From the NCBI RefSeq assembly GCF_009905215.1, contig NZ_CP047593.1, positions 1,120,900 through 1,184,899 of the forward strand: a stretch of DNA of 64,000 nt. Direction: 5' to 3'. The DNA comes from Tichowtungia aerotolerans (GTDB taxonomy: Bacteria; Verrucomicrobiota; Kiritimatiellia; Kiritimatiellales; Tichowtungiaceae). The translations under genes and the position numbers were made by a program. This document shows positions 1 through 64,000 of this stretch, piece after piece. Under the pieces are notes generated by a model, which saw nothing but the letters and a program-made list of their open reading frames with translations, was not told the origin of the DNA and made no database searches. The number at the start of each line of letters is the position of its first letter. Positions within the stretch are counted from its first letter, which is position 1.

Positions 1-456
1 GATGGCATCCAGCACCTGATCGACCTTTTTCTCGGTTCGGAGCTGCCGCAACTCCAGCGAGCCGATTCGAGAGAACAACTCGGCATTGTTCTGAATAAAC
101 CGCCGCATTTCCACAAACGCCCGCATAATCTTTATGCTGATATCAACAGCAAGAGGTGTGCGCAGAATGCTGGAAAGCATAGATACGCCTTGTTCTGTAA
201 ACGCGTAAGGAACAGCACCGCCCAGATGCTTTCTGGAAGGTATCACAGATTGTGACACCAACAGATCGACATCCTCATCGCCAAGTTCGAACATAAAATC
301 GGGAGGAAACCTGTCTGCATTTCTTTTTACAGCCTGTTTCAGAGTGCGAGTCTCTGTTTCGTACAACTCGGCTAAGTCCCGGTCAAGCATCACCTGCACG
401 CCCCGGATCTGATAAATCTTCCCGGCAATCCCGTCCTGTTTGATCAGCTCGTTCAT
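1..456 (-). CDS. ORF6N domain-containing protein (3' end outside window)
   Basis: The first 152 codons of a minus-strand gene are present; the 3' end lies off the left edge. The protein begins MNELIKQDGIAGKIYQIRG and continues with VMLDRDLAELY, an ORF6N-domain signature, followed by RNADRFPPDFMF and an AFTEQGVSMLSSIL stretch, all typical of this DNA-binding family found in phages and as stand-alone chromosomal genes. The last visible part is a charged helix. The ATG is preceded by AAAGGGTG at a good distance. Known members are thought to bind DNA, often as antirepressor-like regulators. No phage genes surround it, so I read it as a chromosomal stand-alone copy; its target is unknown. Confidence 0.85.
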   Translation of the reverse strand, partial: MNELIKQDGIAGKIYQIRGVQVMLDRDLAELYETETRTLKQAVKRNADRFPPDFMFELGDEDVDLLVSQSVIPSRKHLGGAVPYAFTEQGVSMLSSILRTPLAVDISIKIMRAFVEMRRFIQNNAELFSRIGSLELRQLRTEKKVDQVLDAI

Positions 457-781
457 ATTTCACCCTTTAGAACCACCGCACCCAGCGGCACGATCAGCGG
501 CTTTAACATGTCCATAGCGGCCAAAAACATGGCTGGCATTGTGTCATAACCAAAATGCGTATAAAAGACCTTCACTTTGAAAATCTTTGTGGGGAAGTCC
601 CCCACAAAAAACCAAAACGGCATCAAAATTGAGAAATCACCTGTCGCACCCAAACAAACCGCAGAACGTCGGAAGTTCCAAACATTGGAACTTCCGGCGT
701 TTCTTTTTTCACGGTATTATTGGGAACAGCCCAATTAAACGAGCCGCTTCGCGTTAAAAAATACAGAGCATGGAGACCCCA
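457..781. other. Intergenic region with three hairpins
   Basis: About 325 bp without a convincing gene separates the divergent ORF6N and BCCT genes. It holds a 9-bp-arm hairpin (TTTGTGGGG/CCCCACAAA, 586-608), a terminator-like hairpin built on the dispersed palindrome (670-707), and a small inverted repeat ATTGGG/CCCAAT (719-735). A 66-codon minus-strand reading frame (453-653) overlaps the ORF6N start and shows no family resemblance, so I do not call it. Both flanking promoters must lie here, but no strong -35/-10 pair stands out. Confidence 0.6.
670..707 (+). terminator. Hairpin with T-tract upstream of the BCCT gene
   Basis: The arms CGGAAGTTCCAA and TTGGAACTTCCG enclose ACA and are followed by GCGTTTCTTTTTT, the form of an intrinsic terminator on the plus strand. 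The stem core is a copy of the dispersed palindrome (676-690). No plus-strand gene ends just upstream in the window, so it could insulate the transporter from read-through or act as a leader attenuator. Confidence 0.6.
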
Positions 782-2575
782 ATGAAAAAAGGTCATGAAA
801 CCAACCCGGAAGAGGCCCGCACCAAACGCACCCTTGCTCAAAAACTGAAAAAGGCGGAACGCGCCGCCCGCGAACGGGCCATCAAAGAGCGCGACTCCTT
901 TTTCGGCCTGCAGATCCGCCCCACCGCGTCGCTGTTCGACGAAGGGGAAACCAAAGAACCCGGCGACGATAACTGGGTCGGTTACGGTTTTGACCTGCAC
1001 CCGCACGTCACCTTTGCCTCCGTCGTGGTTCTGGCGGTTTTCATTATTCTGACTCTCATGTTCAAGGATCAGGCCGCTCAGCTGACCGAAACAGCACTGG
1101 AGTGGACGTCCAACACCTTCGGCTGGTTTTTCATTCTGGGAGCCAACGTGTTCATCATTGCGGCGCTGGCGTTTGCCTTCGGCCCGCTGGGCAGCATTCG
1201 CATCGGCGGGAAAGACGCCATGCCCGAATTTACGCGTCTGGCCTGGTTTGCCATGCTTCTCAGCGCCGGCATGGGAATCGGCCTGATGTTCTGGAGCGTC
1301 GGCGAACCGATGTATCACTACCTGTCACCCTCGCCCATGTTCAGCGGCATCGAAGGCCAGACACCGGAAGCCGCACAGGCCGCCATGGCCGTCACCTTTT
1401 TCCACTGGGGGCTGCACCCCTGGGCCATCTATTCCATCGTGGCGCTGGGCCTCGCCTTCTTTGCCTACAACCGCGGCCTGCCGCTGACCATCCGCTCCAT
1501 TTTTCACCCCGTGCTCGGCGACCGCATCTACGGCTTCTGGGGAAACCTGATTGATGTGCTCTCCGTGCTGGCCACGCTCGTCGGGCTGGCCACCTCGCTG
1601 GGCCTCGGCGTCTCGCAGGTCAACGCCGGGCTCAACTATATGTTCGGCATCAGCATCAGCCCGACGGTACAGATGATCCTCATCGCGATCATCACTGCCT
1701 TTGCAACCCTGTCCGTCGTGGCGGGCCTCGACAGCGGTGTCAAACGCCTGAGCGAACTCAACATGGGCCTGGCCGGGCTGTTCATGCTGTTTGTACTGAT
1801 CGTCGGGCCGACCGTGTACATCCTGAGCGGATTCACCCAGAGCCTTGGGTTCTACCTTAAAAACCTGCCGGAACTCAGCCTGTGGACTGAAACCTTCCGC
1901 GACACCAACTGGCAGGGCAGCTGGACCGTATTCTACTGGGCGTGGTGGATCTCGTGGTCACCCTTCGTCGGCATGTTCATTGCCCGCGTATCCAAAGGAC
2001 GAACCGTGCGCGAATTCGTCCTCGGCGTCATGCTCGTTCCCACACTGCTCTCATTCATCTGGATGTCCGTGTTCGGTGGGTCAGCCCTGTCGCTGCAGTC
2101 CGGCGGAACGGACCTCGCCGCCGCAGTCAAAGAAAACGTCGCCACCGCCATGTTCGAAATGATGAAATCCTTCCCCATGACCCCCGTCCTGTCCTTTGCG
2201 GCCATCATTCTCGTCGTGGTCTTCTTCGTCACCTCCTCGGACTCCGGATCGCTCGTGGTTGACCATCTGACCTCAGGCGGCAAACTCGACTCCCCGGTCC
2301 CGCAGCGCGTCTTCTGGGCCGTCATGGAAGGCATCGTCGCGGCCGTCCTGCTGATGGGCGGCGGACTCAAAACACTGCAGACCGCGGCCATCACCACGGG
2401 ACTCCCCTTTACCATGGTCCTGCTGTTCATCGTGTACGCGCTCTACAAAGGACTCTCGCAGGAACTCTATGTAGAACGCGCCGTCGAAAAAGAACTCCGG
2501 CAGGTTGTCACCAAACATCACGTAGACGAAGCCATCGCCGAAGCCCAGGCCGACCAGGAAAAAAACGACAGCTAA
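782..2575 (+). CDS. BCCT family betaine/carnitine/choline transporter
   Basis: This is a secondary transporter of about 597 residues with roughly twelve membrane segments, for quaternary-amine osmolytes such as glycine betaine or choline. It has an unusually charged N-terminal extension of about 80 residues. The glycine-rich GMGIGLMFW near residue 160 is the BCCT signature, and WAWWISWSPFVGMF near residue 385 is the tryptophan box that forms the substrate cage. The charged C-terminal tail resembles the osmosensing tails of BetP-like proteins. I prefer the ATG at 782, since GGAG sits six bases upstream; an in-frame ATG at 770 lacks a ribosome site. It is a lone gene that ends at a bidirectional terminator. 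The exact substrate cannot be read from the sequence. Confidence 0.93.
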   Translation: MKKGHETNPEEARTKRTLAQKLKKAERAARERAIKERDSFFGLQIRPTASLFDEGETKEPGDDNWVGYGFDLHPHVTFASVVVLAVFIILTLMFKDQAAQLTETALEWTSNTFGWFFILGANVFIIAALAFAFGPLGSIRIGGKDAMPEFTRLAWFAMLLSAGMGIGLMFWSVGEPMYHYLSPSPMFSGIEGQTPEAAQAAMAVTFFHWGLHPWAIYSIVALGLAFFAYNRGLPLTIRSIFHPVLGDRIYGFWGNLIDVLSVLATLVGLATSLGLGVSQVNAGLNYMFGISISPTVQMILIAIITAFATLSVVAGLDSGVKRLSELNMGLAGLFMLFVLIVGPTVYILSGFTQSLGFYLKNLPELSLWTETFRDTNWQGSWTVFYWAWWISWSPFVGMFIARVSKGRTVREFVLGVMLVPTLLSFIWMSVFGGSALSLQSGGTDLAAAVKENVATAMFEMMKSFPMTPVLSFAAIILVVVFFVTSSDSGSLVVDHLTSGGKLDSPVPQRVFWAVMEGIVAAVLLMGGGLKTLQTAAITTGLPFTMVLLFIVYALYKGLSQELYVERAVEKELRQVVTKHHVDEAIAEAQADQEKNDS

Positions 2576-2598
2576 CAACCGCTGCCCCGAACCAAAAA

Positions 2599-2633
2599 AG
2601 CCGGAGTTTTCCAAACATTGGAAACTCCGGCTT
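2599..2633. terminator. Bidirectional terminator on a palindrome copy
   Basis: The arms CCGGAGTTTTCCAA and TTGGAAACTCCGG surround ACA, between the convergent BCCT and aldolase genes. Read on the minus strand the stem is followed by six T, so it should stop aldolase transcripts well; on the plus strand only CTTT follows. The core, 2609-2623, is a perfect dispersed palindrome, and a second copy (TTCCAG-ATT-CTGGAA) lies at 2661-2675, 52 bp away. Confidence 0.75.
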
Positions 2634-2690
2634 TAGTCGCGGGCCGTCGGAACTTCCGACTTCCAGATTCTGGAAAAGCTGGGTGCAGGC

Positions 2691-3326
2691 TCAGTCTGCC
2701 AGCTCGGCAGCTTTAGCGAGGGCGGCTTTCACCTGATCGGTGATCACATCCCACTGCTTATCGGCGATCTGCTGTTTAGTGGCGAGCCACGATCCGCCGA
2801 TCGCGCTGACGACCGGCTGCGACAGCCATTCCTGCATGTTGTCGAGGTTCACGCCGCCGGTCGGGCAGAATTTGACGCCGAGCGGGCCGTACGGAGCCGC
2901 CAGGTTTTTGAGCATATTCACACCGCCCGCTGCACCGGCCGGAAAAAACTTCAGCATTTTCAGACCAAGCGACAGCCCCTTTTCGATTTCCGACGGAGTC
3001 ATCACGCCGGGAATAAACAGCGTGCTGTGGTCCTGGAAGAATTTGACGGTATCGGGATTCAATCCCGGAGCGAGGCCGAAGCTCACACCGGTGTCGATAC
3101 ACATTTTGGCCTGATCCGGCGTCACCACCGTCCCGGCCCCCAGCAGCATTCCCGGGAAGGACTTTTTGATGCGCGCCAGCGCTTCCGGGGCGGCGGCCGT
3201 GCGGCAGGTCACTTCAATCACATCCATGCCGCCCTTGAGCAGCGCTTCTGCCAGCGGCTCGGCGTCGTTGGCATCTTCAATCACAATCACCGGAATCACC
3301 GGTCTCTTCAGCAATTCATTTAACAT
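2691..3326 (-). CDS. eda: 2-keto-3-deoxy-6-phosphogluconate (KDPG/KHG) aldolase
   Basis: A class I aldolase of 211 residues, the normal length of the family. It splits KDPG into pyruvate and glyceraldehyde 3-phosphate in the cytoplasm. VIEVTCRT near residue 38 carries the catalytic Glu and phosphate-binding Arg, and LKMLKFFPAG near residue 124 holds the Schiff-base lysine. LGAGTV and CPTGGV are further family motifs. The ATG at 3326 has AGGAG upstream; an in-frame extension to 3365 lacks a ribosome site and reads into a repeat. It follows the KDG kinase by 99 bp, so the pair performs the last two steps of uronate breakdown. Confidence 0.95.
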   Translation of the reverse strand: MLNELLKRPVIPVIVIEDANDAEPLAEALLKGGMDVIEVTCRTAAAPEALARIKKSFPGMLLGAGTVVTPDQAKMCIDTGVSFGLAPGLNPDTVKFFQDHSTLFIPGVMTPSEIEKGLSLGLKMLKFFPAGAAGGVNMLKNLAAPYGPLGVKFCPTGGVNLDNMQEWLSQPVVSAIGGSWLATKQQIADKQWDVITDQVKAALAKAAELAD

Positions 3327-3350
3327 CTCAATTCTCCTGATTTTTGAATC

Positions 3351-3415
3351 GCCACAAAAAAACACAAAGAAAACAAAGACGAGATTCTTTTGTGATTTTT
3401 GCGTTCTTTCGTGGC
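3351..3415. repeat. Long imperfect inverted repeat of the CACAAA type
   Basis: The two arms of about 28 bases (3351-3378 and 3387-3415) are imperfect reverse complements, starting GCCAC and ending GTGGC and made of CACAAAG-like words. The repeat fills most of the gap between the KDG kinase stop and the aldolase start. It could fold into a long A/T-rich hairpin that adjusts expression of the aldolase relative to the kinase. It has no coding potential of note. Confidence 0.7.
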
Positions 3416-3425
3416 TAATTAATCT

Positions 3426-4526
3426 CTATCGGTCAACGCGGGCACCGGCGCCGGCGACGATTTTTTCCACTTCAGCGAGCGAAGCCATGGTGGTGTCGCC
3501 CGGGGTGGTCATCGCGAGCGCGCCGTGTGCAGCACCGTACTCAACGGCTTTCTGTGGATCGCCCAGCTCCATCAATCCGTAAATGAAACCGGAGGCAAAG
3601 CTGTCGCCGCCGCCGACACGATCCATGATTTCGAGATCCGGGCGGTGCGTTGCCGTGTAGAACTCGCCATTGCACCAGCTCATCGCGCCCCAGTCGTTGA
3701 CGGTCGCCGTTTTCACGCCGCGCATCGTGGTGGCTGTTGCCTTGAAGTTTGGAAATTCTCTGATCGCTGTCGCAATCATCTTCTGGAAAGACGCCACCTC
3801 GAGATCGGTGAGGTTTTCGTCAGCGCCTTCGATTTCAAAACCGAGACAGGCGGTGAAGTCCTCTTCGTTGCCGATCATCACATCCACATACCTGGCGATT
3901 TCGCGGTTGATTTCCCGGCATTTTTTCAGACCGCCGAATCCTTTCCAAAGCGACGGACGGTAATTGAGATCGTAGGAAACAACGGTTCCGTATTTTTTGG
4001 CGGTCCTGGCGGCCTCGATCACCACAGGACCCGTGGTTTCAGACAGCGCCGCAAAAATGCCGCCGGTGTGGAACCAGCGCACGCCGAGTGTTCCAAAGAT
4101 GTACTCCCAGTCGATGTCGCCGGGCTTGAGCTGCGAAGCGGCGGTGTTGCCGCGGTCGGAGCAGCCGACGGCACCGCGAATGCCGAAGCCGCGCTCAGTA
4201 AAATTAAGACCGTTGCGAACCGTGCGGCCGATCCCATCAGTTTCCGCCCATTTGATGAGCGATGTATCCACGCCGCCCTGCAGGATAAAATCCTCCATCA
4301 GCAGGCCGACCTCGTTCTTCGCAAACGCAGTCACCACGGCCGCGCGCTGGCCGAAGCAGCGGCGCAGTCCGCGCGCCACGTTGTATTCGCCGCCGCCTTC
4401 CCATGCACGGAAGCTGCGGGCGGTACGGATCCGGCCTTCGCCGGGATCGAGACGAAGCATCACTTCGCCGAGAGAGAGAATATCGTAACGGCATTCGTCC
4501 GCCGGTCGAACCTGAATCGCACTCAT
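3426..4526 (-). CDS. kdgK: PfkB-family sugar kinase, probably 2-keto-3-deoxygluconate kinase
   Basis: A ribokinase-fold kinase of 366 residues. The N-terminus has LGEVMLRLDPGEGRIRTA and EGGGEYNVARGL (sugar-binding glycine motif), DLNYRPSLW lies mid-protein, and the C-terminal RVGGGDSFASGF near residue 305 carries the anion hole and the catalytic Asp. DLNYRPSLW and the pairing with a downstream KDPG aldolase favour 2-keto-3-deoxygluconate as substrate, giving KDPG. The ATG at 4526 has an excellent AAGGAGG eight bases upstream. A direct-repeat operator and promoter lie between it and the AraC-type regulator gene. Another sugar acid kinase specificity cannot be excluded. Confidence 0.9.
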   Translation of the reverse strand: MSAIQVRPADECRYDILSLGEVMLRLDPGEGRIRTARSFRAWEGGGEYNVARGLRRCFGQRAAVVTAFAKNEVGLLMEDFILQGGVDTSLIKWAETDGIGRTVRNGLNFTERGFGIRGAVGCSDRGNTAASQLKPGDIDWEYIFGTLGVRWFHTGGIFAALSETTGPVVIEAARTAKKYGTVVSYDLNYRPSLWKGFGGLKKCREINREIARYVDVMIGNEEDFTACLGFEIEGADENLTDLEVASFQKMIATAIREFPNFKATATTMRGVKTATVNDWGAMSWCNGEFYTATHRPDLEIMDRVGGGDSFASGFIYGLMELGDPQKAVEYGAAHGALAMTTPGDTTMASLAEVEKIVAGAGARVDR

Positions 4527-4558
4527 GAACCTGTCCTCCTTGTGTAAAACCGTCAGAC

Positions 4559-4622
4559 AGTGTAGCGCAGATTCAAAAATTGTGAATACGTGTTTTACGC
4601 ATATATCCGGCTGTTTTACGCA
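4559..4622 (-). promoter_or_regulatory. AraC/XylR-type operator and promoter of kdgK-eda
   Basis: On the minus strand TGCGTAAAACA occurs twice, exactly 21 bp apart (4612-4622 and 4591-4601). Tandem direct repeats two helical turns apart are what AraC-family dimers bind. A few bases after the second repeat come a -35-like TTCACA (4581-4586), a 16-bp spacer and a -10-like TACACT (4559-4564). The distal repeat overlaps the last codons of the regulator gene just upstream, the obvious candidate to bind here. Confidence 0.65.
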
Positions 4623-5749
4623 AACCGGAATTTCTGCCGGTAGGCCGACGGCGTCGTGCCGGTCTCCTTGCGAAAGGCCTGATTAAAGCGCTCGCGCGTT
4701 GCATAGCCGCAGGATTCAGACAGCACCTCCACCAGCATGTCCGTCTCCTTGAGCAGCCGACAGGCGCGCTGAATCCGCTCCCGGCGGATCGCATCGTGCA
4801 CCGAAACCTGCAGCAGATTGCGGAAACGGTTTTCGAGCGTGCGCCGCCCGACATGCGCCGCGCGGGCCACATCGTCCACCTGCACCGGCCGATGCGCGTT
4901 CTCGCGGATAAAGCGCAGCGCGGCGGCCACGGCTTTGTCGCTTACTGCAGTCAGGTCGGTTGAATGGCGCTCCACAATTTTTTCAGGGAAAATGCAGGTC
5001 GGCTCCTTTGGAGCCGCGCCTCCGGCCATCAGGTGCTCGAGCCTCTGCGCCGCCTCCCAGCCGATCCTCTCGGCGCCGAGCTCAATGCTCGACATCTGAG
5101 GGAAAAGCATCTCACAGGCAAATGAATCGTTGTTGATGCCGAGCACCGCCACGTCTTCCGGAACGCGCAGGCCCACGTCGATGCAGGCATTGATGACGGT
5201 GCGTCCAACCGGATCTTCCGTGGCCAGGATGCCGACCGGCCCCTCGCCGTCAATCTTCTGAAGCTGCGCGTCGATGGAGCTCACCGCCTGCCGCGATTTG
5301 AGTTCCAGACATTGGAAACCCTGATCGGCCAGCGCGGAGATGTAGCCCTCATATTTCAGCGTGGAATCACCAAACATTTTGCGGCCGGTGATCGCAAAGC
5401 GCCGGATGCCTTTGCCGATCAGATATTCGGCGGCCATACGGCCGAGCGCATGGTTATCGACCACCACCGAGCTTTCGGGCAGATCGGCAAACCGGCCGAA
5501 AATGTTCACGGCGGCGATGCCGCGCTTCCGAAGGTTGGAAACCGCGGTGCGATCGAGCATGCCGATCACGCCGTCCCCCTTCCACCTTTTCAGATCGGCG
5601 AGCGGAACCTCGGGAACGCCGTGCGGCGCATAAAAACGCCAGTCGCCGCGCTGGAAGCCGTAGCGGGCAATGCCCGCCACCGCCTCGCGCACAAACGGAT
5701 TGGCGTAGTCCATCGCCAGCGCAATATTAAATCGACTTCCCTTTCGCAT
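4616..5749 (-). CDS. XylR-like AraC-family transcriptional regulator
   Basis: A regulator of 377 residues with a LacI-type periplasmic-binding-protein fold (about residues 8-265; VVVDNHALGRMAAEYL, GINNDSFACEM) fused to two C-terminal AraC helix-turn-helix motifs (about 275-377; DDVARAAHVGRRTLENRF and the second helix ATRERFNQAFRKETG). This architecture matches XylR of enteric bacteria, a sugar-sensing activator. Its position between kdgK-eda and the uxaC block suggests it senses a uronate or an intermediate. A palindrome copy at 5303-5317 encodes FQCLE in the sensor domain, and a decayed one lies at 5526-5540. No ribosome site precedes the ATG, and a -10-like TATAAA lies eight bases before it, so the mRNA may be leaderless. 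Confidence 0.9.
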   Translation of the reverse strand: MRKGSRFNIALAMDYANPFVREAVAGIARYGFQRGDWRFYAPHGVPEVPLADLKRWKGDGVIGMLDRTAVSNLRKRGIAAVNIFGRFADLPESSVVVDNHALGRMAAEYLIGKGIRRFAITGRKMFGDSTLKYEGYISALADQGFQCLELKSRQAVSSIDAQLQKIDGEGPVGILATEDPVGRTVINACIDVGLRVPEDVAVLGINNDSFACEMLFPQMSSIELGAERIGWEAAQRLEHLMAGGAAPKEPTCIFPEKIVERHSTDLTAVSDKAVAAALRFIRENAHRPVQVDDVARAAHVGRRTLENRFRNLLQVSVHDAIRRERIQRACRLLKETDMLVEVLSESCGYATRERFNQAFRKETGTTPSAYRQKFRFA

Positions 5750-5757
5750 AACGAATC

Positions 5758-5785
5758 TTTATACCACGTAATGCGAAAAGGGCAA
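5758..5785 (-). promoter_or_regulatory. Promoter of the XylR-like regulator, possibly leaderless
   Basis: Minus-strand TTGCCC (5780-5785), a 16-bp spacer and TATAAA (5758-5763) form a plausible sigma70-type promoter. The initiation site expected about seven bases past the -10 falls on the ATG at 5749, and no Shine-Dalgarno sequence fits between. Confidence 0.5.
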
Positions 5786-5790
5786 CCGAT

Positions 5791-5851
5791 GAAAACGGCC
5801 CGCTTTCCAACCCTTGGGAAAACGGGCCGCACAACGTTCCAATGTCTGGAA
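5791..5851. terminator. Terminator containing a palindrome pair, after the SDR gene
   Basis: The arms CGGCCCG and CGGGCCG enclose TTTCCAACCCTTGGGAAAA, a palindrome copy with one extra G (5805-5820). On the minus strand the stem is followed by TTTTC, fitting a terminator for the uxaC-SDR transcript. A second copy at 5837-5851 touches the SDR stop codon. The 16-base gap between the two copies matches that of the 31-bp pairs elsewhere. Confidence 0.7.
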
Positions 5852-5852
5852 A

Positions 5853-6668
5853 CTATACGCCGGTGAAAGCGGAGAAACCGCCGTCAACCGGAACAATGAC
5901 GCCGGTGACGAATTTAGCGGCGTCGGAAAGCAGGTAGTGAATGGTTCCGTACACTTCGTCCTGCTCGCCGAAACGATTGAACGGAGTTTTATTGATCACC
6001 TGCTGTCCGCGCTCGGTGTAGGAGCCGTCTTCGTTGATCAGCAGCGCACGGTTCTGGTGGCTGACGAAGAAACCGGGAGCCAGCGCAACCACGCGGACTT
6101 TGTCGCCGTATTTATTGGCCATTTCGGTGGCCATCCATTTGGTGAAGTTGTCGATGGCGGCTTTTGCGTTGGAGTAGCCCAGCACGCGGGTCAGGCACTG
6201 CGCGGCAGACATGGACGAAAAGTTGACGACGCAGCCGAAGCCCTGTTTTTTGAAGGCTTTGGCAAAGGTCATGGTCGGCATGACCGTACCTTTTAGGTTG
6301 AGGTCCAGCACTTTGGAGTAGTCTTCAATTTTAAGGTCGAATACATCCTGATCCGGGCCGATGGTTGCGCCGGGCATGTTGCCGCCCGCGCCGTTGATGA
6401 GCACGTCGATGCGACCGATATCGGTCATGATTTTTTCGTAAACGCTGTCGAGCGCTTCCTGGTCGAGTACGTTGCAGGCATAACCGCAGCACTTGTCGGA
6501 AATCTTTTTGGCTTCGGCCACAGCTGCATCCACTTTGTCCTGAAACAGGTCGAGGTAAACGACGTATGCGCCCTGCGACTGCAGGTAGTTGGCGGTTCCG
6601 CCGGCCAGCACGCCGGCCGCTCCGGTAATTGCGATTACTTTATCCTGAATATTGAACAGATCATTCAT
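5853..6668 (-). CDS. SDR-family oxidoreductase, probable D-mannonate (fructuronate) oxidoreductase
   Basis: A classical short-chain dehydrogenase of 271 residues: TGAAGVLAGG near residue 16 for NAD(P) binding, NGAGG for the core strand, the catalytic Ser in FSSMSA and the Y-x-x-x-K in GYSNAK. The AAPGFF-like stretch (LAPGFFVSHQNRALL) and C-terminal PVDGGFSAFTGV match SDR proteins annotated as D-mannonate oxidoreductases that replace UxuB in many bacteria. The start has a strong AAGGAG. It lies 17 bp after uxaC, so the two should be co-transcribed, converting glucuronate to fructuronate and then to mannonate. The substrate is inferred from context. Confidence 0.85.
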   Translation of the reverse strand: MNDLFNIQDKVIAITGAAGVLAGGTANYLQSQGAYVVYLDLFQDKVDAAVAEAKKISDKCCGYACNVLDQEALDSVYEKIMTDIGRIDVLINGAGGNMPGATIGPDQDVFDLKIEDYSKVLDLNLKGTVMPTMTFAKAFKKQGFGCVVNFSSMSAAQCLTRVLGYSNAKAAIDNFTKWMATEMANKYGDKVRVVALAPGFFVSHQNRALLINEDGSYTERGQQVINKTPFNRFGEQDEVYGTIHYLLSDAAKFVTGVIVPVDGGFSAFTGV

Positions 6669-6685
6669 GGGAGTCTCCTTGTTGT

Positions 6686-8113
6686 TTAAAGTTCGATGCC
6701 GAAATAGTTTTCGGCGTTGTTAAAGCTAATGTCCTGCACCATCTGACCGAGCCATTGGATGTCGTTCGGCAGCTCGCCGTTTTCAACATCGGTTCCGATC
6801 AGGTTGCAGAGGATGCGCCGGAAATATTCGTGGCGCGGATAGGACAGGAAGGAACGGCTGTCGGTGAGCATCCCGACAAAACGGCTGAGCAGTCCGAGCG
6901 CGGAAAGCGCGTTCATCTGTTTTTCCATTCCATCTTTCTGGTCAAGGAACCACCAGCCGGAGCCGAACTGCATTTTGCCGGGAAAACTGCCGTCCTGATA
7001 GCAGCCGATCAGGGTCGCCATCAGTTCATTGTCGCCGGGGTTGATGTTGTACAAGATACTTTTAGCGAGCTGGTCGCTGCTGTCGAGGCGGTCGAGCAGA
7101 CGAACCAGTCCCGGACCCTGCCGGAAGTCGGCCACGGAATCGAATCCGGTATCCGGACCGAGCTTGGCAAACAGGCGCCGGTTGTTATTGCGGAACACGC
7201 CGACATGGAACTGCTGCACCCACCCGCGGGCATGGTTCATTTTGCCGACTTCATAGAGGAATACCGCCTCAAACTTTTCGCGGTCTTCGAGGGCGATTTC
7301 CGCGCCGCTCATCGCTTTGGCGAAAATGCCATCGAGCTCCGCGGGCGTTGCGTCCACATCCGGCACATAAGAAACACCGTGGTCGGACAGGCGGCAGCCG
7401 ACAGAGTGAAAAAATTCGTGGCGTTTGTCGGTCGCTTCGATCAGCGATGAAAAATCCTTAATCTCCATGCCCGCGGATTTTTCCAGGGTCTGGATATATT
7501 TTTTCCAGCCATTGGAACCAACTGCGTTGGAGCCGGCGGGAGCCAGATTCATCGCCTTGTCCGGGCGGAAAGTCGGCAGCACTTTGACGTCAAAGCCGTC
7601 TTCACTGATTTTGATGTGATGCTCCAGACTGTCGGCGGGGTCGTCGGTGGTGCAGACCGCTTTGACCTTCATTTTCTGCATCAGGCTTCGGGCGGAAAAC
7701 TCCGGCCTTTTGAGCATTGCCGAGCAGGACCCGTAAATTTCGTCAGCGGTTTCCGGGGAAAGGACTTTGTCGATGCCGAAACAGCGCTGCAGTTCGAGGT
7801 GCGTCCAGTGATAGAGCGGGTTGCGCATCGTGTACGGAACCGTCTGCGCCCACGCCGCAAATTTGTCCTCCCAGGAGGCATCGCCGGTCACCAGCTTTTC
7901 GCTAACGCCGTTGGTGCGCATGGCACGCCATTTATAGTGATCGCCGCCCAGCCAGATTTCGGCCAGATTATCCCAATTGCGGTCTTCGGCGATCTCCTGC
8001 GGCGGCAGGTGGCAGTGATAGTCAAAAATCGGCATGTCCGCGGCATAGTCGTGATACAGCATCTGTGCCGTTTCACTCTGCAGCATAAAATTTTTATCCA
8101 TGAAATTTTTCAA
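6686..8113 (-). CDS. uxaC: Glucuronate/galacturonate isomerase
   Basis: A uronate isomerase of 475 residues, full length, which interconverts D-glucuronate and D-fructuronate. The amidohydrolase-like metal motif DYHCHLPPQEI lies near residue 30, and WWFLDQKDGM, MLTDSRSFLSYPRHEYFRR and the NAENYFGI C-terminus are family hallmarks. I choose the TTG at 8113 because GGAGG lies eight bases upstream; the ATG at 8101 would be too far away. A 22-bp-spaced palindrome pair (7481-7495 decayed, 7503-7517 intact) encodes NGWKKYIQTLEK. The promoter overlaps a LacI-type operator shared with the divergent lacI gene. Confidence 0.96.
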   Translation of the reverse strand: MKNFMDKNFMLQSETAQMLYHDYAADMPIFDYHCHLPPQEIAEDRNWDNLAEIWLGGDHYKWRAMRTNGVSEKLVTGDASWEDKFAAWAQTVPYTMRNPLYHWTHLELQRCFGIDKVLSPETADEIYGSCSAMLKRPEFSARSLMQKMKVKAVCTTDDPADSLEHHIKISEDGFDVKVLPTFRPDKAMNLAPAGSNAVGSNGWKKYIQTLEKSAGMEIKDFSSLIEATDKRHEFFHSVGCRLSDHGVSYVPDVDATPAELDGIFAKAMSGAEIALEDREKFEAVFLYEVGKMNHARGWVQQFHVGVFRNNNRRLFAKLGPDTGFDSVADFRQGPGLVRLLDRLDSSDQLAKSILYNINPGDNELMATLIGCYQDGSFPGKMQFGSGWWFLDQKDGMEKQMNALSALGLLSRFVGMLTDSRSFLSYPRHEYFRRILCNLIGTDVENGELPNDIQWLGQMVQDISFNNAENYFGIEL

Positions 8114-8136
8114 AGCCAGCTCCTCCCAAAAATGAA

Positions 8137-8152
8137 TCTCAATTGTTTGAGA
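8137..8152. promoter_or_regulatory. LacI-type operator 1 (uxaC side)
   Basis: The palindrome TCTCAATTGTTTGAGA contains the right half of the uxaC -10. Its reverse complement is exactly operator 2, 76 bp away, next to a LacI-family gene, which makes it a strong operator candidate. Confidence 0.8.
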
Positions 8153-8177
8153 TAAACATTTCGGATGCTTTTCTCAA
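8149..8177 (-). promoter_or_regulatory. Promoter of uxaC operon
   Basis: Minus-strand TTGAGA (8172-8177), a 17-bp spacer and TATCTC (8149-8154). The -10 overlaps operator 1, so bound repressor would block RNA polymerase directly. Confidence 0.6.
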
Positions 8178-8185
8178 GGCGAAAC

Positions 8186-8215
8186 TTGACTTTTTTTGAC
8201 AGAAAAGGCTTATCT
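8186..8215 (+). promoter_or_regulatory. Promoter of the lacI-type gene
   Basis: TTGACT (8186-8191), an 18-bp spacer and TTATCT (8210-8215). The -10 runs into operator 2, suggesting autorepression. Confidence 0.55.
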
Positions 8216-8228
8216 CAAACAATTGAGA
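8213..8228. promoter_or_regulatory. LacI-type operator 2 (lacI side)
   Basis: TCTCAAACAATTGAGA is the exact inverse of operator 1. It overlaps the lacI -10 and its Shine-Dalgarno region. Two identical sites 76 bp apart could support a repression loop. Confidence 0.8.
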
Positions 8229-8235
8229 GGAAAGA

Positions 8236-9186
8236 ATGGCCGTCAGTCAGAAACAGATTGCAAAAAAACTGGGTGTATCGATTGCACTGGTTTCCCGGGT
8301 TCTTTCGGGAAAAGCAGCCGAAATCGGGATCGCCCCGGAAACCATTGAACGCGTACTCAAAACTGCGCAGGAGATGGGCTATGTGCCAAGTGCGGCTGCG
8401 CTGGCCCTGAAAGGAAAATCCACCCGCACTTTCGGCGTGGTGGTCTACGATTTCAAAGATCCTTTTTTCGGCGCAATCATCGAGCAGCTCCAGATGCGGG
8501 CGCACGAATACGACTACTCCCTGATGCTGGCCGGGTTTCTTAACCGCACGCCGGATGAACAGGATCTGCAGCCCCTGCATAAGCACGCCCTCGACGGACT
8601 GATTGTGATCGGCACCGACCTCGACGCTGTCTGGCTCCGTGACTTTGAGCATCTGCCCGTCGCGCGCATCGGACACGGTGCGCCGAGCGAACCCAGCGTC
8701 CGCATCGCCATCGATGAAAACCGTTCCGCTGAATTGCTGGTTTCTCATCTGATTCAAAGTGGACATGAAAATCTTGCCTTTATTGCAGCCGCTTTAACTG
8801 CCCACCGCCTGAGACGCGAAGCCATCGCCCAGGCCGCCAAAAAGGCCGGCGTGCACTTTGAATTTATCGAGGCAGATGCACAGGATGCCTTTCAGGCCGG
8901 GATGGATGCCGCCAACCAACTGTCGCAACGGACCGACGCAATCATCTGCGCAACCGACCAGGTGGCAATGGGCGTACTGCATACACTAAGCCATACAGAC
9001 CGCATCCCGGCCGTTACCGGCTTTGATGATATTGCTGTGGCCCGCCAGTTTATTCCGGGCATCACCACGATTCGCCAGCCGATCGCTGCTATGGCCGTCG
9101 CGGCAGTCGACGCTGTCGTACAGAAAAAAGCCCCGGCCAGACTGTCGCTTGAACCGGAGCTTGTTGTCCGCCAATCCGCCTCTTAA
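8236..9186 (+). CDS. LacI-family transcriptional regulator of the uronate genes
   Basis: A 316-residue LacI-type repressor. The N-terminal helix-turn-helix KQIAKKLGVSIALVSRVLSG and hinge (GYVPSAAALALKGK) are clear, followed by a periplasmic-binding-protein sensor domain (VVVYDFKDPFFGAII, DGLIVIG, VTGFDDIAVARQ). It is divergent from uxaC across 122 bp that hold two identical operators overlapping both -10 boxes, so it most likely represses uxaC-SDR and itself until a uronate intermediate binds. Its stop codon overlaps the stop of the convergent fadL-like gene, with no room for a terminator between them. Confidence 0.93.
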   Translation: MAVSQKQIAKKLGVSIALVSRVLSGKAAEIGIAPETIERVLKTAQEMGYVPSAAALALKGKSTRTFGVVVYDFKDPFFGAIIEQLQMRAHEYDYSLMLAGFLNRTPDEQDLQPLHKHALDGLIVIGTDLDAVWLRDFEHLPVARIGHGAPSEPSVRIAIDENRSAELLVSHLIQSGHENLAFIAAALTAHRLRREAIAQAAKKAGVHFEFIEADAQDAFQAGMDAANQLSQRTDAIICATDQVAMGVLHTLSHTDRIPAVTGFDDIAVARQFIPGITTIRQPIAAMAVAAVDAVVQKKAPARLSLEPELVVRQSAS

Positions 9187-10394
9187 AATTCGTAGCTGGC
9201 GGACAGGGCAACGAGATGCGTTTCGGTTTCGTACTCGCCGGCCGATGTGGGAACAGAGCTGACCACTCCTGAGCCGGTGTAGCAATCTTCAGCCCACAGG
9301 AATGAATACGCCAGATCGATTCCGATACGCTCGCCTTTCCAACCGATTCCGGTGGTGAGCATGTGACGGTCAGAGCCGGGAAGCTCCGGCGCAAGCGTGG
9401 CGCTGTCGACCGGTGATTCGTCCCAGACATAACCGCCTCGCAATACCCAGTTTTCGGTCAGGTCATACTCGCCACCAATTCTCACGCTCCAGACATCTTT
9501 CCAACGTTTGGGATTGGACTCCACCGGACCTTCATAGGGATTGGTCGGGAAAACATAAACGAGCGCATCATAAGTGCTCCATTCCGACCAGACCACATCA
9601 AGCCCAAGGCGCAGCTTTTCAAATGAGCTGTTGGCCACGCCGACGTTCACGGAAGACGGAAGCGTGACTTTACCGGTCATGCCGAACTTGCCTCCCAGGC
9701 CGGGATTGTTTTCGTATTCGACATCTCCATCCAGTTTCAGCTCTACACGGGACTGATAACGCGCACCCACGCCCCAGTCGTCATTGACCTGCCAGTGCGC
9801 AGACGCGGTTCCGCCATATCCAATGTCGTCGCCGGTCAGCTTGCGCATGCCGAGCGCTGCCCCCCGGTATGCCTGAAGATCGGCTTCTGCATAAACCACA
9901 TTAAAACCGGCGGCAACCGACAGTCGGTCGGTTAATTTAAATGCCAGGGCCGGGGTTGTGTAGATGGTTGAGAGTTCGGTCCGGGTGGCGGCGGGGCTCC
10001 CGGCCCAGCTGTCCTTCCATTCCGTCACCAATCCATACGGAGCATTTACCGAAAGCATTCCTGTCAGTTTATCGCTGACCGGCAGCACCGTGTAAAAATG
10101 GGGAATACTGCGCCAGTGATGCTCCATCTCGCTGTCGAGCGCCGGGTTCAGTGCGCTGTTGAAGTCAGTGTCGATCAGCGCGAAGGTGTTCCCTGCCATA
10201 ACCTGGGTGTTCTTTGAACCGGCGAGTGCGGCCGGGTTGTACCACGCCAGCGATGTGAGGTTGGTGCACCCGCTGACTGCACCGGCCTGTCCCAGCGCCT
10301 CCGCGGAACCTTCGGTGTACAATTGGAATCCAGCACCGAAACCGGAACCGGAGGCCGCCAGCAGACCGGCCATCATCAAACATCGCTTAATCAT
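9183..10394 (-). CDS. OmpP1/FadL-family outer membrane transporter
   Basis: An outer membrane beta-barrel for hydrophobic compounds. The signal peptide MIKRCLMMAGLLAASGSGFG is followed at once by AGFQLYTEGSAEALGQAGA, the N-terminal hatch signature of FadL, and by LAWYNPAAL (NPA loop). The rest alternates like barrel strands and ends in phenylalanine (SASYEF), the usual outer membrane assembly signal. I start at 10394, with AAGGAAAG upstream. It sits 16 bp after the acyl-CoA ligase gene, so the pair likely forms a fatty acid uptake and activation operon. Aromatic hydrocarbons are another possible substrate class. Confidence 0.93.
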   Translation of the reverse strand: MIKRCLMMAGLLAASGSGFGAGFQLYTEGSAEALGQAGAVSGCTNLTSLAWYNPAALAGSKNTQVMAGNTFALIDTDFNSALNPALDSEMEHHWRSIPHFYTVLPVSDKLTGMLSVNAPYGLVTEWKDSWAGSPAATRTELSTIYTTPALAFKLTDRLSVAAGFNVVYAEADLQAYRGAALGMRKLTGDDIGYGGTASAHWQVNDDWGVGARYQSRVELKLDGDVEYENNPGLGGKFGMTGKVTLPSSVNVGVANSSFEKLRLGLDVVWSEWSTYDALVYVFPTNPYEGPVESNPKRWKDVWSVRIGGEYDLTENWVLRGGYVWDESPVDSATLAPELPGSDRHMLTTGIGWKGERIGIDLAYSFLWAEDCYTGSGVVSSVPTSAGEYETETHLVALSASYEF

Positions 10395-10410
10395 GAACTT
10401 TCCTTTTAGT

Positions 10411-12081
10411 TTAGAGCGAAACGGTATCAATCGCATAGAGATAGCGTTTGATTTTCGCTGTGGTCGTTTTTTCAAACTCGTCGAAACGCACCTGCACGCA
10501 GCGCGGGCGCTTGTAGTCCGAAAGGGACTGCACGGCCTGTCTCACTTCCGCGCGCACAAACTGTTCGATATCGGATTCGGAAAAGCGCCGGCCTGTTTCT
10601 GTTTCCATCGTGTCAAAAAATTCCTGATCGGGAACCACAATGAGTCCCACCCGTTCGCCGGAGCTTTCGCCCGGTTCCCGATAGCCCAGAACCAGACACT
10701 CCAGAATAGCCGGGCTTTTATGGATCTGCTGCTCGACCTCTTCGGGATAAATATTTTTTCCCTCACGGTTCACAATCAGGTTTTTCTGCCGGCCATTGAT
10801 GACGAGATAGCCGGCCTCATCAAAAAAGCCGAGATCGCCCGAATGGAACCAGCCGTCGCGCAGGCTTTCGGCAGTGGCTTCCGGGTTGTTGTAGTAACCC
10901 TGCATCACATTCGGGCCTTTGATGATGATCTCTCCGGACCCGTCCGGACCCGGATTGATGATTTGAATCTGAACATCGGGGAGCGGAATCCCGACGGTTC
11001 CAACCCGCGGTTTTTCGGGCGGATTGAGAGAGAGCACAGGACCGGTTTCAGTGATTCCATAGCCCTCAACAATGGCAAAGCCAAGCTTCTGCCAGGACCG
11101 CAGCGTATCAGGATCGATCGGTGCACCGCCGGAAACAATCAGCCGTAATGCGCCGCCCAGCTCCTGATGAATTCTGCGACCGATCAGCTTGGCCAGACCT
11201 GCCTTATACAGCAGGCGGGCCGTTGGTTTTCTGCTGATTGTGTCCATCATGCGCGCGAGCATTTTTTCGAGAAGAAGCGGGACCGCCAGCAGAATGGTCG
11301 GCGACGTGTCGCGCATATCGGCTTTGATGGTTTTAAGCCGTTCAACCAGACTGACTTCGCACTGGACCAGTACGGGAATCAGCAGTGAAGTTGTAAATGC
11401 AAAAGCGTGGTGCAGCGGAAGAACCAGCAGAAAGTTGTCGGTCGGATGAATATCAATTGCCTTCTGACAGCTGGCGGCATTGGAGACAAAATTCTGATGC
11501 GTCAGCACCGCTCCTTTCTGGCGGCCGGTGGTGCCGGAAGTATAAATCAGCGAAGCGGGATCGGACGGCAACGGATCGTGCTGCTCGTAAGCACTTAGCT
11601 CTGAAAGACCTGTGCGCGCAGCATCATACGATAAAACCGTCAGGTTGGCCGAGGAAACAGTCGACTCGGGCGGAATGTCCAGCAGCACTGCGGTCTGCAG
11701 GTTGGGCAGGGATTCTTTAAGCTCACTCAGCCCCGGCGCGCTTCCGGCGGAGGCAAAAACAACCGACACTCCACAGTCATGGAAAATGTGTCCAACCTCC
11801 TGCTCACGCAGTTTCACATCCACCGGAACGGCAATGGCACCCATGCAGACAATGCCGAAATAGATCTCGAACCATTCCGGAGAATTCGTGAGGTAAAGTG
11901 CCACGCGATCACCCGGTTTCACACCAACCGTCGCGCAGATTTCGGAAACCTGACGGACACGCGCATGGAGCTCCCGGTAGGTGTACGTGCACCAAACACC
12001 TTTGCGTTTAAACCGAAGCGCCGTACGCCCGCCGCTCTCTTTCAGTGCCCGATTCAGGACGTCTTTTATAGTATTAGACAT
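10411..12081 (-). CDS. Long-chain acyl-CoA ligase (AMP-binding)
   Basis: An adenylate-forming enzyme of 556 residues. The A3 loop IYTSGTTGRQKGAVLTH, A5 GYGITETGPVLSLNPP, A7 HSGDLGF and A8 KNLIVNREGKNIYPEEVE are all intact, as in FadD/Faa-type ligases. It would activate fatty acids to acyl-CoA using ATP and CoA, feeding lipid synthesis or beta-oxidation. The neighbouring FadL-like porin supports vectorial fatty acid import. No clear Shine-Dalgarno precedes the ATG, and a TAAAAT lies six bases before it, so the 5' leader may be very short. No beta-oxidation genes are in view. Confidence 0.92.
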   Translation of the reverse strand: MSNTIKDVLNRALKESGGRTALRFKRKGVWCTYTYRELHARVRQVSEICATVGVKPGDRVALYLTNSPEWFEIYFGIVCMGAIAVPVDVKLREQEVGHIFHDCGVSVVFASAGSAPGLSELKESLPNLQTAVLLDIPPESTVSSANLTVLSYDAARTGLSELSAYEQHDPLPSDPASLIYTSGTTGRQKGAVLTHQNFVSNAASCQKAIDIHPTDNFLLVLPLHHAFAFTTSLLIPVLVQCEVSLVERLKTIKADMRDTSPTILLAVPLLLEKMLARMMDTISRKPTARLLYKAGLAKLIGRRIHQELGGALRLIVSGGAPIDPDTLRSWQKLGFAIVEGYGITETGPVLSLNPPEKPRVGTVGIPLPDVQIQIINPGPDGSGEIIIKGPNVMQGYYNNPEATAESLRDGWFHSGDLGFFDEAGYLVINGRQKNLIVNREGKNIYPEEVEQQIHKSPAILECLVLGYREPGESSGERVGLIVVPDQEFFDTMETETGRRFSESDIEQFVRAEVRQAVQSLSDYKRPRCVQVRFDEFEKTTTAKIKRYLYAIDTVSL

Positions 12082-12147
12082 TATTACATTTTAACGTGAA
12101 GAGGAAATTTGAAAAGAATTTTGCCGGAAAAGACAATCGCACAAAAA

Positions 12148-12178
12148 AAAGCCGCCCCGAGACCGGAGCGGCTTTTGA
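12148..12178 (-). terminator. Intrinsic terminator of gapA
   Basis: On the minus strand a GC-rich stem (AAGCCGCTCCGG paired with the GGGGCGGCTT side) is followed by eight T. It lies 20 bp past the gapA stop. It is an ordinary terminator without the dispersed palindrome. Confidence 0.85.
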
Positions 12179-12197
12179 ATCAAGGTTTCGTCAGCAA

Positions 12198-13232
<1,035 letters not shown>

Positions 13233-13462
13233 TTAGTAAAATTCCGCGAACCCTACCGAAACCCCCTCACCCCGTCAATCCATTGCGAGGCGAAACTTGA
13301 CAGCCCCCGCGCCAGCCCCGAGACTGTCAGGAAATGGGATATTGGAATTCCGAATGGTATGGATTATTGAACACATTCTGCCCTGAAGCGTCTGACTGGC
13401 ATTCGGATTCCCGGTCACTCGCAGGCCGATTCATCCGCTATTTCTGACTTAAAAGGATTTTT

Positions 13463-14239
13463 ATGATTAAACGTTCGTATAACTTAACTCGCGTGATGGG
13501 CATTCCGATCCGGATGCACCTGACGCTGGTAATCGTGCTGCTGTTCGTGGCATTCACCCGCGGTCTCCCCGGAATTATGCTCGCCGCCGGCGTATTCGCC
13601 AGTATTGCTCTGCATGAGCTCGGTCACTCCTGGGTCGCTATCCGCAAAGGATGCCGTGTACACGAAATTATGCTGCTGCCGATCGGCGGCGTCGCAAAAA
13701 TGGGCCACATCCCGACACGGCCCATGGATGAGTTTCTGATGGCCGCCGCAGGCCCTTTGACCAGCTTCATTCTGTCCCTCATTTGCGGGCTGCTGATGAT
13801 GACCGGCATTTTCAGCTACTTCTTTTTTAATCTGGCGGCCATCAACCTGATGCTTTGCCTATTCAACCTGCTGCCATCGTTTCCGATGGACGGAGGCCGG
13901 ATCTTCCGCGCCTTCATGACACCGCGCATGGGACGGCTCAGAGCCACAGCACTCGCGGCAAAGATCGGACGCTTTATGGCCATTGCATTCGGCATCTTCG
14001 GATTGTTCTACGGGCAATTCATGCTGATCCTGATCGCCATTTTCATCTACAACGCGGCGGGTGCGGAATACCGCGCCATCTACGCCCAGCATATGCAGCA
14101 GGAATGGTTCACCGTTGAGCCGCAGGCCGACATCCACGTCAGCCCGCCGCCCTATGCGCGCAACGCTCAGCCCGCATGGAAAAAGTGGAAAAACAAAACC
14201 AACGAGTTTTTCAACGACCTGTTCAAGAACTGGGAGTAA
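13463..14239 (+). CDS. Site-2 protease family (M50) membrane metalloprotease
   Basis: An integral membrane zinc protease of 258 residues. HELGH near residue 52 supplies two metal ligands and the catalytic Glu, and NLLPSFPMDGGRIF near residue 140 supplies the third ligand (Asp), as in SpoIVFB/Rip-type proteases. About six membrane segments precede a soluble tail that ends WKKWKNKTNEFFNDLFKNW. There is no PDZ domain or CBS domain. AAAAGGA precedes the ATG. Such enzymes cut membrane-bound anti-sigma factors or other small membrane proteins; the substrate here is unknown. The convergent small membrane protein next door is a bystander as far as can be seen. Confidence 0.9.
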   Translation: MIKRSYNLTRVMGIPIRMHLTLVIVLLFVAFTRGLPGIMLAAGVFASIALHELGHSWVAIRKGCRVHEIMLLPIGGVAKMGHIPTRPMDEFLMAAAGPLTSFILSLICGLLMMTGIFSYFFFNLAAINLMLCLFNLLPSFPMDGGRIFRAFMTPRMGRLRATALAAKIGRFMAIAFGIFGLFYGQFMLILIAIFIYNAAGAEYRAIYAQHMQQEWFTVEPQADIHVSPPPYARNAQPAWKKWKNKTNEFFNDLFKNWE

Positions 14240-14256
14240 ACCGGCATATGCCGGTT
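14239..14256. terminator. 18-bp perfect palindrome between convergent genes
   Basis: AACCGGCATATGCCGGTT begins on the last base of the protease stop codon. With no loop to spare and no T-tract it is a weak terminator candidate, but its place between convergent stop codons fits that role. Confidence 0.4.
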
Positions 14257-14273
14257 CTGCTGTCAGCGATCCA

Positions 14274-14615
14274 CTAATCCAGATCCATCTCGATGGCATC
14301 ACCGGAATATTCCGCTTCGGGGGCCGGATAACGGAAAAACCAGTCCCAGATCAGCAGGATCAGCATAATCGCGCCGAATGTAGACAGGGTAATCGTCCAG
14401 AACTTTTTACTGAACTCCGGTTTTTTCATCAAATGAAGGAACCGGCGAAAGCCTCTGTTGCTTCGACGCCGGCGATGTGTTTTGGAAACGTCTTTATTCA
14501 TCACCTCATCGAAGCTTTCGGTTCGACGGCGGCGGCGTTTGCGGGGACTCGGTTTGTCCTGCTGAGCGTTAGCCCAGGGCGAATCCTTCACATTATAGAT
14601 GTCCGTTGACGGCAT
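14274..14615 (-). CDS. Small single-pass membrane protein of unknown function
   Basis: A 113-residue protein I do not recognise. It has a very basic N-terminal half with runs such as RKRRRRRTESF and HRRRRSNRGFRRF, one clear membrane segment (about residues 72-90, TITLSTFGAIMLILLIWDW) and a short acidic tail EAEYSGDAIEMDLD. The positive-inside rule puts the basic half in the cytoplasm. AAGGAAA lies upstream of the ATG. The basic region could touch nucleic acid or phospholipid, but that is only inference. Confidence 0.7.
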   Translation of the reverse strand: MPSTDIYNVKDSPWANAQQDKPSPRKRRRRRTESFDEVMNKDVSKTHRRRRSNRGFRRFLHLMKKPEFSKKFWTITLSTFGAIMLILLIWDWFFRYPAPEAEYSGDAIEMDLD

Positions 14616-14669
14616 GCGCGTTTCCTTAATTAAAGGTCAACCCTACACTAACGAAAGATCAACCAACAA

Positions 14670-15764
14670 TTACAAACCGCCGGCAAAAGTCGCCGCCTCT
14701 TCGAACAGAAGATCCCGGCTGCGGGCAATCGACTCCTCGACACTCATCCCCGCCGGTTGAAGCGTCGCCACCCGGTCAATGCCGGCAATGCGCCACTCCG
14801 GCTCGGTTAACCGCACACAGCCGGCAATCACACCGGTCCTTGCACCGGCCCGCTTCGCCAGCCGCTGCACACCGTCGACCACTTTACCCTGCACCGACTG
14901 CATATCAAGTTTGCCTTCCCCCGTCAGGACCCAGTCCGCGCCTCTCAGCGCATCGGCCAGCCCCAACGTTTCCATCACCGTATCAATGCCGGGAACCAGT
15001 TTCCCGTTCATAAACGCCACCGCACCGAAAGCCAGCCCGCCGGCCGCGCCGGCGCCCGGCAGATCTCTCAGAGGAACTCCCGGCTCGGCGCCTCGGACTT
15101 CCAGGGTCTGGAAAACCGTCTCCGAAAGTTTCCAAAGTTTTGAATCGAGCATTTTCACCTGCTCCGGCGTGGCCCCCTTCTGAGGTCCATACACATACGC
15201 AGCGCCGTTCGGCCCGCACAGTGGATTGGTCACATCGCACAGCACATCCATTTCCGGCAGGTTCAGCCCTGCCGGCGGCTCGGTGATTCCAACCCCTGGA
15301 ACAATTTTCCAGCCCAGCGCTTCGGCCGCGCCGATTCCACCGTCAACAGTCGCGCTGCCGCCGACCGTCAGCAGAATCTTCTGCGCACCTTTTTCCGCCG
15401 CAGCCTTGATCAGCTCTCCGGTGCCATAGGTCGTCGCATGAACCGGATTGCGAACTTCCGGCTTCAGCAGCGGCAAGCCGCTGGCCTTCGCCATTTCGAC
15501 CACCGCGGTCTTTGTTTCCGGAAGCCATGCATAGCCTGCTTCAACGCGCATATGCGGAAACGGGCCGGTCACCGTCATGGGAATCCATTCTCCACCAAGC
15601 GCGGACATCAGCGCCTCTGCAGTGCCTTCACCGCCATCGGCCATCGGCCGAACCACCGTTTCAACATCCGGCCGAACCGATTGAATACCTCTTGCCGCAA
15701 TCTCGCAGGCGTCCTGTGCCGTCATATTTCCTTTAAACGAATCAAATGCCAGAACTATTTTCAT
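14670..15764 (-). CDS. Glycerate kinase (GarK/GlxK type)
   Basis: A glycerate kinase of about 364 residues, phosphorylating glycerate to 2- or 3-phosphoglycerate. It starts MKIVLAFDSFKGNMTA and carries PMADGGEGTAEAL, TYGTGELI, TVGGSATVDGG and LTGEGKLDMQS, the conserved blocks of this family. I favour the ATG at 15764; a GTG two codons earlier (15770) is the alternative and sits closer to GGGAG. A palindrome pair 31 bp apart (15099-15113 intact, 15130-15144 decayed) encodes SKLWKLSETVFQTLE in a variable region. It may link sugar acid breakdown to glycolysis. Confidence 0.95.
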   Translation of the reverse strand: MKIVLAFDSFKGNMTAQDACEIAARGIQSVRPDVETVVRPMADGGEGTAEALMSALGGEWIPMTVTGPFPHMRVEAGYAWLPETKTAVVEMAKASGLPLLKPEVRNPVHATTYGTGELIKAAAEKGAQKILLTVGGSATVDGGIGAAEALGWKIVPGVGITEPPAGLNLPEMDVLCDVTNPLCGPNGAAYVYGPQKGATPEQVKMLDSKLWKLSETVFQTLEVRGAEPGVPLRDLPGAGAAGGLAFGAVAFMNGKLVPGIDTVMETLGLADALRGADWVLTGEGKLDMQSVQGKVVDGVQRLAKRAGARTGVIAGCVRLTEPEWRIAGIDRVATLQPAGMSVEESIARSRDLLFEEAATFAGGL

Positions 15765-15845
15765 ACTCACCAGTCTCCCGTTTCCCTGTCGTCTTTCCTT
15801 GGGGATTCTAGCGAGATCCGTGCCGTCTGCCGATTTTTTTCCAGC

Positions 15846-16760
15846 TCAGCGTTCGGCCCGGATTCGATAAAACTGTACCGGATTTGCAGCGCTTTCGTGC
15901 TGGAAGTTTTCAGAAGATGCCGTGGGCGGCAGGTTGGTGTAAATGCGCGTCCAGATGGGCCCGGTTCCGGACAGAGCGTTCGCGATTTCCAGATACTGCA
16001 CAGATTCCACGCCGCCTTTCCAGGCAACGGTGACCGTGTTCCCGTTATGAGAAACGTCGGTGATCTCCAGAGAGGATCCCCCGTCGAGCGGATCAGTATC
16101 CGCGATGTACTCCTGCTGATTACTCAACGAGTCTGAATCTGCATTACCCGATGGATCCGCATTGGTTCGCCCGGAAAAATAGGCCATTTCCCAATAATCC
16201 GGAAGTTGATCGGAATCGCTGTCTCCGACGACATCTGTGAGAAACAGCATCCCTGTCCCGGAGTCATCCAGAACCCAGCGAGCCGGATTCGACAGAACGA
16301 AACCGCTGTAATCACCGGAAAACGCTCCGTTGCAGATCGGCTGCCAAAGTGGAATCACTCCGGGCTCAGCCGCAGGAACAACAGTGCAGACTCCCCGGAC
16401 AGCTCCGCCGGTTTTCAGCTGGTCCAGACTGGTCGCTGAGGCGATATCGACCTCGAACACACTGCCTCCGGCGAAGAATACGTCACCGACGATGGTCTGC
16501 GAACCAACACTTCCCGCCCCGGAAGCGCCCGGATTGATTGTGCCCTGCACTTCCACATCGCCATCGACCGTCCCGTTCCCGATCAAGACCGCTCCAGATT
16601 CCACGACAAGATTGCTGACCGTCAGCGTTCCATTAACAGTCACGGTGCCGCCCGCCGCCCGCAGGACTCCTCCGTCGGCTGTCCATGGGATGATTCCCAA
16701 AACGACAAACAGGAACAGGCCTGCCGGCGAGCTTATTTGAAATGCCTGGCGGATGTTCAC
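15846..16760 (-). CDS. Exported protein with calcium-binding C-terminal tail
   Basis: A 304-residue secreted or surface protein. An N-terminal hydrophobic segment (about 10-30) is followed by a repetitive part typical of autotransporter-like beta-helices (GGTVTVNGTLTVSNL, GNGTVDGDVEVQGT, GSVFEVDIASATSLDQL). The C-terminus has an aspartate-rich motif (DSDSDQLPDYWEMAYFSG, then ADSDSLSNQQEYIADTDPLD) like thrombospondin type 3 calcium loops, then a small beta domain ending VQFYRIRAER. The same tail recurs in three other secreted proteins of this window. Its start overlaps the stop of the S74 protein gene by four bases, so the two are translationally coupled. No enzymatic domain is visible. Confidence 0.8.
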   Translation of the reverse strand: MNIRQAFQISSPAGLFLFVVLGIIPWTADGGVLRAAGGTVTVNGTLTVSNLVVESGAVLIGNGTVDGDVEVQGTINPGASGAGSVGSQTIVGDVFFAGGSVFEVDIASATSLDQLKTGGAVRGVCTVVPAAEPGVIPLWQPICNGAFSGDYSGFVLSNPARWVLDDSGTGMLFLTDVVGDSDSDQLPDYWEMAYFSGRTNADPSGNADSDSLSNQQEYIADTDPLDGGSSLEITDVSHNGNTVTVAWKGGVESVQYLEIANALSGTGPIWTRIYTNLPPTASSENFQHESAANPVQFYRIRAER

Positions 16761-18520
16761 CGGCGGTTCTCCTGCAGCTCAGTCATCTGCCGCTTCAGCT
16801 GATCAATCGCTGCAACCAGTTCCAGGTTCTGCTCGCGGAGTTCTTTCACCGCATTGATCAGAATCGGAACAGCTCCCTGATAGTTCACAGACAGCTCACC
16901 GCTCGGGGAATCCGTTTGGGCGACCAGTTCCGGAACCACGGCCTCCACCTCCTGCGCAATCAGTCCGTAATGACGATTTTCATCCCGACCGGATTCTTCT
17001 TTCCATCGGAAAGTTTTCCCGTCCAGCCGGGAAACCATATCGAGCGCATTGTCTACGGACTCGATATCGCGCTTGAGGCGCCGATCAGAAGTAACGGTTA
17101 CGTCACCGGCAACCATCATATTTCCATCGGTTGAAAGGGACATGCCTGAGACATAGCCGCCGGTTGCATAACTGGCGAGTTCCAGACCGCCGTCCGAGGC
17201 GCTTATTTTCCATTTATCGGCATTGACGGCGCCGTTGTCTGCCCACAGGTTCACCTCGGCCTCGGCCCCTGCCGCGGCAAGAATGTCGGCACTCTGAGAA
17301 TACACGGTACTGAAGCGATAGTTGGTCGCCCCCAGAGACGTCACAGCATCCGCGCCCGGATGCCATCCGGCAGTTGTCGCATTGCCGATGACCGCAATAT
17401 CTGCTCCATGACTGACCGCCTGATAACCGATTGTAATGGCGCCGCTGTGTGTCGACGAGGCAGACGTACCGATGGTGATGTCATTCAGTCCTGTTCCGGA
17501 CGCCCCGCTGCCGACGACGACACTGTTCACCTCATCCGCCCGGGCATTGTAACCGAGGGCCACCGAATCGTCCTCGCCGGCACTGGCAAAGCCGCCGATC
17601 ACGGTGATGCGATAAATCGTACTGTCGCCTCCTACCCGGGCTGAGAAAATCGCCGGCATCCACTGGGTCCCGACCGCCAGATCATTCAGAATCATGTCGT
17701 GATTATAGCCGGGAAGCCATTGTCCTGAGTCGGAGAACGCGCCAATCCATACATTGTCTTCGCCTTCGCGGTTGGTATAACCGGCCAATGTCCCAAGCGC
17801 CGTATTCCGGTTGGCATTGACTGTACTGCTCCCCCGGTTGTTATCATGCCCGGCAAGCACTCCCACAAAAGTATTGAAGTCTGCATTCTCCGTCGCGGCA
17901 CCGGCATTGTCACCAATCAGCGTGTTGGCCGTTCCCTCGCCGATATCCGTTCCGGCGCTGTTCCCAACCATTGTATTGCGTATCGCAGTCGTAAGGTCCC
18001 AGCCGGCCTCTGACCCGACCGCTGTATTATACTTTCCTTCTGTCGAAGAGCGCAGCGCCTGTTTGCCCACCGCCACATTATCATCGCCGATGGTATTGCT
18101 ATAGCCGGCATCTTCTCCAACAAATGTGTTGCAAAATCCCTCCGTATTCGAGGTTCCGGCTTCCTCGCCAATAAAGGTATTGTCACCACCGCTGGTATTG
18201 GCCGCTCCGGCCTCCGTTCCAATAAATGTATTGTCGGTTCCTGTCGAATTCAGCCCGGCCCATTTACCAACAAAAACATTGTCTGAGCCTGTGACATTCG
18301 ACCTCCCGGCCAGTGCCCCGATAAATGTGTTATCTGACGAAGTCGTCTGGTTACGTCCCGCATGAAATCCCATAAACGTATTGTAGAGTCCGTCAGAGAG
18401 CACACGACCCGCCTCATATCCAATCAGCGTATCATAATCACCGGTCGAGAGACTGTTGCCGGCACCGGTTCCATACGTTGTATTGCCTATCTGAGCCAGA
18501 CCGTATCCGGCAGATGCCAT
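16757..18520 (-). CDS. YadA-head-like repeat protein with Peptidase S74 intramolecular chaperone; frameshifted signal peptide
   Basis: A surface fibre-like protein of about 587 residues. Residues 15-240 are about a dozen repeats of roughly 20 residues (NTFIGxxAGxSNTxGxx), like trimeric adhesin heads. The C-terminus, from SDRRLKRDIESVD near residue 475, is a Peptidase S74 chaperone domain with its self-cleavage Ser and Lys, then a coiled coil. The ATG at 18520 begins MASAGYGLAQ, only the end of a signal peptide. Upstream, an ATG at 18552 with a good ribosome site opens MKMVIKFF in another frame; one more T in the T7 run (18528-18534) would join them into MKMVIKFFLLAMASAGYGLAQ. The gene is either phase-variable, recently broken or affected by a sequencing error. 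Confidence 0.82.
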   Translation of the reverse strand: MASAGYGLAQIGNTTYGTGAGNSLSTGDYDTLIGYEAGRVLSDGLYNTFMGFHAGRNQTTSSDNTFIGALAGRSNVTGSDNVFVGKWAGLNSTGTDNTFIGTEAGAANTSGGDNTFIGEEAGTSNTEGFCNTFVGEDAGYSNTIGDDNVAVGKQALRSSTEGKYNTAVGSEAGWDLTTAIRNTMVGNSAGTDIGEGTANTLIGDNAGAATENADFNTFVGVLAGHDNNRGSSTVNANRNTALGTLAGYTNREGEDNVWIGAFSDSGQWLPGYNHDMILNDLAVGTQWMPAIFSARVGGDSTIYRITVIGGFASAGEDDSVALGYNARADEVNSVVVGSGASGTGLNDITIGTSASSTHSGAITIGYQAVSHGADIAVIGNATTAGWHPGADAVTSLGATNYRFSTVYSQSADILAAAGAEAEVNLWADNGAVNADKWKISASDGGLELASYATGGYVSGMSLSTDGNMMVAGDVTVTSDRRLKRDIESVDNALDMVSRLDGKTFRWKEESGRDENRHYGLIAQEVEAVVPELVAQTDSPSGELSVNYQGAVPILINAVKELREQNLELVAAIDQLKRQMTELQENRR

Positions 18521-18641
18521 GGCGAGTAAAAAAACTTTATGACCATTTTCATCACATTTCCCCCTTCACGGAGGGAAACGAATTTAAGGGTCACAAACAA
18601 TATAAAAAAACAGAAATATATGAGTTACTTGATCACAATAC

Positions 18642-19913
18642 TTACCCTGCAACCATTCGAACCATTTCCTGCATAACGCCCCTGCGGGACTCGACCAGTC
18701 GGGCGGCGGAGGCGCCGAGCGTTTTCCGAGCCCCGGAATCGGCCAGCAGTTCTGCGACCGTTTTTTCCAAGGCTTGAAAATCCACGACCTGCCGCAAAGC
18801 ATTGGCGGACAGAAAGTCGTCCATGACGGACGGAAAATTTTCCATATTGGGGCCAACCACAATCGGTTTTCCGAACAGCGCCGGTTCAATCGGGTTCTGA
18901 CCTCCATGCTGTGTGAGGCTTTTGCCGACAAATACCAGATCGGCGGCGGCATAAAAGCCCATCAGTTCACCGGTGGTATCAATCACCAGCACGTCGGCCT
19001 TTGACGCTTCCCGGGAGCGAAGCGAGCAGGTCAATCCCTGCCCCTCAATAGCGGCCGCCACATTTTCGCGCCGCTCGGCGTGGCGCGGAACCAGAACCAG
19101 AAACAGGTTCGGATATTTTTCGCGCAGTGTTTTATAGATTCTGCAAAGCACCTCTTCTTCGCCGTCCCAGGTGGAACCGCCGAGCAGGATGAACGCATCA
19201 TCCGGAACACCCGCCTGTTTCAGAACGGCGCGCGCCGGCACCGCAGCATCCGGCGCGGGCGGCGGAAGATCATATTTGGCCGTTCCGAGCGCATGAACGG
19301 ATTCGGGCCGTGCCCCCATTGCAAGCATGCGCCCGGCATCCTGTTTGCCCTGCACACAGATCGGATCGATCAGTTCCAGAATCCGGCGCGTGAAGCCGCG
19401 CAGTTTCATATAGCCGCGAAATGAGGAATCGGAAACACGTCCGTTGATTAATGCGACCGGAATGCCGCGCCGATGCGCCTGCCGAATCAGGTTGGGCCAG
19501 AATTCACATTCAACCAGAATCAGTTGGAGAGGATGGATAGCGCCAAAGGCTCTCTTCATGATGAACGGCATATCCAGAGGGAAATAGATCAGCACATCAC
19601 GGCGGTCCATTCGTTTCTCGCCAATGGCATGCGCCGTCGATGTATTGGTGCTGAGCACAAACCGTGCGTCGGGATTCTGCCCGCGATACGCCGCGATAAA
19701 ACTCAGCGCAATATTGATTTCACCCACGCTGACGGCGTGGATCCAGATGTGGCGCCCCGCTTCCAGTCGACGGGTTATTCCGTGCCCATAAATACCGAAC
19801 CGCTGTTCGAAATGCTTTTTGTAACCGCCGCGCCGCGCCATGCGCGTCAGGAATTTCGGCAGCATCAGCAGAAACACCAGAGGAAACACCAGATTGTAAA
19901 TAAACCAGATCAT
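18642..19913 (-). CDS. waaA: 3-deoxy-D-manno-octulosonic acid (Kdo) transferase
   Basis: A GT30 glycosyltransferase of 423 residues at the inner membrane that adds Kdo to lipid A. An N-terminal membrane helix leads into the GT-B fold; HAVSVGEINIA near residue 60 contains the catalytic Glu, followed by STNTSTAH and FPLDMPF. The second domain has GGSTWDGEEE, VPRHAERREN, FVGKSLTQHGGQNPIEPA and GPNMENFP. It shows this organism builds lipopolysaccharide. A decayed palindrome at 18765-18779 encodes FQALEK. It lies 55 bp after the recombinase-KilA-N block; no other LPS gene is near. Confidence 0.96.
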   Translation of the reverse strand: MIWFIYNLVFPLVFLLMLPKFLTRMARRGGYKKHFEQRFGIYGHGITRRLEAGRHIWIHAVSVGEINIALSFIAAYRGQNPDARFVLSTNTSTAHAIGEKRMDRRDVLIYFPLDMPFIMKRAFGAIHPLQLILVECEFWPNLIRQAHRRGIPVALINGRVSDSSFRGYMKLRGFTRRILELIDPICVQGKQDAGRMLAMGARPESVHALGTAKYDLPPPAPDAAVPARAVLKQAGVPDDAFILLGGSTWDGEEEVLCRIYKTLREKYPNLFLVLVPRHAERRENVAAAIEGQGLTCSLRSREASKADVLVIDTTGELMGFYAAADLVFVGKSLTQHGGQNPIEPALFGKPIVVGPNMENFPSVMDDFLSANALRQVVDFQALEKTVAELLADSGARKTLGASAARLVESRRGVMQEMVRMVAG

Positions 19914-19921
19914 AAAAACGC

Positions 19922-19968
19922 GAGAGTTTCGGGTTTCAGGACGCCACTTTCAAGTTTCAAGTTCGCCG
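19922..19968. repeat. Word-like repeat (TTTCAAGTTTCAAG type)
   Basis: The gap between waaA and the recombinase gene holds GGGTTTCAGGACGCC then TTTCAAGTTTCAAG, a short tandem-like word of no coding value. It resembles other low-complexity words seen in this window (53565-53597, 55442-55549). Confidence 0.4.
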
Positions 19969-20910
19969 TCATGCCCGCGGATGGGCCTCTTCGTAAACAC
20001 GCTTGAGTTTTTCGATGGAAACGTGCGTGTAAATCTGGGTTGTTGAAAGGCTGGCATGGCCGAGCAGCTCCTGCACGCTGCGCAGGTCGGCGCCGTTGTC
20101 GAGCAGATGGGTCGCAAAGCTGTGGCGCAGTGCGTGCGGAGAGATGGTCGGCTTAAGCCCGCAGTACGCCACATATTTTTTCACCATTCGCTCAATGGAG
20201 CGCGCGGTAATCGGCCCGCCGTTTTTATTCAGGAAAACAACCTCCCGCGAACGCGCCTGCTGACCCAGCTCGTTCCAAACCTCGGAACGCATCGACAGCG
20301 CGTTCTGCATGGCGATTTCCGCCGGGCGGCCCAGCGGGCAAAGCCGTTCCTTTTTGCCCTTTCCGAGAACATTGATGATGCCGGAAAGAATATCGATCTG
20401 GTCTTCTTTCATGCTGACCAGCTCGCCGACTCGCATGCCGGTGCTGTAGAGCACTTCCAGAATGGCCGTGTCGCGCACAGGAGCGTATTCATCAAATACC
20501 TTTTTCTTGTCTGTGCCCCTGGCCATTGCGTGCGGAGCGGCCAGCAGCTGATCGACCTCGTTCATGGAAAGCACCGCCGGCAGATAGCTTCCTTTTTTGG
20601 GAAGCTGCAGGCCGGAAAAAGGATTGAGCGCCACATACTCTTCGCGCACCAGAAATTTGTAGAACGAACGCAGCGCCGAAAGTTTGCGGCCGGTCGTCGC
20701 CGGCGCCATTTCCAGTTTCTGGAAGAAGACCAGGAACTTCCGGGCGGCAAAACGGTCGGCCTCTTTCCACTTATAGGGCGGCTTCGTCTCGTCGCCCCAC
20801 GTCAGCCCGACGAACTGCTTAATGTCCATCAGGTAGTTGGAAATCGTATGCCCGGAGGCATTCCGTTCCCCTTCCAGATACTTCACAAAATGTTCGACGC
20901 ACGGATCCAT
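19969..20910 (-). CDS. Tyrosine recombinase XerC/XerD
   Basis: A site-specific recombinase of 313 residues, the usual Xer length. The N-terminal SAM-like core-binding domain (HFVKYLEGERNASGHTISNY) precedes a catalytic domain with Arg in STGMRVGELVSM, His-x-x-Arg in SPHALRHSFATHLL, His in LGHASLSTTQIYTH, and the Tyr nucleophile in that last motif. It probably resolves chromosome dimers at dif. It overlaps the KilA-N gene by one base (TAATG). An intact palindrome at 20710-20724 and a decayed one at 20273-20287 lie inside. A dif site was not found in the window. XerC versus XerD cannot be decided here. Confidence 0.93.
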   Translation of the reverse strand: MDPCVEHFVKYLEGERNASGHTISNYLMDIKQFVGLTWGDETKPPYKWKEADRFAARKFLVFFQKLEMAPATTGRKLSALRSFYKFLVREEYVALNPFSGLQLPKKGSYLPAVLSMNEVDQLLAAPHAMARGTDKKKVFDEYAPVRDTAILEVLYSTGMRVGELVSMKEDQIDILSGIINVLGKGKKERLCPLGRPAEIAMQNALSMRSEVWNELGQQARSREVVFLNKNGGPITARSIERMVKKYVAYCGLKPTISPHALRHSFATHLLDNGADLRSVQELLGHASLSTTQIYTHVSIEKLKRVYEEAHPRA

Positions 20911-21728
20911 TACTTCAACCGCTTGACTCCCGAATCATCCAAGAGAATCTTCATTTGCTGAATGGCAGTCTGGTTGAGCTTCATCAAACGTTCTTCACGC
21001 GCCACTCCATCCGCAATAAACAGAGCATTCAGGCTTTCAAGATTGGCGAGACAAACCAGCTGCGCAGCATTGGCGTGGTCACGAATGTTTCCTTTATCGT
21101 CCGAATGATTTTCACGCCACTGCTTCGCCGTCATACCAAACAGCGCCATATTCAGCACATCCGCTTCATTGGCATACACAAAACTGATCTGCTGCGGAGT
21201 CAGCTCCGGCGGAATCAGATTCGCCTGAACCGCATCGGTATGAATGCGGTAGTTGATCTTGGCGAGATTGCGTCGGATATCCCATCCCAGCTGCTTGTGC
21301 TCATCCTCCTTCAATCGCTGGAACTCTTTAATCAGGTAGAGCTTGAACTCCACCGACACCCACGACGCAAATTCAAAAGCAATGTCCTTGTGAGCGAAGG
21401 TTCCTCCGTAACGGCCTGTTTTTGCAACAATACCAATCGCACCTGTAGATGAAATCCAGCGCTTGGGAGTTAACGAAAAGCTGTTAAGCCCTGCCTGATT
21501 TCTAATTCCATCGAATTCGATGGAATTAAAATCCGGGTTATTCAGTTGCTCCCAGATTCCGAGAAACTCAATTGTATTCCGATTACGCATCCAGTTCTGG
21601 ATAATGTAGTCGCTCCTCTCCTGATCTCTATGCCGGGCAATATCTGTTATGCTGATATAATCATCCTGATGCAGCTTCTGAACGGCAACCATCCTCTCCA
21701 TCACGTCGATCTTTTGTATTTTAGCCAT
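20910..21728 (-). CDS. KilA-N domain-containing protein
   Basis: A 272-residue DNA-binding protein. The N-terminus (IKxDDYISITDIARHRD-type stretch; EFLGIWEQLNNPDFN) and GGTFAHKDIAFEFASWVS are KilA-N hallmarks, and KLYLIKEFQRLKEDE follows. The C-terminal half (LNMALFGMTAKQWRENH, AQLVCLANLESLNALFI) is typical of chromosomal KilA-N proteins of unknown role. I start at 21728 with AGAGGCG upstream; a longer open frame runs back through repeats and is not credible. The stop overlaps the xer start, which implies coupled translation. A 26-bp perfect palindrome lies inside the coding region (21503-21528), and a 22-bp inverted repeat lies just upstream. Confidence 0.88.
   Translation of the reverse strand: MAKIQKIDVMERMVAVQKLHQDDYISITDIARHRDQERSDYIIQNWMRNRNTIEFLGIWEQLNNPDFNSIEFDGIRNQAGLNSFSLTPKRWISSTGAIGIVAKTGRYGGTFAHKDIAFEFASWVSVEFKLYLIKEFQRLKEDEHKQLGWDIRRNLAKINYRIHTDAVQANLIPPELTPQQISFVYANEADVLNMALFGMTAKQWRENHSDDKGNIRDHANAAQLVCLANLESLNALFIADGVAREERLMKLNQTAIQQMKILLDDSGVKRLK
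21503..21528. repeat. 26-bp perfect palindrome inside the KilA-N gene
   Basis: The half-site TAATTCCATCGAA is followed directly by its exact reverse complement. In frame it encodes NSIEFDGIRN. The outer TTCCA and TGGAA match the arms of the dispersed 15-bp palindrome, with a 10-base centre in place of five. Confidence 0.75.
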
Positions 21729-21745
21729 ATCGCCTCTTTTCTCCA

Positions 21746-21767
21746 AACGGGTCGATTTCGACCCGTT
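21746..21767. promoter_or_regulatory. 22-bp inverted repeat upstream of the KilA-N gene
   Basis: The arms AACGGGTCGA and TCGACCCGTT are perfect around a two-base centre, 17 bp before the KilA-N start. The place and symmetry fit an operator, perhaps for autoregulation, or a hairpin covering the ribosome site. Confidence 0.5.
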
Positions 21768-21833
21768 CAGCTCACCAAAACCAACTGCCTCGAAGCGTGG
21801 AGCTCTCCTTCCAGATAGAGACGTTACAAACAG

Positions 21834-21910
21834 TTCCAGACATTGGAAATTTATACCTGAAAAATTCCAATGCCTGGAAGCCCGACGATGATTTTTTCCA
21901 ATGCCTGGAA
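21834..21910. repeat. Three palindrome copies in a 31-bp-period array
   Basis: TTCCAGACATTGGAA (21834), TTCCAATGCCTGGAA (21865) and the same again (21896) are separated by two unlike 16-base spacers, giving an exact 31-bp period. The array fills the space between the topA stop and the KilA-N gene; the last copy ends two bases before the topA stop codon. On the minus strand the middle copy is followed by five T, so it may also terminate topA transcripts. Confidence 0.85.
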
Positions 21911-21912
21911 AT

Positions 21913-24381
21913 TTATTTCGCCGCTTTCGGCACGGGAAGTCCGAGGCTTTCACGCACAGCTTCGTAGGTCGGAATCTGACTGGCGTAGCGACCGATCATT
22001 TTTTTCATCGCGGCAACCTGCCGGGGCGAAAGCGTTCCTTTGGCTTCGAACTGCGATGAAAGCGAGCTGTAGAAGTCCTGATCGTTGAATTCACGGTTGC
22101 CGCGTTTGACCGGCGGGTTCCACGTTTCAATCGATTTGCACAGTTCCATCAGGCGGGAGATTTCCCCGGTGACTTCGCCGTCATCTTTCACCTTGAGGCC
22201 CATGTCCTCTTTGACCTGCTCAAAATTGGGAATCTGTTTGGAATATTTCACCAGCAGCGAGTCGAGCGCGGCGACCTGACGGTCGGAAAGGCGCTTGCCG
22301 CTCTGAACCTGCTGCTTGAGGGATTTTACAAATTTCCCGTCATCATAGGTGCGGCGACCCACTTTGCGCGGCTCGTCGAACTCCACTTCTTCGAGGTATG
22401 CCACTTTTTTACCGGTTTCGGTGCGCGGAGCCTCCGGTTTCTCGAGTTTAAGCTCATTGATGATTTCCTGCGGCATCTGCTCAATGTATTTGCAGGCCAT
22501 GCGGAAAATCATCTGTTGCTGACGCGCTGTAATTTTGCCGTCTTCCTGGAATTTTTCGCGAACAGATTTGACGATTTCCGAGTCGTCATAGGTACGACGG
22601 CCGCGTTTGACGGGCTCGTCCCATTCTTTCACCTGCTCGAGCGCTTTGAGTACACCATCGGTTTCCTCCGGCTCGGCCATATCTTTGGCGCCTTCCAGCC
22701 ATTCGAGGAACTGGTTGTAGAAGGAGCTCATCATATCGGTCCATTCGACCGTTCCCTCTTCCACCCTGTCGAGCTTTTCCTCCATTTCGGCGGTAAACTT
22801 GACGTTAAAAAGCGGGTCGAGCGAACTGACGAGGAAGTCGTTCACACGAAGGCCGGATTCGGTCGGCACGAGCTGCCGCTTTTCTTTATTCACATATTCA
22901 CGTTTTTCGATGGTCGAAAGCGTCTGGGCGTATGTGGACGGACGTCCAACTCCGTTCTCTTCAAGAGCGCGGATGAGCGACGGCTCAGAATAGCGGGCCG
23001 GCGGCTTGGTAAATTTCTGCTCGCCGGTCCATTCGATGCAGTCGAGGTTTTCACCTTCGCTGAGCGGCGGCAGTTTGGTTTCTGCATCGTCCTCTTCGCC
23101 CTCTTTCTTTTTGTCGGCGGCGCTTTCGATACCGCTGGCGCGCATATAACCGGGGAAGGCCACTTCGGACGCGGTGGCCCGGAACAGATAGGTGTTTTCG
23201 CTGTCGGTTTCAACCTCGGCTGTACGACGGGCGATTTTTGCCGGGACCATCTGGCTGGCTACGAACCGTTCCCAGACCAGTTTGTAGAGCTTGGCTTCGT
23301 CCTTCTCGAGACCGCTGACGGATGTCGGAGTCTGAGAGACATCGGTCGGGCGGATGGCTTCATGAGCCTCCTGAGCGCCGCCTTTGCTTTTGTAGACGTT
23401 CGGCTTTTTCGGCAGATATTCGTCTCCGTATTCGGACGCAACAAATGCGGCGCATTCTTCCTGCGCGCTTTTCGCAATGTTGAATGAGTCGGTACGCATG
23501 TAGGTGATCAATCCGTTTTCATACAGGCTCTGCGCAATGCGCATCGTGCGCGAAGGAGCAAACCCGCAGACGCTGGATGCCGCCTGCTGAATGGTGGAGG
23601 TGATGAACGGCGCGCGGGCTTTACGCTGAATGGTTTTTTCGATCACACGAGCGACATGAAGGCTGCCGGCCTCCAGCTCGGCCCTGATCTTCTCTGCCTG
23701 CTCGCCGCCTTTGATTTCAGCTTTCTCCCCGTTGATTCGCGCCAGTTTGACGACGAACGGATCCAGCGGCTCAACCTGCTTGCGGACATTGGCGCCCAAT
23801 ACCCAGTATTCTTCCGGCTTGAATTCCTGAATTTCTTTTTCGCGTTCGCAAACCAGGCGAAGAGCAACGGACTGCACGCGCCCGGCGCTGACACCGCCCT
23901 TGATCTGCTTCCACAGCAGCGGGCTGACCTTGAAACCGACCAAACGGTCGAGCACCCGGCGCGCCTGCTGCGAGTTAACGCGGTTCATGTCCATTTCCGA
24001 CGGATTGGCAAAGGCTTCTTCGATCGCAGATTTGGTGATTTCGTTGTAAGTGACGCGGCTGAAGTTTTCTTCCGGAACAAATTCCTTGAGCAGCTCGAAC
24101 AGATGCCATGCGATGGCTTCCCCTTCGCGGTCGGGGTCGGGGGCGAGATACACATGGTCACATTTCTTTGCCGCGGCCTTGAGCTCCGTAATCACCTTGG
24201 CGCGGCCGGTGGTGTTCACATATTCCGGAGTAAACCGGTTGTCCACATCCACACCGAGTTTTTTCGGTGGCAGGTCGCGCACATGCCCCATGGATGCTTT
24301 TACAATATAATCGTCGCCCAGATATTTATTAATTGTCTTCGCCTTGGCCGGCGACTCAACAATGACCAGTTTTTTTGCCAT
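21913..24381 (-). CDS. topA: DNA topoisomerase I with a three-repeat C-terminal region
   Basis: A type IA topoisomerase of 822 residues that relaxes negative supercoils. The TOPRIM domain is intact (VESPAKAKT with the catalytic Glu; APDPDREGEA for magnesium), and the active Tyr lies in LITYMRTDSFN. The usual C-terminal zinc ribbons are absent: there are no paired cysteines. Instead three copies of an 80-90 residue unit follow from about residue 580 (EPVKRGRRTYDDSEIVKSV, EPRKVGRRTYDDGKFVKSL, PPVKRGNREFNDQDFYSSL), each with a SDRQ/SPRQ/TARQ and a QIP or QMP. These are probably DNA-contacting modules that replace the zinc fingers. It is a lone gene before dprA, running in the same direction. Confidence 0.96.
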   Translation of the reverse strand: MAKKLVIVESPAKAKTINKYLGDDYIVKASMGHVRDLPPKKLGVDVDNRFTPEYVNTTGRAKVITELKAAAKKCDHVYLAPDPDREGEAIAWHLFELLKEFVPEENFSRVTYNEITKSAIEEAFANPSEMDMNRVNSQQARRVLDRLVGFKVSPLLWKQIKGGVSAGRVQSVALRLVCEREKEIQEFKPEEYWVLGANVRKQVEPLDPFVVKLARINGEKAEIKGGEQAEKIRAELEAGSLHVARVIEKTIQRKARAPFITSTIQQAASSVCGFAPSRTMRIAQSLYENGLITYMRTDSFNIAKSAQEECAAFVASEYGDEYLPKKPNVYKSKGGAQEAHEAIRPTDVSQTPTSVSGLEKDEAKLYKLVWERFVASQMVPAKIARRTAEVETDSENTYLFRATASEVAFPGYMRASGIESAADKKKEGEEDDAETKLPPLSEGENLDCIEWTGEQKFTKPPARYSEPSLIRALEENGVGRPSTYAQTLSTIEKREYVNKEKRQLVPTESGLRVNDFLVSSLDPLFNVKFTAEMEEKLDRVEEGTVEWTDMMSSFYNQFLEWLEGAKDMAEPEETDGVLKALEQVKEWDEPVKRGRRTYDDSEIVKSVREKFQEDGKITARQQQMIFRMACKYIEQMPQEIINELKLEKPEAPRTETGKKVAYLEEVEFDEPRKVGRRTYDDGKFVKSLKQQVQSGKRLSDRQVAALDSLLVKYSKQIPNFEQVKEDMGLKVKDDGEVTGEISRLMELCKSIETWNPPVKRGNREFNDQDFYSSLSSQFEAKGTLSPRQVAAMKKMIGRYASQIPTYEAVRESLGLPVPKAAK

Positions 24382-24447
24382 GTCTATTCCTTAAAATTCC
24401 ACTCAGCAAAGCGCGCAGCGGAGTGCTGTCTGCGCTTTGAATCTTCT

Positions 24448-25566
24448 CTACTCTCTTAAATCTTCTGCCAGTTCGACCCTGCGACCCGGTAAAATGTTCA
24501 CTACGCGCTTCATTTCGAGCCCAAGGAGCACCCCGCTGGTCTCTGCGCTGGTCATTCCGGAACAGCGCGCCAGTGAATCCACATCCAGGGCGCCCTGCCA
24601 AAGGGTCTCTACCAGCTTTTTTTCTCCTTCCGACAACGGAATTTCCGGCCGCGCAGCGGGCTGTTTTGCCTGCTCACCCAAAACTCCCGGAGGAATTAAA
24701 AGTTCGAACTCTTCTAATATATCGCCGACATTGTCCACCAATTTCGCACCGTTTTTTATTAAACGGTTGGTTCCCCTGGCTGCCGGATGGTCGATTCGGC
24801 CCGGCACCGCAAAAACGCTCCGTCCCTGTTCGAGTGCTGCATCGGCCGTATGCAGCGACCCGCTTTTGGCTCCTGCCTCCACCACTAAAACGCCCATTGA
24901 AAGGCCGCTGATAATCCGATTGCGATATGGAAACGTCTGGCGATCCGCCTGCCGCCCCAGCGGATATTCACTGACCACCCCGCCGCTTCCGGCTATGGCA
25001 TCCGCCAGTTCCGCATTTTCCGGCGGATACAGCTGGTCGATCGCCGCCCCGAGCACGGCAATTGTGCGCCCTTTCGCCTTCAGCGCGCCCGTATGCGCCG
25101 CCGTATCAATTCCGCGCGCCAGCCCGCTCACCACCGTAAAGCCGGTCTGCGCCAGCTGATATGCCATTCGGTCAGCAACATTCAGCCCGTAGTGAGTCGC
25201 CTTGCGGGAGCCGACAACTCCAAGCGCATGATCATCTTCCGGCAAAAATGCCCCACGAACATACAGCGCAAGCGGCGGGTCATGAATCGTTTTCAAGGCC
25301 TCCGGATATTCGCGGTCGAGCGGCGTAATAATGCGCACGCCCAGCGCGTCTGCCTGCTCCTCTTCGGCGGCCGGATCGATCTGTGTACGCTGCTCAAGGA
25401 TGGAACAGCGCAGCTTTTCCCCGATTCCGCGAACTTTCTGAAGCTCATCGCCATCGACAGAAAACACCGTCTGCGGCGACCCCAGAAAATCGATCAGGGC
25501 CCGCACCTTGATCGGCCCGAGCCCCTCCATCATGTTCAGAGCAATATACGCTTCACGATCCGTCAT
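24448..25566 (-). CDS. dprA: DNA-processing protein DprA
   Basis: A DprA/Smf protein of 372 residues that loads RecA on incoming single-stranded DNA during natural transformation. An N-terminal helix-hairpin-helix part (LNMMEGLGPIKVRALIDFLG) precedes the Rossmann core (GVVGSRKATHYG, VVSGLARGIDTAAH, GRTIAVLGAAIDQLYP, FPYRNRIISGLS, AGAKSGSLHTA, AVPGRIDHPAARGTN) and a C-terminal winged-helix part. The ATG at 25566 comes one base after the upstream gene's stop; an in-frame TTG at 25587 is possible. It suggests this lineage can take up DNA, which matters for reading the dispersed palindrome as a possible uptake signal. Confidence 0.95.
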   Translation of the reverse strand: MTDREAYIALNMMEGLGPIKVRALIDFLGSPQTVFSVDGDELQKVRGIGEKLRCSILEQRTQIDPAAEEEQADALGVRIITPLDREYPEALKTIHDPPLALYVRGAFLPEDDHALGVVGSRKATHYGLNVADRMAYQLAQTGFTVVSGLARGIDTAAHTGALKAKGRTIAVLGAAIDQLYPPENAELADAIAGSGGVVSEYPLGRQADRQTFPYRNRIISGLSMGVLVVEAGAKSGSLHTADAALEQGRSVFAVPGRIDHPAARGTNRLIKNGAKLVDNVGDILEEFELLIPPGVLGEQAKQPAARPEIPLSEGEKKLVETLWQGALDVDSLARCSGMTSAETSGVLLGLEMKRVVNILPGRRVELAEDLRE

Positions 25567-25567
25567 C

Positions 25568-26161
25568 TTATTTCTTTCTTCCCTCAAACAGTTCCATTTG
25601 CGAATCCTTCAGGAGATCGTAGGTTTTCAGAATGCGCAGAATCTGAAGCAAATCTGATTTTTCGTAGTTTTTGACCGTGTCGAGATGATCGATCAGCTCC
25701 AGCAGCATCGTTCGGAACGACAGAACGCCATCTACGCCGTTTTTCCGCATCATCGCCAGTGTTTCATCATACAGATCCGCCGTGGCAGTCAGATCGGACA
25801 CGCACAGGATTCTGACAATCGAACCCGGGCCGAGAATTTTACGCGCTTCCTGAATCACCGAAAGCTCCGTAAACCGGAAAATTTCCGGATTCTGTCTGAG
25901 CGTTGCAGGACTGAAGCGGTCGGTATGCCAGCCGCGAATGCTGACCACCGCGCGCTGCACATCCGCCAGATTTCCAGAGTTCCACACGACCTCTTTCGGG
26001 GAGTTGAACACGCCCGCCTGACCGGGTCGGGTAATCAGCAGGTCGATTTCTTCGACGTCATGTTTGTGGCGGGCAACCACCTGATGCTTATTCGGCTGGA
26101 TTACAAAAAACCCCAGAGTTTCAAAATATTCCCGGACGATCCACTCATTGACCGATGCCAT
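25568..26161 (-). CDS. Unknown protein between dprA and aroB, possible nuclease-like fold
   Basis: A 197-residue protein I do not recognise. It starts MASVNEWIVREYFETLGFFV and has EEIDLLITRPG near residue 38, a spacing that recalls the acidic strand of PD-(D/E)xK nucleases such as YraN, followed by a conserved-looking VVSIRGWHTDRFSP and IVRILCVSDLTATADLY. No membrane segment is present. It overlaps aroB by 17 bases and abuts dprA, so it is co-translated with both. The link with dprA makes a DNA-handling role plausible, but that is inference only. Confidence 0.75.
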   Translation of the reverse strand: MASVNEWIVREYFETLGFFVIQPNKHQVVARHKHDVEEIDLLITRPGQAGVFNSPKEVVWNSGNLADVQRAVVSIRGWHTDRFSPATLRQNPEIFRFTELSVIQEARKILGPGSIVRILCVSDLTATADLYDETLAMMRKNGVDGVLSFRTMLLELIDHLDTVKNYEKSDLLQILRILKTYDLLKDSQMELFEGRKK

Positions 26162-27218
26162 CCCATACCTCCTCCATCAGCTCTTCAGGAAGCTCACAGC
26201 CGAAATCGACATGGCCGATCCGGTCCGTCAGCACAAACTTCGGCAGGCCGCCGACCGTCTTCTTGTCGACCGCCATCGCCTTGCGCAGGTCGCTCCACAC
26301 CAGCCCCGGCGCGGTGACCGGCAGCTTCAGCGCAGCCAGCAGTTTTTCGATGCGTTCCGATTCTTCAACCGAAAGTCCCTTTAAAGCCACCGAGAGGCGT
26401 GCGGCATACACCATGCCGATTGCAACGGCCTCGCCGTGGAGAAATTGTCCGTAGCCGGCCACATTCTCAATCGCATGTGCCAGCGTGTGCCCGAAATTAA
26501 GAATACCGCGCAGGCCGCCTTCGCGCTCGTCCTGACGTACCACCTCGGCTTTGATCTCGCAGCAGCGGGAAATAATTTTTCCAAGGTTTGGAAAATCGTT
26601 CGGTGATTTTTCCAAGGTTTGGAAAAGGCGGGAGTCCCAGATGACGCCGTATTTGGCAACCTCGCTCATGCCGGCGGCAAATTCGCGCTCCGGCAGCGTT
26701 TTGAGCGTATCGAGGTCGATCATCACCAGCTCCGGCTGGTGAAAGGCACCGACGAGGTTTTTTCCGGCCGGGATGTTGATGCCGGTCTTGCCGCCGACAG
26801 AGCTGTCGACCATCGCCAGCAGCGACGTCGGAACCTGTACAAATTTGATGCCGCGCAGCCAGCTGGCGGCGGCGAAGCCGGTCAGGTCGCCGATGACGCC
26901 GCCGCCGAGCGCAACCATAAAACATTTGCGGTCAAGACGGTTTTCGGCGGCTTTGGCGTAAAGATTCAGCAACTGTTCATGGCATTTGGTCGGTTCGCCC
27001 GCCGGAAGCACCTCGGAAACCGGGCAGAAACCGGCTTTTTCCAGGGATTTGAACACGTTCTCTGCGTAGAGAGGCGCGACGTTTTCGTCGGAAACGATCA
27101 GGCAGCGGCCGGTCAGCCCGGCAGCTTTGCAATCCGCTCCGAGACTGTCGAGAATGTCTGAGCCGATGCGAATTGGATAAGAGCGGTCGCCAAGGTCTAC
27201 TGTTACGTCGTGTGTCAT
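26145..27218 (-). CDS. aroB: 3-dehydroquinate synthase
   Basis: A shikimate-pathway enzyme of 357 residues that converts DAHP to 3-dehydroquinate using NAD and zinc. Family blocks are clear: ALGGGVIGDLTGFAAAS, VQVPTSLLAMVDSSVGGKTG, FAAGMSEVAKYGVI, LNFGHTLAHAIE and FLHGEAVAIGM (metal ligands). Between MSEVAKYG and CEIKAEVV, where the family is variable, a palindrome pair 31 bp apart (26579-26624) encodes FQTLEKSPNDFPNLGK, the two copies read in different frames. A decayed copy at 27039-27053 encodes FKSLEK. It heads an operon with the unknown gene and dprA. Confidence 0.97.
   Translation of the reverse strand: MTHDVTVDLGDRSYPIRIGSDILDSLGADCKAAGLTGRCLIVSDENVAPLYAENVFKSLEKAGFCPVSEVLPAGEPTKCHEQLLNLYAKAAENRLDRKCFMVALGGGVIGDLTGFAAASWLRGIKFVQVPTSLLAMVDSSVGGKTGINIPAGKNLVGAFHQPELVMIDLDTLKTLPEREFAAGMSEVAKYGVIWDSRLFQTLEKSPNDFPNLGKIISRCCEIKAEVVRQDEREGGLRGILNFGHTLAHAIENVAGYGQFLHGEAVAIGMVYAARLSVALKGLSVEESERIEKLLAALKLPVTAPGLVWSDLRKAMAVDKKTVGGLPKFVLTDRIGHVDFGCELPEELMEEVWDGIGQ
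26579..26624. repeat. Palindrome pair inside aroB
   Basis: Two identical copies of TTCCAAGGTTTGGAA start at 26579 and 26610. The spacer ends are complementary (GGAAAATC and GATTTTTCC), so the 46-bp unit can fold as two small hairpins or one large one. It is translated as FQTLEKSPNDFPNLGK. Confidence 0.9.
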
Positions 27219-27266
27219 AGCCTTCGGACGCTACTCAAAGGCTCGCAAGGGTTCAACCTTTCTTTT

Positions 27267-28469
27267 TCAGGGCAGAATCGCCTGCATGCGGTAGAACACC
27301 ATCTTTTCGGTATTGGTAAGAACAATTTCGGTACCGGGTCCCTCTCCCCAAATGGGTGCGCCGTTGGTGATCCATATCAGGTCGGGAGTCGCCAAACCGT
27401 TCGTGGTGTAAAGCAACTGATACTGCCGCGCGGCACTGCCTTCAAACGTGAAGGTTTGGTTTGCCGATGTAATCGCCCCCTCGACCTGCCAGAACGAATT
27501 GCTATCCGTCGGATCCGTGTCAGCAATATATTCCTCTTCACCGGTAAACCCATCGCCATCCTGATCAGACACGGCGCTCACATTGACCGCACTGCCGCTC
27601 TTCTCATATTCCCAACCATCCGGGATCCCGTCGTCATCAACGTCTGTCACCGCCCGCTGGCCCATAATCTGACTCCGGTAAACCGAGAGATCCGCCATAT
27701 AAGTCAGATTGCCAAAAGCAGCCACCTTAGCGGATGGCTGGTTCGTATATTCGCCTATATATAAAATTGTTCCCGCCAGTTCCCACGTAAGACCATTTTT
27801 GATAAAAGCCCCGCCGCCGGAATCTCCCGGCGCACCCTGGGCTTCACCTACGGCATTATCAAAATCAGTGGAAAAGAATGTCATTCCCTCCGACACAAGC
27901 CCTATTGACTGTACTGCATTGTCCCCCCATCGCAACGAAGTCGCGTAAGGAAAAGAGGAATCATAGGTATATCCCGAATATGAATAAGAGCCAACAGTCA
28001 CGACATTCCACTCAGAATCCCATTTCGTAAGCCCGGAAGTTCGGTCTCTTCCGTTTCCGATCATTATAATGTCCTGCAAAGGAAGCGGAGTCACAGAACG
28101 AATCGACATCATTTCCGAAGGGGTGTTGCCCGCCACCTTAAACATGGCAAGGTCAATTGTATCTCCGACATTATTTGTAAGCTGTGTCCAGGTGCCGGAC
28201 ATGTAGGTATAATTTGTGCCGTCCATCAAAACCATAGTCGGGGCGCCATTATGGTTCGCCGTCAAGAACCAGGAATTCCCCACATACACCGAACTGCGAT
28301 CATTTTGAAATACGCCGATGCGGTTAAAGCCCGGATCATCGGCGGGAGCATTGGTATTCCCAGCCCCGTCCGTACCAGCAATGATTACAGCCGATGCCGT
28401 CAAACAACACTGCCAAATCGCAAGCAACACCATAAAAAAGGTCAAACCCGGCGCGTTCATATCAGCCAT
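27267..28469 (-). CDS. Secreted trypsin-like serine protease with calcium-binding tail
   Basis: A 400-residue exported protease. After a signal peptide (hydrophobic about 8-27, ending TASA) comes a chymotrypsin fold: His in WFLTANHNG, Asp in GDTIDLAMFKV and the Ser in GEAQGAPGDSGGGAF. From residue about 275 there is a thrombospondin-3-like calcium stretch (DVDDDGIPDGWEYEKSG, then DQDGDGFTGEEEYIADTDPTD) and a beta domain ending MVFYRMQAILP. The tail is shared with the proteins at 15846, 43236 and 50110 and may anchor or sort the protein. It lies between aroB and a membrane protein, all on the minus strand; it is probably a single unit. Confidence 0.85.
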   Translation of the reverse strand: MADMNAPGLTFFMVLLAIWQCCLTASAVIIAGTDGAGNTNAPADDPGFNRIGVFQNDRSSVYVGNSWFLTANHNGAPTMVLMDGTNYTYMSGTWTQLTNNVGDTIDLAMFKVAGNTPSEMMSIRSVTPLPLQDIIMIGNGRDRTSGLTKWDSEWNVVTVGSYSYSGYTYDSSFPYATSLRWGDNAVQSIGLVSEGMTFFSTDFDNAVGEAQGAPGDSGGGAFIKNGLTWELAGTILYIGEYTNQPSAKVAAFGNLTYMADLSVYRSQIMGQRAVTDVDDDGIPDGWEYEKSGSAVNVSAVSDQDGDGFTGEEEYIADTDPTDSNSFWQVEGAITSANQTFTFEGSAARQYQLLYTTNGLATPDLIWITNGAPIWGEGPGTEIVLTNTEKMVFYRMQAILP

Positions 28470-28485
28470 CGTCTTTCAAGAATCG

Positions 28486-29529
28486 TTATTTTGCAAAAGC
28501 AGGATTATATTCCACGTTGCTGAGCTTACAGGGAGTAATGCGAAGATATTCTGCAACTGCTGGTGCGGCCAGAAGCAGTATAACCGGATAGATTTCATAG
28601 TAGTCACGATATTCATCCAGAAGCCCAAAGAGAAAGGTCAATCCAACCAGTGGCGGCAGCATCCACACCGCACTTTTCAGAAAAGACGGCTTATGTGCCC
28701 AATCCCGGGCACACAGGACCGCAATAGCGGCAAACATTCCAGCCTGTGCAAAATTATACGGGATCAGCATTAAGTTGTGTCCCAAATGGAACTCTACAGA
28801 TGCTCCCGGGTTCTTTTGGAACAGAATGTTCAGGCCACACTTGATCGTGACAAAAATAACCACCTGAACTACCGCCAAGGCAAAAAACGGTAGCGTTTGC
28901 CGTTTCTTCCAAAAATGAATAATAAAGACCGCAATCAAGAGAACTGTTGTTTCCTTGGACAGACAAGCCAAAACAAACAACAGGATATACACCTTCCAGC
29001 GCCGCAGACTCATCATAGCCAGCGCATAACAGAACAGGACCAGATGAGGAAAGTCGTAAAGATAGCTGTAGTAACGGAAGAAACAAGGCAGCCCAGCCAG
29101 TGCTACCAGCGACAATACTCGCAAAAAAACTGGATTCATTTCATACTGCGATCGCGCCAGTACCCCGAATGCATGAACGAACAGAAGAAGAGAAACGAAC
29201 AAAACTGCAACAGCAATCAGATATGCTGAAGCATATTCCAATTCCCACTCATACCGTTCAAAAAGTTCTGAAACCGGCCTCGCGGCAACAGCAGTACAGA
29301 TCTTCTCGTTCAATACATCCGGCAGCGCATTTTCCAGAGAACGAATTACTGTAGGCGCCAGTACCCGATAAACAAAAGGCCGACTGGCCGTTCCATCCAC
29401 CATATCGCGAAACATCGTCGGCGGATTACCAGTCATTCCGACTCTGAAAAAACTGCCGAGAACCAGAATGCTGATAAACAGAATTGCTGAAAAATATGAA
29501 ATCCATCCAGCTGTCCGTATCAGCTTCAT
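28486..29529 (-). CDS. Polytopic membrane protein of unknown function
   Basis: A 347-residue protein with about eight membrane segments. The first helix (WISYFSAILFISILVLG) is followed by a large extracytoplasmic loop containing RPFVYRVLAPTVIRSLE, a motif I associate with uncharacterised GT-C-like membrane proteins. FRYYSYLYDFPHLVLF and LACLSKETTVLLIAVFII follow. I choose the ATG at 29529, with GAGGA eight bases upstream. Its start lies just past the tsaB stop, so it may be co-transcribed with tsaE-tsaB. A sugar-lipid or polyprenyl role is possible but unproven. Confidence 0.75.
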   Translation of the reverse strand: MKLIRTAGWISYFSAILFISILVLGSFFRVGMTGNPPTMFRDMVDGTASRPFVYRVLAPTVIRSLENALPDVLNEKICTAVAARPVSELFERYEWELEYASAYLIAVAVLFVSLLLFVHAFGVLARSQYEMNPVFLRVLSLVALAGLPCFFRYYSYLYDFPHLVLFCYALAMMSLRRWKVYILLFVLACLSKETTVLLIAVFIIHFWKKRQTLPFFALAVVQVVIFVTIKCGLNILFQKNPGASVEFHLGHNLMLIPYNFAQAGMFAAIAVLCARDWAHKPSFLKSAVWMLPPLVGLTFLFGLLDEYRDYYEIYPVILLLAAPAVAEYLRITPCKLSNVEYNPAFAK

Positions 29530-29540
29530 CGATATCGTCC

Positions 29541-30173
29541 TCAACTAAATTTCGGCTCAATAAATACCGGCGGGTGCATGTAGAGCGGCTCAAGGTCCTC
29601 GGGACGGGTCTGCGCCAGATCAGCCACCTCTTTGGCATGCGGAAAGTGTGCGCATCCAATATTTGGAAAGATTTTTGTCAGCCGTTCGGCCTCGGGGCTG
29701 ACGATAACGGCTTCAGCAGACACAGAAACCTCTTCGTAGGGGATTAATTCCCAATCTTTTGAAAGTTTGATACCGCCGTCTTCCAATGCTTGGAAAAGTC
29801 CGATCCAGACCTGCCCGCGGCGGGCATCGCCGACCACGGCGATTTCTTTGGCGCCTTCGCGGGCAATAGCTAGAGCCAGTGCCGCGCCGCTGCTGACGGC
29901 CCGCACTTCTTTTTTATCGGGCAGCGCCAATGCCTGCGCAATCGCCAAACTCATGCGCATGCCGGAAAATGATCCCGGTCCCCGGCCAACCGCAAACCGC
30001 GATATATCACGATACGACAGTTCGGCCTCCTGGATCAGGGTTTCCAACGTTTGGAAAATGGTGTTGTGACGAACGCGGTCGGCAATCCAGCTTTTTTCGC
30101 CAATCACATCACCGTCTCTGAGCAGGGCGAGAGAGCCCTGCCGTGAGGAGCATTCTATGCCAAGAGTAATCAT
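29541..30173 (-). CDS. tsaB: tRNA threonylcarbamoyladenosine biosynthesis protein TsaB
   Basis: A 210-residue ASKHA-fold partner of TsaD in making t6A at position 37 of ANN-decoding tRNAs. It has the N-terminal ITLGIECSSRQGSLAL, GRGPGSFSGMRMSLAIAQAL (family signature) and a DARRGQVWIGLF stretch. Three palindrome traces are inside: 30042-30056 (FQTLE), 29781-29795 (FQALE) with a decayed partner 33 bp away (SKDWEL), and a 14/15 match at 29654-29668 (FPNIG). It overlaps tsaE by four bases, so the two proteins of the same complex are co-translated. Confidence 0.94.
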   Translation of the reverse strand: MITLGIECSSRQGSLALLRDGDVIGEKSWIADRVRHNTIFQTLETLIQEAELSYRDISRFAVGRGPGSFSGMRMSLAIAQALALPDKKEVRAVSSGAALALAIAREGAKEIAVVGDARRGQVWIGLFQALEDGGIKLSKDWELIPYEEVSVSAEAVIVSPEAERLTKIFPNIGCAHFPHAKEVADLAQTRPEDLEPLYMHPPVFIEPKFS

Positions 30174-30595
30174 AAGGGGTTCTCGATAATCTGAATTGTA
30201 CGAATCTGTTCGTCGTCACCGCGCTGAAGACGTACGTGGACCGCATCGGGAGGAATGAGCTCGGCAGCCCGCTCGGCCCACTCGATGACCGTGATGCCGT
30301 CGGTTTCAAGGTATTCGTCGAGGCCGAGGTCGTATGCTTCTTCAGGCCCCCCAAGGCGGTAGAGGTCAATATGATGAAACGGAACGGCTCCCTGATATTC
30401 ACTGATCAGCGTATAGGTGGGACTGCAGACCGGCTCTTTCACGCCGGCGGCCTGCGCCAGTCCCTGCGTGAAACAGGTTTTGCCCGCACCAAGGTTCCCG
30501 TGCAGGGCAATAACCGCCGGAAGTTCCAGGGTTTGGAAAAATTCGGCGGCGATTTTCCAAGTATTGGAAGGGCTGCTGGAAATCCATTCGTTCAT
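30170..30595 (-). CDS. tsaE: tRNA threonylcarbamoyladenosine biosynthesis ATPase TsaE
   Basis: A P-loop ATPase of 141 residues that drives the TsaB-TsaD-TsaE complex. Walker A is GNLGAGKTCFTQGLA, followed by SPTYTLISEY, FHHIDLYRL and the Walker B-like ITVIEWAERA, all diagnostic. A palindrome pair 31 bp apart (30524-30569) encodes SNTWKIAAEFFQTLE in the N-terminal part, just before the first core strand. The coupling to tsaB by a four-base overlap supports the assignment. Confidence 0.95.
   Translation of the reverse strand: MNEWISSSPSNTWKIAAEFFQTLELPAVIALHGNLGAGKTCFTQGLAQAAGVKEPVCSPTYTLISEYQGAVPFHHIDLYRLGGPEEAYDLGLDEYLETDGITVIEWAERAAELIPPDAVHVRLQRGDDEQIRTIQIIENPL
30524..30569. repeat. Palindrome pair inside tsaE
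   Basis: TTCCAG-GGT-TTGGAA (30524) and TTCCAA-GTA-TTGGAA (30555), 31 bp apart. They are translated as SNTWK and FQTLE, in different frames. The spacer ends are again partly complementary. Confidence 0.9.
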
Positions 30596-30609
30596 ATGAG
30601 ACGAAGGTT

Positions 30610-32271
30610 TTATTGATCTGCCGGATTAAATTCAATGGCAAAAGACGCCGGTTCGCTGCGAACTTCCATGCCGTCAGCATAAACGGCGACCGCCTGTATG
30701 TGCTGCGGGCCTTCGCCAATGATCTTTTCATCAAAGATCAGCGCCTCGCCGGGAGCCGCTTCGGCCAGCTTGCGGCCGCTTCCCAGCAGATACAGCGACT
30801 GCGGGATTTCTCCGCCTTTGGTTTCCGCGGTAACCGTAATCCTGGACGGGAGGTCATCATTCAGTCCGGTAATTGCAACAGAGCGCCCTTTTTTATTGAT
30901 GAAAACGGGAACATCTTTAAATCCACTCGGCAAAACCTGCCGCCCCGGAACCAGAGCCTGCACAATCAGGCGGACGTTATGATAGCCGTCACTCATTTCG
31001 GCAAACGGCAGTTCAACCAGAGAGTTGCCCTCGCCATGCTTGATTTCTCTTCCATTGAGCAGCGCACTGTAGACCGGCTGGGCGGTCTTGACGGGAAATG
31101 TGGCATCAACCACAAACGCGGCATCAAGATCGCTGGTGATTTCTTTGCTGAGGCCGACCGGCTTGATCTGCACTGGAAGAGCGCCAATCAGGGACAGCGG
31201 GTCGCCGAGAAGCAGTACCTGCATCGGGCTGGCAATCGATTGATAGAAACTCTCCATTGCAGAACAACCAGCAGCATAGTGGGCGAAAAAACGAGCATGC
31301 GGGAACTTGACCCAGTTATTGTACGGTTCGGTCACCATTCCGGCGGTTACCGTGACCCCGGCTTCCAACCAGGCAGTACATTTGGTCTGCGGCTTCTGGA
31401 ACTCGGCCGACCAGCTGGTGAGGTGTTCAGCCATGGCTCCGGGAAGGAACGTACCGCAGTCTGCCGGCTTTACGGTTGCGGCACCGGTCATCACGCCGGT
31501 CAGGTCTTTCTGATGCGGCGCCGGATTGGTGGTAACCACCGCAACCCCGGCATAAGCCGTCATCTCGGCTTTTACGCCATCAAACTGCCATTCGCGCGGA
31601 CCGGACCGCGCACTGTCATCGGTTTCCACAAAAAGAACCCGCGGACCAGCGTTGCGCTGCCAGGCTCGCGCGCCATCTTCAATGCAGCGCAAAACGGTTT
31701 CCATGCTGTTCCCGTTTTCGCCGATATAGCCAAGCATCATGGCCGGCAGCGGCATTCTGTCTTTCAGCCCCGCAGCCCAGACATCCAATGAGCGCGGGGG
31801 CAGCTTCTGTGCGTTGTCCTGCCCGGGCCCGGCAAACAGAGGAGACACAATCTGCCCCTTCTCCATCGCTTCAAGATCCGGAACCGTTCCTTTCAGAAAG
31901 GTCAGTCCCATAATCGACATCTGCTGCCGATCATTCGGAGAAGTGACAATGCGAATCGGAAAATCGACGGAATACACCAGTGCCAGAACCTGATTATCCA
32001 GCCCGCGATCCTCAAGGGTCAGGACCGCCGGATTATAGATCCGAGACTTAAATTCCTCCGGTGTACACTCAAAGCGTCCGGAAAACATGGATTCCGGCAG
32101 GTCGAGGTAGATGAAGTTTTCTCTCGGAATTCCGTGCAGGCCGGCAAATACATTGGCCGCTTTTTTGGACGCCTGCGAATTTTCATTCACCAGCACAGCA
32201 ACCTGATGGGGCATCTGGGCGACCGCGGTCACGGCCAATAAAACAAAACAAAGAATCTGTTTGAATTTCAT
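30610..32271 (-). CDS. Exported TIGR03790-type protein
   Basis: A 553-residue protein with a signal peptide (MKFKQILCFVLLAVTAVA). It resembles the uncharacterised TIGR03790 family: an N-terminal HQVAVLVNENSQASKKAANVF, GIPRENFIYLDLP, and later VTAGMVTEPYNNWVKFPHARFF and FYQSIASPMQVLLLGDPLS, where E-P-Y-x-N-W and G-D-P-L are the conserved points. The C-terminal 150 residues look like beta-sandwich repeats. The family is common in planctomycetes and their relatives and its activity is not known. I start at 32271 because the longer upstream frame has no signal peptide. It is 14 bp before tsaE's start on the same strand. Confidence 0.8.
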   Translation of the reverse strand: MKFKQILCFVLLAVTAVAQMPHQVAVLVNENSQASKKAANVFAGLHGIPRENFIYLDLPESMFSGRFECTPEEFKSRIYNPAVLTLEDRGLDNQVLALVYSVDFPIRIVTSPNDRQQMSIMGLTFLKGTVPDLEAMEKGQIVSPLFAGPGQDNAQKLPPRSLDVWAAGLKDRMPLPAMMLGYIGENGNSMETVLRCIEDGARAWQRNAGPRVLFVETDDSARSGPREWQFDGVKAEMTAYAGVAVVTTNPAPHQKDLTGVMTGAATVKPADCGTFLPGAMAEHLTSWSAEFQKPQTKCTAWLEAGVTVTAGMVTEPYNNWVKFPHARFFAHYAAGCSAMESFYQSIASPMQVLLLGDPLSLIGALPVQIKPVGLSKEITSDLDAAFVVDATFPVKTAQPVYSALLNGREIKHGEGNSLVELPFAEMSDGYHNVRLIVQALVPGRQVLPSGFKDVPVFINKKGRSVAITGLNDDLPSRITVTAETKGGEIPQSLYLLGSGRKLAEAAPGEALIFDEKIIGEGPQHIQAVAVYADGMEVRSEPASFAIEFNPADQ

Positions 32272-32289
32272 GACCGCGAGGCTACTCCC

Positions 32290-32958
32290 TTGACGAAAAG
32301 CAGACAAGGACAGATACTCGCTACCGTGAAATTGATGATTTCTATTTTTATTCTGCTGGTATGCACGTGGACCGCCGCGGCAACCGGAGAGGGATTTGAG
32401 CGCTACAAGATTATCATCGACAAGCATCCCTTCGGAGAAGATCCCCCTGAGGCAGACACTGTTCAGGTTGCTCCCGGCCAGTCCTTTGCCAAAAACCTTC
32501 GTCTTTCCATGCTTTTTGAAGGCCCAAACGGAGATGTGCGCGTCGGAATTATCGATAAGGCGGAAAAGAAAAACTACATTCTCAATATCGGCGAGATCCA
32601 GAACGGCATTGAACTGATCGAGGCTGACATCAATAAATCCGAGGCCATGTTGAAAAAAGGCAATGAGGTTGCCCTGTTCAAACTGGAAGAAGGCGCTCCG
32701 GAGCCGGTCTCAAAACAGCAGCAGCAGTCGCGTCAAAGCTCCTATGCCGAACGCCGCCGCGCCCTGCTGAAGAAAATAGAAGAGCGCCGCAAAGAAGAAG
32801 AACCCAAACAGCCGCAACTGACCGGCGAAGCGCTTCGCAAACATCTTGAAGAGGTGCAGATGGATGCCATCCGGACCGGCAAACCTCCGTTGCCCATGCC
32901 TCTGACCCCTGAAATGGATGCGCAACTGGTTCAGGAAGGCGTTCTGCCTCCGCAGTAA
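32290..32958 (+). CDS. Exported protein of unknown function
   Basis: I do not recognise this 222-residue protein. A hydrophobic segment (LMISIFILLVCTWTAAATG) near the N-terminus looks like a signal peptide; a small beta-rich domain follows (ERYKIIIDKHPFGEDPPE, VRVGIIDKAEKKNYILNIG), then a long charged helix rich in Glu, Lys and Arg (about 135-195) and a proline-rich end. The KHPFGE and IxNGIELIEADI phrases recall the periplasmic PilP/GspC-like domains of secretion systems, but the match is weak. The start is uncertain: TTG at 32290 has GAGG eight bases upstream, GTG at 32326 and ATG at 32335 are alternatives. It is divergent from the TIGR03790 gene. Confidence 0.7.
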   Translation: MTKSRQGQILATVKLMISIFILLVCTWTAAATGEGFERYKIIIDKHPFGEDPPEADTVQVAPGQSFAKNLRLSMLFEGPNGDVRVGIIDKAEKKNYILNIGEIQNGIELIEADINKSEAMLKKGNEVALFKLEEGAPEPVSKQQQQSRQSSYAERRRALLKKIEERRKEEEPKQPQLTGEALRKHLEEVQMDAIRTGKPPLPMPLTPEMDAQLVQEGVLPPQ

Positions 32959-32959
32959 A

Positions 32960-33871
32960 CTACTGCAGGTTCTCAATCATCCGAAGTACCGTGTCCCCAA
33001 TGGTCTGCATACTCCCGGCCGACAGCTTATCCATCGAATCTTCGGTCGTGTGCCAATAATCATTGAGTCCCGGAGCCGACCCGAACTCAAAATCAATCAC
33101 GTCAATGGCCGGCATGCCCGCCAGCAAAAACGGCACATGGTCATCCAGAATGGATCCTTTGCCTAAACTGAACACGGACCGTGTGCCGACTTCATGAGCA
33201 GCAAAGAACAGCTCTTTAATCAGCGTCTGGGAACTGTTGCGCGGCACGGTGACATTCAGATCCGCATCCCCGATCATATCGAGCACAATCACAGCCTCCA
33301 CATGCGGCACCCCGCCGCCTTCGGCAATCTGCTGCGCCAGCCGTCGACTGCCGTGCAGGCCATCGTTGGGCGCATACTCACGACTGCACTCCTCCCCATC
33401 AAAAAAGGCGACCAGAAACTCTGTTTCATACGGCCCTTTTTCAGACAACACCCGCGCCAGCTCCAGCAAAACCCCGGAGCTCGATCCGGAATCATTCGCA
33501 CCTTCAAAATCCGGCGAAATCCCGGATTTAGTATCAAAATGAGATCCCAGCACAATCAGGCGCGGTGTTTTACCGGGGAGCCGTCCCAGCACATTATTGA
33601 AAATCCGCTTCCCGTCCGGAGTTTCCTCCGTAAAGGTGTCGATTTTGGTCTTAAGTCCAAACTCCTTAAGCTTCCGCTCCAAGTGAACCGCCGCGCGCCG
33701 CGCGCCACCCGTTCCCGCATCGCGCGGGCGAATGGCAACCAACTCTTCCGTTTCAGCAAATGCCTTTGCGCCATCAAATCCGGATGATCCCGCTGGAGAA
33801 CAGCCGGCTATAACCAAAAGTTCCAAACATTGGAAAACCGTTAGTCCAATTTTCCAATATTTGGAACCCAT
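32960..33871 (-). CDS. M28-family zinc aminopeptidase lipoprotein
   Basis: A lipoprotein peptidase of 303 residues. The signal ends in LLVIAGC, a lipobox with Cys for lipid attachment. The peptidase has the co-catalytic zinc ligands in order: GSHFDTK (His, Asp), EGANDSGS (Asp), FFDGEECS (Glu pair), VLDMIGDAD (Asp) and YWHTTEDS (His). Glutaminyl cyclases share this fold, so cyclase activity is an alternative. Most of the signal peptide, YWKIGLTVFQCLE, is translated from a palindrome pair 31 bp apart (33821-33866). The start at 33871 has a poor ribosome site; an ATG at 33916 is possible but would put 45 bases of non-signal sequence in front. Confidence 0.88.
   Translation of the reverse strand: MGSKYWKIGLTVFQCLELLVIAGCSPAGSSGFDGAKAFAETEELVAIRPRDAGTGGARRAAVHLERKLKEFGLKTKIDTFTEETPDGKRIFNNVLGRLPGKTPRLIVLGSHFDTKSGISPDFEGANDSGSSSGVLLELARVLSEKGPYETEFLVAFFDGEECSREYAPNDGLHGSRRLAQQIAEGGGVPHVEAVIVLDMIGDADLNVTVPRNSSQTLIKELFFAAHEVGTRSVFSLGKGSILDDHVPFLLAGMPAIDVIDFEFGSAPGLNDYWHTTEDSMDKLSAGSMQTIGDTVLRMIENLQ
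33821..33866. repeat. Palindrome pair forming a lipoprotein signal peptide
   Basis: TTCCAA-ACA-TTGGAA (33821) and TTCCAA-TAT-TTGGAA (33852), 31 bp apart, are read as YWK and FQCLE inside the signal peptide of the M28 peptidase. Confidence 0.9.
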
Positions 33872-33949
33872 AGCATGGGAGCATCGATTGCCTTTTCCAC
33901 GGGCTGGAAATTTCATGAGCAGACTCGCAATGATAGGGGCATCCGCGCC

Positions 33950-34966
33950 CTATGCTGTTTTTGCATGGGCGGCTTCGGTAATTTTCTGAACCAGTTCGTC
34001 GCAGAGTTTCGGGTCTTCGAGCAGCGCTTTGCGGGCGCCTTCGCGGCCCTGCCCGAGCTGCTGGCCGTCACAGGAAAGCCAGGAACCTTTTTTGTCGATC
34101 AGACCATATTCAACGCCGGCATCAATGATGGAGCCCGTGTAGGAAATGCCTTCTGCATACAGGATATCGAACTCCGCCAGCGTAAACGGCGGCGCCACCT
34201 TGTTTTTGACCACCTTCACTTTGGTGCGGTTGCCGTATACTGAGCCCGAGGTGTCCTTGAGCTGACCGATCCGGCGAATGTCCAAGCGAACGGACGAGTA
34301 AAACTTGAGCGCGCGGCCGCCGGGTGTGGTTTCCGGGCTGCCGAACATCACACCGACTTTTTCGCGAATCTGGTTCGTGAAAATGCAGGAACAGTTAGTG
34401 CGGTTGATGGCCGACGTCAGCTTGCGAAGCGCCTGGCTCATCAGACGTGCCTGCAGACCAACGTGTGACTGCCCCATTTCGCCGTCAAGCTCGGCCTGCG
34501 GCGCGAGCGCGGCGACGGAGTCGACCACGACCAGATCAATGGACCCGCTCTTCACCAGCGTTTCGCAAATGTTGAGCGCTTCTTCGCCGGAGTCGGGCTG
34601 AGAAACCAGCAGGTTATCCACATCGACGCCGATTTTTTTGGCGTAGGATGGATCGAGCGCGTGCTCGGTGTCAATAAACGCTGCAGTACCGCCGCCCTTC
34701 TGGACATTCGCAATAATGTGCGAGCACAGCGTGGTTTTTCCGGAGGATTCCGGACCGTAAATTTCAACTACGCGACCTCTGGGAATTCCACCGATTCCGA
34801 GCGCGAGGTCAAGCGTCAAAGCTCCCGTGGAAATATGGGAAATTGTTTTGGGAGCCTCCTGATCGCCCAGGCGAACAATCGCTCCGTCTCCGTACTGTTT
34901 CTTGATGTCAGCCAGCACAGCGTCAAGACTGACGCCACCTTCTTTAGAACTTTTTTTAGCAGCCAT
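33950..34966 (-). CDS. recA: Recombinase RecA
   Basis: A full-length RecA of 338 residues, the strand-exchange and SOS coprotease protein. Walker A is GPESSGKTT, Walker [11 protein letters not shown], with [18 protein letters not shown], the L2 loop [20 protein letters not shown] and [18 protein letters not shown] start at ATG 34966 ([11 protein letters not shown]); a TTG three codons upstream is unlikely. The Shine-Dalgarno is weak. I searched the upstream region by eye for a LexA-type box and saw none I would defend. No palindrome copy lies inside, as for gapA and topA. Confidence 0.98.
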
Positions 34967-35085
34967 AGTTCGCAAAGCCTACACCGCTGATCAAATTGTT
35001 CAAGCGCGGAACACGCCTGCCTCAAAGATTACGGCTTCCGGAAAACAAAGTCCCCTTCCATCATCAAAGAAAAGAAACAGATAGC

Positions 35086-35115
35086 TTGAAAAGAAACCTT
35101 TAAATTCATTATGAT
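35086..35115 (+). promoter_or_regulatory. Promoter of the exported protein at 35152
   Basis: TTGAAA (35086-35091), an 18-bp spacer and TATGAT (35110-35115), close to the sigma70 consensus. It lies in the divergent region shared with recA. Confidence 0.6.
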
Positions 35116-35151
35116 CTTCAAATGTTAGCTTCAATTAGAAAGGACTCCCTC

Positions 35152-35703
35152 ATGCAAACCGTACGTCTCATACTTGCATTCCTGGCCCTCGGCCTCTACT
35201 CCACCGCCGCCGAAGTTTCCGAAGAAATGGCAAAACTTCAGGATGAGTATAAAGGACACATGAAGATTTGGGCCGTCGAAGATGATGAGGAGGAAAGCTC
35301 CAGCGGTAGAGAATACTTTCTCTTAAAGTTTGAGTCGCGCCAAGATGTTCGCGATCGCCACCTAAACTACGAAATGCATGCCGCTATACAACTGACCGAC
35401 AAAAAAACCGATCAGGTTGTCTACGCAGAGGCAACTGCCGTTCCAAGTGAATTACCCCCTGATGATTTCTACGCAGACCATACAAAATGGGAATTGAAAA
35501 TTCCTTTCGGGGATATGAAAAAGCCTAAACTGACCGCATCGGCAATCGAATTTGGGTTTATTAGAAACGGACAGTTTATTCCGATTGCCGTGGATTACGA
35601 CAAAGTGGATAGCATGGAAGAGATCGTCAACAGTAGCGCAAAAGAAGTAAAACCAAAATCGTTCCGCCACAGCCACTATGCGTATAACGAAATCTATGAC
35701 TGA
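35152..35703 (+). CDS. Exported protein of unknown function
   Basis: A 183-residue protein with a good signal peptide (MQTVRLILAFLALGLYSTAA). The mature part is acidic at first (AVEDDEEESSSGREY) and then beta-rich (LNYEMHAAIQLTDKKTDQVVYAEATA, TKWELKIPFGDMKKPKLTASAIEFGF). AAGGA lies eight bases before the ATG at 35152; an in-frame start at 35122 lacks a ribosome site and a signal. I recognise no family. It ends 16 bp from the convergent 2H phosphoesterase gene. Confidence 0.75.
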   Translation: MQTVRLILAFLALGLYSTAAEVSEEMAKLQDEYKGHMKIWAVEDDEEESSSGREYFLLKFESRQDVRDRHLNYEMHAAIQLTDKKTDQVVYAEATAVPSELPPDDFYADHTKWELKIPFGDMKKPKLTASAIEFGFIRNGQFIPIAVDYDKVDSMEEIVNSSAKEVKPKSFRHSHYAYNEIYD

Positions 35704-35718
35704 TTGATCGGATTGCGT

Positions 35719-36219
35719 TTACAATCCTAACTCTTCCCAAAAATCCACATCCTCCCAGCGCCCGGTTTCCGGGCGCACGAGCATCAGGGAGTTAAAGCAG
35801 ACAGCGGGCGGCACATTGAGTGTCGCCCGCAATGCGTTTCGGTCAACGCGCGAGGCGTTGAAGCCGTAAAGCAGACTCAGATGCGGGCCGATTTTCGGAG
35901 CATGCGAACCGGGCAGTTGCGCGGCAGATTTCTTGAAAAGATCAGTCTTTCCCCCCAATCGCAAAACGAAATAGGTCGACCAATGTTCGGTCCAGTCAAT
36001 TCCGGCGCTCTGCAGCTCCAGCGGAAACTCGACCGGAAGTTTTCTAACCTGCTTGATCAGTTCCGACTCCGAATTTTTCCAAACTCCGGAACAAAGCGTG
36101 GCGTGCGGAACAAACGTCGGCGTCTTAAACTCTGCTGCCAGTGAATCAATGATTTGCTGCAAGGGTTCACGCTGTTCTTCACACGGCACCAGCCAAACAG
36201 CATACGCAAAGCCGCTCAC
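35719..36219 (-). CDS. 2H phosphoesterase (cyclic phosphodiesterase / 2'-5' RNA ligase type)
   Basis: A 166-residue protein with the two defining histidine motifs of the 2H superfamily: VPHATLCSG near residue 38 and IGPHLSLLYGF near residue 112. The size and the YAVWLVPCEEQ start resemble plant and yeast cyclic phosphodiesterases that open ADP-ribose 1'',2''-cyclic phosphate. A near-perfect palindrome (36077-36091) encodes GVWKNSES right after the first motif. It overlaps the photolyase gene by four bases and so is co-translated with it. RNA-end processing is the alternative role. Confidence 0.85.
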   Translation of the reverse strand: MSGFAYAVWLVPCEEQREPLQQIIDSLAAEFKTPTFVPHATLCSGVWKNSESELIKQVRKLPVEFPLELQSAGIDWTEHWSTYFVLRLGGKTDLFKKSAAQLPGSHAPKIGPHLSLLYGFNASRVDRNALRATLNVPPAVCFNSLMLVRPETGRWEDVDFWEELGL

Positions 36220-37565
36220 AACCGCTCCACCTTTTCGACATAGGCATTAATGTCGCATTTGCGTTTGAGACCCGCGGCGTTCATATAACGCGTTTTCCCA
36301 AAAACCGGGCGCGCCGCCCAGGCCGTGTCGTGTTTGCCGAAAACCCAGGCAACTCCGGCGTATGAATTAGGGTCGCGCCCGTCGATAAAATATTTGTTAT
36401 TGATCGCCAGCAACGTTTCAAACGCTTCCTCCGGCGACGGGCTCCACTCGAGCACTTTTTTGCCCCAATACATGCGCATGTAGTTGTGCATAAAACCGGT
36501 CACGCGCATCTCTGTCATTGCCGCGTTCCAGTATGGATCATGCGTCTGCGACTGCTCGAACTGCTCGCGCGTATAGAGATACTCGCGCTCATCCTTCGCG
36601 TGATTTTTGAGCGTCTGCTTCGCCCAGTTCGGAAGACAGGAAAACTGATCGTAGTCCGGAGTGAACCAGACAAAATTCATCGCCAGCTCGCGCCGAACAA
36701 TCAGCTGCTCGATGAACGCATCCTGCGCCTCTTTAGCCGCGTCGCTTTTCAAAACCTCCAGCGCGATGGTTAGCGGAGAAATCTGCCCAAAGTGCAAATA
36801 TGGACTCATCATCGATACATCATCGGTCTGCGGCTGGTTGCTGTGATCGCTGTACACCGCCAGACTGTTTTTGATGAACTGTTTAAGCCGCCGTTTTGCC
36901 TCTGCCGTTCCGCCTTTAAACGACTTAACCGCGCCGACGCTTCGATCGAGTTTCAGGTTTCCAATGGTTGGAACTTGTCGGCTCAGTTTTTCCAGCCCTT
37001 GAAACCATTCCCGTGCCGCAACGCAGTTGCTTGCCAATGGCTGAAGAAATTCGTTGAGGTTTCGATGGATTTTGGGGCGAAGGGTGCGGGCCATGTATTC
37101 GGGTTTGTCGGAGGCGGTTTCGACCGGCACCACAACGTCGCTCTCAACTTCGACGACCTCACAGTCCGATTCGTCGGCGACCCGCGCGCGCCACTCAGCC
37201 TGATGGCGCAGATAGCCCATATCGCACACAATCAGCGCGGCCTCTTTGCCGGCTTCAATGGCAACGTCTGCCGGATGACCGCGACCGATAAACGCGCCGA
37301 TGCCGCGTTTTTCCAAAGTTTGGAAAACTTCTTCGAGCCCCTGAAGCATGAAGGCGTAGTGGCGCTCGTTGGCTTCGGGGTAGTCGTCCATCAGACCGAA
37401 AACGACAGCCACAGGAAGGGTCCATTGATTGGCGCGCTCAATCGCGTATTCGAGCGCATGGTTCCATTCGGCGCGCTGGCTCTGCTGCATCCAGTAGAGA
37501 ACAAACCCGCCGGATTGCCGGACGGGTTTGTCGTTCAGTTTATGAATGCGCGCCGGATGAATCAT
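36216..37565 (-). CDS. phr: Class II CPD photolyase
   Basis: A 449-residue light-dependent repair enzyme for cyclobutane pyrimidine dimers. The N-terminal FVLYWMQQSQRAEWNHALE and the C-terminal FAD-binding blocks MSPYLHFGQISP, FIEQLIVRRELAMNFVWF, GFMHNYMRMYWGKKVLEW and DGRDPNSYAGVAWVFGKHD are those of class II, the animal-plant-archaea-like class. A palindrome pair (36959-37004) encodes WFQGLEKLSRQVPTIGN, and a single copy at 37311-37325 encodes FQTLEKRG. It shares a four-base overlap with the 2H gene and lies just after a ferritin-like gene. Confidence 0.96.
   Translation of the reverse strand: MIHPARIHKLNDKPVRQSGGFVLYWMQQSQRAEWNHALEYAIERANQWTLPVAVVFGLMDDYPEANERHYAFMLQGLEEVFQTLEKRGIGAFIGRGHPADVAIEAGKEAALIVCDMGYLRHQAEWRARVADESDCEVVEVESDVVVPVETASDKPEYMARTLRPKIHRNLNEFLQPLASNCVAAREWFQGLEKLSRQVPTIGNLKLDRSVGAVKSFKGGTAEAKRRLKQFIKNSLAVYSDHSNQPQTDDVSMMSPYLHFGQISPLTIALEVLKSDAAKEAQDAFIEQLIVRRELAMNFVWFTPDYDQFSCLPNWAKQTLKNHAKDEREYLYTREQFEQSQTHDPYWNAAMTEMRVTGFMHNYMRMYWGKKVLEWSPSPEEAFETLLAINNKYFIDGRDPNSYAGVAWVFGKHDTAWAARPVFGKTRYMNAAGLKRKCDINAYVEKVERL
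36959..37004. repeat. Palindrome pair inside the photolyase gene
   Basis: TTCCAA-TGG-TTGGAA (36959) and TTCCAG-CCC-TTGAAA (36990; right arm one mismatch), 31 bp apart, encode VPTIGN and WFQGLEK. Confidence 0.85.
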
Positions 37566-37569
37566 CGGC

Positions 37570-38079
37570 TTATTTCTTCAGGCCGTAATGCTGCACCATC
37601 AGGTTGAGGTCTTCGAGCAGATCCTGCAGGTCCTGTTCATGCTCGATCTCCTGTTCAATAATCTGCAGCGCGATATTATAGGTGATCTGATCGGTGTCGC
37701 GCGTCTTTTTCATCAAGTCGTTATAGACGCTGATGGCGCACTGTTCGCCGCGGATATTCTGTTCGAGCACGGCCTGTACAAAGGGGTCGGTCGGCGGCTC
37801 GTATTCGCAGTTGGTGAGTGTGAACCAGTCGGCCGGCGTGAGGATCGGCGTGCCGCCGAGCTGCACGATGCGATCCGAGACGAGTTCGGCATGCTGCATT
37901 TCTTCGGTGGCATGCTGAAGCAGTTCAGCGATAACCGCATCTTTCATCGGCCCGGCAACGACTTTGGTGCCAATCCAGTACTGGTAGTGAGCCAGCCATT
38001 CGTCAGCAAGAGCTTTGTTCAACAGTGTCAGCAGTTCATTGACGTCCATGCCGACGATTTCAATTCCACGACTTCCCAT
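37570..38079 (-). CDS. Ferritin-like / bacterioferritin-type protein
   Basis: A four-helix bundle protein of 169 residues. Metal-ligand motifs are in order: ADEWLAHYQYWIG, ATEEMQHAELVSDRI, EQNIRGEQCAISVY and EQEIEHEQDLQDLL, with Glu and His at ferritin diiron positions. The LGGTPILTPADW stretch between helices is typical of bacterioferritin and DPSL proteins. It should store iron or detoxify peroxide. The start has AGGAGGGAAATC upstream. Its place beside photolyase hints at a stress-protection cluster. The heme Met of true Bfr is not obvious. Confidence 0.88.
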   Translation of the reverse strand: MGSRGIEIVGMDVNELLTLLNKALADEWLAHYQYWIGTKVVAGPMKDAVIAELLQHATEEMQHAELVSDRIVQLGGTPILTPADWFTLTNCEYEPPTDPFVQAVLEQNIRGEQCAISVYNDLMKKTRDTDQITYNIALQIIEQEIEHEQDLQDLLEDLNLMVQHYGLKK

Positions 38080-38146
38080 GATTTCCCTCCTGTTGCTGTT
38101 AGAAACAGAATCTTACGCCGGGATGAAAAGAAATGCAAGCGACAGG

Positions 38147-39049
38147 TCATGAGAGGATAATAAGGACTACGCCGATCAATACACCGGCCAGCGCCCAGGC
38201 TTTCATCCGGCGGTTGACATCACCGAACAGAAGAGAACCGACCGTAAAAGAAACAACAACGCTGCTGCGGCGCAGAATGGAAAGCACCACGATCAGCGAG
38301 GCGGGGTTGCGGACTGCGTGAAAATAAATCAGGTCGGCGGAGGTCAGCAGCAGACCGATGAGCGGAATGCTCCAGCGCCATTTAAAAGGCGTGGTTTTGC
38401 TGCGGTTCGGCAGCCAGAAGAGCAGAACTGTCAAGCCAAACAGGATCATATTGTAGAACGCAAACCAGAACTGCACCAGCATCGGGGCATAGCCCTGCTG
38501 CTGGAGCAGATATTTGTCGTACAGCGCGCTGAGCGTGCCGACCAGCGTAGCCAGGAAAATAAACAGGATCCAGCGACTGCGGTGAAAGTCAACGCCTTCT
38601 TTGCGACCAATCAGCGAAAACGCAAAATAGGACAGAAACACCACGGCCATTCCGGCCCACTGCATCGGCTCAGGACGTTCATGAAACAGCAGCAATGCGC
38701 CGATCAGCGTCCAGACCGGCCCGGAGGCTCGAACCGGCGAGACGATCGAAATCGGCAGGTGCTTCATCGCGAAATAGGCCAGCGTCCAGGAAATGAAAAT
38801 GATGAATGATTTCGCGAACAGGTGCAGGTGCTGAGCCGGTGTTGCCTCCGGCAGATAGAAGCAGCTCTGCTCCATCATTTCCGGAGCCCAATGCATACCG
38901 CCCAGCACTGCCAGCATCGGAAGAAACGAGGCCAATGTTGAAAAGAAAAGGACCGGAAGCACCGCGTTATGATTGAGTGCATGCTTTTTACATACATCGT
39001 AAAATCCGAGCAGTACCGAAGAAATCAGCCCGAGCGCAATCCACAGCAT
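38147..39049 (-). CDS. EamA/DMT-family transporter
   Basis: A 300-residue inner membrane protein with ten predicted helices in two EamA halves. The first half starts MLWIALGLISSVLLGFYDVCKK; the second carries DLIYFHAVRNPASLIVVLSIL and SSVVVSFTVGSLLFGD. It shares one base with the stop of the ABC-F gene (TGATG), so it is translationally coupled to it. Members export amino acids, nucleotides or other metabolites; the substrate cannot be told. Confidence 0.88.
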   Translation of the reverse strand: MLWIALGLISSVLLGFYDVCKKHALNHNAVLPVLFFSTLASFLPMLAVLGGMHWAPEMMEQSCFYLPEATPAQHLHLFAKSFIIFISWTLAYFAMKHLPISIVSPVRASGPVWTLIGALLLFHERPEPMQWAGMAVVFLSYFAFSLIGRKEGVDFHRSRWILFIFLATLVGTLSALYDKYLLQQQGYAPMLVQFWFAFYNMILFGLTVLLFWLPNRSKTTPFKWRWSIPLIGLLLTSADLIYFHAVRNPASLIVVLSILRRSSVVVSFTVGSLLFGDVNRRMKAWALAGVLIGVVLIILS

Positions 39050-40803
39050 CAGGAGTGTTCCTCTAACTCGGCCCAGCGCTCATACGCGGCTTCGAGTTCC
39101 TTCGGAACGGCTTCGGCACGCTCGGTGGTCTTCCGGATTTCTTCGGGATCGCGCCGGTAAAAATCAGGATCGTTAAGCGTAGCGGTAAGTGTTTCGAGTT
39201 CTGCTTCGAGCGCTTCAATCGTTTTGGGAAGCTCCTTCAGCTCGTACCGCTCCTTATTGGTCAGTTTTCGCGTCCGCGTTTTCTGCGGTTCCGTCGTTTT
39301 CTGAACCATCTCCGCGGATTCTTTGCGATAAGAAGACTGCTGGACCCAGTCATCGTAACCGCCGGCATATTCGCCAAGGCCGTTTTCTTCGAAAACAATT
39401 GTGGAGGTCACCACATTATTCAAAAAGGCGCGGTCATGGCTGACCAGCAGAACCGTCCCCTGATACTCCGCAAGCATTTCTTCGAGCATATCGAGCGTTT
39501 CAACATCCAGATCGTTCGTTGGCTCGTCAAGCACCAGCACGTTGGACGGCTGGGCAAACAGCTTGGCGAGCATCAGGCGGTTGCGCTCTCCGCCGGAGAG
39601 CGAACCAACCGGCTGGTCCGCGTCGGCCGGCGAAAAAAGGAAATTGCGCAGATAGCCCATCACGTGCTGCCGCCCGGACGGAGTCTGAACATATTCATTA
39701 TCTGCGCAAAGATTCCACTTCACACTTTTGTTTTCATCCAGCTTCTGGCGGTGCTGATCGAAATAGGCCACCTCCAGCCGCGTCCCGTTGCGCACCTCGC
39801 CGGCTGTCGGCGCCAGCGTCCCAAGCATCGTATTAATCAGCGTTGTTTTCCCGCAACCGTTCGGCCCGATAATCCCGATGCGGTCACCGCGCAGAATTTC
39901 CGTTGAAAACCCTGAAATCAGATCCTCGCCCTCATAGCTGCAGGAAATATGGTCCACCGTAATCACTTTACGTCCGGACTGCTCCGCCTCGTGCAGCTGA
40001 AGCTTCACCGTCCCCGACCGCTCACGGCGCTGCGAACGTTCCGCGCGCATTTTTTCGAGTTCGCGCACGCGCCCCTCGTTGCGTGTACGGCGCGCCTTGA
40101 TTCCCTTGCGGATCCAAACCTCCTCCTGCGCCAGCTTGCGGTCAAATTCCGCCCACTGCCCTTCCTCTGCGTCGAGCAGTGCCTGCCGCCGCTTGAGGTA
40201 GGTTTCATAATCGCACTCCCAGCTCGTCAGCTGCCCGCGATCAAGTTCCACAATACGGGTCGCCAGTTTCTGCAGAAAAACACGGTCGTGAGTCACAAAC
40301 AGCACCGTGCCGCGCCAGCGCGCCAGAAAGTTCTCCAACCATTGGATGGAATCAATGTCGAGATGGTTGGTCGGCTCGTCGAGAACCAGAATATCCGGCT
40401 CGTTCACCAGCGCCTTCGCCAGCAGCGCGCGGCGGCGCATGCCGCCGGAGAGCTCCGCAAACGGCTGATTCGGTTCCAGGTTCATCAGCGAAATCACTTT
40501 TTCCACCGGATGATCCAGCGCGTGCTCGTGGTTCCAATCCCTGGAAACCAGATCGAACACCGTGCCCTCAATATCCTGCGGAACCGTCTGCTGCAGTCGG
40601 GCAACCCGCACTCCGCTCCGGATCACAGTGCCGTCATCGGGCTCGAGCGTGCCGTCGACAATCTTCAACAGCGTGGACTTTCCCTCGCCGTTGCGGCCGA
40701 TCAGACAGATGCGTTCGCCCGACTCAATCTGAAGCGTAACTCCGTCGAGAAGTTTCGGTCCGCCGAATGCGATTTGAATATTCTGTAAGCTGATGAGTGC
40801 CAT
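39049..40803 (-). CDS. ABC-F ATPase (Uup type)
   Basis: A soluble protein of 584 residues with two ABC domains and no membrane part. Walker A motifs GRNGEGKST and GPNGCGKTT, signatures ELSGGMRRR and SLSGGERNR, Walker B VLDEPTNHLD and VLDEPTNDLD are intact. The linker with basic helices (KARRTRNEGRVRELEK) and the C-terminal coiled coil (KELPKTIEALEAELETL) fit the Uup subgroup, which acts on ribosomes or on DNA structures. A palindrome copy at 40532-40546 encodes SRDWNHE. It is the first gene of the unit with the EamA transporter. Confidence 0.94.
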   Translation of the reverse strand: MALISLQNIQIAFGGPKLLDGVTLQIESGERICLIGRNGEGKSTLLKIVDGTLEPDDGTVIRSGVRVARLQQTVPQDIEGTVFDLVSRDWNHEHALDHPVEKVISLMNLEPNQPFAELSGGMRRRALLAKALVNEPDILVLDEPTNHLDIDSIQWLENFLARWRGTVLFVTHDRVFLQKLATRIVELDRGQLTSWECDYETYLKRRQALLDAEEGQWAEFDRKLAQEEVWIRKGIKARRTRNEGRVRELEKMRAERSQRRERSGTVKLQLHEAEQSGRKVITVDHISCSYEGEDLISGFSTEILRGDRIGIIGPNGCGKTTLINTMLGTLAPTAGEVRNGTRLEVAYFDQHRQKLDENKSVKWNLCADNEYVQTPSGRQHVMGYLRNFLFSPADADQPVGSLSGGERNRLMLAKLFAQPSNVLVLDEPTNDLDVETLDMLEEMLAEYQGTVLLVSHDRAFLNNVVTSTIVFEENGLGEYAGGYDDWVQQSSYRKESAEMVQKTTEPQKTRTRKLTNKERYELKELPKTIEALEAELETLTATLNDPDFYRRDPEEIRKTTERAEAVPKELEAAYERWAELEEHS

Positions 40804-40917
40804 AAGGCGTTGGAATGTAGCGATTCGGATTCGGGAAACAAGCCAAACCCGCCGACTTCAATAATGAAACGTTGATTTTTAAACCCAAAACAGTAGTGTA
40901 CAACTCAGGTTTAGCCG

Positions 40918-41679
40918 ATGATTATTGTTTTATCACCCTCTAAAAGCATGGACATGAATCCGGTTGCGGATTCCGGCTTTTCGCACCCCGGATTTCTGGA
41001 CCGGTCCGAACAGCTGATTTCCAAACTTCGGAACTTTTCAACCAGTGAACTTATGGACTTTATGGCCATCAGTGAAAAGCTGGCGGAACTGAATCGGCAG
41101 CGGTTCATGGACTGGAAACAGCCCTTCTCCCTGGACAATGCCAAACAGGCCATCCTGGCCTTTACCGGCGATGTATACGACGGGCTCAATGCGCCTTCAC
41201 TGGAAAAGGCCGACCTGACCTTTGCGCAAAAGCACCTGCGCATTCTCTCCGGCCTTTACGGGGTGCTCCGCCCGCTCGACCTGATTCAACCCTACCGCCT
41301 CGAAATGGGGCGGCCGCTTCAAACCGATGGAGCATCCAGTCTTTACGAATTCTGGCGCGCCACTATCACCGAAGAACTCAACCAAATTCCCGGCGATCTG
41401 CTGGTGAATCTGGCTTCACAGGAATACTTTAAAGCCATCGATCGAAAAGCGCTCAACAAACAGATCATCAGCCCGGTGTTTAAAGACGAAAAGAACGGAA
41501 AACTGAAAATCATCAGCTTCTACGCCAAAAAAGCGCGCGGGACGATGGCGCGCTTCATCATCCAAAACCGGATTTCGAAACCGGAAGCCCTGCCGGCGTT
41601 CAACCTCGATGGCTATGAATACGCACCGGATCTTTCAACCGCATCCGCGCCCGTATTCACCCGACCGGAGCAGACGTAA
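40918..41679 (+). CDS. yaaA: YaaA family peroxide stress protein
   Basis: A 253-residue cytoplasmic protein of the DUF328 family. The start IIVLSPSKSMDM, FTGDVYDGLNAPSLE, LRILSGLYGVLRPLDLIQPYRLEMG, LVNLASQEYFKAI and FYAKKARGTMARFII are the conserved blocks. YaaA limits DNA damage from iron and peroxide in E. coli. A near-palindrome at 41019-41033 encodes SKLRNFS. It converges with and overlaps the DapA-like gene by 23 bases. The start lacks a strong ribosome site. Confidence 0.95.
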   Translation: MIIVLSPSKSMDMNPVADSGFSHPGFLDRSEQLISKLRNFSTSELMDFMAISEKLAELNRQRFMDWKQPFSLDNAKQAILAFTGDVYDGLNAPSLEKADLTFAQKHLRILSGLYGVLRPLDLIQPYRLEMGRPLQTDGASSLYEFWRATITEELNQIPGDLLVNLASQEYFKAIDRKALNKQIISPVFKDEKNGKLKIISFYAKKARGTMARFIIQNRISKPEALPAFNLDGYEYAPDLSTASAPVFTRPEQT

Positions 41680-42451
41680 GCGGCGGTCGGACCGCGGCAG
41701 GATAACCCGGCAGGATTTCAGACAACGCCTGCTTAATTTTTGCAATGGCAAACGGTCCGGAGGCGCGGGCGTTTACTGCATCAACCAACGACTGGAGCTC
41801 GGGAGCCTGCGATTTTTCGATCCGCAGATACGGCAGCGGATCAATACTGGCCGATGCGCTGACAAATCCCTTTGCTCCCGCCGCGTATGCCTCCGAAATT
41901 CTACGGTCTCCACCGACAAAATAATTCGGGGTCGCCGGAATCAGCGACAGGTCAGCAGAGGAATCTTTTACGCCCCAGTGCGGAATATCTTTCAGCAGCT
42001 CAGGAGTCAGTGTATTGCCGACGTGCTTCGGGAAATTATAGAGAATCAGCGGGAGATCACTTCCGAGTGACAGGCGACAGAACCATTCCACCAAACCGTC
42101 CACCGGTGCGTTTGCGAAGTAATAGGGAGGCAGCGTGGCAATAAAGTCCGCTCCTGCCTCCTGCGCATGGTGCGCCGTTTCCAAACATTGGAAAAGTGCC
42201 GGAGATGCCAAATGAAAAATCAGCGAGCCCTTCCACGCCTCGCGGCTGACGCGCAGCAGCTTCATCTGTTCTTCCGGCGTCAGAGAAAAAAACTCGCCCG
42301 TCGTACCGTTCACCAGCAGATTGCGAACACCGCATTCCGCCAGCCAGTCGAGATGCGAAAGAAACGCCCCGAAATCAATCGCATCATCATCGCCAAAAGG
42401 CGTCGGCACCGGCACCACCAGACCTTCCAGAGTAGAAACAGCTTTTTTCAT
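41657..42451 (-). CDS. DapA-family aldolase/lyase
   Basis: A class I aldolase of 264 residues, slightly short for the family (about 290). PVPTPFGDDDAIDF, NGTTGEFFSLTPEEQ and LILYNFPKHVG (catalytic Tyr) are clear, and GVKDSSADL carries the Schiff-base Lys. The neighbourhood does not suggest lysine synthesis, so 2-keto-3-deoxygluconate aldolase, N-acetylneuraminate lyase or a dihydrodipicolinate synthase role are all possible. A palindrome copy at 42179-42193 encodes FQCLETAH. The ATG at 42451 lacks a Shine-Dalgarno; the divergent methyltransferase starts only 28 bp away. Confidence 0.87.
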   Translation of the reverse strand: MKKAVSTLEGLVVPVPTPFGDDDAIDFGAFLSHLDWLAECGVRNLLVNGTTGEFFSLTPEEQMKLLRVSREAWKGSLIFHLASPALFQCLETAHHAQEAGADFIATLPPYYFANAPVDGLVEWFCRLSLGSDLPLILYNFPKHVGNTLTPELLKDIPHWGVKDSSADLSLIPATPNYFVGGDRRISEAYAAGAKGFVSASASIDPLPYLRIEKSQAPELQSLVDAVNARASGPFAIAKIKQALSEILPGYPAAVRPPLTSAPVG

Positions 42452-42479
42452 AGAAAAATATGCTAGGCTTCTTCGCTTT

Positions 42480-43133
42480 ATGACGAAACAGGAAAACACA
42501 TCAAACTGTCCGCTGTGCAACGCGCTCAGCGATCCATTCTGCGCCGACCGCACGCGGGAATACCTGCGCTGCCCGTGCTGCGACCTGATTTTTGTTCCGC
42601 CGAAGCTGCGCCTTTCGATGGAGGCTGAAAAAGCGCGCTACGACCTGCATCAGAACGATTCCGCGGATTCCGGATATCGGAAGTTTATGAATCGTCTTTT
42701 TCAACCCTTGGAAAAAAAGCTGTCACCCGGCGCGGGCGGTCTGGACTTCGGCTGCGGTCCCGGCCCCACGCTGTCGCTGATGTTTGAAGAAGCCGGTTAT
42801 CCTTGCGCTATCTACGATCTGCATTACGCCAACGACCCGTCTGTCTTCGAGAGGCAGTATGACTTTCTCACCTGCTCGGAAACCATGGAGCATATGTATC
42901 GCCCGCGCGAAGAATTCAAGCGGTTTCTAACGCTGGTGAAGCCCGGCGGCTGGATCGGCATCATGACCCAGCTGCACGACCACGCCCCCGTTCCGTTCGA
43001 GCGCTGGCACTACAAAAACGATGACACCCATGTCTGCTTTTTCTCAACACAGACTTTTCAATGGCTGGAAAAAACCTACAGCCTTCATCTCGAATTTCAT
43101 TCGGACAATGTCATCCTCATCCTCTCTCCCTGA
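42480..43133 (+). CDS. SAM-dependent methyltransferase with N-terminal zinc ribbon
   Basis: A class I methyltransferase of 217 residues. Two cysteine pairs (NCPLCNAL and RCPCCDL) form an N-terminal zinc ribbon, followed by the SAM-binding GGLDFGCGPGPTLSLMFEE and the acidic YDLHYANDPSVF, and FLTLVKPGGWIGIMTQL near the end of the fold. The family (Methyltransf_23-like) often works beside glycan or O-antigen genes. FQPLEKK and FQWLEKT, from decayed palindromes at 42699-42713 and 43055-43071, flank the fold. No Shine-Dalgarno precedes the ATG, and TATGCT lies 15 bases upstream, so the leader may be short. Confidence 0.87.
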   Translation: MTKQENTSNCPLCNALSDPFCADRTREYLRCPCCDLIFVPPKLRLSMEAEKARYDLHQNDSADSGYRKFMNRLFQPLEKKLSPGAGGLDFGCGPGPTLSLMFEEAGYPCAIYDLHYANDPSVFERQYDFLTCSETMEHMYRPREEFKRFLTLVKPGGWIGIMTQLHDHAPVPFERWHYKNDDTHVCFFSTQTFQWLEKTYSLHLEFHSDNVILILSP

Positions 43134-43235
43134 AAGGGAAGACGCCGCGAACTCAAGCAACCGGAGGCTGCTCCCAGCAAAACAAAGGCCGAGCCGAATC
43201 CGAAGACGGTTTTCTTCTGGCTGAATAAGAAAATT

Positions 43236-46200
43236 TCAGGGCAGCAGAACATCCACTTTGTAATAACCCTGCATGAAACGATTGGTGTCGATAATCGAAA
43301 AGCCCGCCCCGTTTCCCTCGGAATTTGTCAGCACAGACCACTGTCTGGACTGCAGGTTGGTGGAAACAAAAACCGCATAGAGCCGTCCGGTTTGAGTGGC
43401 AAACCACAGATCCGGGAATTCTCCGGACAACTGAAGGACTGACTCGGCATTCGTCGGATCGGTCCCGGCGACATATTCATGCCAGTTGTCGAAACCGTCG
43501 CCGTCCGGATCGGCGTTGTCTTTGGACAGCCCCACCGCGATCTGCGCCGGAGAAAACTGCAACGCAGTCCACGCTTCCGGCGGTATTGCATCCGAAACGA
43601 CCTGAAGCATTCCGCTGCCGCCCAGCCGGAAACTGTCGTAATCAGCACCCGACCCCGGCGCGCCCCAGGAACCGGCGGAGGCCCAGCTCTGTCCGCCGTC
43701 AAACGACAAAGCACGCACCGCAATATTTTCCGAAAGCGAAACGACGGCGGCGCCGATCAGCAGATAAAGATCCGGATGCAATGTCGTTGCTGAAAGCATC
43801 CCCTCCCGCACATCAATCATTCCGGAAATTCCGGACGCATCGTCCAGTTCCAGCGTTCCGCCGCCGGTCTTGCGCAGCGTTCCGCTTTCTCCCGGTTTGT
43901 CTGCAATCGTCACCCCCGGTTCCAGCTGCATCGAATATCCGGATTCGATCCGAAACTCGCGTGTGCCTGTGCCCGCCAGCTGGACACTCCCGCCCGCAGC
44001 AGTTTTCACAAGTGCATCGCGCGCGCCGGGGGCGAATACGCCGCTGTTGAATTCAAACACCGAATCCGGATTTGCAAATGTAACGGTGGAAACCGAAGCG
44101 GTGCCGCCGTCGAGAATGTATTTTCCCCGCGTCAAATTCTGGCCGAGTCTCAAACCGTAATCCCAATGGTTGACGGTTACAGTTCCAGCCGTCTGGCGAA
44201 ACACGGTCGCATCGCCTGATTTTGATACGCCACCCAGTTCAATCTGTGTCTGAACCGTGAGCGCCCCCGCTTCATGCGTGTAGTACGAGATATTTGACGA
44301 AAGGCCCACTGTATCCAGCAGAAAATTCCGCACGGCGATTCCCCCGGCATCGACAATATCCGCCGCGGCATTCTCATCGCCATTGACCACCGCCAGCCGC
44401 GCACCGAACCAGACATTGTCGAACATATCGATCGAACCCGTTCCGTCGCCGACCGCAAAACGCCCTGTACTCAAACCGTCATTCACAATCCGCAAACCGG
44501 CGGTATTCCAATAATTGGAAGCCGAATTGGAACGGGACGCTTTGAACCAGCCCGCTTCCGCCGGCTCATTAATGGTAATGGATGGATTGCCGGGGGCATA
44601 ATTCCAGACCACCCCGTTGTCGGCGGCAGGCGCAGACGGGATCCAATTCGTCGCAACATTCCAGCTGCCGCTGTGTCCCGGATCGGCCCAATGCACAGCC
44701 TCCTCAATGATCACCCCGACATACCGATCGATCGAACTGAGCGCGATTTTCACATGGTTGGTGTCGGCTGCATCAATCAGGTTGATCATCGCATCATCCG
44801 GCGAAACCACCTTCACCTGCAAATCCTTTCCGCACAGCCACGCCGGCAGCTCCGCCTCGATTTCAACCGAACCGGTTCCGGTTACCGTATAGCTGTTGAT
44901 GTCGATATCCACATTATTGACATCCATAAAAAAGCGCCCGGCCCCCTCGTCGGCATAAAGCGTGATTCCCGTTTTATGTGAAGCCGTTGTCTCGACCCGC
45001 GGCGCCAGATCGTTGAGTGCGGCGTCAAACTGTGCACGCTGCGCCGCACTGCGGTTTTCATACGCGAGATAATAGTCCATCCCCAGATTGCCGGGCAGCA
45101 CCGTGACGTTCGCATGATTCATTATAGAAGCCACAGAAAGTCCGTTGGTATTAAGAGCAAAGTTACCGGACTCTCCCAAATAAATGCCGCAGTCGCCGGC
45201 AATAACCAGCCGCCCGCCGGCGTTGAGCCACAGCTCCAGCACACCGGACACATCCGCCGGGTCCAGCACATCGACATTGGGCAGAATCAGCAGATCCAAG
45301 CCGGCCAGCTCCTCGGCATTAAGTTTCCATTCCGGCAGTACACGGTACGGAATATGCAACTCAGTCAGCGCTGTCGCCCAGCCCCAGAACGAAAACTGGT
45401 GCGGCTGGCCGTTGAAGTCGACAAACCCGCCCGGCGTCATCTGCCGCAGAATTGAAGACGAGGAATAATAAAGTCCGACCTTCTCAACGGGAATGCGGTC
45501 GCCGTAAATCGGGGCAACGAATTCGACGAATTCAAAGAAGCCGGTATTGGTCTGCTCATCACCGGGGATGCGGGAGCTGGCCGGATCAAACTTCGGAAAT
45601 GTGTGTGTAGCGAGCATTTCATAATAGAGCGCATGGCACAGTTCCGGATGTGCGAGCTCCGCTTCATAACTGTCATTATAGAGCCAGACATTGACGAAAC
45701 GGCTTTGAGCATGCTCACGAGCCAGCTTGTAAAACGGCGCATAACGCCCGACCGGCGGCAGCGTAAAGCCATCGGGGCCACTGCTGGTCTTGTAACCAAG
45801 AGACATCTCCGTGCTGACCATATCCAAATCACCACGAGACCAGCCGAGGCTGAACCCGGGGATGTCGTTGCCCGCCACAAGAAACTCGTCATTGCCCGCC
45901 GCAGCCGCCGCAGACTTAACGGCGGCATAATAACCGGACAATGCCTCTGTGCCGACCTGCCGCTTAAAGATCAGATAGGCGCGCCAAAGCGGATCATCCA
46001 GCCACCGTGAATCTTTCCAGACAGAACTGTTGAGATTGCTGCCATCCCAGCCGAATGCTGATGCTTCAGCCCGCAGGTATTCTCGGATATCAAATGTTGA
46101 AACATCCGCAATACCCATGGATAACAAGTCAACCGAACTGAATGAGTTCGCAAGATGATCCCGGAACCGGGCAACTGACCAGTCGCCGAATCCACGCTTG

Positions 46201-47000
46201 ACCGGCGTGGAACCCAGCGAATCCCACGGGCCGTAGTTATCGGTCCACATCCCATCGATTCCCGCATCGGCTGCCTGCAGGGTTGAGGCATAGGTATAGT
46301 CGTTCCAGAACGGACAGGCAGAGTCCTTTTTAAACATAATCAGCCCGGCGTAGCTATCCGACTCCTCGACATAGACCAAGCCATTGGTCGGAGCGCCGTC
46401 AATAGAGCGGTAGTCGTCAATCGAAAGTTCACCAAGCACGTTTTTGGAACAGGCGGCATCATAAACACGGCTGTTGCGCGGATCGGTATGGGGCCCGTCA
46501 TAACCGGTTGCAAGCGTGCCGTCTGGATAAGTCATTGCCGGGCCGCCGTAACGCGGATGGGTGCGCGTATAAGGCCTCGCGAACTCTTCATCGTCAAAAA
46601 AATCCTTCGCGCCAAGCCAGCGGATGGTTCCGCCGCTGTAGCTTTTCCAGCTCCAGTGATGATGAAGAATCGGCGTAAGATTGGTCTGGTCCCAGGCCTC
46701 GAGTTCTGCAACCAGGCAGTAACTTTGTCCGTAGGTTTCAAAATAGCCGATCTGTTTAAGCCCGGCTCCCTGAAACTTCTCAATCCAGGATGTTTTGCGC
46801 ACGATTCCGTCCGCCTGAAAAAAGGTGCCCCACGACGGATCCTGTCCGTTGGCATTCATGTTCACATTGCCGTGATGATTCGTGGTCACATGAATCTGCT
46901 GAGACGTCGAATCGCTGACGATGCGCGGGAAATCATCCCACCAAGGAGCCGCACTGCAGGAAGCAGCGATCGCGAAACTCGCTAAAACCGTTTTTTTCAT
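43236..47000 (-). CDS. Large secreted glycoside-hydrolase-like protein with beta-helix repeats and calcium tail
   Basis: A 1254-residue exported protein starting MKKTVLASFAIAASCSAAPW. Residues 20-500 look like a TIM-barrel hydrolase (GIDGMWTDNYGPWDS, MVSTEMSLGYKT, NVWLYNDSYEAEL); residues 515-690 resemble the glutamine-amidotransferase-like domain of GH42 enzymes (VEKVGLYYSSSSILRQM, GLDLLILPNVDVLDP, GGRLVIAGDCGIY). Then come beta-rich repeats, including an autotransporter-associated strand motif (LRKTGGGTLELDDASG). It ends with NADPDGDGFDNWHEYVAGTDPTN and QGYYKVDVLLP, the tail shared with three other proteins. It is last in the sulfatase operon, overlapping the previous gene by four bases. 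The catalytic residues are not certain. A palindrome at 44506-44520 encodes SNYWN. Confidence 0.75.
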   Translation of the reverse strand: MKKTVLASFAIAASCSAAPWWDDFPRIVSDSTSQQIHVTTNHHGNVNMNANGQDPSWGTFFQADGIVRKTSWIEKFQGAGLKQIGYFETYGQSYCLVAELEAWDQTNLTPILHHHWSWKSYSGGTIRWLGAKDFFDDEEFARPYTRTHPRYGGPAMTYPDGTLATGYDGPHTDPRNSRVYDAACSKNVLGELSIDDYRSIDGAPTNGLVYVEESDSYAGLIMFKKDSACPFWNDYTYASTLQAADAGIDGMWTDNYGPWDSLGSTPVKRGFGDWSVARFRDHLANSFSSVDLLSMGIADVSTFDIREYLRAEASAFGWDGSNLNSSVWKDSRWLDDPLWRAYLIFKRQVGTEALSGYYAAVKSAAAAAGNDEFLVAGNDIPGFSLGWSRGDLDMVSTEMSLGYKTSSGPDGFTLPPVGRYAPFYKLAREHAQSRFVNVWLYNDSYEAELAHPELCHALYYEMLATHTFPKFDPASSRIPGDEQTNTGFFEFVEFVAPIYGDRIPVEKVGLYYSSSSILRQMTPGGFVDFNGQPHQFSFWGWATALTELHIPYRVLPEWKLNAEELAGLDLLILPNVDVLDPADVSGVLELWLNAGGRLVIAGDCGIYLGESGNFALNTNGLSVASIMNHANVTVLPGNLGMDYYLAYENRSAAQRAQFDAALNDLAPRVETTASHKTGITLYADEGAGRFFMDVNNVDIDINSYTVTGTGSVEIEAELPAWLCGKDLQVKVVSPDDAMINLIDAADTNHVKIALSSIDRYVGVIIEEAVHWADPGHSGSWNVATNWIPSAPAADNGVVWNYAPGNPSITINEPAEAGWFKASRSNSASNYWNTAGLRIVNDGLSTGRFAVGDGTGSIDMFDNVWFGARLAVVNGDENAAADIVDAGGIAVRNFLLDTVGLSSNISYYTHEAGALTVQTQIELGGVSKSGDATVFRQTAGTVTVNHWDYGLRLGQNLTRGKYILDGGTASVSTVTFANPDSVFEFNSGVFAPGARDALVKTAAGGSVQLAGTGTREFRIESGYSMQLEPGVTIADKPGESGTLRKTGGGTLELDDASGISGMIDVREGMLSATTLHPDLYLLIGAAVVSLSENIAVRALSFDGGQSWASAGSWGAPGSGADYDSFRLGGSGMLQVVSDAIPPEAWTALQFSPAQIAVGLSKDNADPDGDGFDNWHEYVAGTDPTNAESVLQLSGEFPDLWFATQTGRLYAVFVSTNLQSRQWSVLTNSEGNGAGFSIIDTNRFMQGYYKVDVLLP

Positions 47001-48685
47001 TTTGAGAAATCCGAACGAATCTTCAGCATCTCCCCATAGTCTTCAATTCCGCATCGTTTCTGCCAGTTGCGGCATGCTTCTGCCAGCTGCTGAACCAGTT
47101 CCGGTTTCTGTTTGGCGAGGTTTGTTTTTTCCGCTGGATCGGTTTTCAGATCATATAATTCATACTCAATGCCCGGCTTTTTACTGGTCAGCACATACCA
47201 GCCCGGCTCGATCAGCAGTTTCCAGCGCCCTTTATAAATGACGCCCTGCTGGCCCTTATCGTTACTGAACAGATATTCCGGCGGCGCCAGGGTTTCACCT
47301 TTCAGCACCGGCAGCAGACTGCGCCCGTCCAGCGGCGCCGTTTTGCTGCCGCGAAATTCAGACGGATAGGTTCCGCCCGCGAGCTCCAGGCAGGTCGGAA
47401 GGAAATCTCCAACCCAGCCGACACTATCCGAAATCGTTCCGGGCTTGATAACCTTCGGCCACTGGGCAATACAATGTGTCTTTGTGCCGCCCTCCCACAT
47501 CAGCGCTTTGCATCCGTAGTACGGCACATTCATCAGGTCGCCGAGATGCGAAGCCGCGCCGTTGTCAGACAGATAAATCACCAGCGTATTGTCCAGCTCG
47601 CCGGTTTTTTCCAAGGTTTGGAAAACTTTCCCGACGTTCTCATCAACCTTCTCCACCATCGCCGCATGAATGGCCGCCCGCAGCTGGTATTCCTTTTTCT
47701 TTTCCTCCGGCATCTTGCGGGCCGGAATAAAATATTTCCTAAACGACGTTTCGGCCGTCCACAACCCTTCGCGCACTAAACCGGCAACTCGATCCATTTC
47801 CACTTTCGGAAGATCCGCATAACGCGACAGATATTTATCCACCAGCTCCTGCGGCGCCTGCAGCGGAAGGTGAGGCGCGCGATATGCTATGTACATAAAG
47901 AACGGCTCCGGCTGCGCAGCGGCCTCTTCGATCATTTCAATTGCACGGTCGGTCATGCCGTCGGTGCCATAGAACGCCTTGGCAGTCTTCCCGTGATTCG
48001 GCGTGTAGGGATAGCGGTCTTTCTTTTTGTAGAAACAGTTCATGTTGTATTCACGATCGATCTTCAACCTCGCATGCTCGTTGCCTTCGAGATATTCATG
48101 CTTGTCGGCGGCCGTGAAAAACTGATGGGTCTCGCCTTCAACCAGCCCGAAAAATTCGTCAAACCCGCGCTGCGGCGGCAAGGCATTAAAGTCGGCCTCA
48201 ATTTCAGCATCCGTCAGCTCCCAGCCGGGGTGCGTCTGTTTCCACCAGGCCTGTCGCGCCGGTTGACCTTTCATCAGGCTGCCGCCGAGATGCCACTTGC
48301 CGGTCATCATCGTCCGGTACCCAGCCGCCTTCATGACTTCGGCGATCGTGGGCAGATCATACGGAAGGCGCGCGCGATAAGCGGGCTGTTTCATCTCGCG
48401 GTTCCAGCCGCCGAGCGTACCGGCGGCAAATCCGGCAAACGCCGAATCGCGGCCGGTCATCAGCGATGCCCGTGTCGGACTGCAGCGACCGTTGTTGTAA
48501 AAATTTCGGAAACGCAGACCGCTTCTCGCCATGCGGTCAATATTCGGAGTATCGATTTCGCCGCCATAACAGCCGAGATCAGAATAGCCCGAATCGTCAG
48601 TAAGAATAATCACGATATTCGGCCGCTCTGCCGCCATCCCAGCCGCCGCTCCGACTGCCGCCAATAACACATTCCATTTCATCAT
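46997..48685 (-). CDS. S1-family sulfatase
   Basis: An exported sulfatase of 562 residues. A signal peptide (MMKWNVLLAAVGAAAGMAA) precedes NIVIILTDDSGYSDLGCYG (calcium-binding Asp pair) and NNGRCSPTRASLMTG, where Cys of C-x-P-x-R becomes formylglycine. MTGKWHLGG and VIYLSDNGAASH supply further active-site residues. The general layout fits arylsulfatase A-like enzymes; the sulfated sugar is unknown. A palindrome copy at 47609-47623 encodes FQTLEKTG. It is 11 bp after another sulfatase gene. Confidence 0.95.
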   Translation of the reverse strand: MMKWNVLLAAVGAAAGMAAERPNIVIILTDDSGYSDLGCYGGEIDTPNIDRMARSGLRFRNFYNNGRCSPTRASLMTGRDSAFAGFAAGTLGGWNREMKQPAYRARLPYDLPTIAEVMKAAGYRTMMTGKWHLGGSLMKGQPARQAWWKQTHPGWELTDAEIEADFNALPPQRGFDEFFGLVEGETHQFFTAADKHEYLEGNEHARLKIDREYNMNCFYKKKDRYPYTPNHGKTAKAFYGTDGMTDRAIEMIEEAAAQPEPFFMYIAYRAPHLPLQAPQELVDKYLSRYADLPKVEMDRVAGLVREGLWTAETSFRKYFIPARKMPEEKKKEYQLRAAIHAAMVEKVDENVGKVFQTLEKTGELDNTLVIYLSDNGAASHLGDLMNVPYYGCKALMWEGGTKTHCIAQWPKVIKPGTISDSVGWVGDFLPTCLELAGGTYPSEFRGSKTAPLDGRSLLPVLKGETLAPPEYLFSNDKGQQGVIYKGRWKLLIEPGWYVLTSKKPGIEYELYDLKTDPAEKTNLAKQKPELVQQLAEACRNWQKRCGIEDYGEMLKIRSDFSK

Positions 48686-48696
48686 TATTCCTCTGA

Positions 48697-50097
48697 TTAT
48701 TTTCCGGGAAACGCACCGCTGCCGAGCCCACTACTTCCGGGAGCAAACGGTTCAGAATGCTTCGGAACCTGCGGTCGAAATTCATCCAAAACCGATGCGT
48801 TTTCCGGGTTGAGTGCCAGATTGGTTCTTTCATCCGGATCGTTCCGGTGATCATAAAGCTCTTCCGCACCATCCGCATATCGGATATAGCGCCAGCGGTC
48901 GCTGCGCAGCGCAAAATTATCCGGACCGAACACCGACAGCACCGGGGCTCGCACCTGTTTTTCTCCGCGCATCAATCCGGCGAGCGAGGTTCCCTCCAAC
49001 CCGGCCGGCTGCTCCAGTCCGGCCAGCTCGCATAATGTCGGATAAATATCGATTAATCCGACCGGCGTCTGCACAGTCTGCAGGACGGAATTCCCAGCCG
49101 GTTTAATCAGCAGCGGAACCTGCGTGGAGGCTTCCCATAAAGTCCGTTTGTACCAAAGGTTTTTCTTCCCGTTCTGCACGCCGTGGTCACCGAACAAAAC
49201 CACAATGGTATTGTCGGCCTGCCCCGATTTTTCCAGTGCGTCGAGCACCTGCCCGATGCAGTGATCGGTAAAGCTGACACAGGCACGATACGCCTGAAGA
49301 AACGAAGCCGCCCGGTTGTTTTCGCGCAGAAACCGGTTGTAATCCTGCCGGCCGAAATACCTGATCAGTTTTTTTCCGTAGGCCGGAATATCCTTGAGGT
49401 CGGCCGACTGATCCGGCAGCGGAACAATGTCCTCCAGCGGATGCAGGTCGAACCATTTCTGCGGCGCATACATCGGACAGTGCGGCCGGAAAAAACCGAC
49501 CGAAATAAAAAACGGCTGATCGGTTTTCGCCGCCTTTTCGATAAACCCGCAGGCTGACTGCGCCACTTTATAGTCGGCCGTTTCTTCGTCTTCCAAAAAC
49601 GCGCCCCAGTCATAATAGGGATGCACCGGAAGTTCCGAATCGAGATGAATGGTCTTTTCAGGAAACGGTCCAAACGCCCCCATCCATCCATGATTTGTAT
49701 CGAATGATTCAGGATCCGGTTTGCTGTGATAAATCTTACCGACCGTCGCCGACCAGTAGCCGTTCTTTCGAAAGTGCTGGGGAAGCGAAACGACATCCTC
49801 CAACGCTTCCACGTCGCGGAACATTGGGTCCAGGCTGTAAAGTCCGGTATGATGCGGATAACGACCGGTCAACAGGCTGTTGCGCGACGGACCACAGATC
49901 GGCGACTGGCAATACGCCCGGCGGAACACGACCGACTGTTCCGCCAGCCGATCCATGTTCGGCGTCTTCGCATGCGCATCGCCCAAAAATCCGACTTCCG
50001 TATTCAAATCATCCACTGCAATGAACAACACATTCGGAGCGCCCATGACACCTTGCGTTAATAAACCCGCCACCATAACACTCTTCGCTACTCTCAT
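48697..50097 (-). CDS. S1-family sulfatase, iduronate-2-sulfatase-like
   Basis: An exported sulfatase of 466 residues. NVLFIAVDDLNTEVGFLGD and CQSPICGPSRNSLLTG (modified Cys) are the hallmarks of the iduronate-2-sulfatase-like group (S1_7), supported by GKIYHSKPDPESFD and VVLFGDHGVQNGKKN. SFTDHCIGQVLDALEKSG corresponds to the place where other sulfatases here carry an intact palindrome, with only a decayed trace at about 49229-49243. It sits in the operon between the esterase-GH5 fusion and the sulfatase at 46997. The true substrate could be any 2-O-sulfated uronate or related sugar. Confidence 0.94.
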   Translation of the reverse strand: MRVAKSVMVAGLLTQGVMGAPNVLFIAVDDLNTEVGFLGDAHAKTPNMDRLAEQSVVFRRAYCQSPICGPSRNSLLTGRYPHHTGLYSLDPMFRDVEALEDVVSLPQHFRKNGYWSATVGKIYHSKPDPESFDTNHGWMGAFGPFPEKTIHLDSELPVHPYYDWGAFLEDEETADYKVAQSACGFIEKAAKTDQPFFISVGFFRPHCPMYAPQKWFDLHPLEDIVPLPDQSADLKDIPAYGKKLIRYFGRQDYNRFLRENNRAASFLQAYRACVSFTDHCIGQVLDALEKSGQADNTIVVLFGDHGVQNGKKNLWYKRTLWEASTQVPLLIKPAGNSVLQTVQTPVGLIDIYPTLCELAGLEQPAGLEGTSLAGLMRGEKQVRAPVLSVFGPDNFALRSDRWRYIRYADGAEELYDHRNDPDERTNLALNPENASVLDEFRPQVPKHSEPFAPGSSGLGSGAFPGK

Positions 50098-50109
50098 ATT
50101 ATTTCTCTC

Positions 50110-53100
50110 TTAATCGTTTTCCGGCACAGCCAACACACGATAACAGCGGGAAGGATCATCCGTCGCCGGACCGGTCCATGTATTGGAGCCCTGTTCACGC
50201 GCTTTGGTTCCAACCGTTGTCCAGGATTCTGAATCCAGCAAATTGGTGGTGCTCTGAATCACATAAGGCGTCATCAGGCCATTGGTTCCTCCGCGCCACG
50301 ACAGGCTGGGCACGGAATTTTCCAACCATTGGAAATCGGTGATGGCAAAAGCGGCTCCGTTTTCCAAAGGTTGAAAACCGGCGATGTATTCCTGCCGTAT
50401 AGTCATGCCGTTGCCGTTAAGATCCTGCGCTTCTATCTCCGCCCAGGTCTGCCAGTTTGTCGGAGTCACGCCGGCCTGACGGAACCACTCAACCGGAATG
50501 CCGGACCGCGAACGAGGTTCCTCGCCGCGCATCTTTGCGTCGTACTCAAGAATCAGGTCCAGTACACCCATATACGCACCGGTATCCGGATAAATCGTGC
50601 CTTCTTCTGCACGGTTAATACCGCGATCAAACACCCAATAGGCAGCGAGGTCCGCACCACTCTCGACAATGGCCTCGAGCAGGGCTGTTTCTTCAACCTG
50701 TTCATTCTCCGGCAGCGCCCCCTGCCCGTCGTAAAAGCTGGAATATTCACCCACGAACATGGCCTGATTCTGATCGTCACAAAACTCGCGATAGATCTGA
50801 AGAATATCGGATACGCCGCTTGCTCCGGCATAATCGATGTCGCCGTTCGAATCCTCCATGCTGTAAGGATAGACGTGAAACGAGGCCATATCGATAGAGG
50901 ATGTGGGAGCCATCCAACTGTGGGCTTCTTTGGCCTGACTATAGCTGTCGGCCGTCCAGCTGCCTTCCATCCGGTTGTGCCATGCGCTTGGCCGGGGGCG
51001 CGAGTTGCCGGTTGTAATAAAGCGATGCGTATCGAATTTGCGCACCTCCTGTGTAAACAGCCCAAACGCGGCTTCAGCAATCGCATAAGTGAATTTGTTG
51101 CTTTCATTCACCTCCGTCGCCGGACCGACCACACCCAGCTGCGGAATAACGGTTCCGAGTCCAGTCGTCCAGTTGGGCAGATCGCACATATTATTGAATT
51201 CGTTGCCGTATTCCCATCCCCAGATTGCCGGAGAATCTTTATAACGGCCGACCACTTCATGAATATAGTTCGACATAAACTGCCATGTGTCACTATTCGG
51301 ATTGGCCAGTTGGTCGCGCGTTTCGCCGATCAGTTCCGGATAGGTGCTCATTCTCCAAAACACACTGGGAATCAGCCCCACGCCGACCTCCTCGGCAGTG
51401 GCCACGATAAGGTCCAGACGGGAAAACCATTCCTCCTTGTCCGAAAAATACAGATCCCAGTCGCTGGGCCAGAAACCGCAGGCCCAGAAACGCGCAAAAG
51501 GAATCCCAAGCTCTCCCAAAAACCGCAGGCCCTCGATCGTGCGAAACTCGGTCTGTCCTGTATGCTCGGGGAAATTGATCATCGCCTGAAAAAGGTCGCA
51601 ATAGTTTACGCCAACGCCCTTATACGGAATGCCCTCTTTGTAAAGAACTCCATCCACCACGGCCAAACCGGGCAATGCCCCGAAATGCTGAAGGGTCGTG
51701 CCGCCGTTGCTCACCCCGAAACGTTCCAGTCCGGCCGGCACACCGTCAATGGTCAGCTTGCCTGCATCAGCCAGCTGCTGCCAGTCAGACGTCGTGAACA
51801 CCGCACCACTCTCCGTTTTGGAAATGGTGACAGCACCTTTGAATCCCGACTCAAAATTAAACACCACATTACGATCGGCAGTCTCCATCTGCCCGAAGTT
51901 CACATCCGCAGTTCCGCCCGAAAGCAGATTCACAATACCGCCGGCGGCCTTGAAATACTGCGAACGAAAAACTCCGTCCCGAATATTTAAAATTCCTTTT
52001 CCGTTGGCAACCATTCGAAACGCATCGCCCGCTTCGATCCGCCCGCGCAAAAGATTCAGTTCAATCCCGCCCCCCATATGCGACCAGACAATCAGGTTCC
52101 CTGGCACAAAAAGATTGGTATACGAACCTGGCTCGTTCACGGAATCGTCAATCGTCCAAACGGTCTTACCCGGAACAGAAACCGCTTCATTTGTCGCACC
52201 GCCGCGCAGGTTCAAATCGCCGACGGCCACGCAAACCCCGCCCTCCTGCTGCAGGGAAATATCATAAACAATTGACGGTACCCAAAATGTTCCGCCCGAC
52301 GGCATTTCAGAACCGTCGACCAGGCCGACCTGTCCGTCGGTCTCCACGGGCAATACATCGCCAACCCAGTTAGCCGCATCATACAAATTACCGGTGTTGT
52401 CCGGCTTCAGGCGAACCGGCAACTGATACCGAAACGGCGCTGCCGGCAACCCTTGAGAATTAAACAAACTCACATCTCCCCAGTTAAACCAACCGTACCG
52501 GGCACCCAACGGCTCCGGCACACCCAAACTGAAAACCCGAATCCATCCGTCCGAAAGAATTTCCGCATCTGCCGAAACAAACACACCGTCTGAGCCGCAC
52601 ACCTCAAACCCCTGCGCAACACCGTTCTCAAAAAACAGCCCTTCCGAAGAAGTCCATTCCACCAACACATCGCCGCCATTGATTTCCAAGGTTTGGAAAA
52701 ACGGACCGGAACAATCGATCGTTTCCCCGTACACATTCGCACGGGCCAGCAGAGCCAGCCGCTCGCCGACGGGCTCTTTGTCCGCCGGATGGATTTCGTT
52801 TTCCTCGCCCAAATCAATTGTCACGGCCAGTTCAACACCGGAAAGATTATTGGCAACCTGCGTCTGCGCGGCGCGCACTGCGGGCCAGTCGTTCCACTCC
52901 CCGACACCGTATCGCGGGAGCTGAACAATTAAAAATGGAAGCTCCGCCCGCTCCCACTGTTGCCGCCAACTGTTAACCAGCGCCGTCAGCGTTTCGGCAT
53001 AGCCGGGTGCCAGCCAACCCTGCGAATTGGCTTCGCCCTGATACCAGATCACACCCCGAATGCTGAACGGCTGGAGCGGTGCCACCTTGCCGTTGTACAA

Positions 53101-54588
53101 AGCCGACGGCCGGCGATAATAATCAGTCCCCCAGAAGCCGTCGGGATCCGTTCCGCCGGGCACCACTTCGTCCGCCGCCTTTTCCAGAAACGGAGCGGCG
53201 GACGGGGTGTTTTCCAAGGTTTGGAAATCGATCCAGCACTCGGCATAAGTTCCGCCCATCTGGGTGTTGATCAGCGCGATCGGGGTATTGGTCGGAAGCG
53301 AAGCTTGCAGCGCGCGGGCAAAAAAGAAACCAACCCCGGAGAGCGTCCCGGCATTGTCCGGCGTGCAGGTGAACCACCGGCCGCCCGTCACATCGCGCGC
53401 CGGCTCATCCGCCGCGCCCTGATTCGGCCATTGGGTGAAAACACGCAGCCATGGATAATCGGCGGCAGCCGCAGCCTCCGCCCCTCCGGTGCTTTCCAAC
53501 AGCGGTATCCCCATATTCGACTGGCCCGACAGCAGCCAGACCTCTCCAACGAATACGTTGGAGAAGTTCAGAGTTTGAAGTTGAGAGTTCAGCGTTGTGG
53601 AAACAATCAGGTTCCGGGGCGCGGAAGAAACCGCCATGGGATCGAGTGTGATTTTCCAATGGTTGGAAGAATCGGCGACTGCGGTTTTCACCTGCCCGGC
53701 GAACTCAACAGTCACTGTGGCTCCGGGTTCCGCTTCGCCCCACACCGGAACCGCCTGCCCACTTTGAAGCACCATGCCACTGCTGAACACCGACGGCATC
53801 CACAAGTCGGCAACCTCCACCACTCCGGCAAGTTGGATCATCGTGCTGGTGCCGCTGTTGGTGATACTGAAAGAAGCCGCATCCGTTGTCGGTACGCCAT
53901 CGATGGAAACGTTGCCGGAAGCAATCAGTCCCTCCCAGGTTCCGGCGGCCGATGTGCCGCCCTCGATTTCACCCAGCGTAATGCTTCCCGCACTGCCGCT
54001 TTCAAAATTGAACAAACAGTCGGCAAGGAAGCCCTCGTTGGAATTTACCGTGGCCACCTCGATGGCACCCGCTCCGCCGACCAGCATATTGACGGCACCT
54101 TTGCACGTTTCCCAATAGCTGACACCCAGCACACCGTTGCCCATATGGATCGTTCCCTTGCCGGGAGTCGCCATATTCAGCGAGCCGGCATCCACACGGC
54201 CGTTCAGAATGCTCAGCACATTGGTTCCGCCGTTTTGCGACCACAAGGTGAGTGTTTTTCCGCTGACATCCAGATTCGTGACTGTAGCCCAATCTGTGGT
54301 GTCGATTTCCAGAACCGTGTTTCCCCGCTGATGCAACCCGCTGCTGATCGCATCGATCTGTCCGGCCTCCAGCCGCACGGAAAGATCCTGCATAATGCCG
54401 ACCCAGACATTGTTCGCCTGAGCAATCCTGCCCGTCACACTTCCGGACGGAAGCACTCCTCCCGGCCAATTGGTCACGGCATCAATCGCACCGACAGTCG
54501 GCACTCCGTCCTGCCCGATGAAATCAACATACGCCGCCGATACCAGACCGGCCGCGAACAGCAGGAGAACCATTAAACCAGCTTTCAT
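50110..54588 (-). CDS. Giant exported fusion: sialate-O-acetylesterase-type esterase plus GH5-like hydrolase
   Basis: A 1492-residue secreted protein with five parts. After a signal peptide, residues about 25-255 form a beta-rich domain. Residues 258-730 are an SGNH esterase of the SASA type (GQSNM with the Ser near 356, IHPADKEPVG with the His near 598). Residues 735-980 repeat the first beta domain (VNLLSGGTADVNFG like VNMLVGGAGAIEVA). Residues 985-1370 are a GH5-like TIM barrel with acid/base Glu in GWEYGNEFNN near 1128 and nucleophile Glu in MFVGEYSSFYD near 1280. The end is a short version of the calcium tail (DLNGNGMTIRQEYIAGF) and a beta domain ending CYRVLAV. It carries five palindrome sites. 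The esterase part is paralogous to the next gene upstream. Confidence 0.88.
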   Translation of the reverse strand: MKAGLMVLLLFAAGLVSAAYVDFIGQDGVPTVGAIDAVTNWPGGVLPSGSVTGRIAQANNVWVGIMQDLSVRLEAGQIDAISSGLHQRGNTVLEIDTTDWATVTNLDVSGKTLTLWSQNGGTNVLSILNGRVDAGSLNMATPGKGTIHMGNGVLGVSYWETCKGAVNMLVGGAGAIEVATVNSNEGFLADCLFNFESGSAGSITLGEIEGGTSAAGTWEGLIASGNVSIDGVPTTDAASFSITNSGTSTMIQLAGVVEVADLWMPSVFSSGMVLQSGQAVPVWGEAEPGATVTVEFAGQVKTAVADSSNHWKITLDPMAVSSAPRNLIVSTTLNSQLQTLNFSNVFVGEVWLLSGQSNMGIPLLESTGGAEAAAAADYPWLRVFTQWPNQGAADEPARDVTGGRWFTCTPDNAGTLSGVGFFFARALQASLPTNTPIALINTQMGGTYAECWIDFQTLENTPSAAPFLEKAADEVVPGGTDPDGFWGTDYYRRPSALYNGKVAPLQPFSIRGVIWYQGEANSQGWLAPGYAETLTALVNSWRQQWERAELPFLIVQLPRYGVGEWNDWPAVRAAQTQVANNLSGVELAVTIDLGEENEIHPADKEPVGERLALLARANVYGETIDCSGPFFQTLEINGGDVLVEWTSSEGLFFENGVAQGFEVCGSDGVFVSADAEILSDGWIRVFSLGVPEPLGARYGWFNWGDVSLFNSQGLPAAPFRYQLPVRLKPDNTGNLYDAANWVGDVLPVETDGQVGLVDGSEMPSGGTFWVPSIVYDISLQQEGGVCVAVGDLNLRGGATNEAVSVPGKTVWTIDDSVNEPGSYTNLFVPGNLIVWSHMGGGIELNLLRGRIEAGDAFRMVANGKGILNIRDGVFRSQYFKAAGGIVNLLSGGTADVNFGQMETADRNVVFNFESGFKGAVTISKTESGAVFTTSDWQQLADAGKLTIDGVPAGLERFGVSNGGTTLQHFGALPGLAVVDGVLYKEGIPYKGVGVNYCDLFQAMINFPEHTGQTEFRTIEGLRFLGELGIPFARFWACGFWPSDWDLYFSDKEEWFSRLDLIVATAEEVGVGLIPSVFWRMSTYPELIGETRDQLANPNSDTWQFMSNYIHEVVGRYKDSPAIWGWEYGNEFNNMCDLPNWTTGLGTVIPQLGVVGPATEVNESNKFTYAIAEAAFGLFTQEVRKFDTHRFITTGNSRPRPSAWHNRMEGSWTADSYSQAKEAHSWMAPTSSIDMASFHVYPYSMEDSNGDIDYAGASGVSDILQIYREFCDDQNQAMFVGEYSSFYDGQGALPENEQVEETALLEAIVESGADLAAYWVFDRGINRAEEGTIYPDTGAYMGVLDLILEYDAKMRGEEPRSRSGIPVEWFRQAGVTPTNWQTWAEIEAQDLNGNGMTIRQEYIAGFQPLENGAAFAITDFQWLENSVPSLSWRGGTNGLMTPYVIQSTTNLLDSESWTTVGTKAREQGSNTWTGPATDDPSRCYRVLAVPEND
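50320..50376. repeat. Palindrome pair, 42-bp spacing, in the fusion-protein tail
   Basis: TTCCAACCATTGGAA (50320) and TTCCAAAGGTTGAAA (50362) are both read as FQ-x-LE (FQWLEN, FQPLEN) since 42 is a multiple of three. Confidence 0.8.
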
Positions 54589-54589
54589 A

Positions 54590-55726
54590 TCAGTCCTTTT
54601 TATACACGGTCTGCAGCGCCGTCTTCGCCAGCCGCTCGCCGACCGGCTTTTTATCCGGCGGATGGATCTGATCGTCGCGTCCGCAATCGATGGTCACGAT
54701 CATTTCGACGCCGTCCATCGCTTCAGCAACCTGCGCCTGCGCAGTGCGAATGGCCGGCCAGTCGCTGCCCGCCCCGTAATTATAATGCGGAAGCTGCACC
54801 ACCAGAAACGGCAGCGCCAAATCTTCAAACCCTGCCCGCCAACTGTTGATGAGAGCGGTGAGCGTTCCGGCATAGCCGGGGGCCAGCCACTTCTGCGAGT
54901 TGCCCTCGCCCTGATACCAAATCACGCCGCGCGCGGCCATCGGCTGCAGCGGTGCCACCTTGCCGTTAAACAACGCACCCGGACGACGGAAGTTGTTTTC
55001 GCCCCAGTACCCTTTGGGGTCGGATACACCGGGCTCGATTTCTTTGGCGGCCTTATCGAGAAACGGCGTGGCGGACGGGGTGTTTTCCAAGGTTTGGAAA
55101 TCAATCCAGCATTCGGCGTAAGTGCCGCCCATCTGTGTGTTAATGACCGCCAGCGGCGTACCTTCCGGCAGCGATTTTTGAAGTTCGCGCGCAAAAAAGA
55201 AACCGACGCCGGAAAGCTGCGCGGCCTGCTGCGGATTGCAGCTCACCCATTGCCCGCCGGTCACATCGCGCGCCGGTTCGTCGCACGCACCATGGTTCGG
55301 CCACTGCTTGAAAATTTTCAGCCATGGGTAATCCGCCGTCGCCGCGGCCTCGGGACCACCGTCACAGTTTTTGAGCGGCCAGCCCATGTTCGACTGTCCC
55401 GCCAAGATCCAGACCTCGCCGACGAGTACGTTGGAGAATGTCAAGTGGCTGGTGTCGAGTGACGAGTGAACAGAAAGTTTCCGAGGTTTGGAAGATGCGG
55501 GCATTGGATCAAAAATCACCTGCCACTTGCCACTGTCACTTGTCACTCCAGACTTCGTCTGACCGGCGAATTCAACAGTCACCTCGGCGCCGGAGTCGGC
55601 CTCGCCCCAAACCGGCACCGGCTTGTCGCACTGCAGGACCATGCCGTCGCCAAAGATCGAAGGCAACCACAGTTCCGCCTGAGTCGAAACACACATCGCC
55701 ACCCAAACAACAAAAATCCGTTTCAT
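54590..55726 (-). CDS. Sialate-O-acetylesterase-type carbohydrate esterase
   Basis: An exported esterase of 378 residues. After a signal peptide (MKRIFVVWVAMCVSTQA) it has a beta-sandwich half (LWLPSIFGDGMVLQ, PVPVWGEADSG) and the SGNH catalytic domain: VGEVWILAGQSNMGWP with the Ser, GVIWYQGEGNSQ, and DDQIHPPDKKPVG with the His. It probably removes acetyl groups from a polysaccharide. It is a close paralog of residues 258-720 of the downstream fusion protein, even sharing FQTLENTPSA from a palindrome copy (55085-55099), so one arose from the other by duplication. It overlaps the upstream sulfatase gene by four bases. Confidence 0.93.
   Translation of the reverse strand: MKRIFVVWVAMCVSTQAELWLPSIFGDGMVLQCDKPVPVWGEADSGAEVTVEFAGQTKSGVTSDSGKWQVIFDPMPASSKPRKLSVHSSLDTSHLTFSNVLVGEVWILAGQSNMGWPLKNCDGGPEAAATADYPWLKIFKQWPNHGACDEPARDVTGGQWVSCNPQQAAQLSGVGFFFARELQKSLPEGTPLAVINTQMGGTYAECWIDFQTLENTPSATPFLDKAAKEIEPGVSDPKGYWGENNFRRPGALFNGKVAPLQPMAARGVIWYQGEGNSQKWLAPGYAGTLTALINSWRAGFEDLALPFLVVQLPHYNYGAGSDWPAIRTAQAQVAEAMDGVEMIVTIDCGRDDQIHPPDKKPVGERLAKTALQTVYKKD
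55442..55549. repeat. Word-like repeats in the esterase gene
   Basis: Two blocks (55442-55471 and 55519-55549) consist of AGTGAC/GAGTGAC/CAAGTGGC-like words on the minus strand. They are in frame, encoding SLDTSHL and SDSGKWQ. The paralogous positions of the fusion protein hold different repeats. Confidence 0.5.
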
Positions 55727-57543
55727 AACTGCCCCTTGAACAAAATCCGCTCAATCTGTACCGGCTCTGTTTTCCCGTCCGGCCTGCCGGCCACAATCTC
55801 CAGATTCATTTCGCCAACCGGCAGGTTCATCGTTCCGAATTCGATGGAATCATCCGCTGTTTTCTGAGCAGCAAGTGTCTGCCCCGCCACCTGCACTGAA
55901 AGGTGATTCGCACCCGCCATGCCTTTTCCTTTCAGGCAAAGGCTGTAGCCTCCGGCTTTGACAACATCCAGTTTGTAAACTGCACGATCCCCCGCTTTTG
56001 AAAAACCGCGGGTCAATGCCCCGACACGTACACTTCCTTCAGTCTCCTGCACTTTCGACGCATAGCCCCAGAAGGTGCCGTCGCCGTATTTCCAGGTGGA
56101 TGGATCGCCGACAACGATCCGCGCCATGCGAAACGCTTTTCCCTCATCAATCGCGTACTCCCAGCGGCGGCGGCACTCGGCCAGCATGCGCTCGGTCACC
56201 TCAGGAAACCTGCGGCTGATCTCTTTCGTCTCGCCGATGTCATTTGCAATATCGTAGAGCTCAACGTTTCCTCCCGGACGGGCGTGCAGCTTAAACTTCG
56301 CTCCGCGCAGCGCCATGTGATGATCCTCAAAACGCAGCGACGACGGATCTTCCACGTAGCCTTGCGGAGCCTGAGGCATCCCATCTCCCCAAATTGTCAT
56401 GCGAAACATTTCGGGATGCTCACAAATCGCATCGGCGTCATCCAGTGCCGGGCGCAGGCTCACGCCACAGAACGGTTTATGCGGAACAATGCCGTCGTTG
56501 ATGCCTGCGTAGTCGAGCACAGTCGGCAGCAGGTCTTCGGCGGCCCCGAACTGTTCGCGCTCTCCGGGCTGAACGGTTCCCGGCATACTGACGATGAGCG
56601 GAACACGTATTCCGTTTTCCCACACCAGCGACTTGCAGCCGCGCAATTCGGCGACGTTGCGCGCCGCCCAATCATCGGTTGCAATCATTCCTTCGGTGCT
56701 CACCTTTTTGGCGGACGGCCCGGTCTGTCCGTTGTCGCTCACATAGATCACAAGCGTACGCTGATCCTGCCCCGTCTCTTTGAGCGTGTCGAGCAGCCGA
56801 CCGACACAGGTGTCCATCTGTTCGATATGGCTGTAGCAGGCAGCAATGCTTTCCGAGCAGCCCTGATCACGATAATACGGCGCAAAGCGTTCATCCGCCG
56901 GAGCCCACGGCGTATGCGGGATGATATACGCCATCGTCAGCAGCCACGGCTTTTCGCTGTTCTCTTTGATAAACCGAATTCCTTCATCGGTGTGATGCTC
57001 CGCCGTCCAGCCCTCAAATTTTTTGTTGCTCCATGCAATCGGTTTTTCGCCGGAGGGCTTGCGCTGCAAGATGGCCGCGTAATGCTGATAGCCGCCGACG
57101 CAAAACGCGTCGTTCCACCCCGCGAACCACGGCAGTGTATGATGCTGGGAAACGCAGTCGTTCTTGCCGATGTAATACGTCTCATATCCCGCCGCCTTGA
57201 AAAACGCCGGCATCATGGCTTCATCCGTGCGAAGGTTCTGGCGGGGCGGAACACCCCATACGCCGGTCAACAAATGATTGCGGCCGGTGAAAATCATGCT
57301 GCGTCCCGGCGAGCAGGCGGCGCCGGTTACATAATTGCGGAACACCGCTCCGTTCTTCGCCAGCCCATCAATGCGCGGCGTGCGAAGAACCGGATTGCCC
57401 ATGAATCCGAAATCGCTGTAACCCTGATCATCGCTGATGATCAGCAGGATATTCGGGGAACGTAACGTTCCGTCCACAGAAGACTTGGCAATCGCAGCAA
57501 CGCACCCCGCAACCACCAACAAACCGGTAATCCATTTTTTCAT
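55723..57543 (-). CDS. S1-family sulfatase with C-terminal carbohydrate-binding-like domain
   Basis: An exported sulfatase of 606 residues. The metal motif NILLIISDDQGYSDFGFMG is intact, and GAACSPGRSMIFTG holds the C-x-P-x-R Cys, with Gly in the fourth place, a less common variant. GKNDCVSQHH and LVIYVSDNGQTGPS follow. From about residue 510 there is a beta-sandwich (GDRAVYKLDVVKAGGYSLC, LSVQVAGQTL) like family-6 carbohydrate-binding modules. I choose ATG 57543, which has AAGG six bases upstream; an ATG six bases earlier is too close to it. It overlaps the esterase gene by four bases. Confidence 0.94.
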   Translation of the reverse strand: MKKWITGLLVVAGCVAAIAKSSVDGTLRSPNILLIISDDQGYSDFGFMGNPVLRTPRIDGLAKNGAVFRNYVTGAACSPGRSMIFTGRNHLLTGVWGVPPRQNLRTDEAMMPAFFKAAGYETYYIGKNDCVSQHHTLPWFAGWNDAFCVGGYQHYAAILQRKPSGEKPIAWSNKKFEGWTAEHHTDEGIRFIKENSEKPWLLTMAYIIPHTPWAPADERFAPYYRDQGCSESIAACYSHIEQMDTCVGRLLDTLKETGQDQRTLVIYVSDNGQTGPSAKKVSTEGMIATDDWAARNVAELRGCKSLVWENGIRVPLIVSMPGTVQPGEREQFGAAEDLLPTVLDYAGINDGIVPHKPFCGVSLRPALDDADAICEHPEMFRMTIWGDGMPQAPQGYVEDPSSLRFEDHHMALRGAKFKLHARPGGNVELYDIANDIGETKEISRRFPEVTERMLAECRRRWEYAIDEGKAFRMARIVVGDPSTWKYGDGTFWGYASKVQETEGSVRVGALTRGFSKAGDRAVYKLDVVKAGGYSLCLKGKGMAGANHLSVQVAGQTLAAQKTADDSIEFGTMNLPVGEMNLEIVAGRPDGKTEPVQIERILFKGQL

Positions 57544-57578
57544 CTGCATCCTTTGCGACCTCGCGCCTTTTCGAAGAC

Positions 57579-59048
57579 CTATTTCCTTTTATTCCACTCC
57601 GCCGGATAGCTTCCGCCGTTTTCCAAACATTGGAAAAGCGGATCTTCACTGCGCTTCATTTCTTCGTCTAAAAGCTGTTTCATTTTTTTAAGGACACTCC
57701 GGTATTCCGGATCATCGGCCAGATTCTCGAAGCTGTAAGGATCCTCGCGGCGGTCAAAAAGCTCTTCCCGTCGTCGCAGCAGAATGGTATCGACGCGTTT
57801 TTTCATTTCCGGATCGGTAAGCGCCGCTTTCTGCATAGCGGCAAAAGTGAGGCCCGACTGATTTTCAGTCGGCTGTCCACTGCCCTGCAGCCGCTTTTTC
57901 ACGCCATCGGACCAAGGATTGAAAATAAAGCTCCAGTCTTTGGTATGCACCGCACGCATTGGAAACACCTGTGTGCCGCGATAGATATAGTTATAAGAAA
58001 CAAACACCATGTCGCGGTTTCCCTGCGTTCCGCCCTTGAGGATGGAAAGCATGGAACGGCCATCCAGAGTTCCAGGGAGCGGAAAACCCAGCGCCTCCAA
58101 AATGGTCGGCATAAGATCGACGGTTGAAACCATATGCGCCGAATCAACCGACCCCGGCGAAATCCGGCCTGGCCAGCGAATCATCAGCGGCGTGGCTGCG
58201 GAATGGGCATATACATTCTGCTTGGCAGTCGGCATGGCGGCGTCGTGGTCGCTGAAAAAGACAAACAGTGTGTTTTCGGTCAATCCTTCTTCATCCAGCA
58301 AATCCATAATCCGGCCCAGCGTATCATCGGCGCGCTTGACGCAGGTCAGATACTGCACGGTCTCTTTGCGGATATCCGGGAGATCGGGAAGATAAGGCAG
58401 CAACGGGACGTCCGCTTCCGAACAGACCGGTTCCATTACCGGGAAGTCGGGAGCCGTCGGATATTTTTTCCGAACATTGGAAACAAACTCCTTTTCCTGT
58501 TCGCTGCCGGCAAAGGGACGATGAGGATCAGAGGTGTTCACCCCAAGATAAAACGGCTTGCCGACCGCACGGGCTTCCTGAATCGCTTTTTTCGCTTCGT
58601 CGTAAAAACCGTCCGGCTTGCGGGTGTACCATCCGTCCCCGCCGAGACCGTTCACCCATTTGTCCCACGGGAATGCTTTGTAGTCGCGCCCTTTTCCAAT
58701 GGATATGGTGTAGTAGCCGTTTTCCATCAGGATGCCGGACAGCGACGGGCAGACTCCTTTTTCCACTTCGACAAACCCGAAAGAGCCGTTGCGATGCGGA
58801 TGCAGACCGGTCATCATCGACTGGCGGCACGGCATGCAGATCGGCGTGCTGACATAGGCGTTTTGAAACCGTATGCCCTGCGAAGCCAGCCGGTCCATGT
58901 TCGGGGTCAGGTTCGGCAGCGGATTGCCGTAGCAGTTCACCGACGTGATGTCCATATCGTCGACCGTGAACATCACGATATTCGGCAGTTTTTCCGCCAT
59001 TGCGGAAAAGCAGACAGTGGACAACGCCCATAAACATTTTTTAAGCAT
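57579..59048 (-). CDS. S1-family sulfatase, heparan N-sulfatase-like
   Basis: An exported sulfatase of 489 residues with signal MLKKCLWALSTVCFSAMA. NIVMFTVDDMDITSVNCYG and STPICMPCRQSMMTGLHPHRNG place it in the heparan N-sulfatase-like group (S1_8), the modified Cys being the first of C-M-P-C-R. FFSDHDAAMPTAKQNVYAHS is also typical. An intact palindrome (57621-57635) near the C-terminus encodes FQCLENGG and a near-match at 58468-58482 encodes SNVRKK. I choose ATG 59048 with GGAG eight bases upstream; its first base overlaps the stop of the mannosidase gene. Confidence 0.94.
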   Translation of the reverse strand: MLKKCLWALSTVCFSAMAEKLPNIVMFTVDDMDITSVNCYGNPLPNLTPNMDRLASQGIRFQNAYVSTPICMPCRQSMMTGLHPHRNGSFGFVEVEKGVCPSLSGILMENGYYTISIGKGRDYKAFPWDKWVNGLGGDGWYTRKPDGFYDEAKKAIQEARAVGKPFYLGVNTSDPHRPFAGSEQEKEFVSNVRKKYPTAPDFPVMEPVCSEADVPLLPYLPDLPDIRKETVQYLTCVKRADDTLGRIMDLLDEEGLTENTLFVFFSDHDAAMPTAKQNVYAHSAATPLMIRWPGRISPGSVDSAHMVSTVDLMPTILEALGFPLPGTLDGRSMLSILKGGTQGNRDMVFVSYNYIYRGTQVFPMRAVHTKDWSFIFNPWSDGVKKRLQGSGQPTENQSGLTFAAMQKAALTDPEMKKRVDTILLRRREELFDRREDPYSFENLADDPEYRSVLKKMKQLLDEEMKRSEDPLFQCLENGGSYPAEWNKRK

Positions 59049-61543
59049 CAGCACCACTCCTGAAGCCAATGGACGGCTTTGATTTTTCCGGGATCGATCG
59101 GTGCAGAACCTTTCAGACGAACCGTGCGGGTTTCACCGGCACGCATGTCAAAAAAGCTGTCGGAGAGATAAACCGGAGAACCGTCCGCACAACCTTCGTT
59201 CAAGCCCTCCAGATGAACAAAGCGGGCAAACTTTTCGGCCTCGATCGTCACTTCGATTTCGTCCTTCTTCAAGGTTTGGAAACCGGTGATCTCGAGATCG
59301 GGTTCCGGCCACGGCACCTCTTTCCAGAAGTTCGGGAAGAAGGTATCGCTGCGTTTCTCGTCGCCGCACGCCAATTCGGCAAACAGGAAGCTGTCGGACG
59401 CGCCGCTGAACTCCTTCGTTTCGATTTCCGCCAGCACGATCGACGTGTTAGCCGGAATGGAAACATCCAGTTCACGCGCCCATTTCTGTTCGCCGGCGAC
59501 GGTTTCCTCGCCGAAGAAAATCTGCCCTGAAAATGCACGCAGTGTGTCGTTGCAGGCGACGAGCTGCCAGCCGTTTTCGTCAGGTCGCACTTTCCACCCG
59601 ATCTGCAGCGGGCGCGCCGCGCGCTTCGCGGCGTAATACGATGCTTTCGGCAGGCCGTACCAGTCGACAACCGACCAGCTGCCGGTCGGCCACGGATCGG
59701 AATACATCCAGAACATAGAGCCGCTGTTGACAGGCCGCTTGGTGCGATAGCCGAACATTTCGTCCCACATGGCCTCGGCGTGCATGGACATTCCGTATTT
59801 GATGAATTCCGCGTGGTCTTTGGGCTCGCCGAAAAAGGCCTGACAAAGCGCGAGCTGTTTTTCGGCAAAGCTGCGGGTGTCGTGATGATCGTATGGATTG
59901 TGCGTGATGCGATAGTTCCAAAGATCATCAATTGGCCAGTAATGTTCCGGCGGCATAAATTTTTCAAAACTCTGCCGGCGGGACGGTCCCTGGATGGCAA
60001 ACTCGGAGTTAAACGAGGTATCGATGTGGTTGACGCAGTTGCGGTAGTCAAGGAACCCCTTCGAGCCCGGAGCAAAAGTCTCGCCGAGCGCGCTGAGATG
60101 GGCGTCTCCAGACTTCGGATGATTGCCGCTGTCCACATACGCGTACGGCGAGCCGCGACGGTATGGACGAAACGGATCGAGCGTCTGCACAATTCCCGGA
60201 ATCATTTCGTCGAAGAGCGAATCGCCGTAATTCACCATCTTCCGATAGAAATCGCCGGATTTTTCATTGCCGCCTACCCAGTAGACCACAGAGGTGTGTG
60301 TGCGCAGGCGCTTCACCTGAACTTCAATTTCTGCGCGCACGTTTTCGACAAACCAGTCGTGATTATCCGGCACATCGCCGCAGGCAAACATGAAATCCTG
60401 CCAGACCATCAAACCGAGTTCGTCACAGAGGTCATAGAACCGATCCTTTTCATAAATCCCGCCGCCCCACACACGCAGCATGTTGAAGTTTGCCTCTTTG
60501 GCCAACGTCAGCATGTGATCGTATTTTTCATTGGGGATGGCGCCGGTGAAGCTGTCGAGCGGAACCCAGTTGGCTCCTTTACAGAAGCAGTGCTGGCCGT
60601 TGACAATAAACGCGAAACCCATTTTGTCGGGACCGAGCGGTTTTTCTTCAAGCTGCACTTCGCGGATTCCAAACCGGCCGCATTTTGTATCGATTACCGA
60701 ACCCTCTTTGAGAAGACTGAGCTCATAGCTGTACAGCGGCTGTCCGCCCATACCGTTCGGCCACCAAAGCTGCGGGCTTTCAATAAAGAGGTTTCGGAAG
60801 TTTTTGATACCGGATGCAGCCCAGACTTCGTCCGCCGCCATGGAACCGTCCGGAGCCGTCACGGTCAGCCTAAGTTCCAGGCCATCGGTGCCAACCTCCT
60901 GCACAGATCCGTCGAGTGAAACGAAAAAGGAAACCAGTCCGTCGCAGGTTGTGTGAATATTCAGCCCGTCAAGACAGACCTGATCGTAGGTTTCCAGCAG
61001 CACGGAATCCCAGATTCCGGTACCGGGGCAGTCCGGTGCCCAGTCCCAACCGAAATGACACTGCGCCTTGCGCATAAAAATGCGATGATCATTAAAACAG
61101 GCAAAATAGGGGTCGGCATCGTGCTGCTTCATCACAATCGAAATCGGCTCGATACAGACGGCCAGCTCGTTGGGTTCACCGAGCCTCAGTTTTTCCGAAA
61201 CATCAAAGCGGTATTCACGGAACATGTTTTCGGTCCGGCCGATCTGTTCACCGTTCAGATAGATGTTGGCGACCGTATCGATGCCTTTAAAGACCAGTTC
61301 CGTCCGAGAGTCCAGCTCCTCAACCGAAAACTCGCGGCGAAACCACCACGCCTGCTCGGTGACCCATCTGTTTTTTCGGATATTGTCGGCAAAATACATT
61401 TCGTCGAGCCTGCCTGCCGCCATCAGGTCGACATGAACATCTCCCGGCACCGTTGCAGGAACCCACTCCCCGATTTCATTCACCGATTCTCCATAAGCGG
61501 CACCCTGCAGCGCCCATTTCCCGTCTAAACTGATTCGCTTCAT
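59048..61543 (-). CDS. GH2 beta-mannosidase
   Basis: A glycoside hydrolase of 831 residues. The N-terminal jelly roll has RISLDGKWALQG, VPGDVHVDLMAAGRLDE and AWWFRREF; FMRKAQCHFGWDWAPDCPGTGIW and NMLRVWGGGIYEKD are classic beta-mannosidase stretches. The acid/base Glu lies in VVYWVGGNEKSG and the nucleophile in FNSEFAIQGP. There is no signal peptide, so it probably works in the cytoplasm on imported mannosides, fitting the GPH symporter two genes upstream. It is coupled to the next sulfatase gene by a one-base overlap. Confidence 0.95.
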   Translation of the reverse strand: MKRISLDGKWALQGAAYGESVNEIGEWVPATVPGDVHVDLMAAGRLDEMYFADNIRKNRWVTEQAWWFRREFSVEELDSRTELVFKGIDTVANIYLNGEQIGRTENMFREYRFDVSEKLRLGEPNELAVCIEPISIVMKQHDADPYFACFNDHRIFMRKAQCHFGWDWAPDCPGTGIWDSVLLETYDQVCLDGLNIHTTCDGLVSFFVSLDGSVQEVGTDGLELRLTVTAPDGSMAADEVWAASGIKNFRNLFIESPQLWWPNGMGGQPLYSYELSLLKEGSVIDTKCGRFGIREVQLEEKPLGPDKMGFAFIVNGQHCFCKGANWVPLDSFTGAIPNEKYDHMLTLAKEANFNMLRVWGGGIYEKDRFYDLCDELGLMVWQDFMFACGDVPDNHDWFVENVRAEIEVQVKRLRTHTSVVYWVGGNEKSGDFYRKMVNYGDSLFDEMIPGIVQTLDPFRPYRRGSPYAYVDSGNHPKSGDAHLSALGETFAPGSKGFLDYRNCVNHIDTSFNSEFAIQGPSRRQSFEKFMPPEHYWPIDDLWNYRITHNPYDHHDTRSFAEKQLALCQAFFGEPKDHAEFIKYGMSMHAEAMWDEMFGYRTKRPVNSGSMFWMYSDPWPTGSWSVVDWYGLPKASYYAAKRAARPLQIGWKVRPDENGWQLVACNDTLRAFSGQIFFGEETVAGEQKWARELDVSIPANTSIVLAEIETKEFSGASDSFLFAELACGDEKRSDTFFPNFWKEVPWPEPDLEITGFQTLKKDEIEVTIEAEKFARFVHLEGLNEGCADGSPVYLSDSFFDMRAGETRTVRLKGSAPIDPGKIKAVHWLQEWC

Positions 61544-61552
61544 TTCTTCATC

Positions 61553-63046
61553 CTAGCGTTTGCTCACTTCTTTAAATCGTGCCGCCAGCTCGGCGGCCTT
61601 TTCGGGGTAGTCCCGAATTACATTTTTTGACTGACCCGGGTCGTTCCGCAGATTGTAGAGCTGCGCCCCCGGAGCATCCTCTTTGAGCGTTCCATCCACA
61701 TTGTAGTCCGAGTTTGTCTGTCCCAGATCGGCGAGCTGAATGGCCCAGGTTGCGGACTCCAGCGTTGTAATCCCGCAGGAACCCTGCTGCGGAATGTAGA
61801 CCCAGTCACCGGAGCGCAGTGCCGTACCCGTAATACCGATCATGTAAAGTTCATTGCGAATGGCCCGATCGGTTTTTCCAGTAATCAGGTCGAGCTGATT
61901 CAATGCGTCGGGCGATGCACCGGCCGGCGGCATAATTCCGGCAGCCGCCCAAACGGTTTTGGAAATATCCATTAGCGAAATGAGCGGCTCGAGAGTTTTT
62001 CCTGCCGGGACCTTTCCGGGCCAGCGAACGATGAACGGAACGCGAACGCCGCCTTCCCACGCATCGGTTTTCTGCCCCAGAAAATCGAGGTTGGAATTCT
62101 GGCCCTTTGCCAGATATTCCTTGTGGAAAATTGCACCGTTGTCGCTGGTGAAAATAATCAGCGTATTATCCGCCTGTCCGAGTTGTTCCAAGGTTTGGAA
62201 AACCTGCCCGACACACCAGTCCATCTGCTCTACAAAATCGCCGTACCAGCCGAGCTCCGTGCGACCTTTAAAATCTTTGGACGGGGCTACCGGCACATGC
62301 GGAGCCACCAGCGCTAAATTAATGAAGAACGGTTTTTTGCCCGCCGTGCCTTTAATGAACTCTATCGCCTTTTCGGTGACGATCAGATCAATCTGGTCGA
62401 CCGGCCGCGCTTCGTGGGCGGCTTTGGCTCCTTTACTGGCGCCCCAGCCCCATGGGCCGCGCTCCACGTCTTTCGGAATGCAGATCAGCGGATCGTCCGG
62501 ATCGAGGCCGACGACATGACGGTCTTTAACAAACACAAAGGGCGGTTCGTTATGAGTGAAAGGAGTGCCGAAATAGGTGTCGAAACCCATCTCGAGAACT
62601 CCGCGCGGCAATTCCCTGTTCCAGTCGAGGTCCTGACGATGTTTCCGATCCTTGGAAGGTTCGCCCCAGCCGGTATGCACTTTGCCGAAGTAGCCGGTGG
62701 CATATCCGTTGTCGCGGAAAACAGAAGCGATCGTCGGGCGGTCCGCTTCGATAAGCGCCTCGCCGTTCCAGTTGCGCGGATAGCGGTGGTAGTAGCGGCC
62801 GGAGAGAATCGAGTAACGGGACGGCGTGCAAACCGCAGCTGTTGAATGCGCATCCATTGCGCGAATGCCTTCTGCCGCCAACCGGTCAATGTTCGGAGTT
62901 TTAATCCATTTGGATCCGTAGCAGCCGACATCGCCGAGGCCCAAATCATCCGCAATAATCAACAGGACATTCGGCCGCCCGGCATCCGCCTGCACACAGG
63001 CGGCCGCAGCGGCGGCCAGCAGAAGTGCGTTCCATTTATTCTTCAT
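61553..63046 (-). CDS. S1-family sulfatase
   Basis: An exported sulfatase of 497 residues with signal MKNKWNALLLAAAAAACVQA. NVLLIIADDLGLGDVGCYGS and TAAVCTPSRYSILSGRYYHR hold the metal ligands and the Cys that becomes formylglycine. FGKVHTGWGEPS and LIIFTSDNGAIFHKEY are further catalytic-site regions. It resembles arylsulfatases acting on marine galactans and fucans, but the substrate cannot be fixed. A palindrome copy (62186-62200) encodes FQTLEQLG at the same place where the sulfatase at 46997 encodes FQTLEKTG. It overlaps the transporter gene by 11 bases. Confidence 0.95.
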   Translation of the reverse strand: MKNKWNALLLAAAAAACVQADAGRPNVLLIIADDLGLGDVGCYGSKWIKTPNIDRLAAEGIRAMDAHSTAAVCTPSRYSILSGRYYHRYPRNWNGEALIEADRPTIASVFRDNGYATGYFGKVHTGWGEPSKDRKHRQDLDWNRELPRGVLEMGFDTYFGTPFTHNEPPFVFVKDRHVVGLDPDDPLICIPKDVERGPWGWGASKGAKAAHEARPVDQIDLIVTEKAIEFIKGTAGKKPFFINLALVAPHVPVAPSKDFKGRTELGWYGDFVEQMDWCVGQVFQTLEQLGQADNTLIIFTSDNGAIFHKEYLAKGQNSNLDFLGQKTDAWEGGVRVPFIVRWPGKVPAGKTLEPLISLMDISKTVWAAAGIMPPAGASPDALNQLDLITGKTDRAIRNELYMIGITGTALRSGDWVYIPQQGSCGITTLESATWAIQLADLGQTNSDYNVDGTLKEDAPGAQLYNLRNDPGQSKNVIRDYPEKAAELAARFKEVSKR

Positions 63047-64000
63047 ATGAAATCCCCCTGTTCAATTCTTTCTGAAGTTCGTGAATTCGTTTTTCTGAAA
63101 GCGGATAAAAGCAAACGAGCAATGCAGCCAAACCGACAAAGCCCATCGGGACAAACATGTAGAGCAGACGCATGGTGGTAATGACCGATTCGGGCTGCAC
63201 CTCGATCTCGGCGTTGTAGCCGGACCAGTTGAGCATGTAGCCGCTCAGAACCATGGTGAGCGCTATGCCGGCTTTGCAGGCCCAGCTGTAGGAAGCACCG
63301 AACATCCCTTCGCGACGGCGGCCGGTTTTCTTTTCGTCAAGGTCACAGATGTCGGCCAGCATGGAAGAGGCAATAGTCCACATACAGGAAAGCCCGGGCG
63401 CGGCAAGCGCGAGCGTGATCAACTGAAGGTACGGGTTTTCCGGCGTGTAAAACCACCAGCTGGTTCCATAGGCAACGACCACCATCAGCAGGCCGCCGAT
63501 CAGTGTTGGTTTTTTGCCAATGCGCGTGGCGACAGCCGCGATCAGCGGAACCAGCGCCAATCCGGCGCCCTGAAACGCGAAGTTGGCAACCATGTTGAGT
63601 TTGGCCACGCCCTCTTTATCACCGCCGAAGACATAACAGGTGTTGATGTAGAGTGAAAAACTGTTGACCATGAAAATGCCCAGCATGACGCAGACAGTCA
63701 CGGCGATCAGCAGCAGAAAAACCCGGTTCGAAAACGTTGCGCGAATGGCAGGCCAGAAAGCGATTTTCGGCTGCGCCTGCACCTGAAGTTTTTCGCGGCA
63801 GAACAATGCAGGGAAAAGTGCACAGGCAACGATGAGCCCGCCGAAGACCCAACCGACAATCCGCACGCCGACCACGTCGTTTCCCCCGCCCCATTTCTGC
63901 GAGAGATACCACATGGCACCGAGACCGAGGCCGCCGACGGCCTGGAACACCGTACGGTAGGCCTGCACCCGCGTACGCTCGTTGTAGTCCGAAGTCAGTT
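63036..64000 (-). CDS. GPH-family sugar:cation symporter (5' end outside window)
   Basis: The C-terminal 320 or so residues of a glycoside-pentoside-hexuronide symporter (MFS_2, MelB-like). At the right edge the frame reads LTSDYNERTRVQAYR, the conserved cytoplasmic loop of the family, and continues without a stop off the window, so a GTG at 63968 is internal and not the start. SMLADICDLDEKKTGRRREG is the second family loop. About eight membrane segments are visible. It probably imports the oligosaccharides or monosaccharides released by the operon's enzymes; the cation may be sodium or protons. Confidence 0.9.
   Translation of the reverse strand, partial: LTSDYNERTRVQAYRTVFQAVGGLGLGAMWYLSQKWGGGNDVVGVRIVGWVFGGLIVACALFPALFCREKLQVQAQPKIAFWPAIRATFSNRVFLLLIAVTVCVMLGIFMVNSFSLYINTCYVFGGDKEGVAKLNMVANFAFQGAGLALVPLIAAVATRIGKKPTLIGGLLMVVVAYGTSWWFYTPENPYLQLITLALAAPGLSCMWTIASSMLADICDLDEKKTGRRREGMFGASYSWACKAGIALTMVLSGYMLNWSGYNAEIEVQPESVITTMRLLYMFVPMGFVGLAALLVCFYPLSEKRIHELQKELNRGISYEE

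Follow-up and report, generated by a model that had tools for sequence, protein, structure and literature searches.

A 15-base palindrome in phase with the DNA helix, spread through the genes of one bacterial class, as a putative network of dyad operators

NrdR acts through two palindromic boxes that are bound by one oligomer and whose spacing is about 31-32 bp, on occasion close to 21 or 42 bp. The operators of the Lrp/AsnC family (FFRP) are clustered palindromic sites found on the same face of the helix, with their centres two or three turns apart, and the proteins bind them cooperatively and wrap the DNA (PMC2995911). HIP1 of cyanobacteria is a short palindrome present in high copy number and distributed patchily between relatives (PMC4390886), while the Rickettsia palindromic elements are palindromic DNA translated inside open reading frames that stay unbroken (PMC3767692). 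Here, we describe a palindrome that shares features with each of these systems, and of which no description was found in the literature searched.

The window, by which we mean the whole 64-kb stretch of DNA analysed, contains 21 exact copies of the 15-base palindrome TTCCAANNNTTGGAA, compared with none in 100 dinucleotide shuffles, together with 22 one-mismatch and 12 two-mismatch copies (the main sites are listed in the table). The complete genome, a single contig of 3.88 Mb, harbours 567 exact copies and none of the reversed control. From 464 kb of the same genome, sampled as 20-kb stretches, an extended consensus close to TTTTCCAANNNTTGGAAAA was derived; the conserved unit spans 15-19 bp and consists of 12 fixed bases around a free 3-base centre, with A/T flanks. 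The favoured central trinucleotide varies from genome to genome, and one-mismatch variants cluster at particular positions, with the inner A>G change accounting for most of them. A simple gene caller applied to 20-kb stretches of this kind placed 65 of the 86 sampled copies in genes, distributed over the three frames as 28, 21 and 16, and the other 21 between genes. At 664-702 of the window, one intergenic copy caps a terminator-like hairpin of 18 pairs, which is followed by a T-run.

Table. Palindrome sites of the window and the aroB host gene (positions are those of the window).
Position	Feature	Context	Relation to other sites or orthologues
676..690	exact motif	intergenic, tip of terminator-like hairpin (-28 kcal/mol)	
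2609..2623	exact motif	intergenic, apex of long hairpin (-24.3 kcal/mol)	
5805..5851	two one-mismatch copies		32 bp apart
15099..15144	degenerate pair, two and one mismatches	coding	31 bp apart
18765..18779	one-mismatch motif	Kdo-transferase gene	gap-free, exact in G032 and G414
21834..21910	three one-mismatch copies (21834, 21865, 21896)		31-bp period
26145..27218	aroB, 3-dehydroquinate synthase, minus strand	PF01761, PF24621	host gene of pair
26579..26593	exact motif	aroB loop, FPNLGK frame	31 bp from 26610
26610..26624	exact motif	aroB, FQTLE on FxxLE pattern	
29781..29795	exact motif	tsaB-like gene, FQALE	exact in G032
30042..30056	exact motif	tsaB-like gene, FQTLE	exact in G032
30524..30538	one-mismatch motif	tsaE, FQTLE	31 bp from 30555; exact in G127
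30555..30569	exact motif	tsaE, SNTWK frame	
33821..33835	exact motif	M28 peptidase gene, indel-rich N-terminal region	31-bp pair
33852..33866	exact motif		partner of 33821
36959..36973	exact motif	photolyase gene, PTIG frame, variable loop	
36990..37004	two-mismatch motif	FQGLE	31 bp from 36959
37311..37325	exact motif	photolyase gene, FQTLEK	orthologues gap-free with 1-2 mismatches
42179..42193	exact motif	DHDPS-family gene, FQCLE	G032 gap-free with one mismatch
44506..44520	exact motif	coding	
47609..47623	exact motif	coding	
50320..50334	exact motif	coding	42 bp (4 turns) from one-mismatch copy 50362
50362..50376	one-mismatch motif		partner of 50320
52684..52698	exact motif	coding	
53212..53226	exact motif	coding	
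53654..53668	exact motif	coding	
55085..55099	exact motif	coding	
57621..57635	exact motif	coding	
62186..62200	exact motif	coding	

The imprint of the motif on the encoded proteins is visible in all three frames. Over 261,206 residues, the peptide FQxLE occurs 86 times against the 2.5 expected from residue frequencies (~34-fold), Q being the second residue in 86 of the 132 occurrences of FxxLE, and exactly the motif codons are used in 43 of the 86, where codon usage predicts 0.5. The peptides of the other frames, S[NK]xW[NKS] (33 observed, 3.1 expected) and the PxxG type (43 observed, 7.4 expected), are also enriched. This three-frame enrichment and the excess of exact codons bear out a sequence-only reading of the same DNA, which had taken the palindrome for a DNA-level signal translated in several frames within conserved enzymes. 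Its examples were recovered as well: SNTWK then FQTLE in tsaE (30555/30524), FQGLEK then PTIG in the photolyase (36990/36959, the former copy with two mismatches), and LWK then FQTLE in a putative glycerate-kinase gene (15130/15099, with one and two mismatches). Its statement that the repeat is free of stops holds for two frames, which never contain one, but not for the FQxLE frame, in which NNN can be TAA, TAG or TGA.

The aroB pair consists, as had been read, of two exact copies 31 bp apart that encode FQTLEKSPNDFPNLGK in two frames. Counting some copies with 1-2 mismatches, the second site lies 31 bp away in G000, G319, G035, G398, G404 and G388 and 42 bp away in G032 and G408, that is, at one of these two distances in eight genomes of two families despite differing loop lengths and frames. 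The sequence-only reading had counted the same residues in orthologues lacking the palindrome as evidence against itself, and in part such residues do occur: at the aroB site, orthologues carry FRKLE, FKTLE, FECLE or FDFLE. Since these palindrome-free orthologues keep F-x-x-L-E, the motif was written onto a pre-existing pattern via codon choice and the Q at position 2.

The origin of the coding copies was approached by comparing the window's own genome with its closest sampled relative, G032, across 63 orthologue pairs, in which 27 exact coding sites were judged in both directions. No gap was present inside or within 15 bp of 18 of these sites, seven had a gap nearby and two a gap inside; at the orthologous positions of G032, eight of the 27 were exact and seven had one mismatch (15 with 0 or 1 mismatch). 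Codon alignments with genus-mates likewise revealed no gaps inside the sites at 18765, 20273, 26610, 29781, 30042, 30524, 30555, 37311, 40532 and 42179, where orthologues carry the full motif, a partial motif or none, while the sites at 26579, 33821, 33852 and 36959 are located in indel-rich stretches. Identity at third codon positions between the two genomes was 0.76 in the motif and 0.58 in its flanks (p=0.0008). Because most sites align without gaps, the coding copies at most of the compared sites arose through base changes where the residues were already compatible (FxxLE and similar patterns) and not by insertion, with a minority in indel-rich loops. The alignments thus went against the insertion that the sequence-only reading had envisaged by likening the motif to the Rickettsia elements, although the unit is indeed much smaller than theirs; placement in variable loops or between core strands applies to some copies, but several others sit on a conserved FxxLE pattern.

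Neighbouring copies are in phase at 10.5 bp, a property absent from the earlier reading. In the whole genome, 26 exact pairs have their starts 18-48 bp apart, where ~2.6 would be expected for random sites, and their spacings of 31 (12 pairs), 42 (7), 22 (5), 30 (1) and 40 (1) bp give R=0.91 at this period (p about 4e-10). Neighbour distances of 35-170 bp collected from several genomes yield a best period of 10.4-10.5 bp (R=0.73, n=42, p about 1.6e-10), this multi-genome sample being drawn partly from loci picked for a 31-bp pair, which leaves the own-genome test unaffected. In the 35-170 bp sample, genic pairs alone reach R=0.85, and the subset of them with spacings other than multiples of 3 reaches R=0.87 (n=17, p about 3e-6). 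The persistence of the phase in this subset rules out a codon or heptad periodicity as its cause. Intergenic far pairs alone display a weak phase (n=10, p=0.03). Arrays of 4-7 copies are found in other genomes, one of which (G087) takes 22-bp steps and then steps of 30-31 bp that restore the phase.

The motif is restricted to one class (Kiritimatiellia-type), in which its presence is patchy: among 388 genomes of the phylum, large counts occur only inside the window's class, where a genome has anything between 0 and 1339 copies and members of one genus differ, and the highest count outside the class is 5. Loci with a 31-bp pair belong mostly to Kiritimatiellae, Lentisphaerae or Verrucomicrobia MAGs, and such a pair was present in only two viral contigs. 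Samples of the own genome contain sites on both arms, and a search of these samples for a chromosome macrodomain pattern with GC skew revealed only motif-free stretches. One region of ~126 kb (G000:C1:94646-220623), possibly acquired DNA, has no exact motif where ~18 are expected, and the stretch G000:C1:3600000-3619999 (L296), with a GC content of 44.5% compared with ~54% elsewhere, contains neither exact nor one-mismatch motifs. In two low-copy genomes, phased pairs lie beside restriction-type genes (L230 4000-4045 and L231 1332-1378; HSDR_N and ResIII helicase), and these were perhaps moved by horizontal transfer.

A protein that reads the motif was not found among RAYT, Lrp/AsnC, NrdR and ComEC, none of which tracks copy number. 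RAYT (PF01797) was rejected as a driver, having no match in G148, G384 and G053, with 183, 111 and 58 copies, and many in the motif-free G068 and G136. Lrp/AsnC did not discriminate either, its gene occurring in every one of the 33 motif-rich genomes, in most low-copy genomes and also in motif-free ones; comparison of its HTH sequence between motif-rich and motif-free genomes revealed no distinguishing change, and G000 and G032 are the only genomes, among those checked, in which the motif closely precedes the gene. The zinc ribbon of the near-universal NrdR is canonical whatever the motif number, and no motif is located upstream of nrdR. ComEC is matched in 30 of 33 genomes without following motif number, and one 271-copy genome has no match (a draft, so that the absence is uncertain). 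Intergenic arrays are followed mostly by housekeeping genes with no relation to one another, in which no regulon is apparent, and a Pfam scan of array-flanking genes, including those of the rare arrays in low-copy genomes, yielded no recurrent DNA-binding gene. A 329-aa protein, for which Pfam gave no match up to E = 1, is encoded beside an array of G087 (L241 7289-8275, minus strand) and on other contigs of G087 and G101. Its gene is a dispersed family of roughly 20 or more copies per genome with ~67-81% DNA identity, and it was discarded as a motif-linked candidate because the motif is missing from the surroundings of most copies inspected.

On balance, we favour the view that the copies make up a class-restricted, patchy network of dyad operators for a putative self-associating dimeric DNA-binding protein that probably organises the chromosome; we infer the existence of this protein, its dimeric form, its self-association and its organising role. 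The consensus would be a dyad operator recognised sequence-specifically by the dimer, and neighbouring dimers would associate with one another along a single helix face, at copies that are distributed genome-wide, mostly in genes, either singly or in sets spaced by 2, 3, 4 and more whole turns. Coding copies would have been gained mainly by point substitution at positions able to accommodate FQxLE, SNxWK or PxxG, in some cases with the aid of small loop indels, and with the phase of pairs retained. A chromosome-organising or global role would be expected in preference to a small regulon, and seems the most likely because the sites are spread over the chromosome next to unrelated genes. In favour of the operator model count the helical phasing, the spacing kept in aroB and the DNA-level pressure visible in codon use and third codon positions. 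Against it count the negative search for a reader among the families tested, the lack of a chromosome-domain pattern in the samples, the varying central trinucleotide and the weak phase of the few intergenic far pairs; moreover, arrays in some genomes look like stereotyped units, which copying could also produce. A bolder version, which we hold only tentatively and think rather doubtful, is a chromatin-like system of hundreds of phased dyad sites across the coding genome that reshapes the proteome in three frames, with a class-specific architectural protein that polymerises on or wraps the DNA. The strength of the signal at the DNA level suffices to fix peptide patterns in the conserved enzymes of a whole bacterial class, FQxLE-type residues in these proteins may mirror DNA binding and not protein function, and the helical phasing makes the repeat a testable protein-DNA system.

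Several other accounts can be set against the operator model. The motif may be an iterated palindrome like HIP1 that has no binding function and arises as a side effect of methylation-directed repair or of another mutational ratchet, and its palindromic form, its very high frequency within and between genes, its origin by substitution, its patchiness among relatives and the concentration of one-mismatch variants at particular positions all agree with this; we nevertheless consider it unlikely, as whole-turn spacing does not follow from a ratchet that works on one site at a time, and the described HIPs are short and GC-rich. It is decidedly unlikely that the motif is a small selfish palindrome of the RPE, REP/BIME or MITE kind, entering genes by insertion and multiplying in arrays, even though arrays in some genomes reach 7 copies at stereotyped distances, orthologous arrays differ by one 31-bp unit, centres are genome-specific and some copies adjoin indels: most compared coding sites are gap-free, RAYT transposases are missing from well-populated genomes and frequent in some motif-free ones, and insertion does not predict the 10.5-bp phasing.

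A DNA uptake signal accumulated via preferential uptake and recombination would suit the many genic copies at permissive residues, the terminator hairpins formed by some intergenic copies and the occurrence of ComEC in nearly all genomes checked, but uptake of single sites needs no helical phase and ComEC does not track motif number, which renders this account very unlikely. That the copies are transcription terminators or RNA hairpins, as suggested by those at 676 and 2609 and by the intergenic fraction, is highly improbable given that most copies are genic, in all three frames, and that the phase matches B-form DNA. Selection at the protein level for the FQxLE peptide has next to no chance of being right: FxxLE is indeed present at the aroB site in motif-free orthologues, but the codon and frame evidence refutes such selection as the sole cause, exact codons being far above codon usage, third positions being more conserved in the motif than in its flanks, and the motif also occurring between genes.

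Compared with known systems, the motif resembles Lrp/AsnC clusters in that spacings of 22 and 31 bp predominate, with 42, and differs from them in its hundreds of near-perfect, mostly genic sites, in spacings that extend to 4 and more turns, and in that the class's AsnC gene does not track it. NrdR boxes have a similar pair spacing and a different sequence. The Rickettsia palindromic elements are insertions of 100-150 bp, whereas the motif measures 15-19 bp and arises mostly by substitution, and unlike REP/BIME it has no RAYT association and is not extragenic. With HIP-type palindromes it shares a high copy number within and between genes and an origin by substitution, while being longer than HIP1, A/T-flanked, free in its 3-base centre and organised in phased pairs and arrays. 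No tested family has every defining feature; the geometry is closest to that of Lrp-type clusters, and the abundance is closest to that of HIP1.
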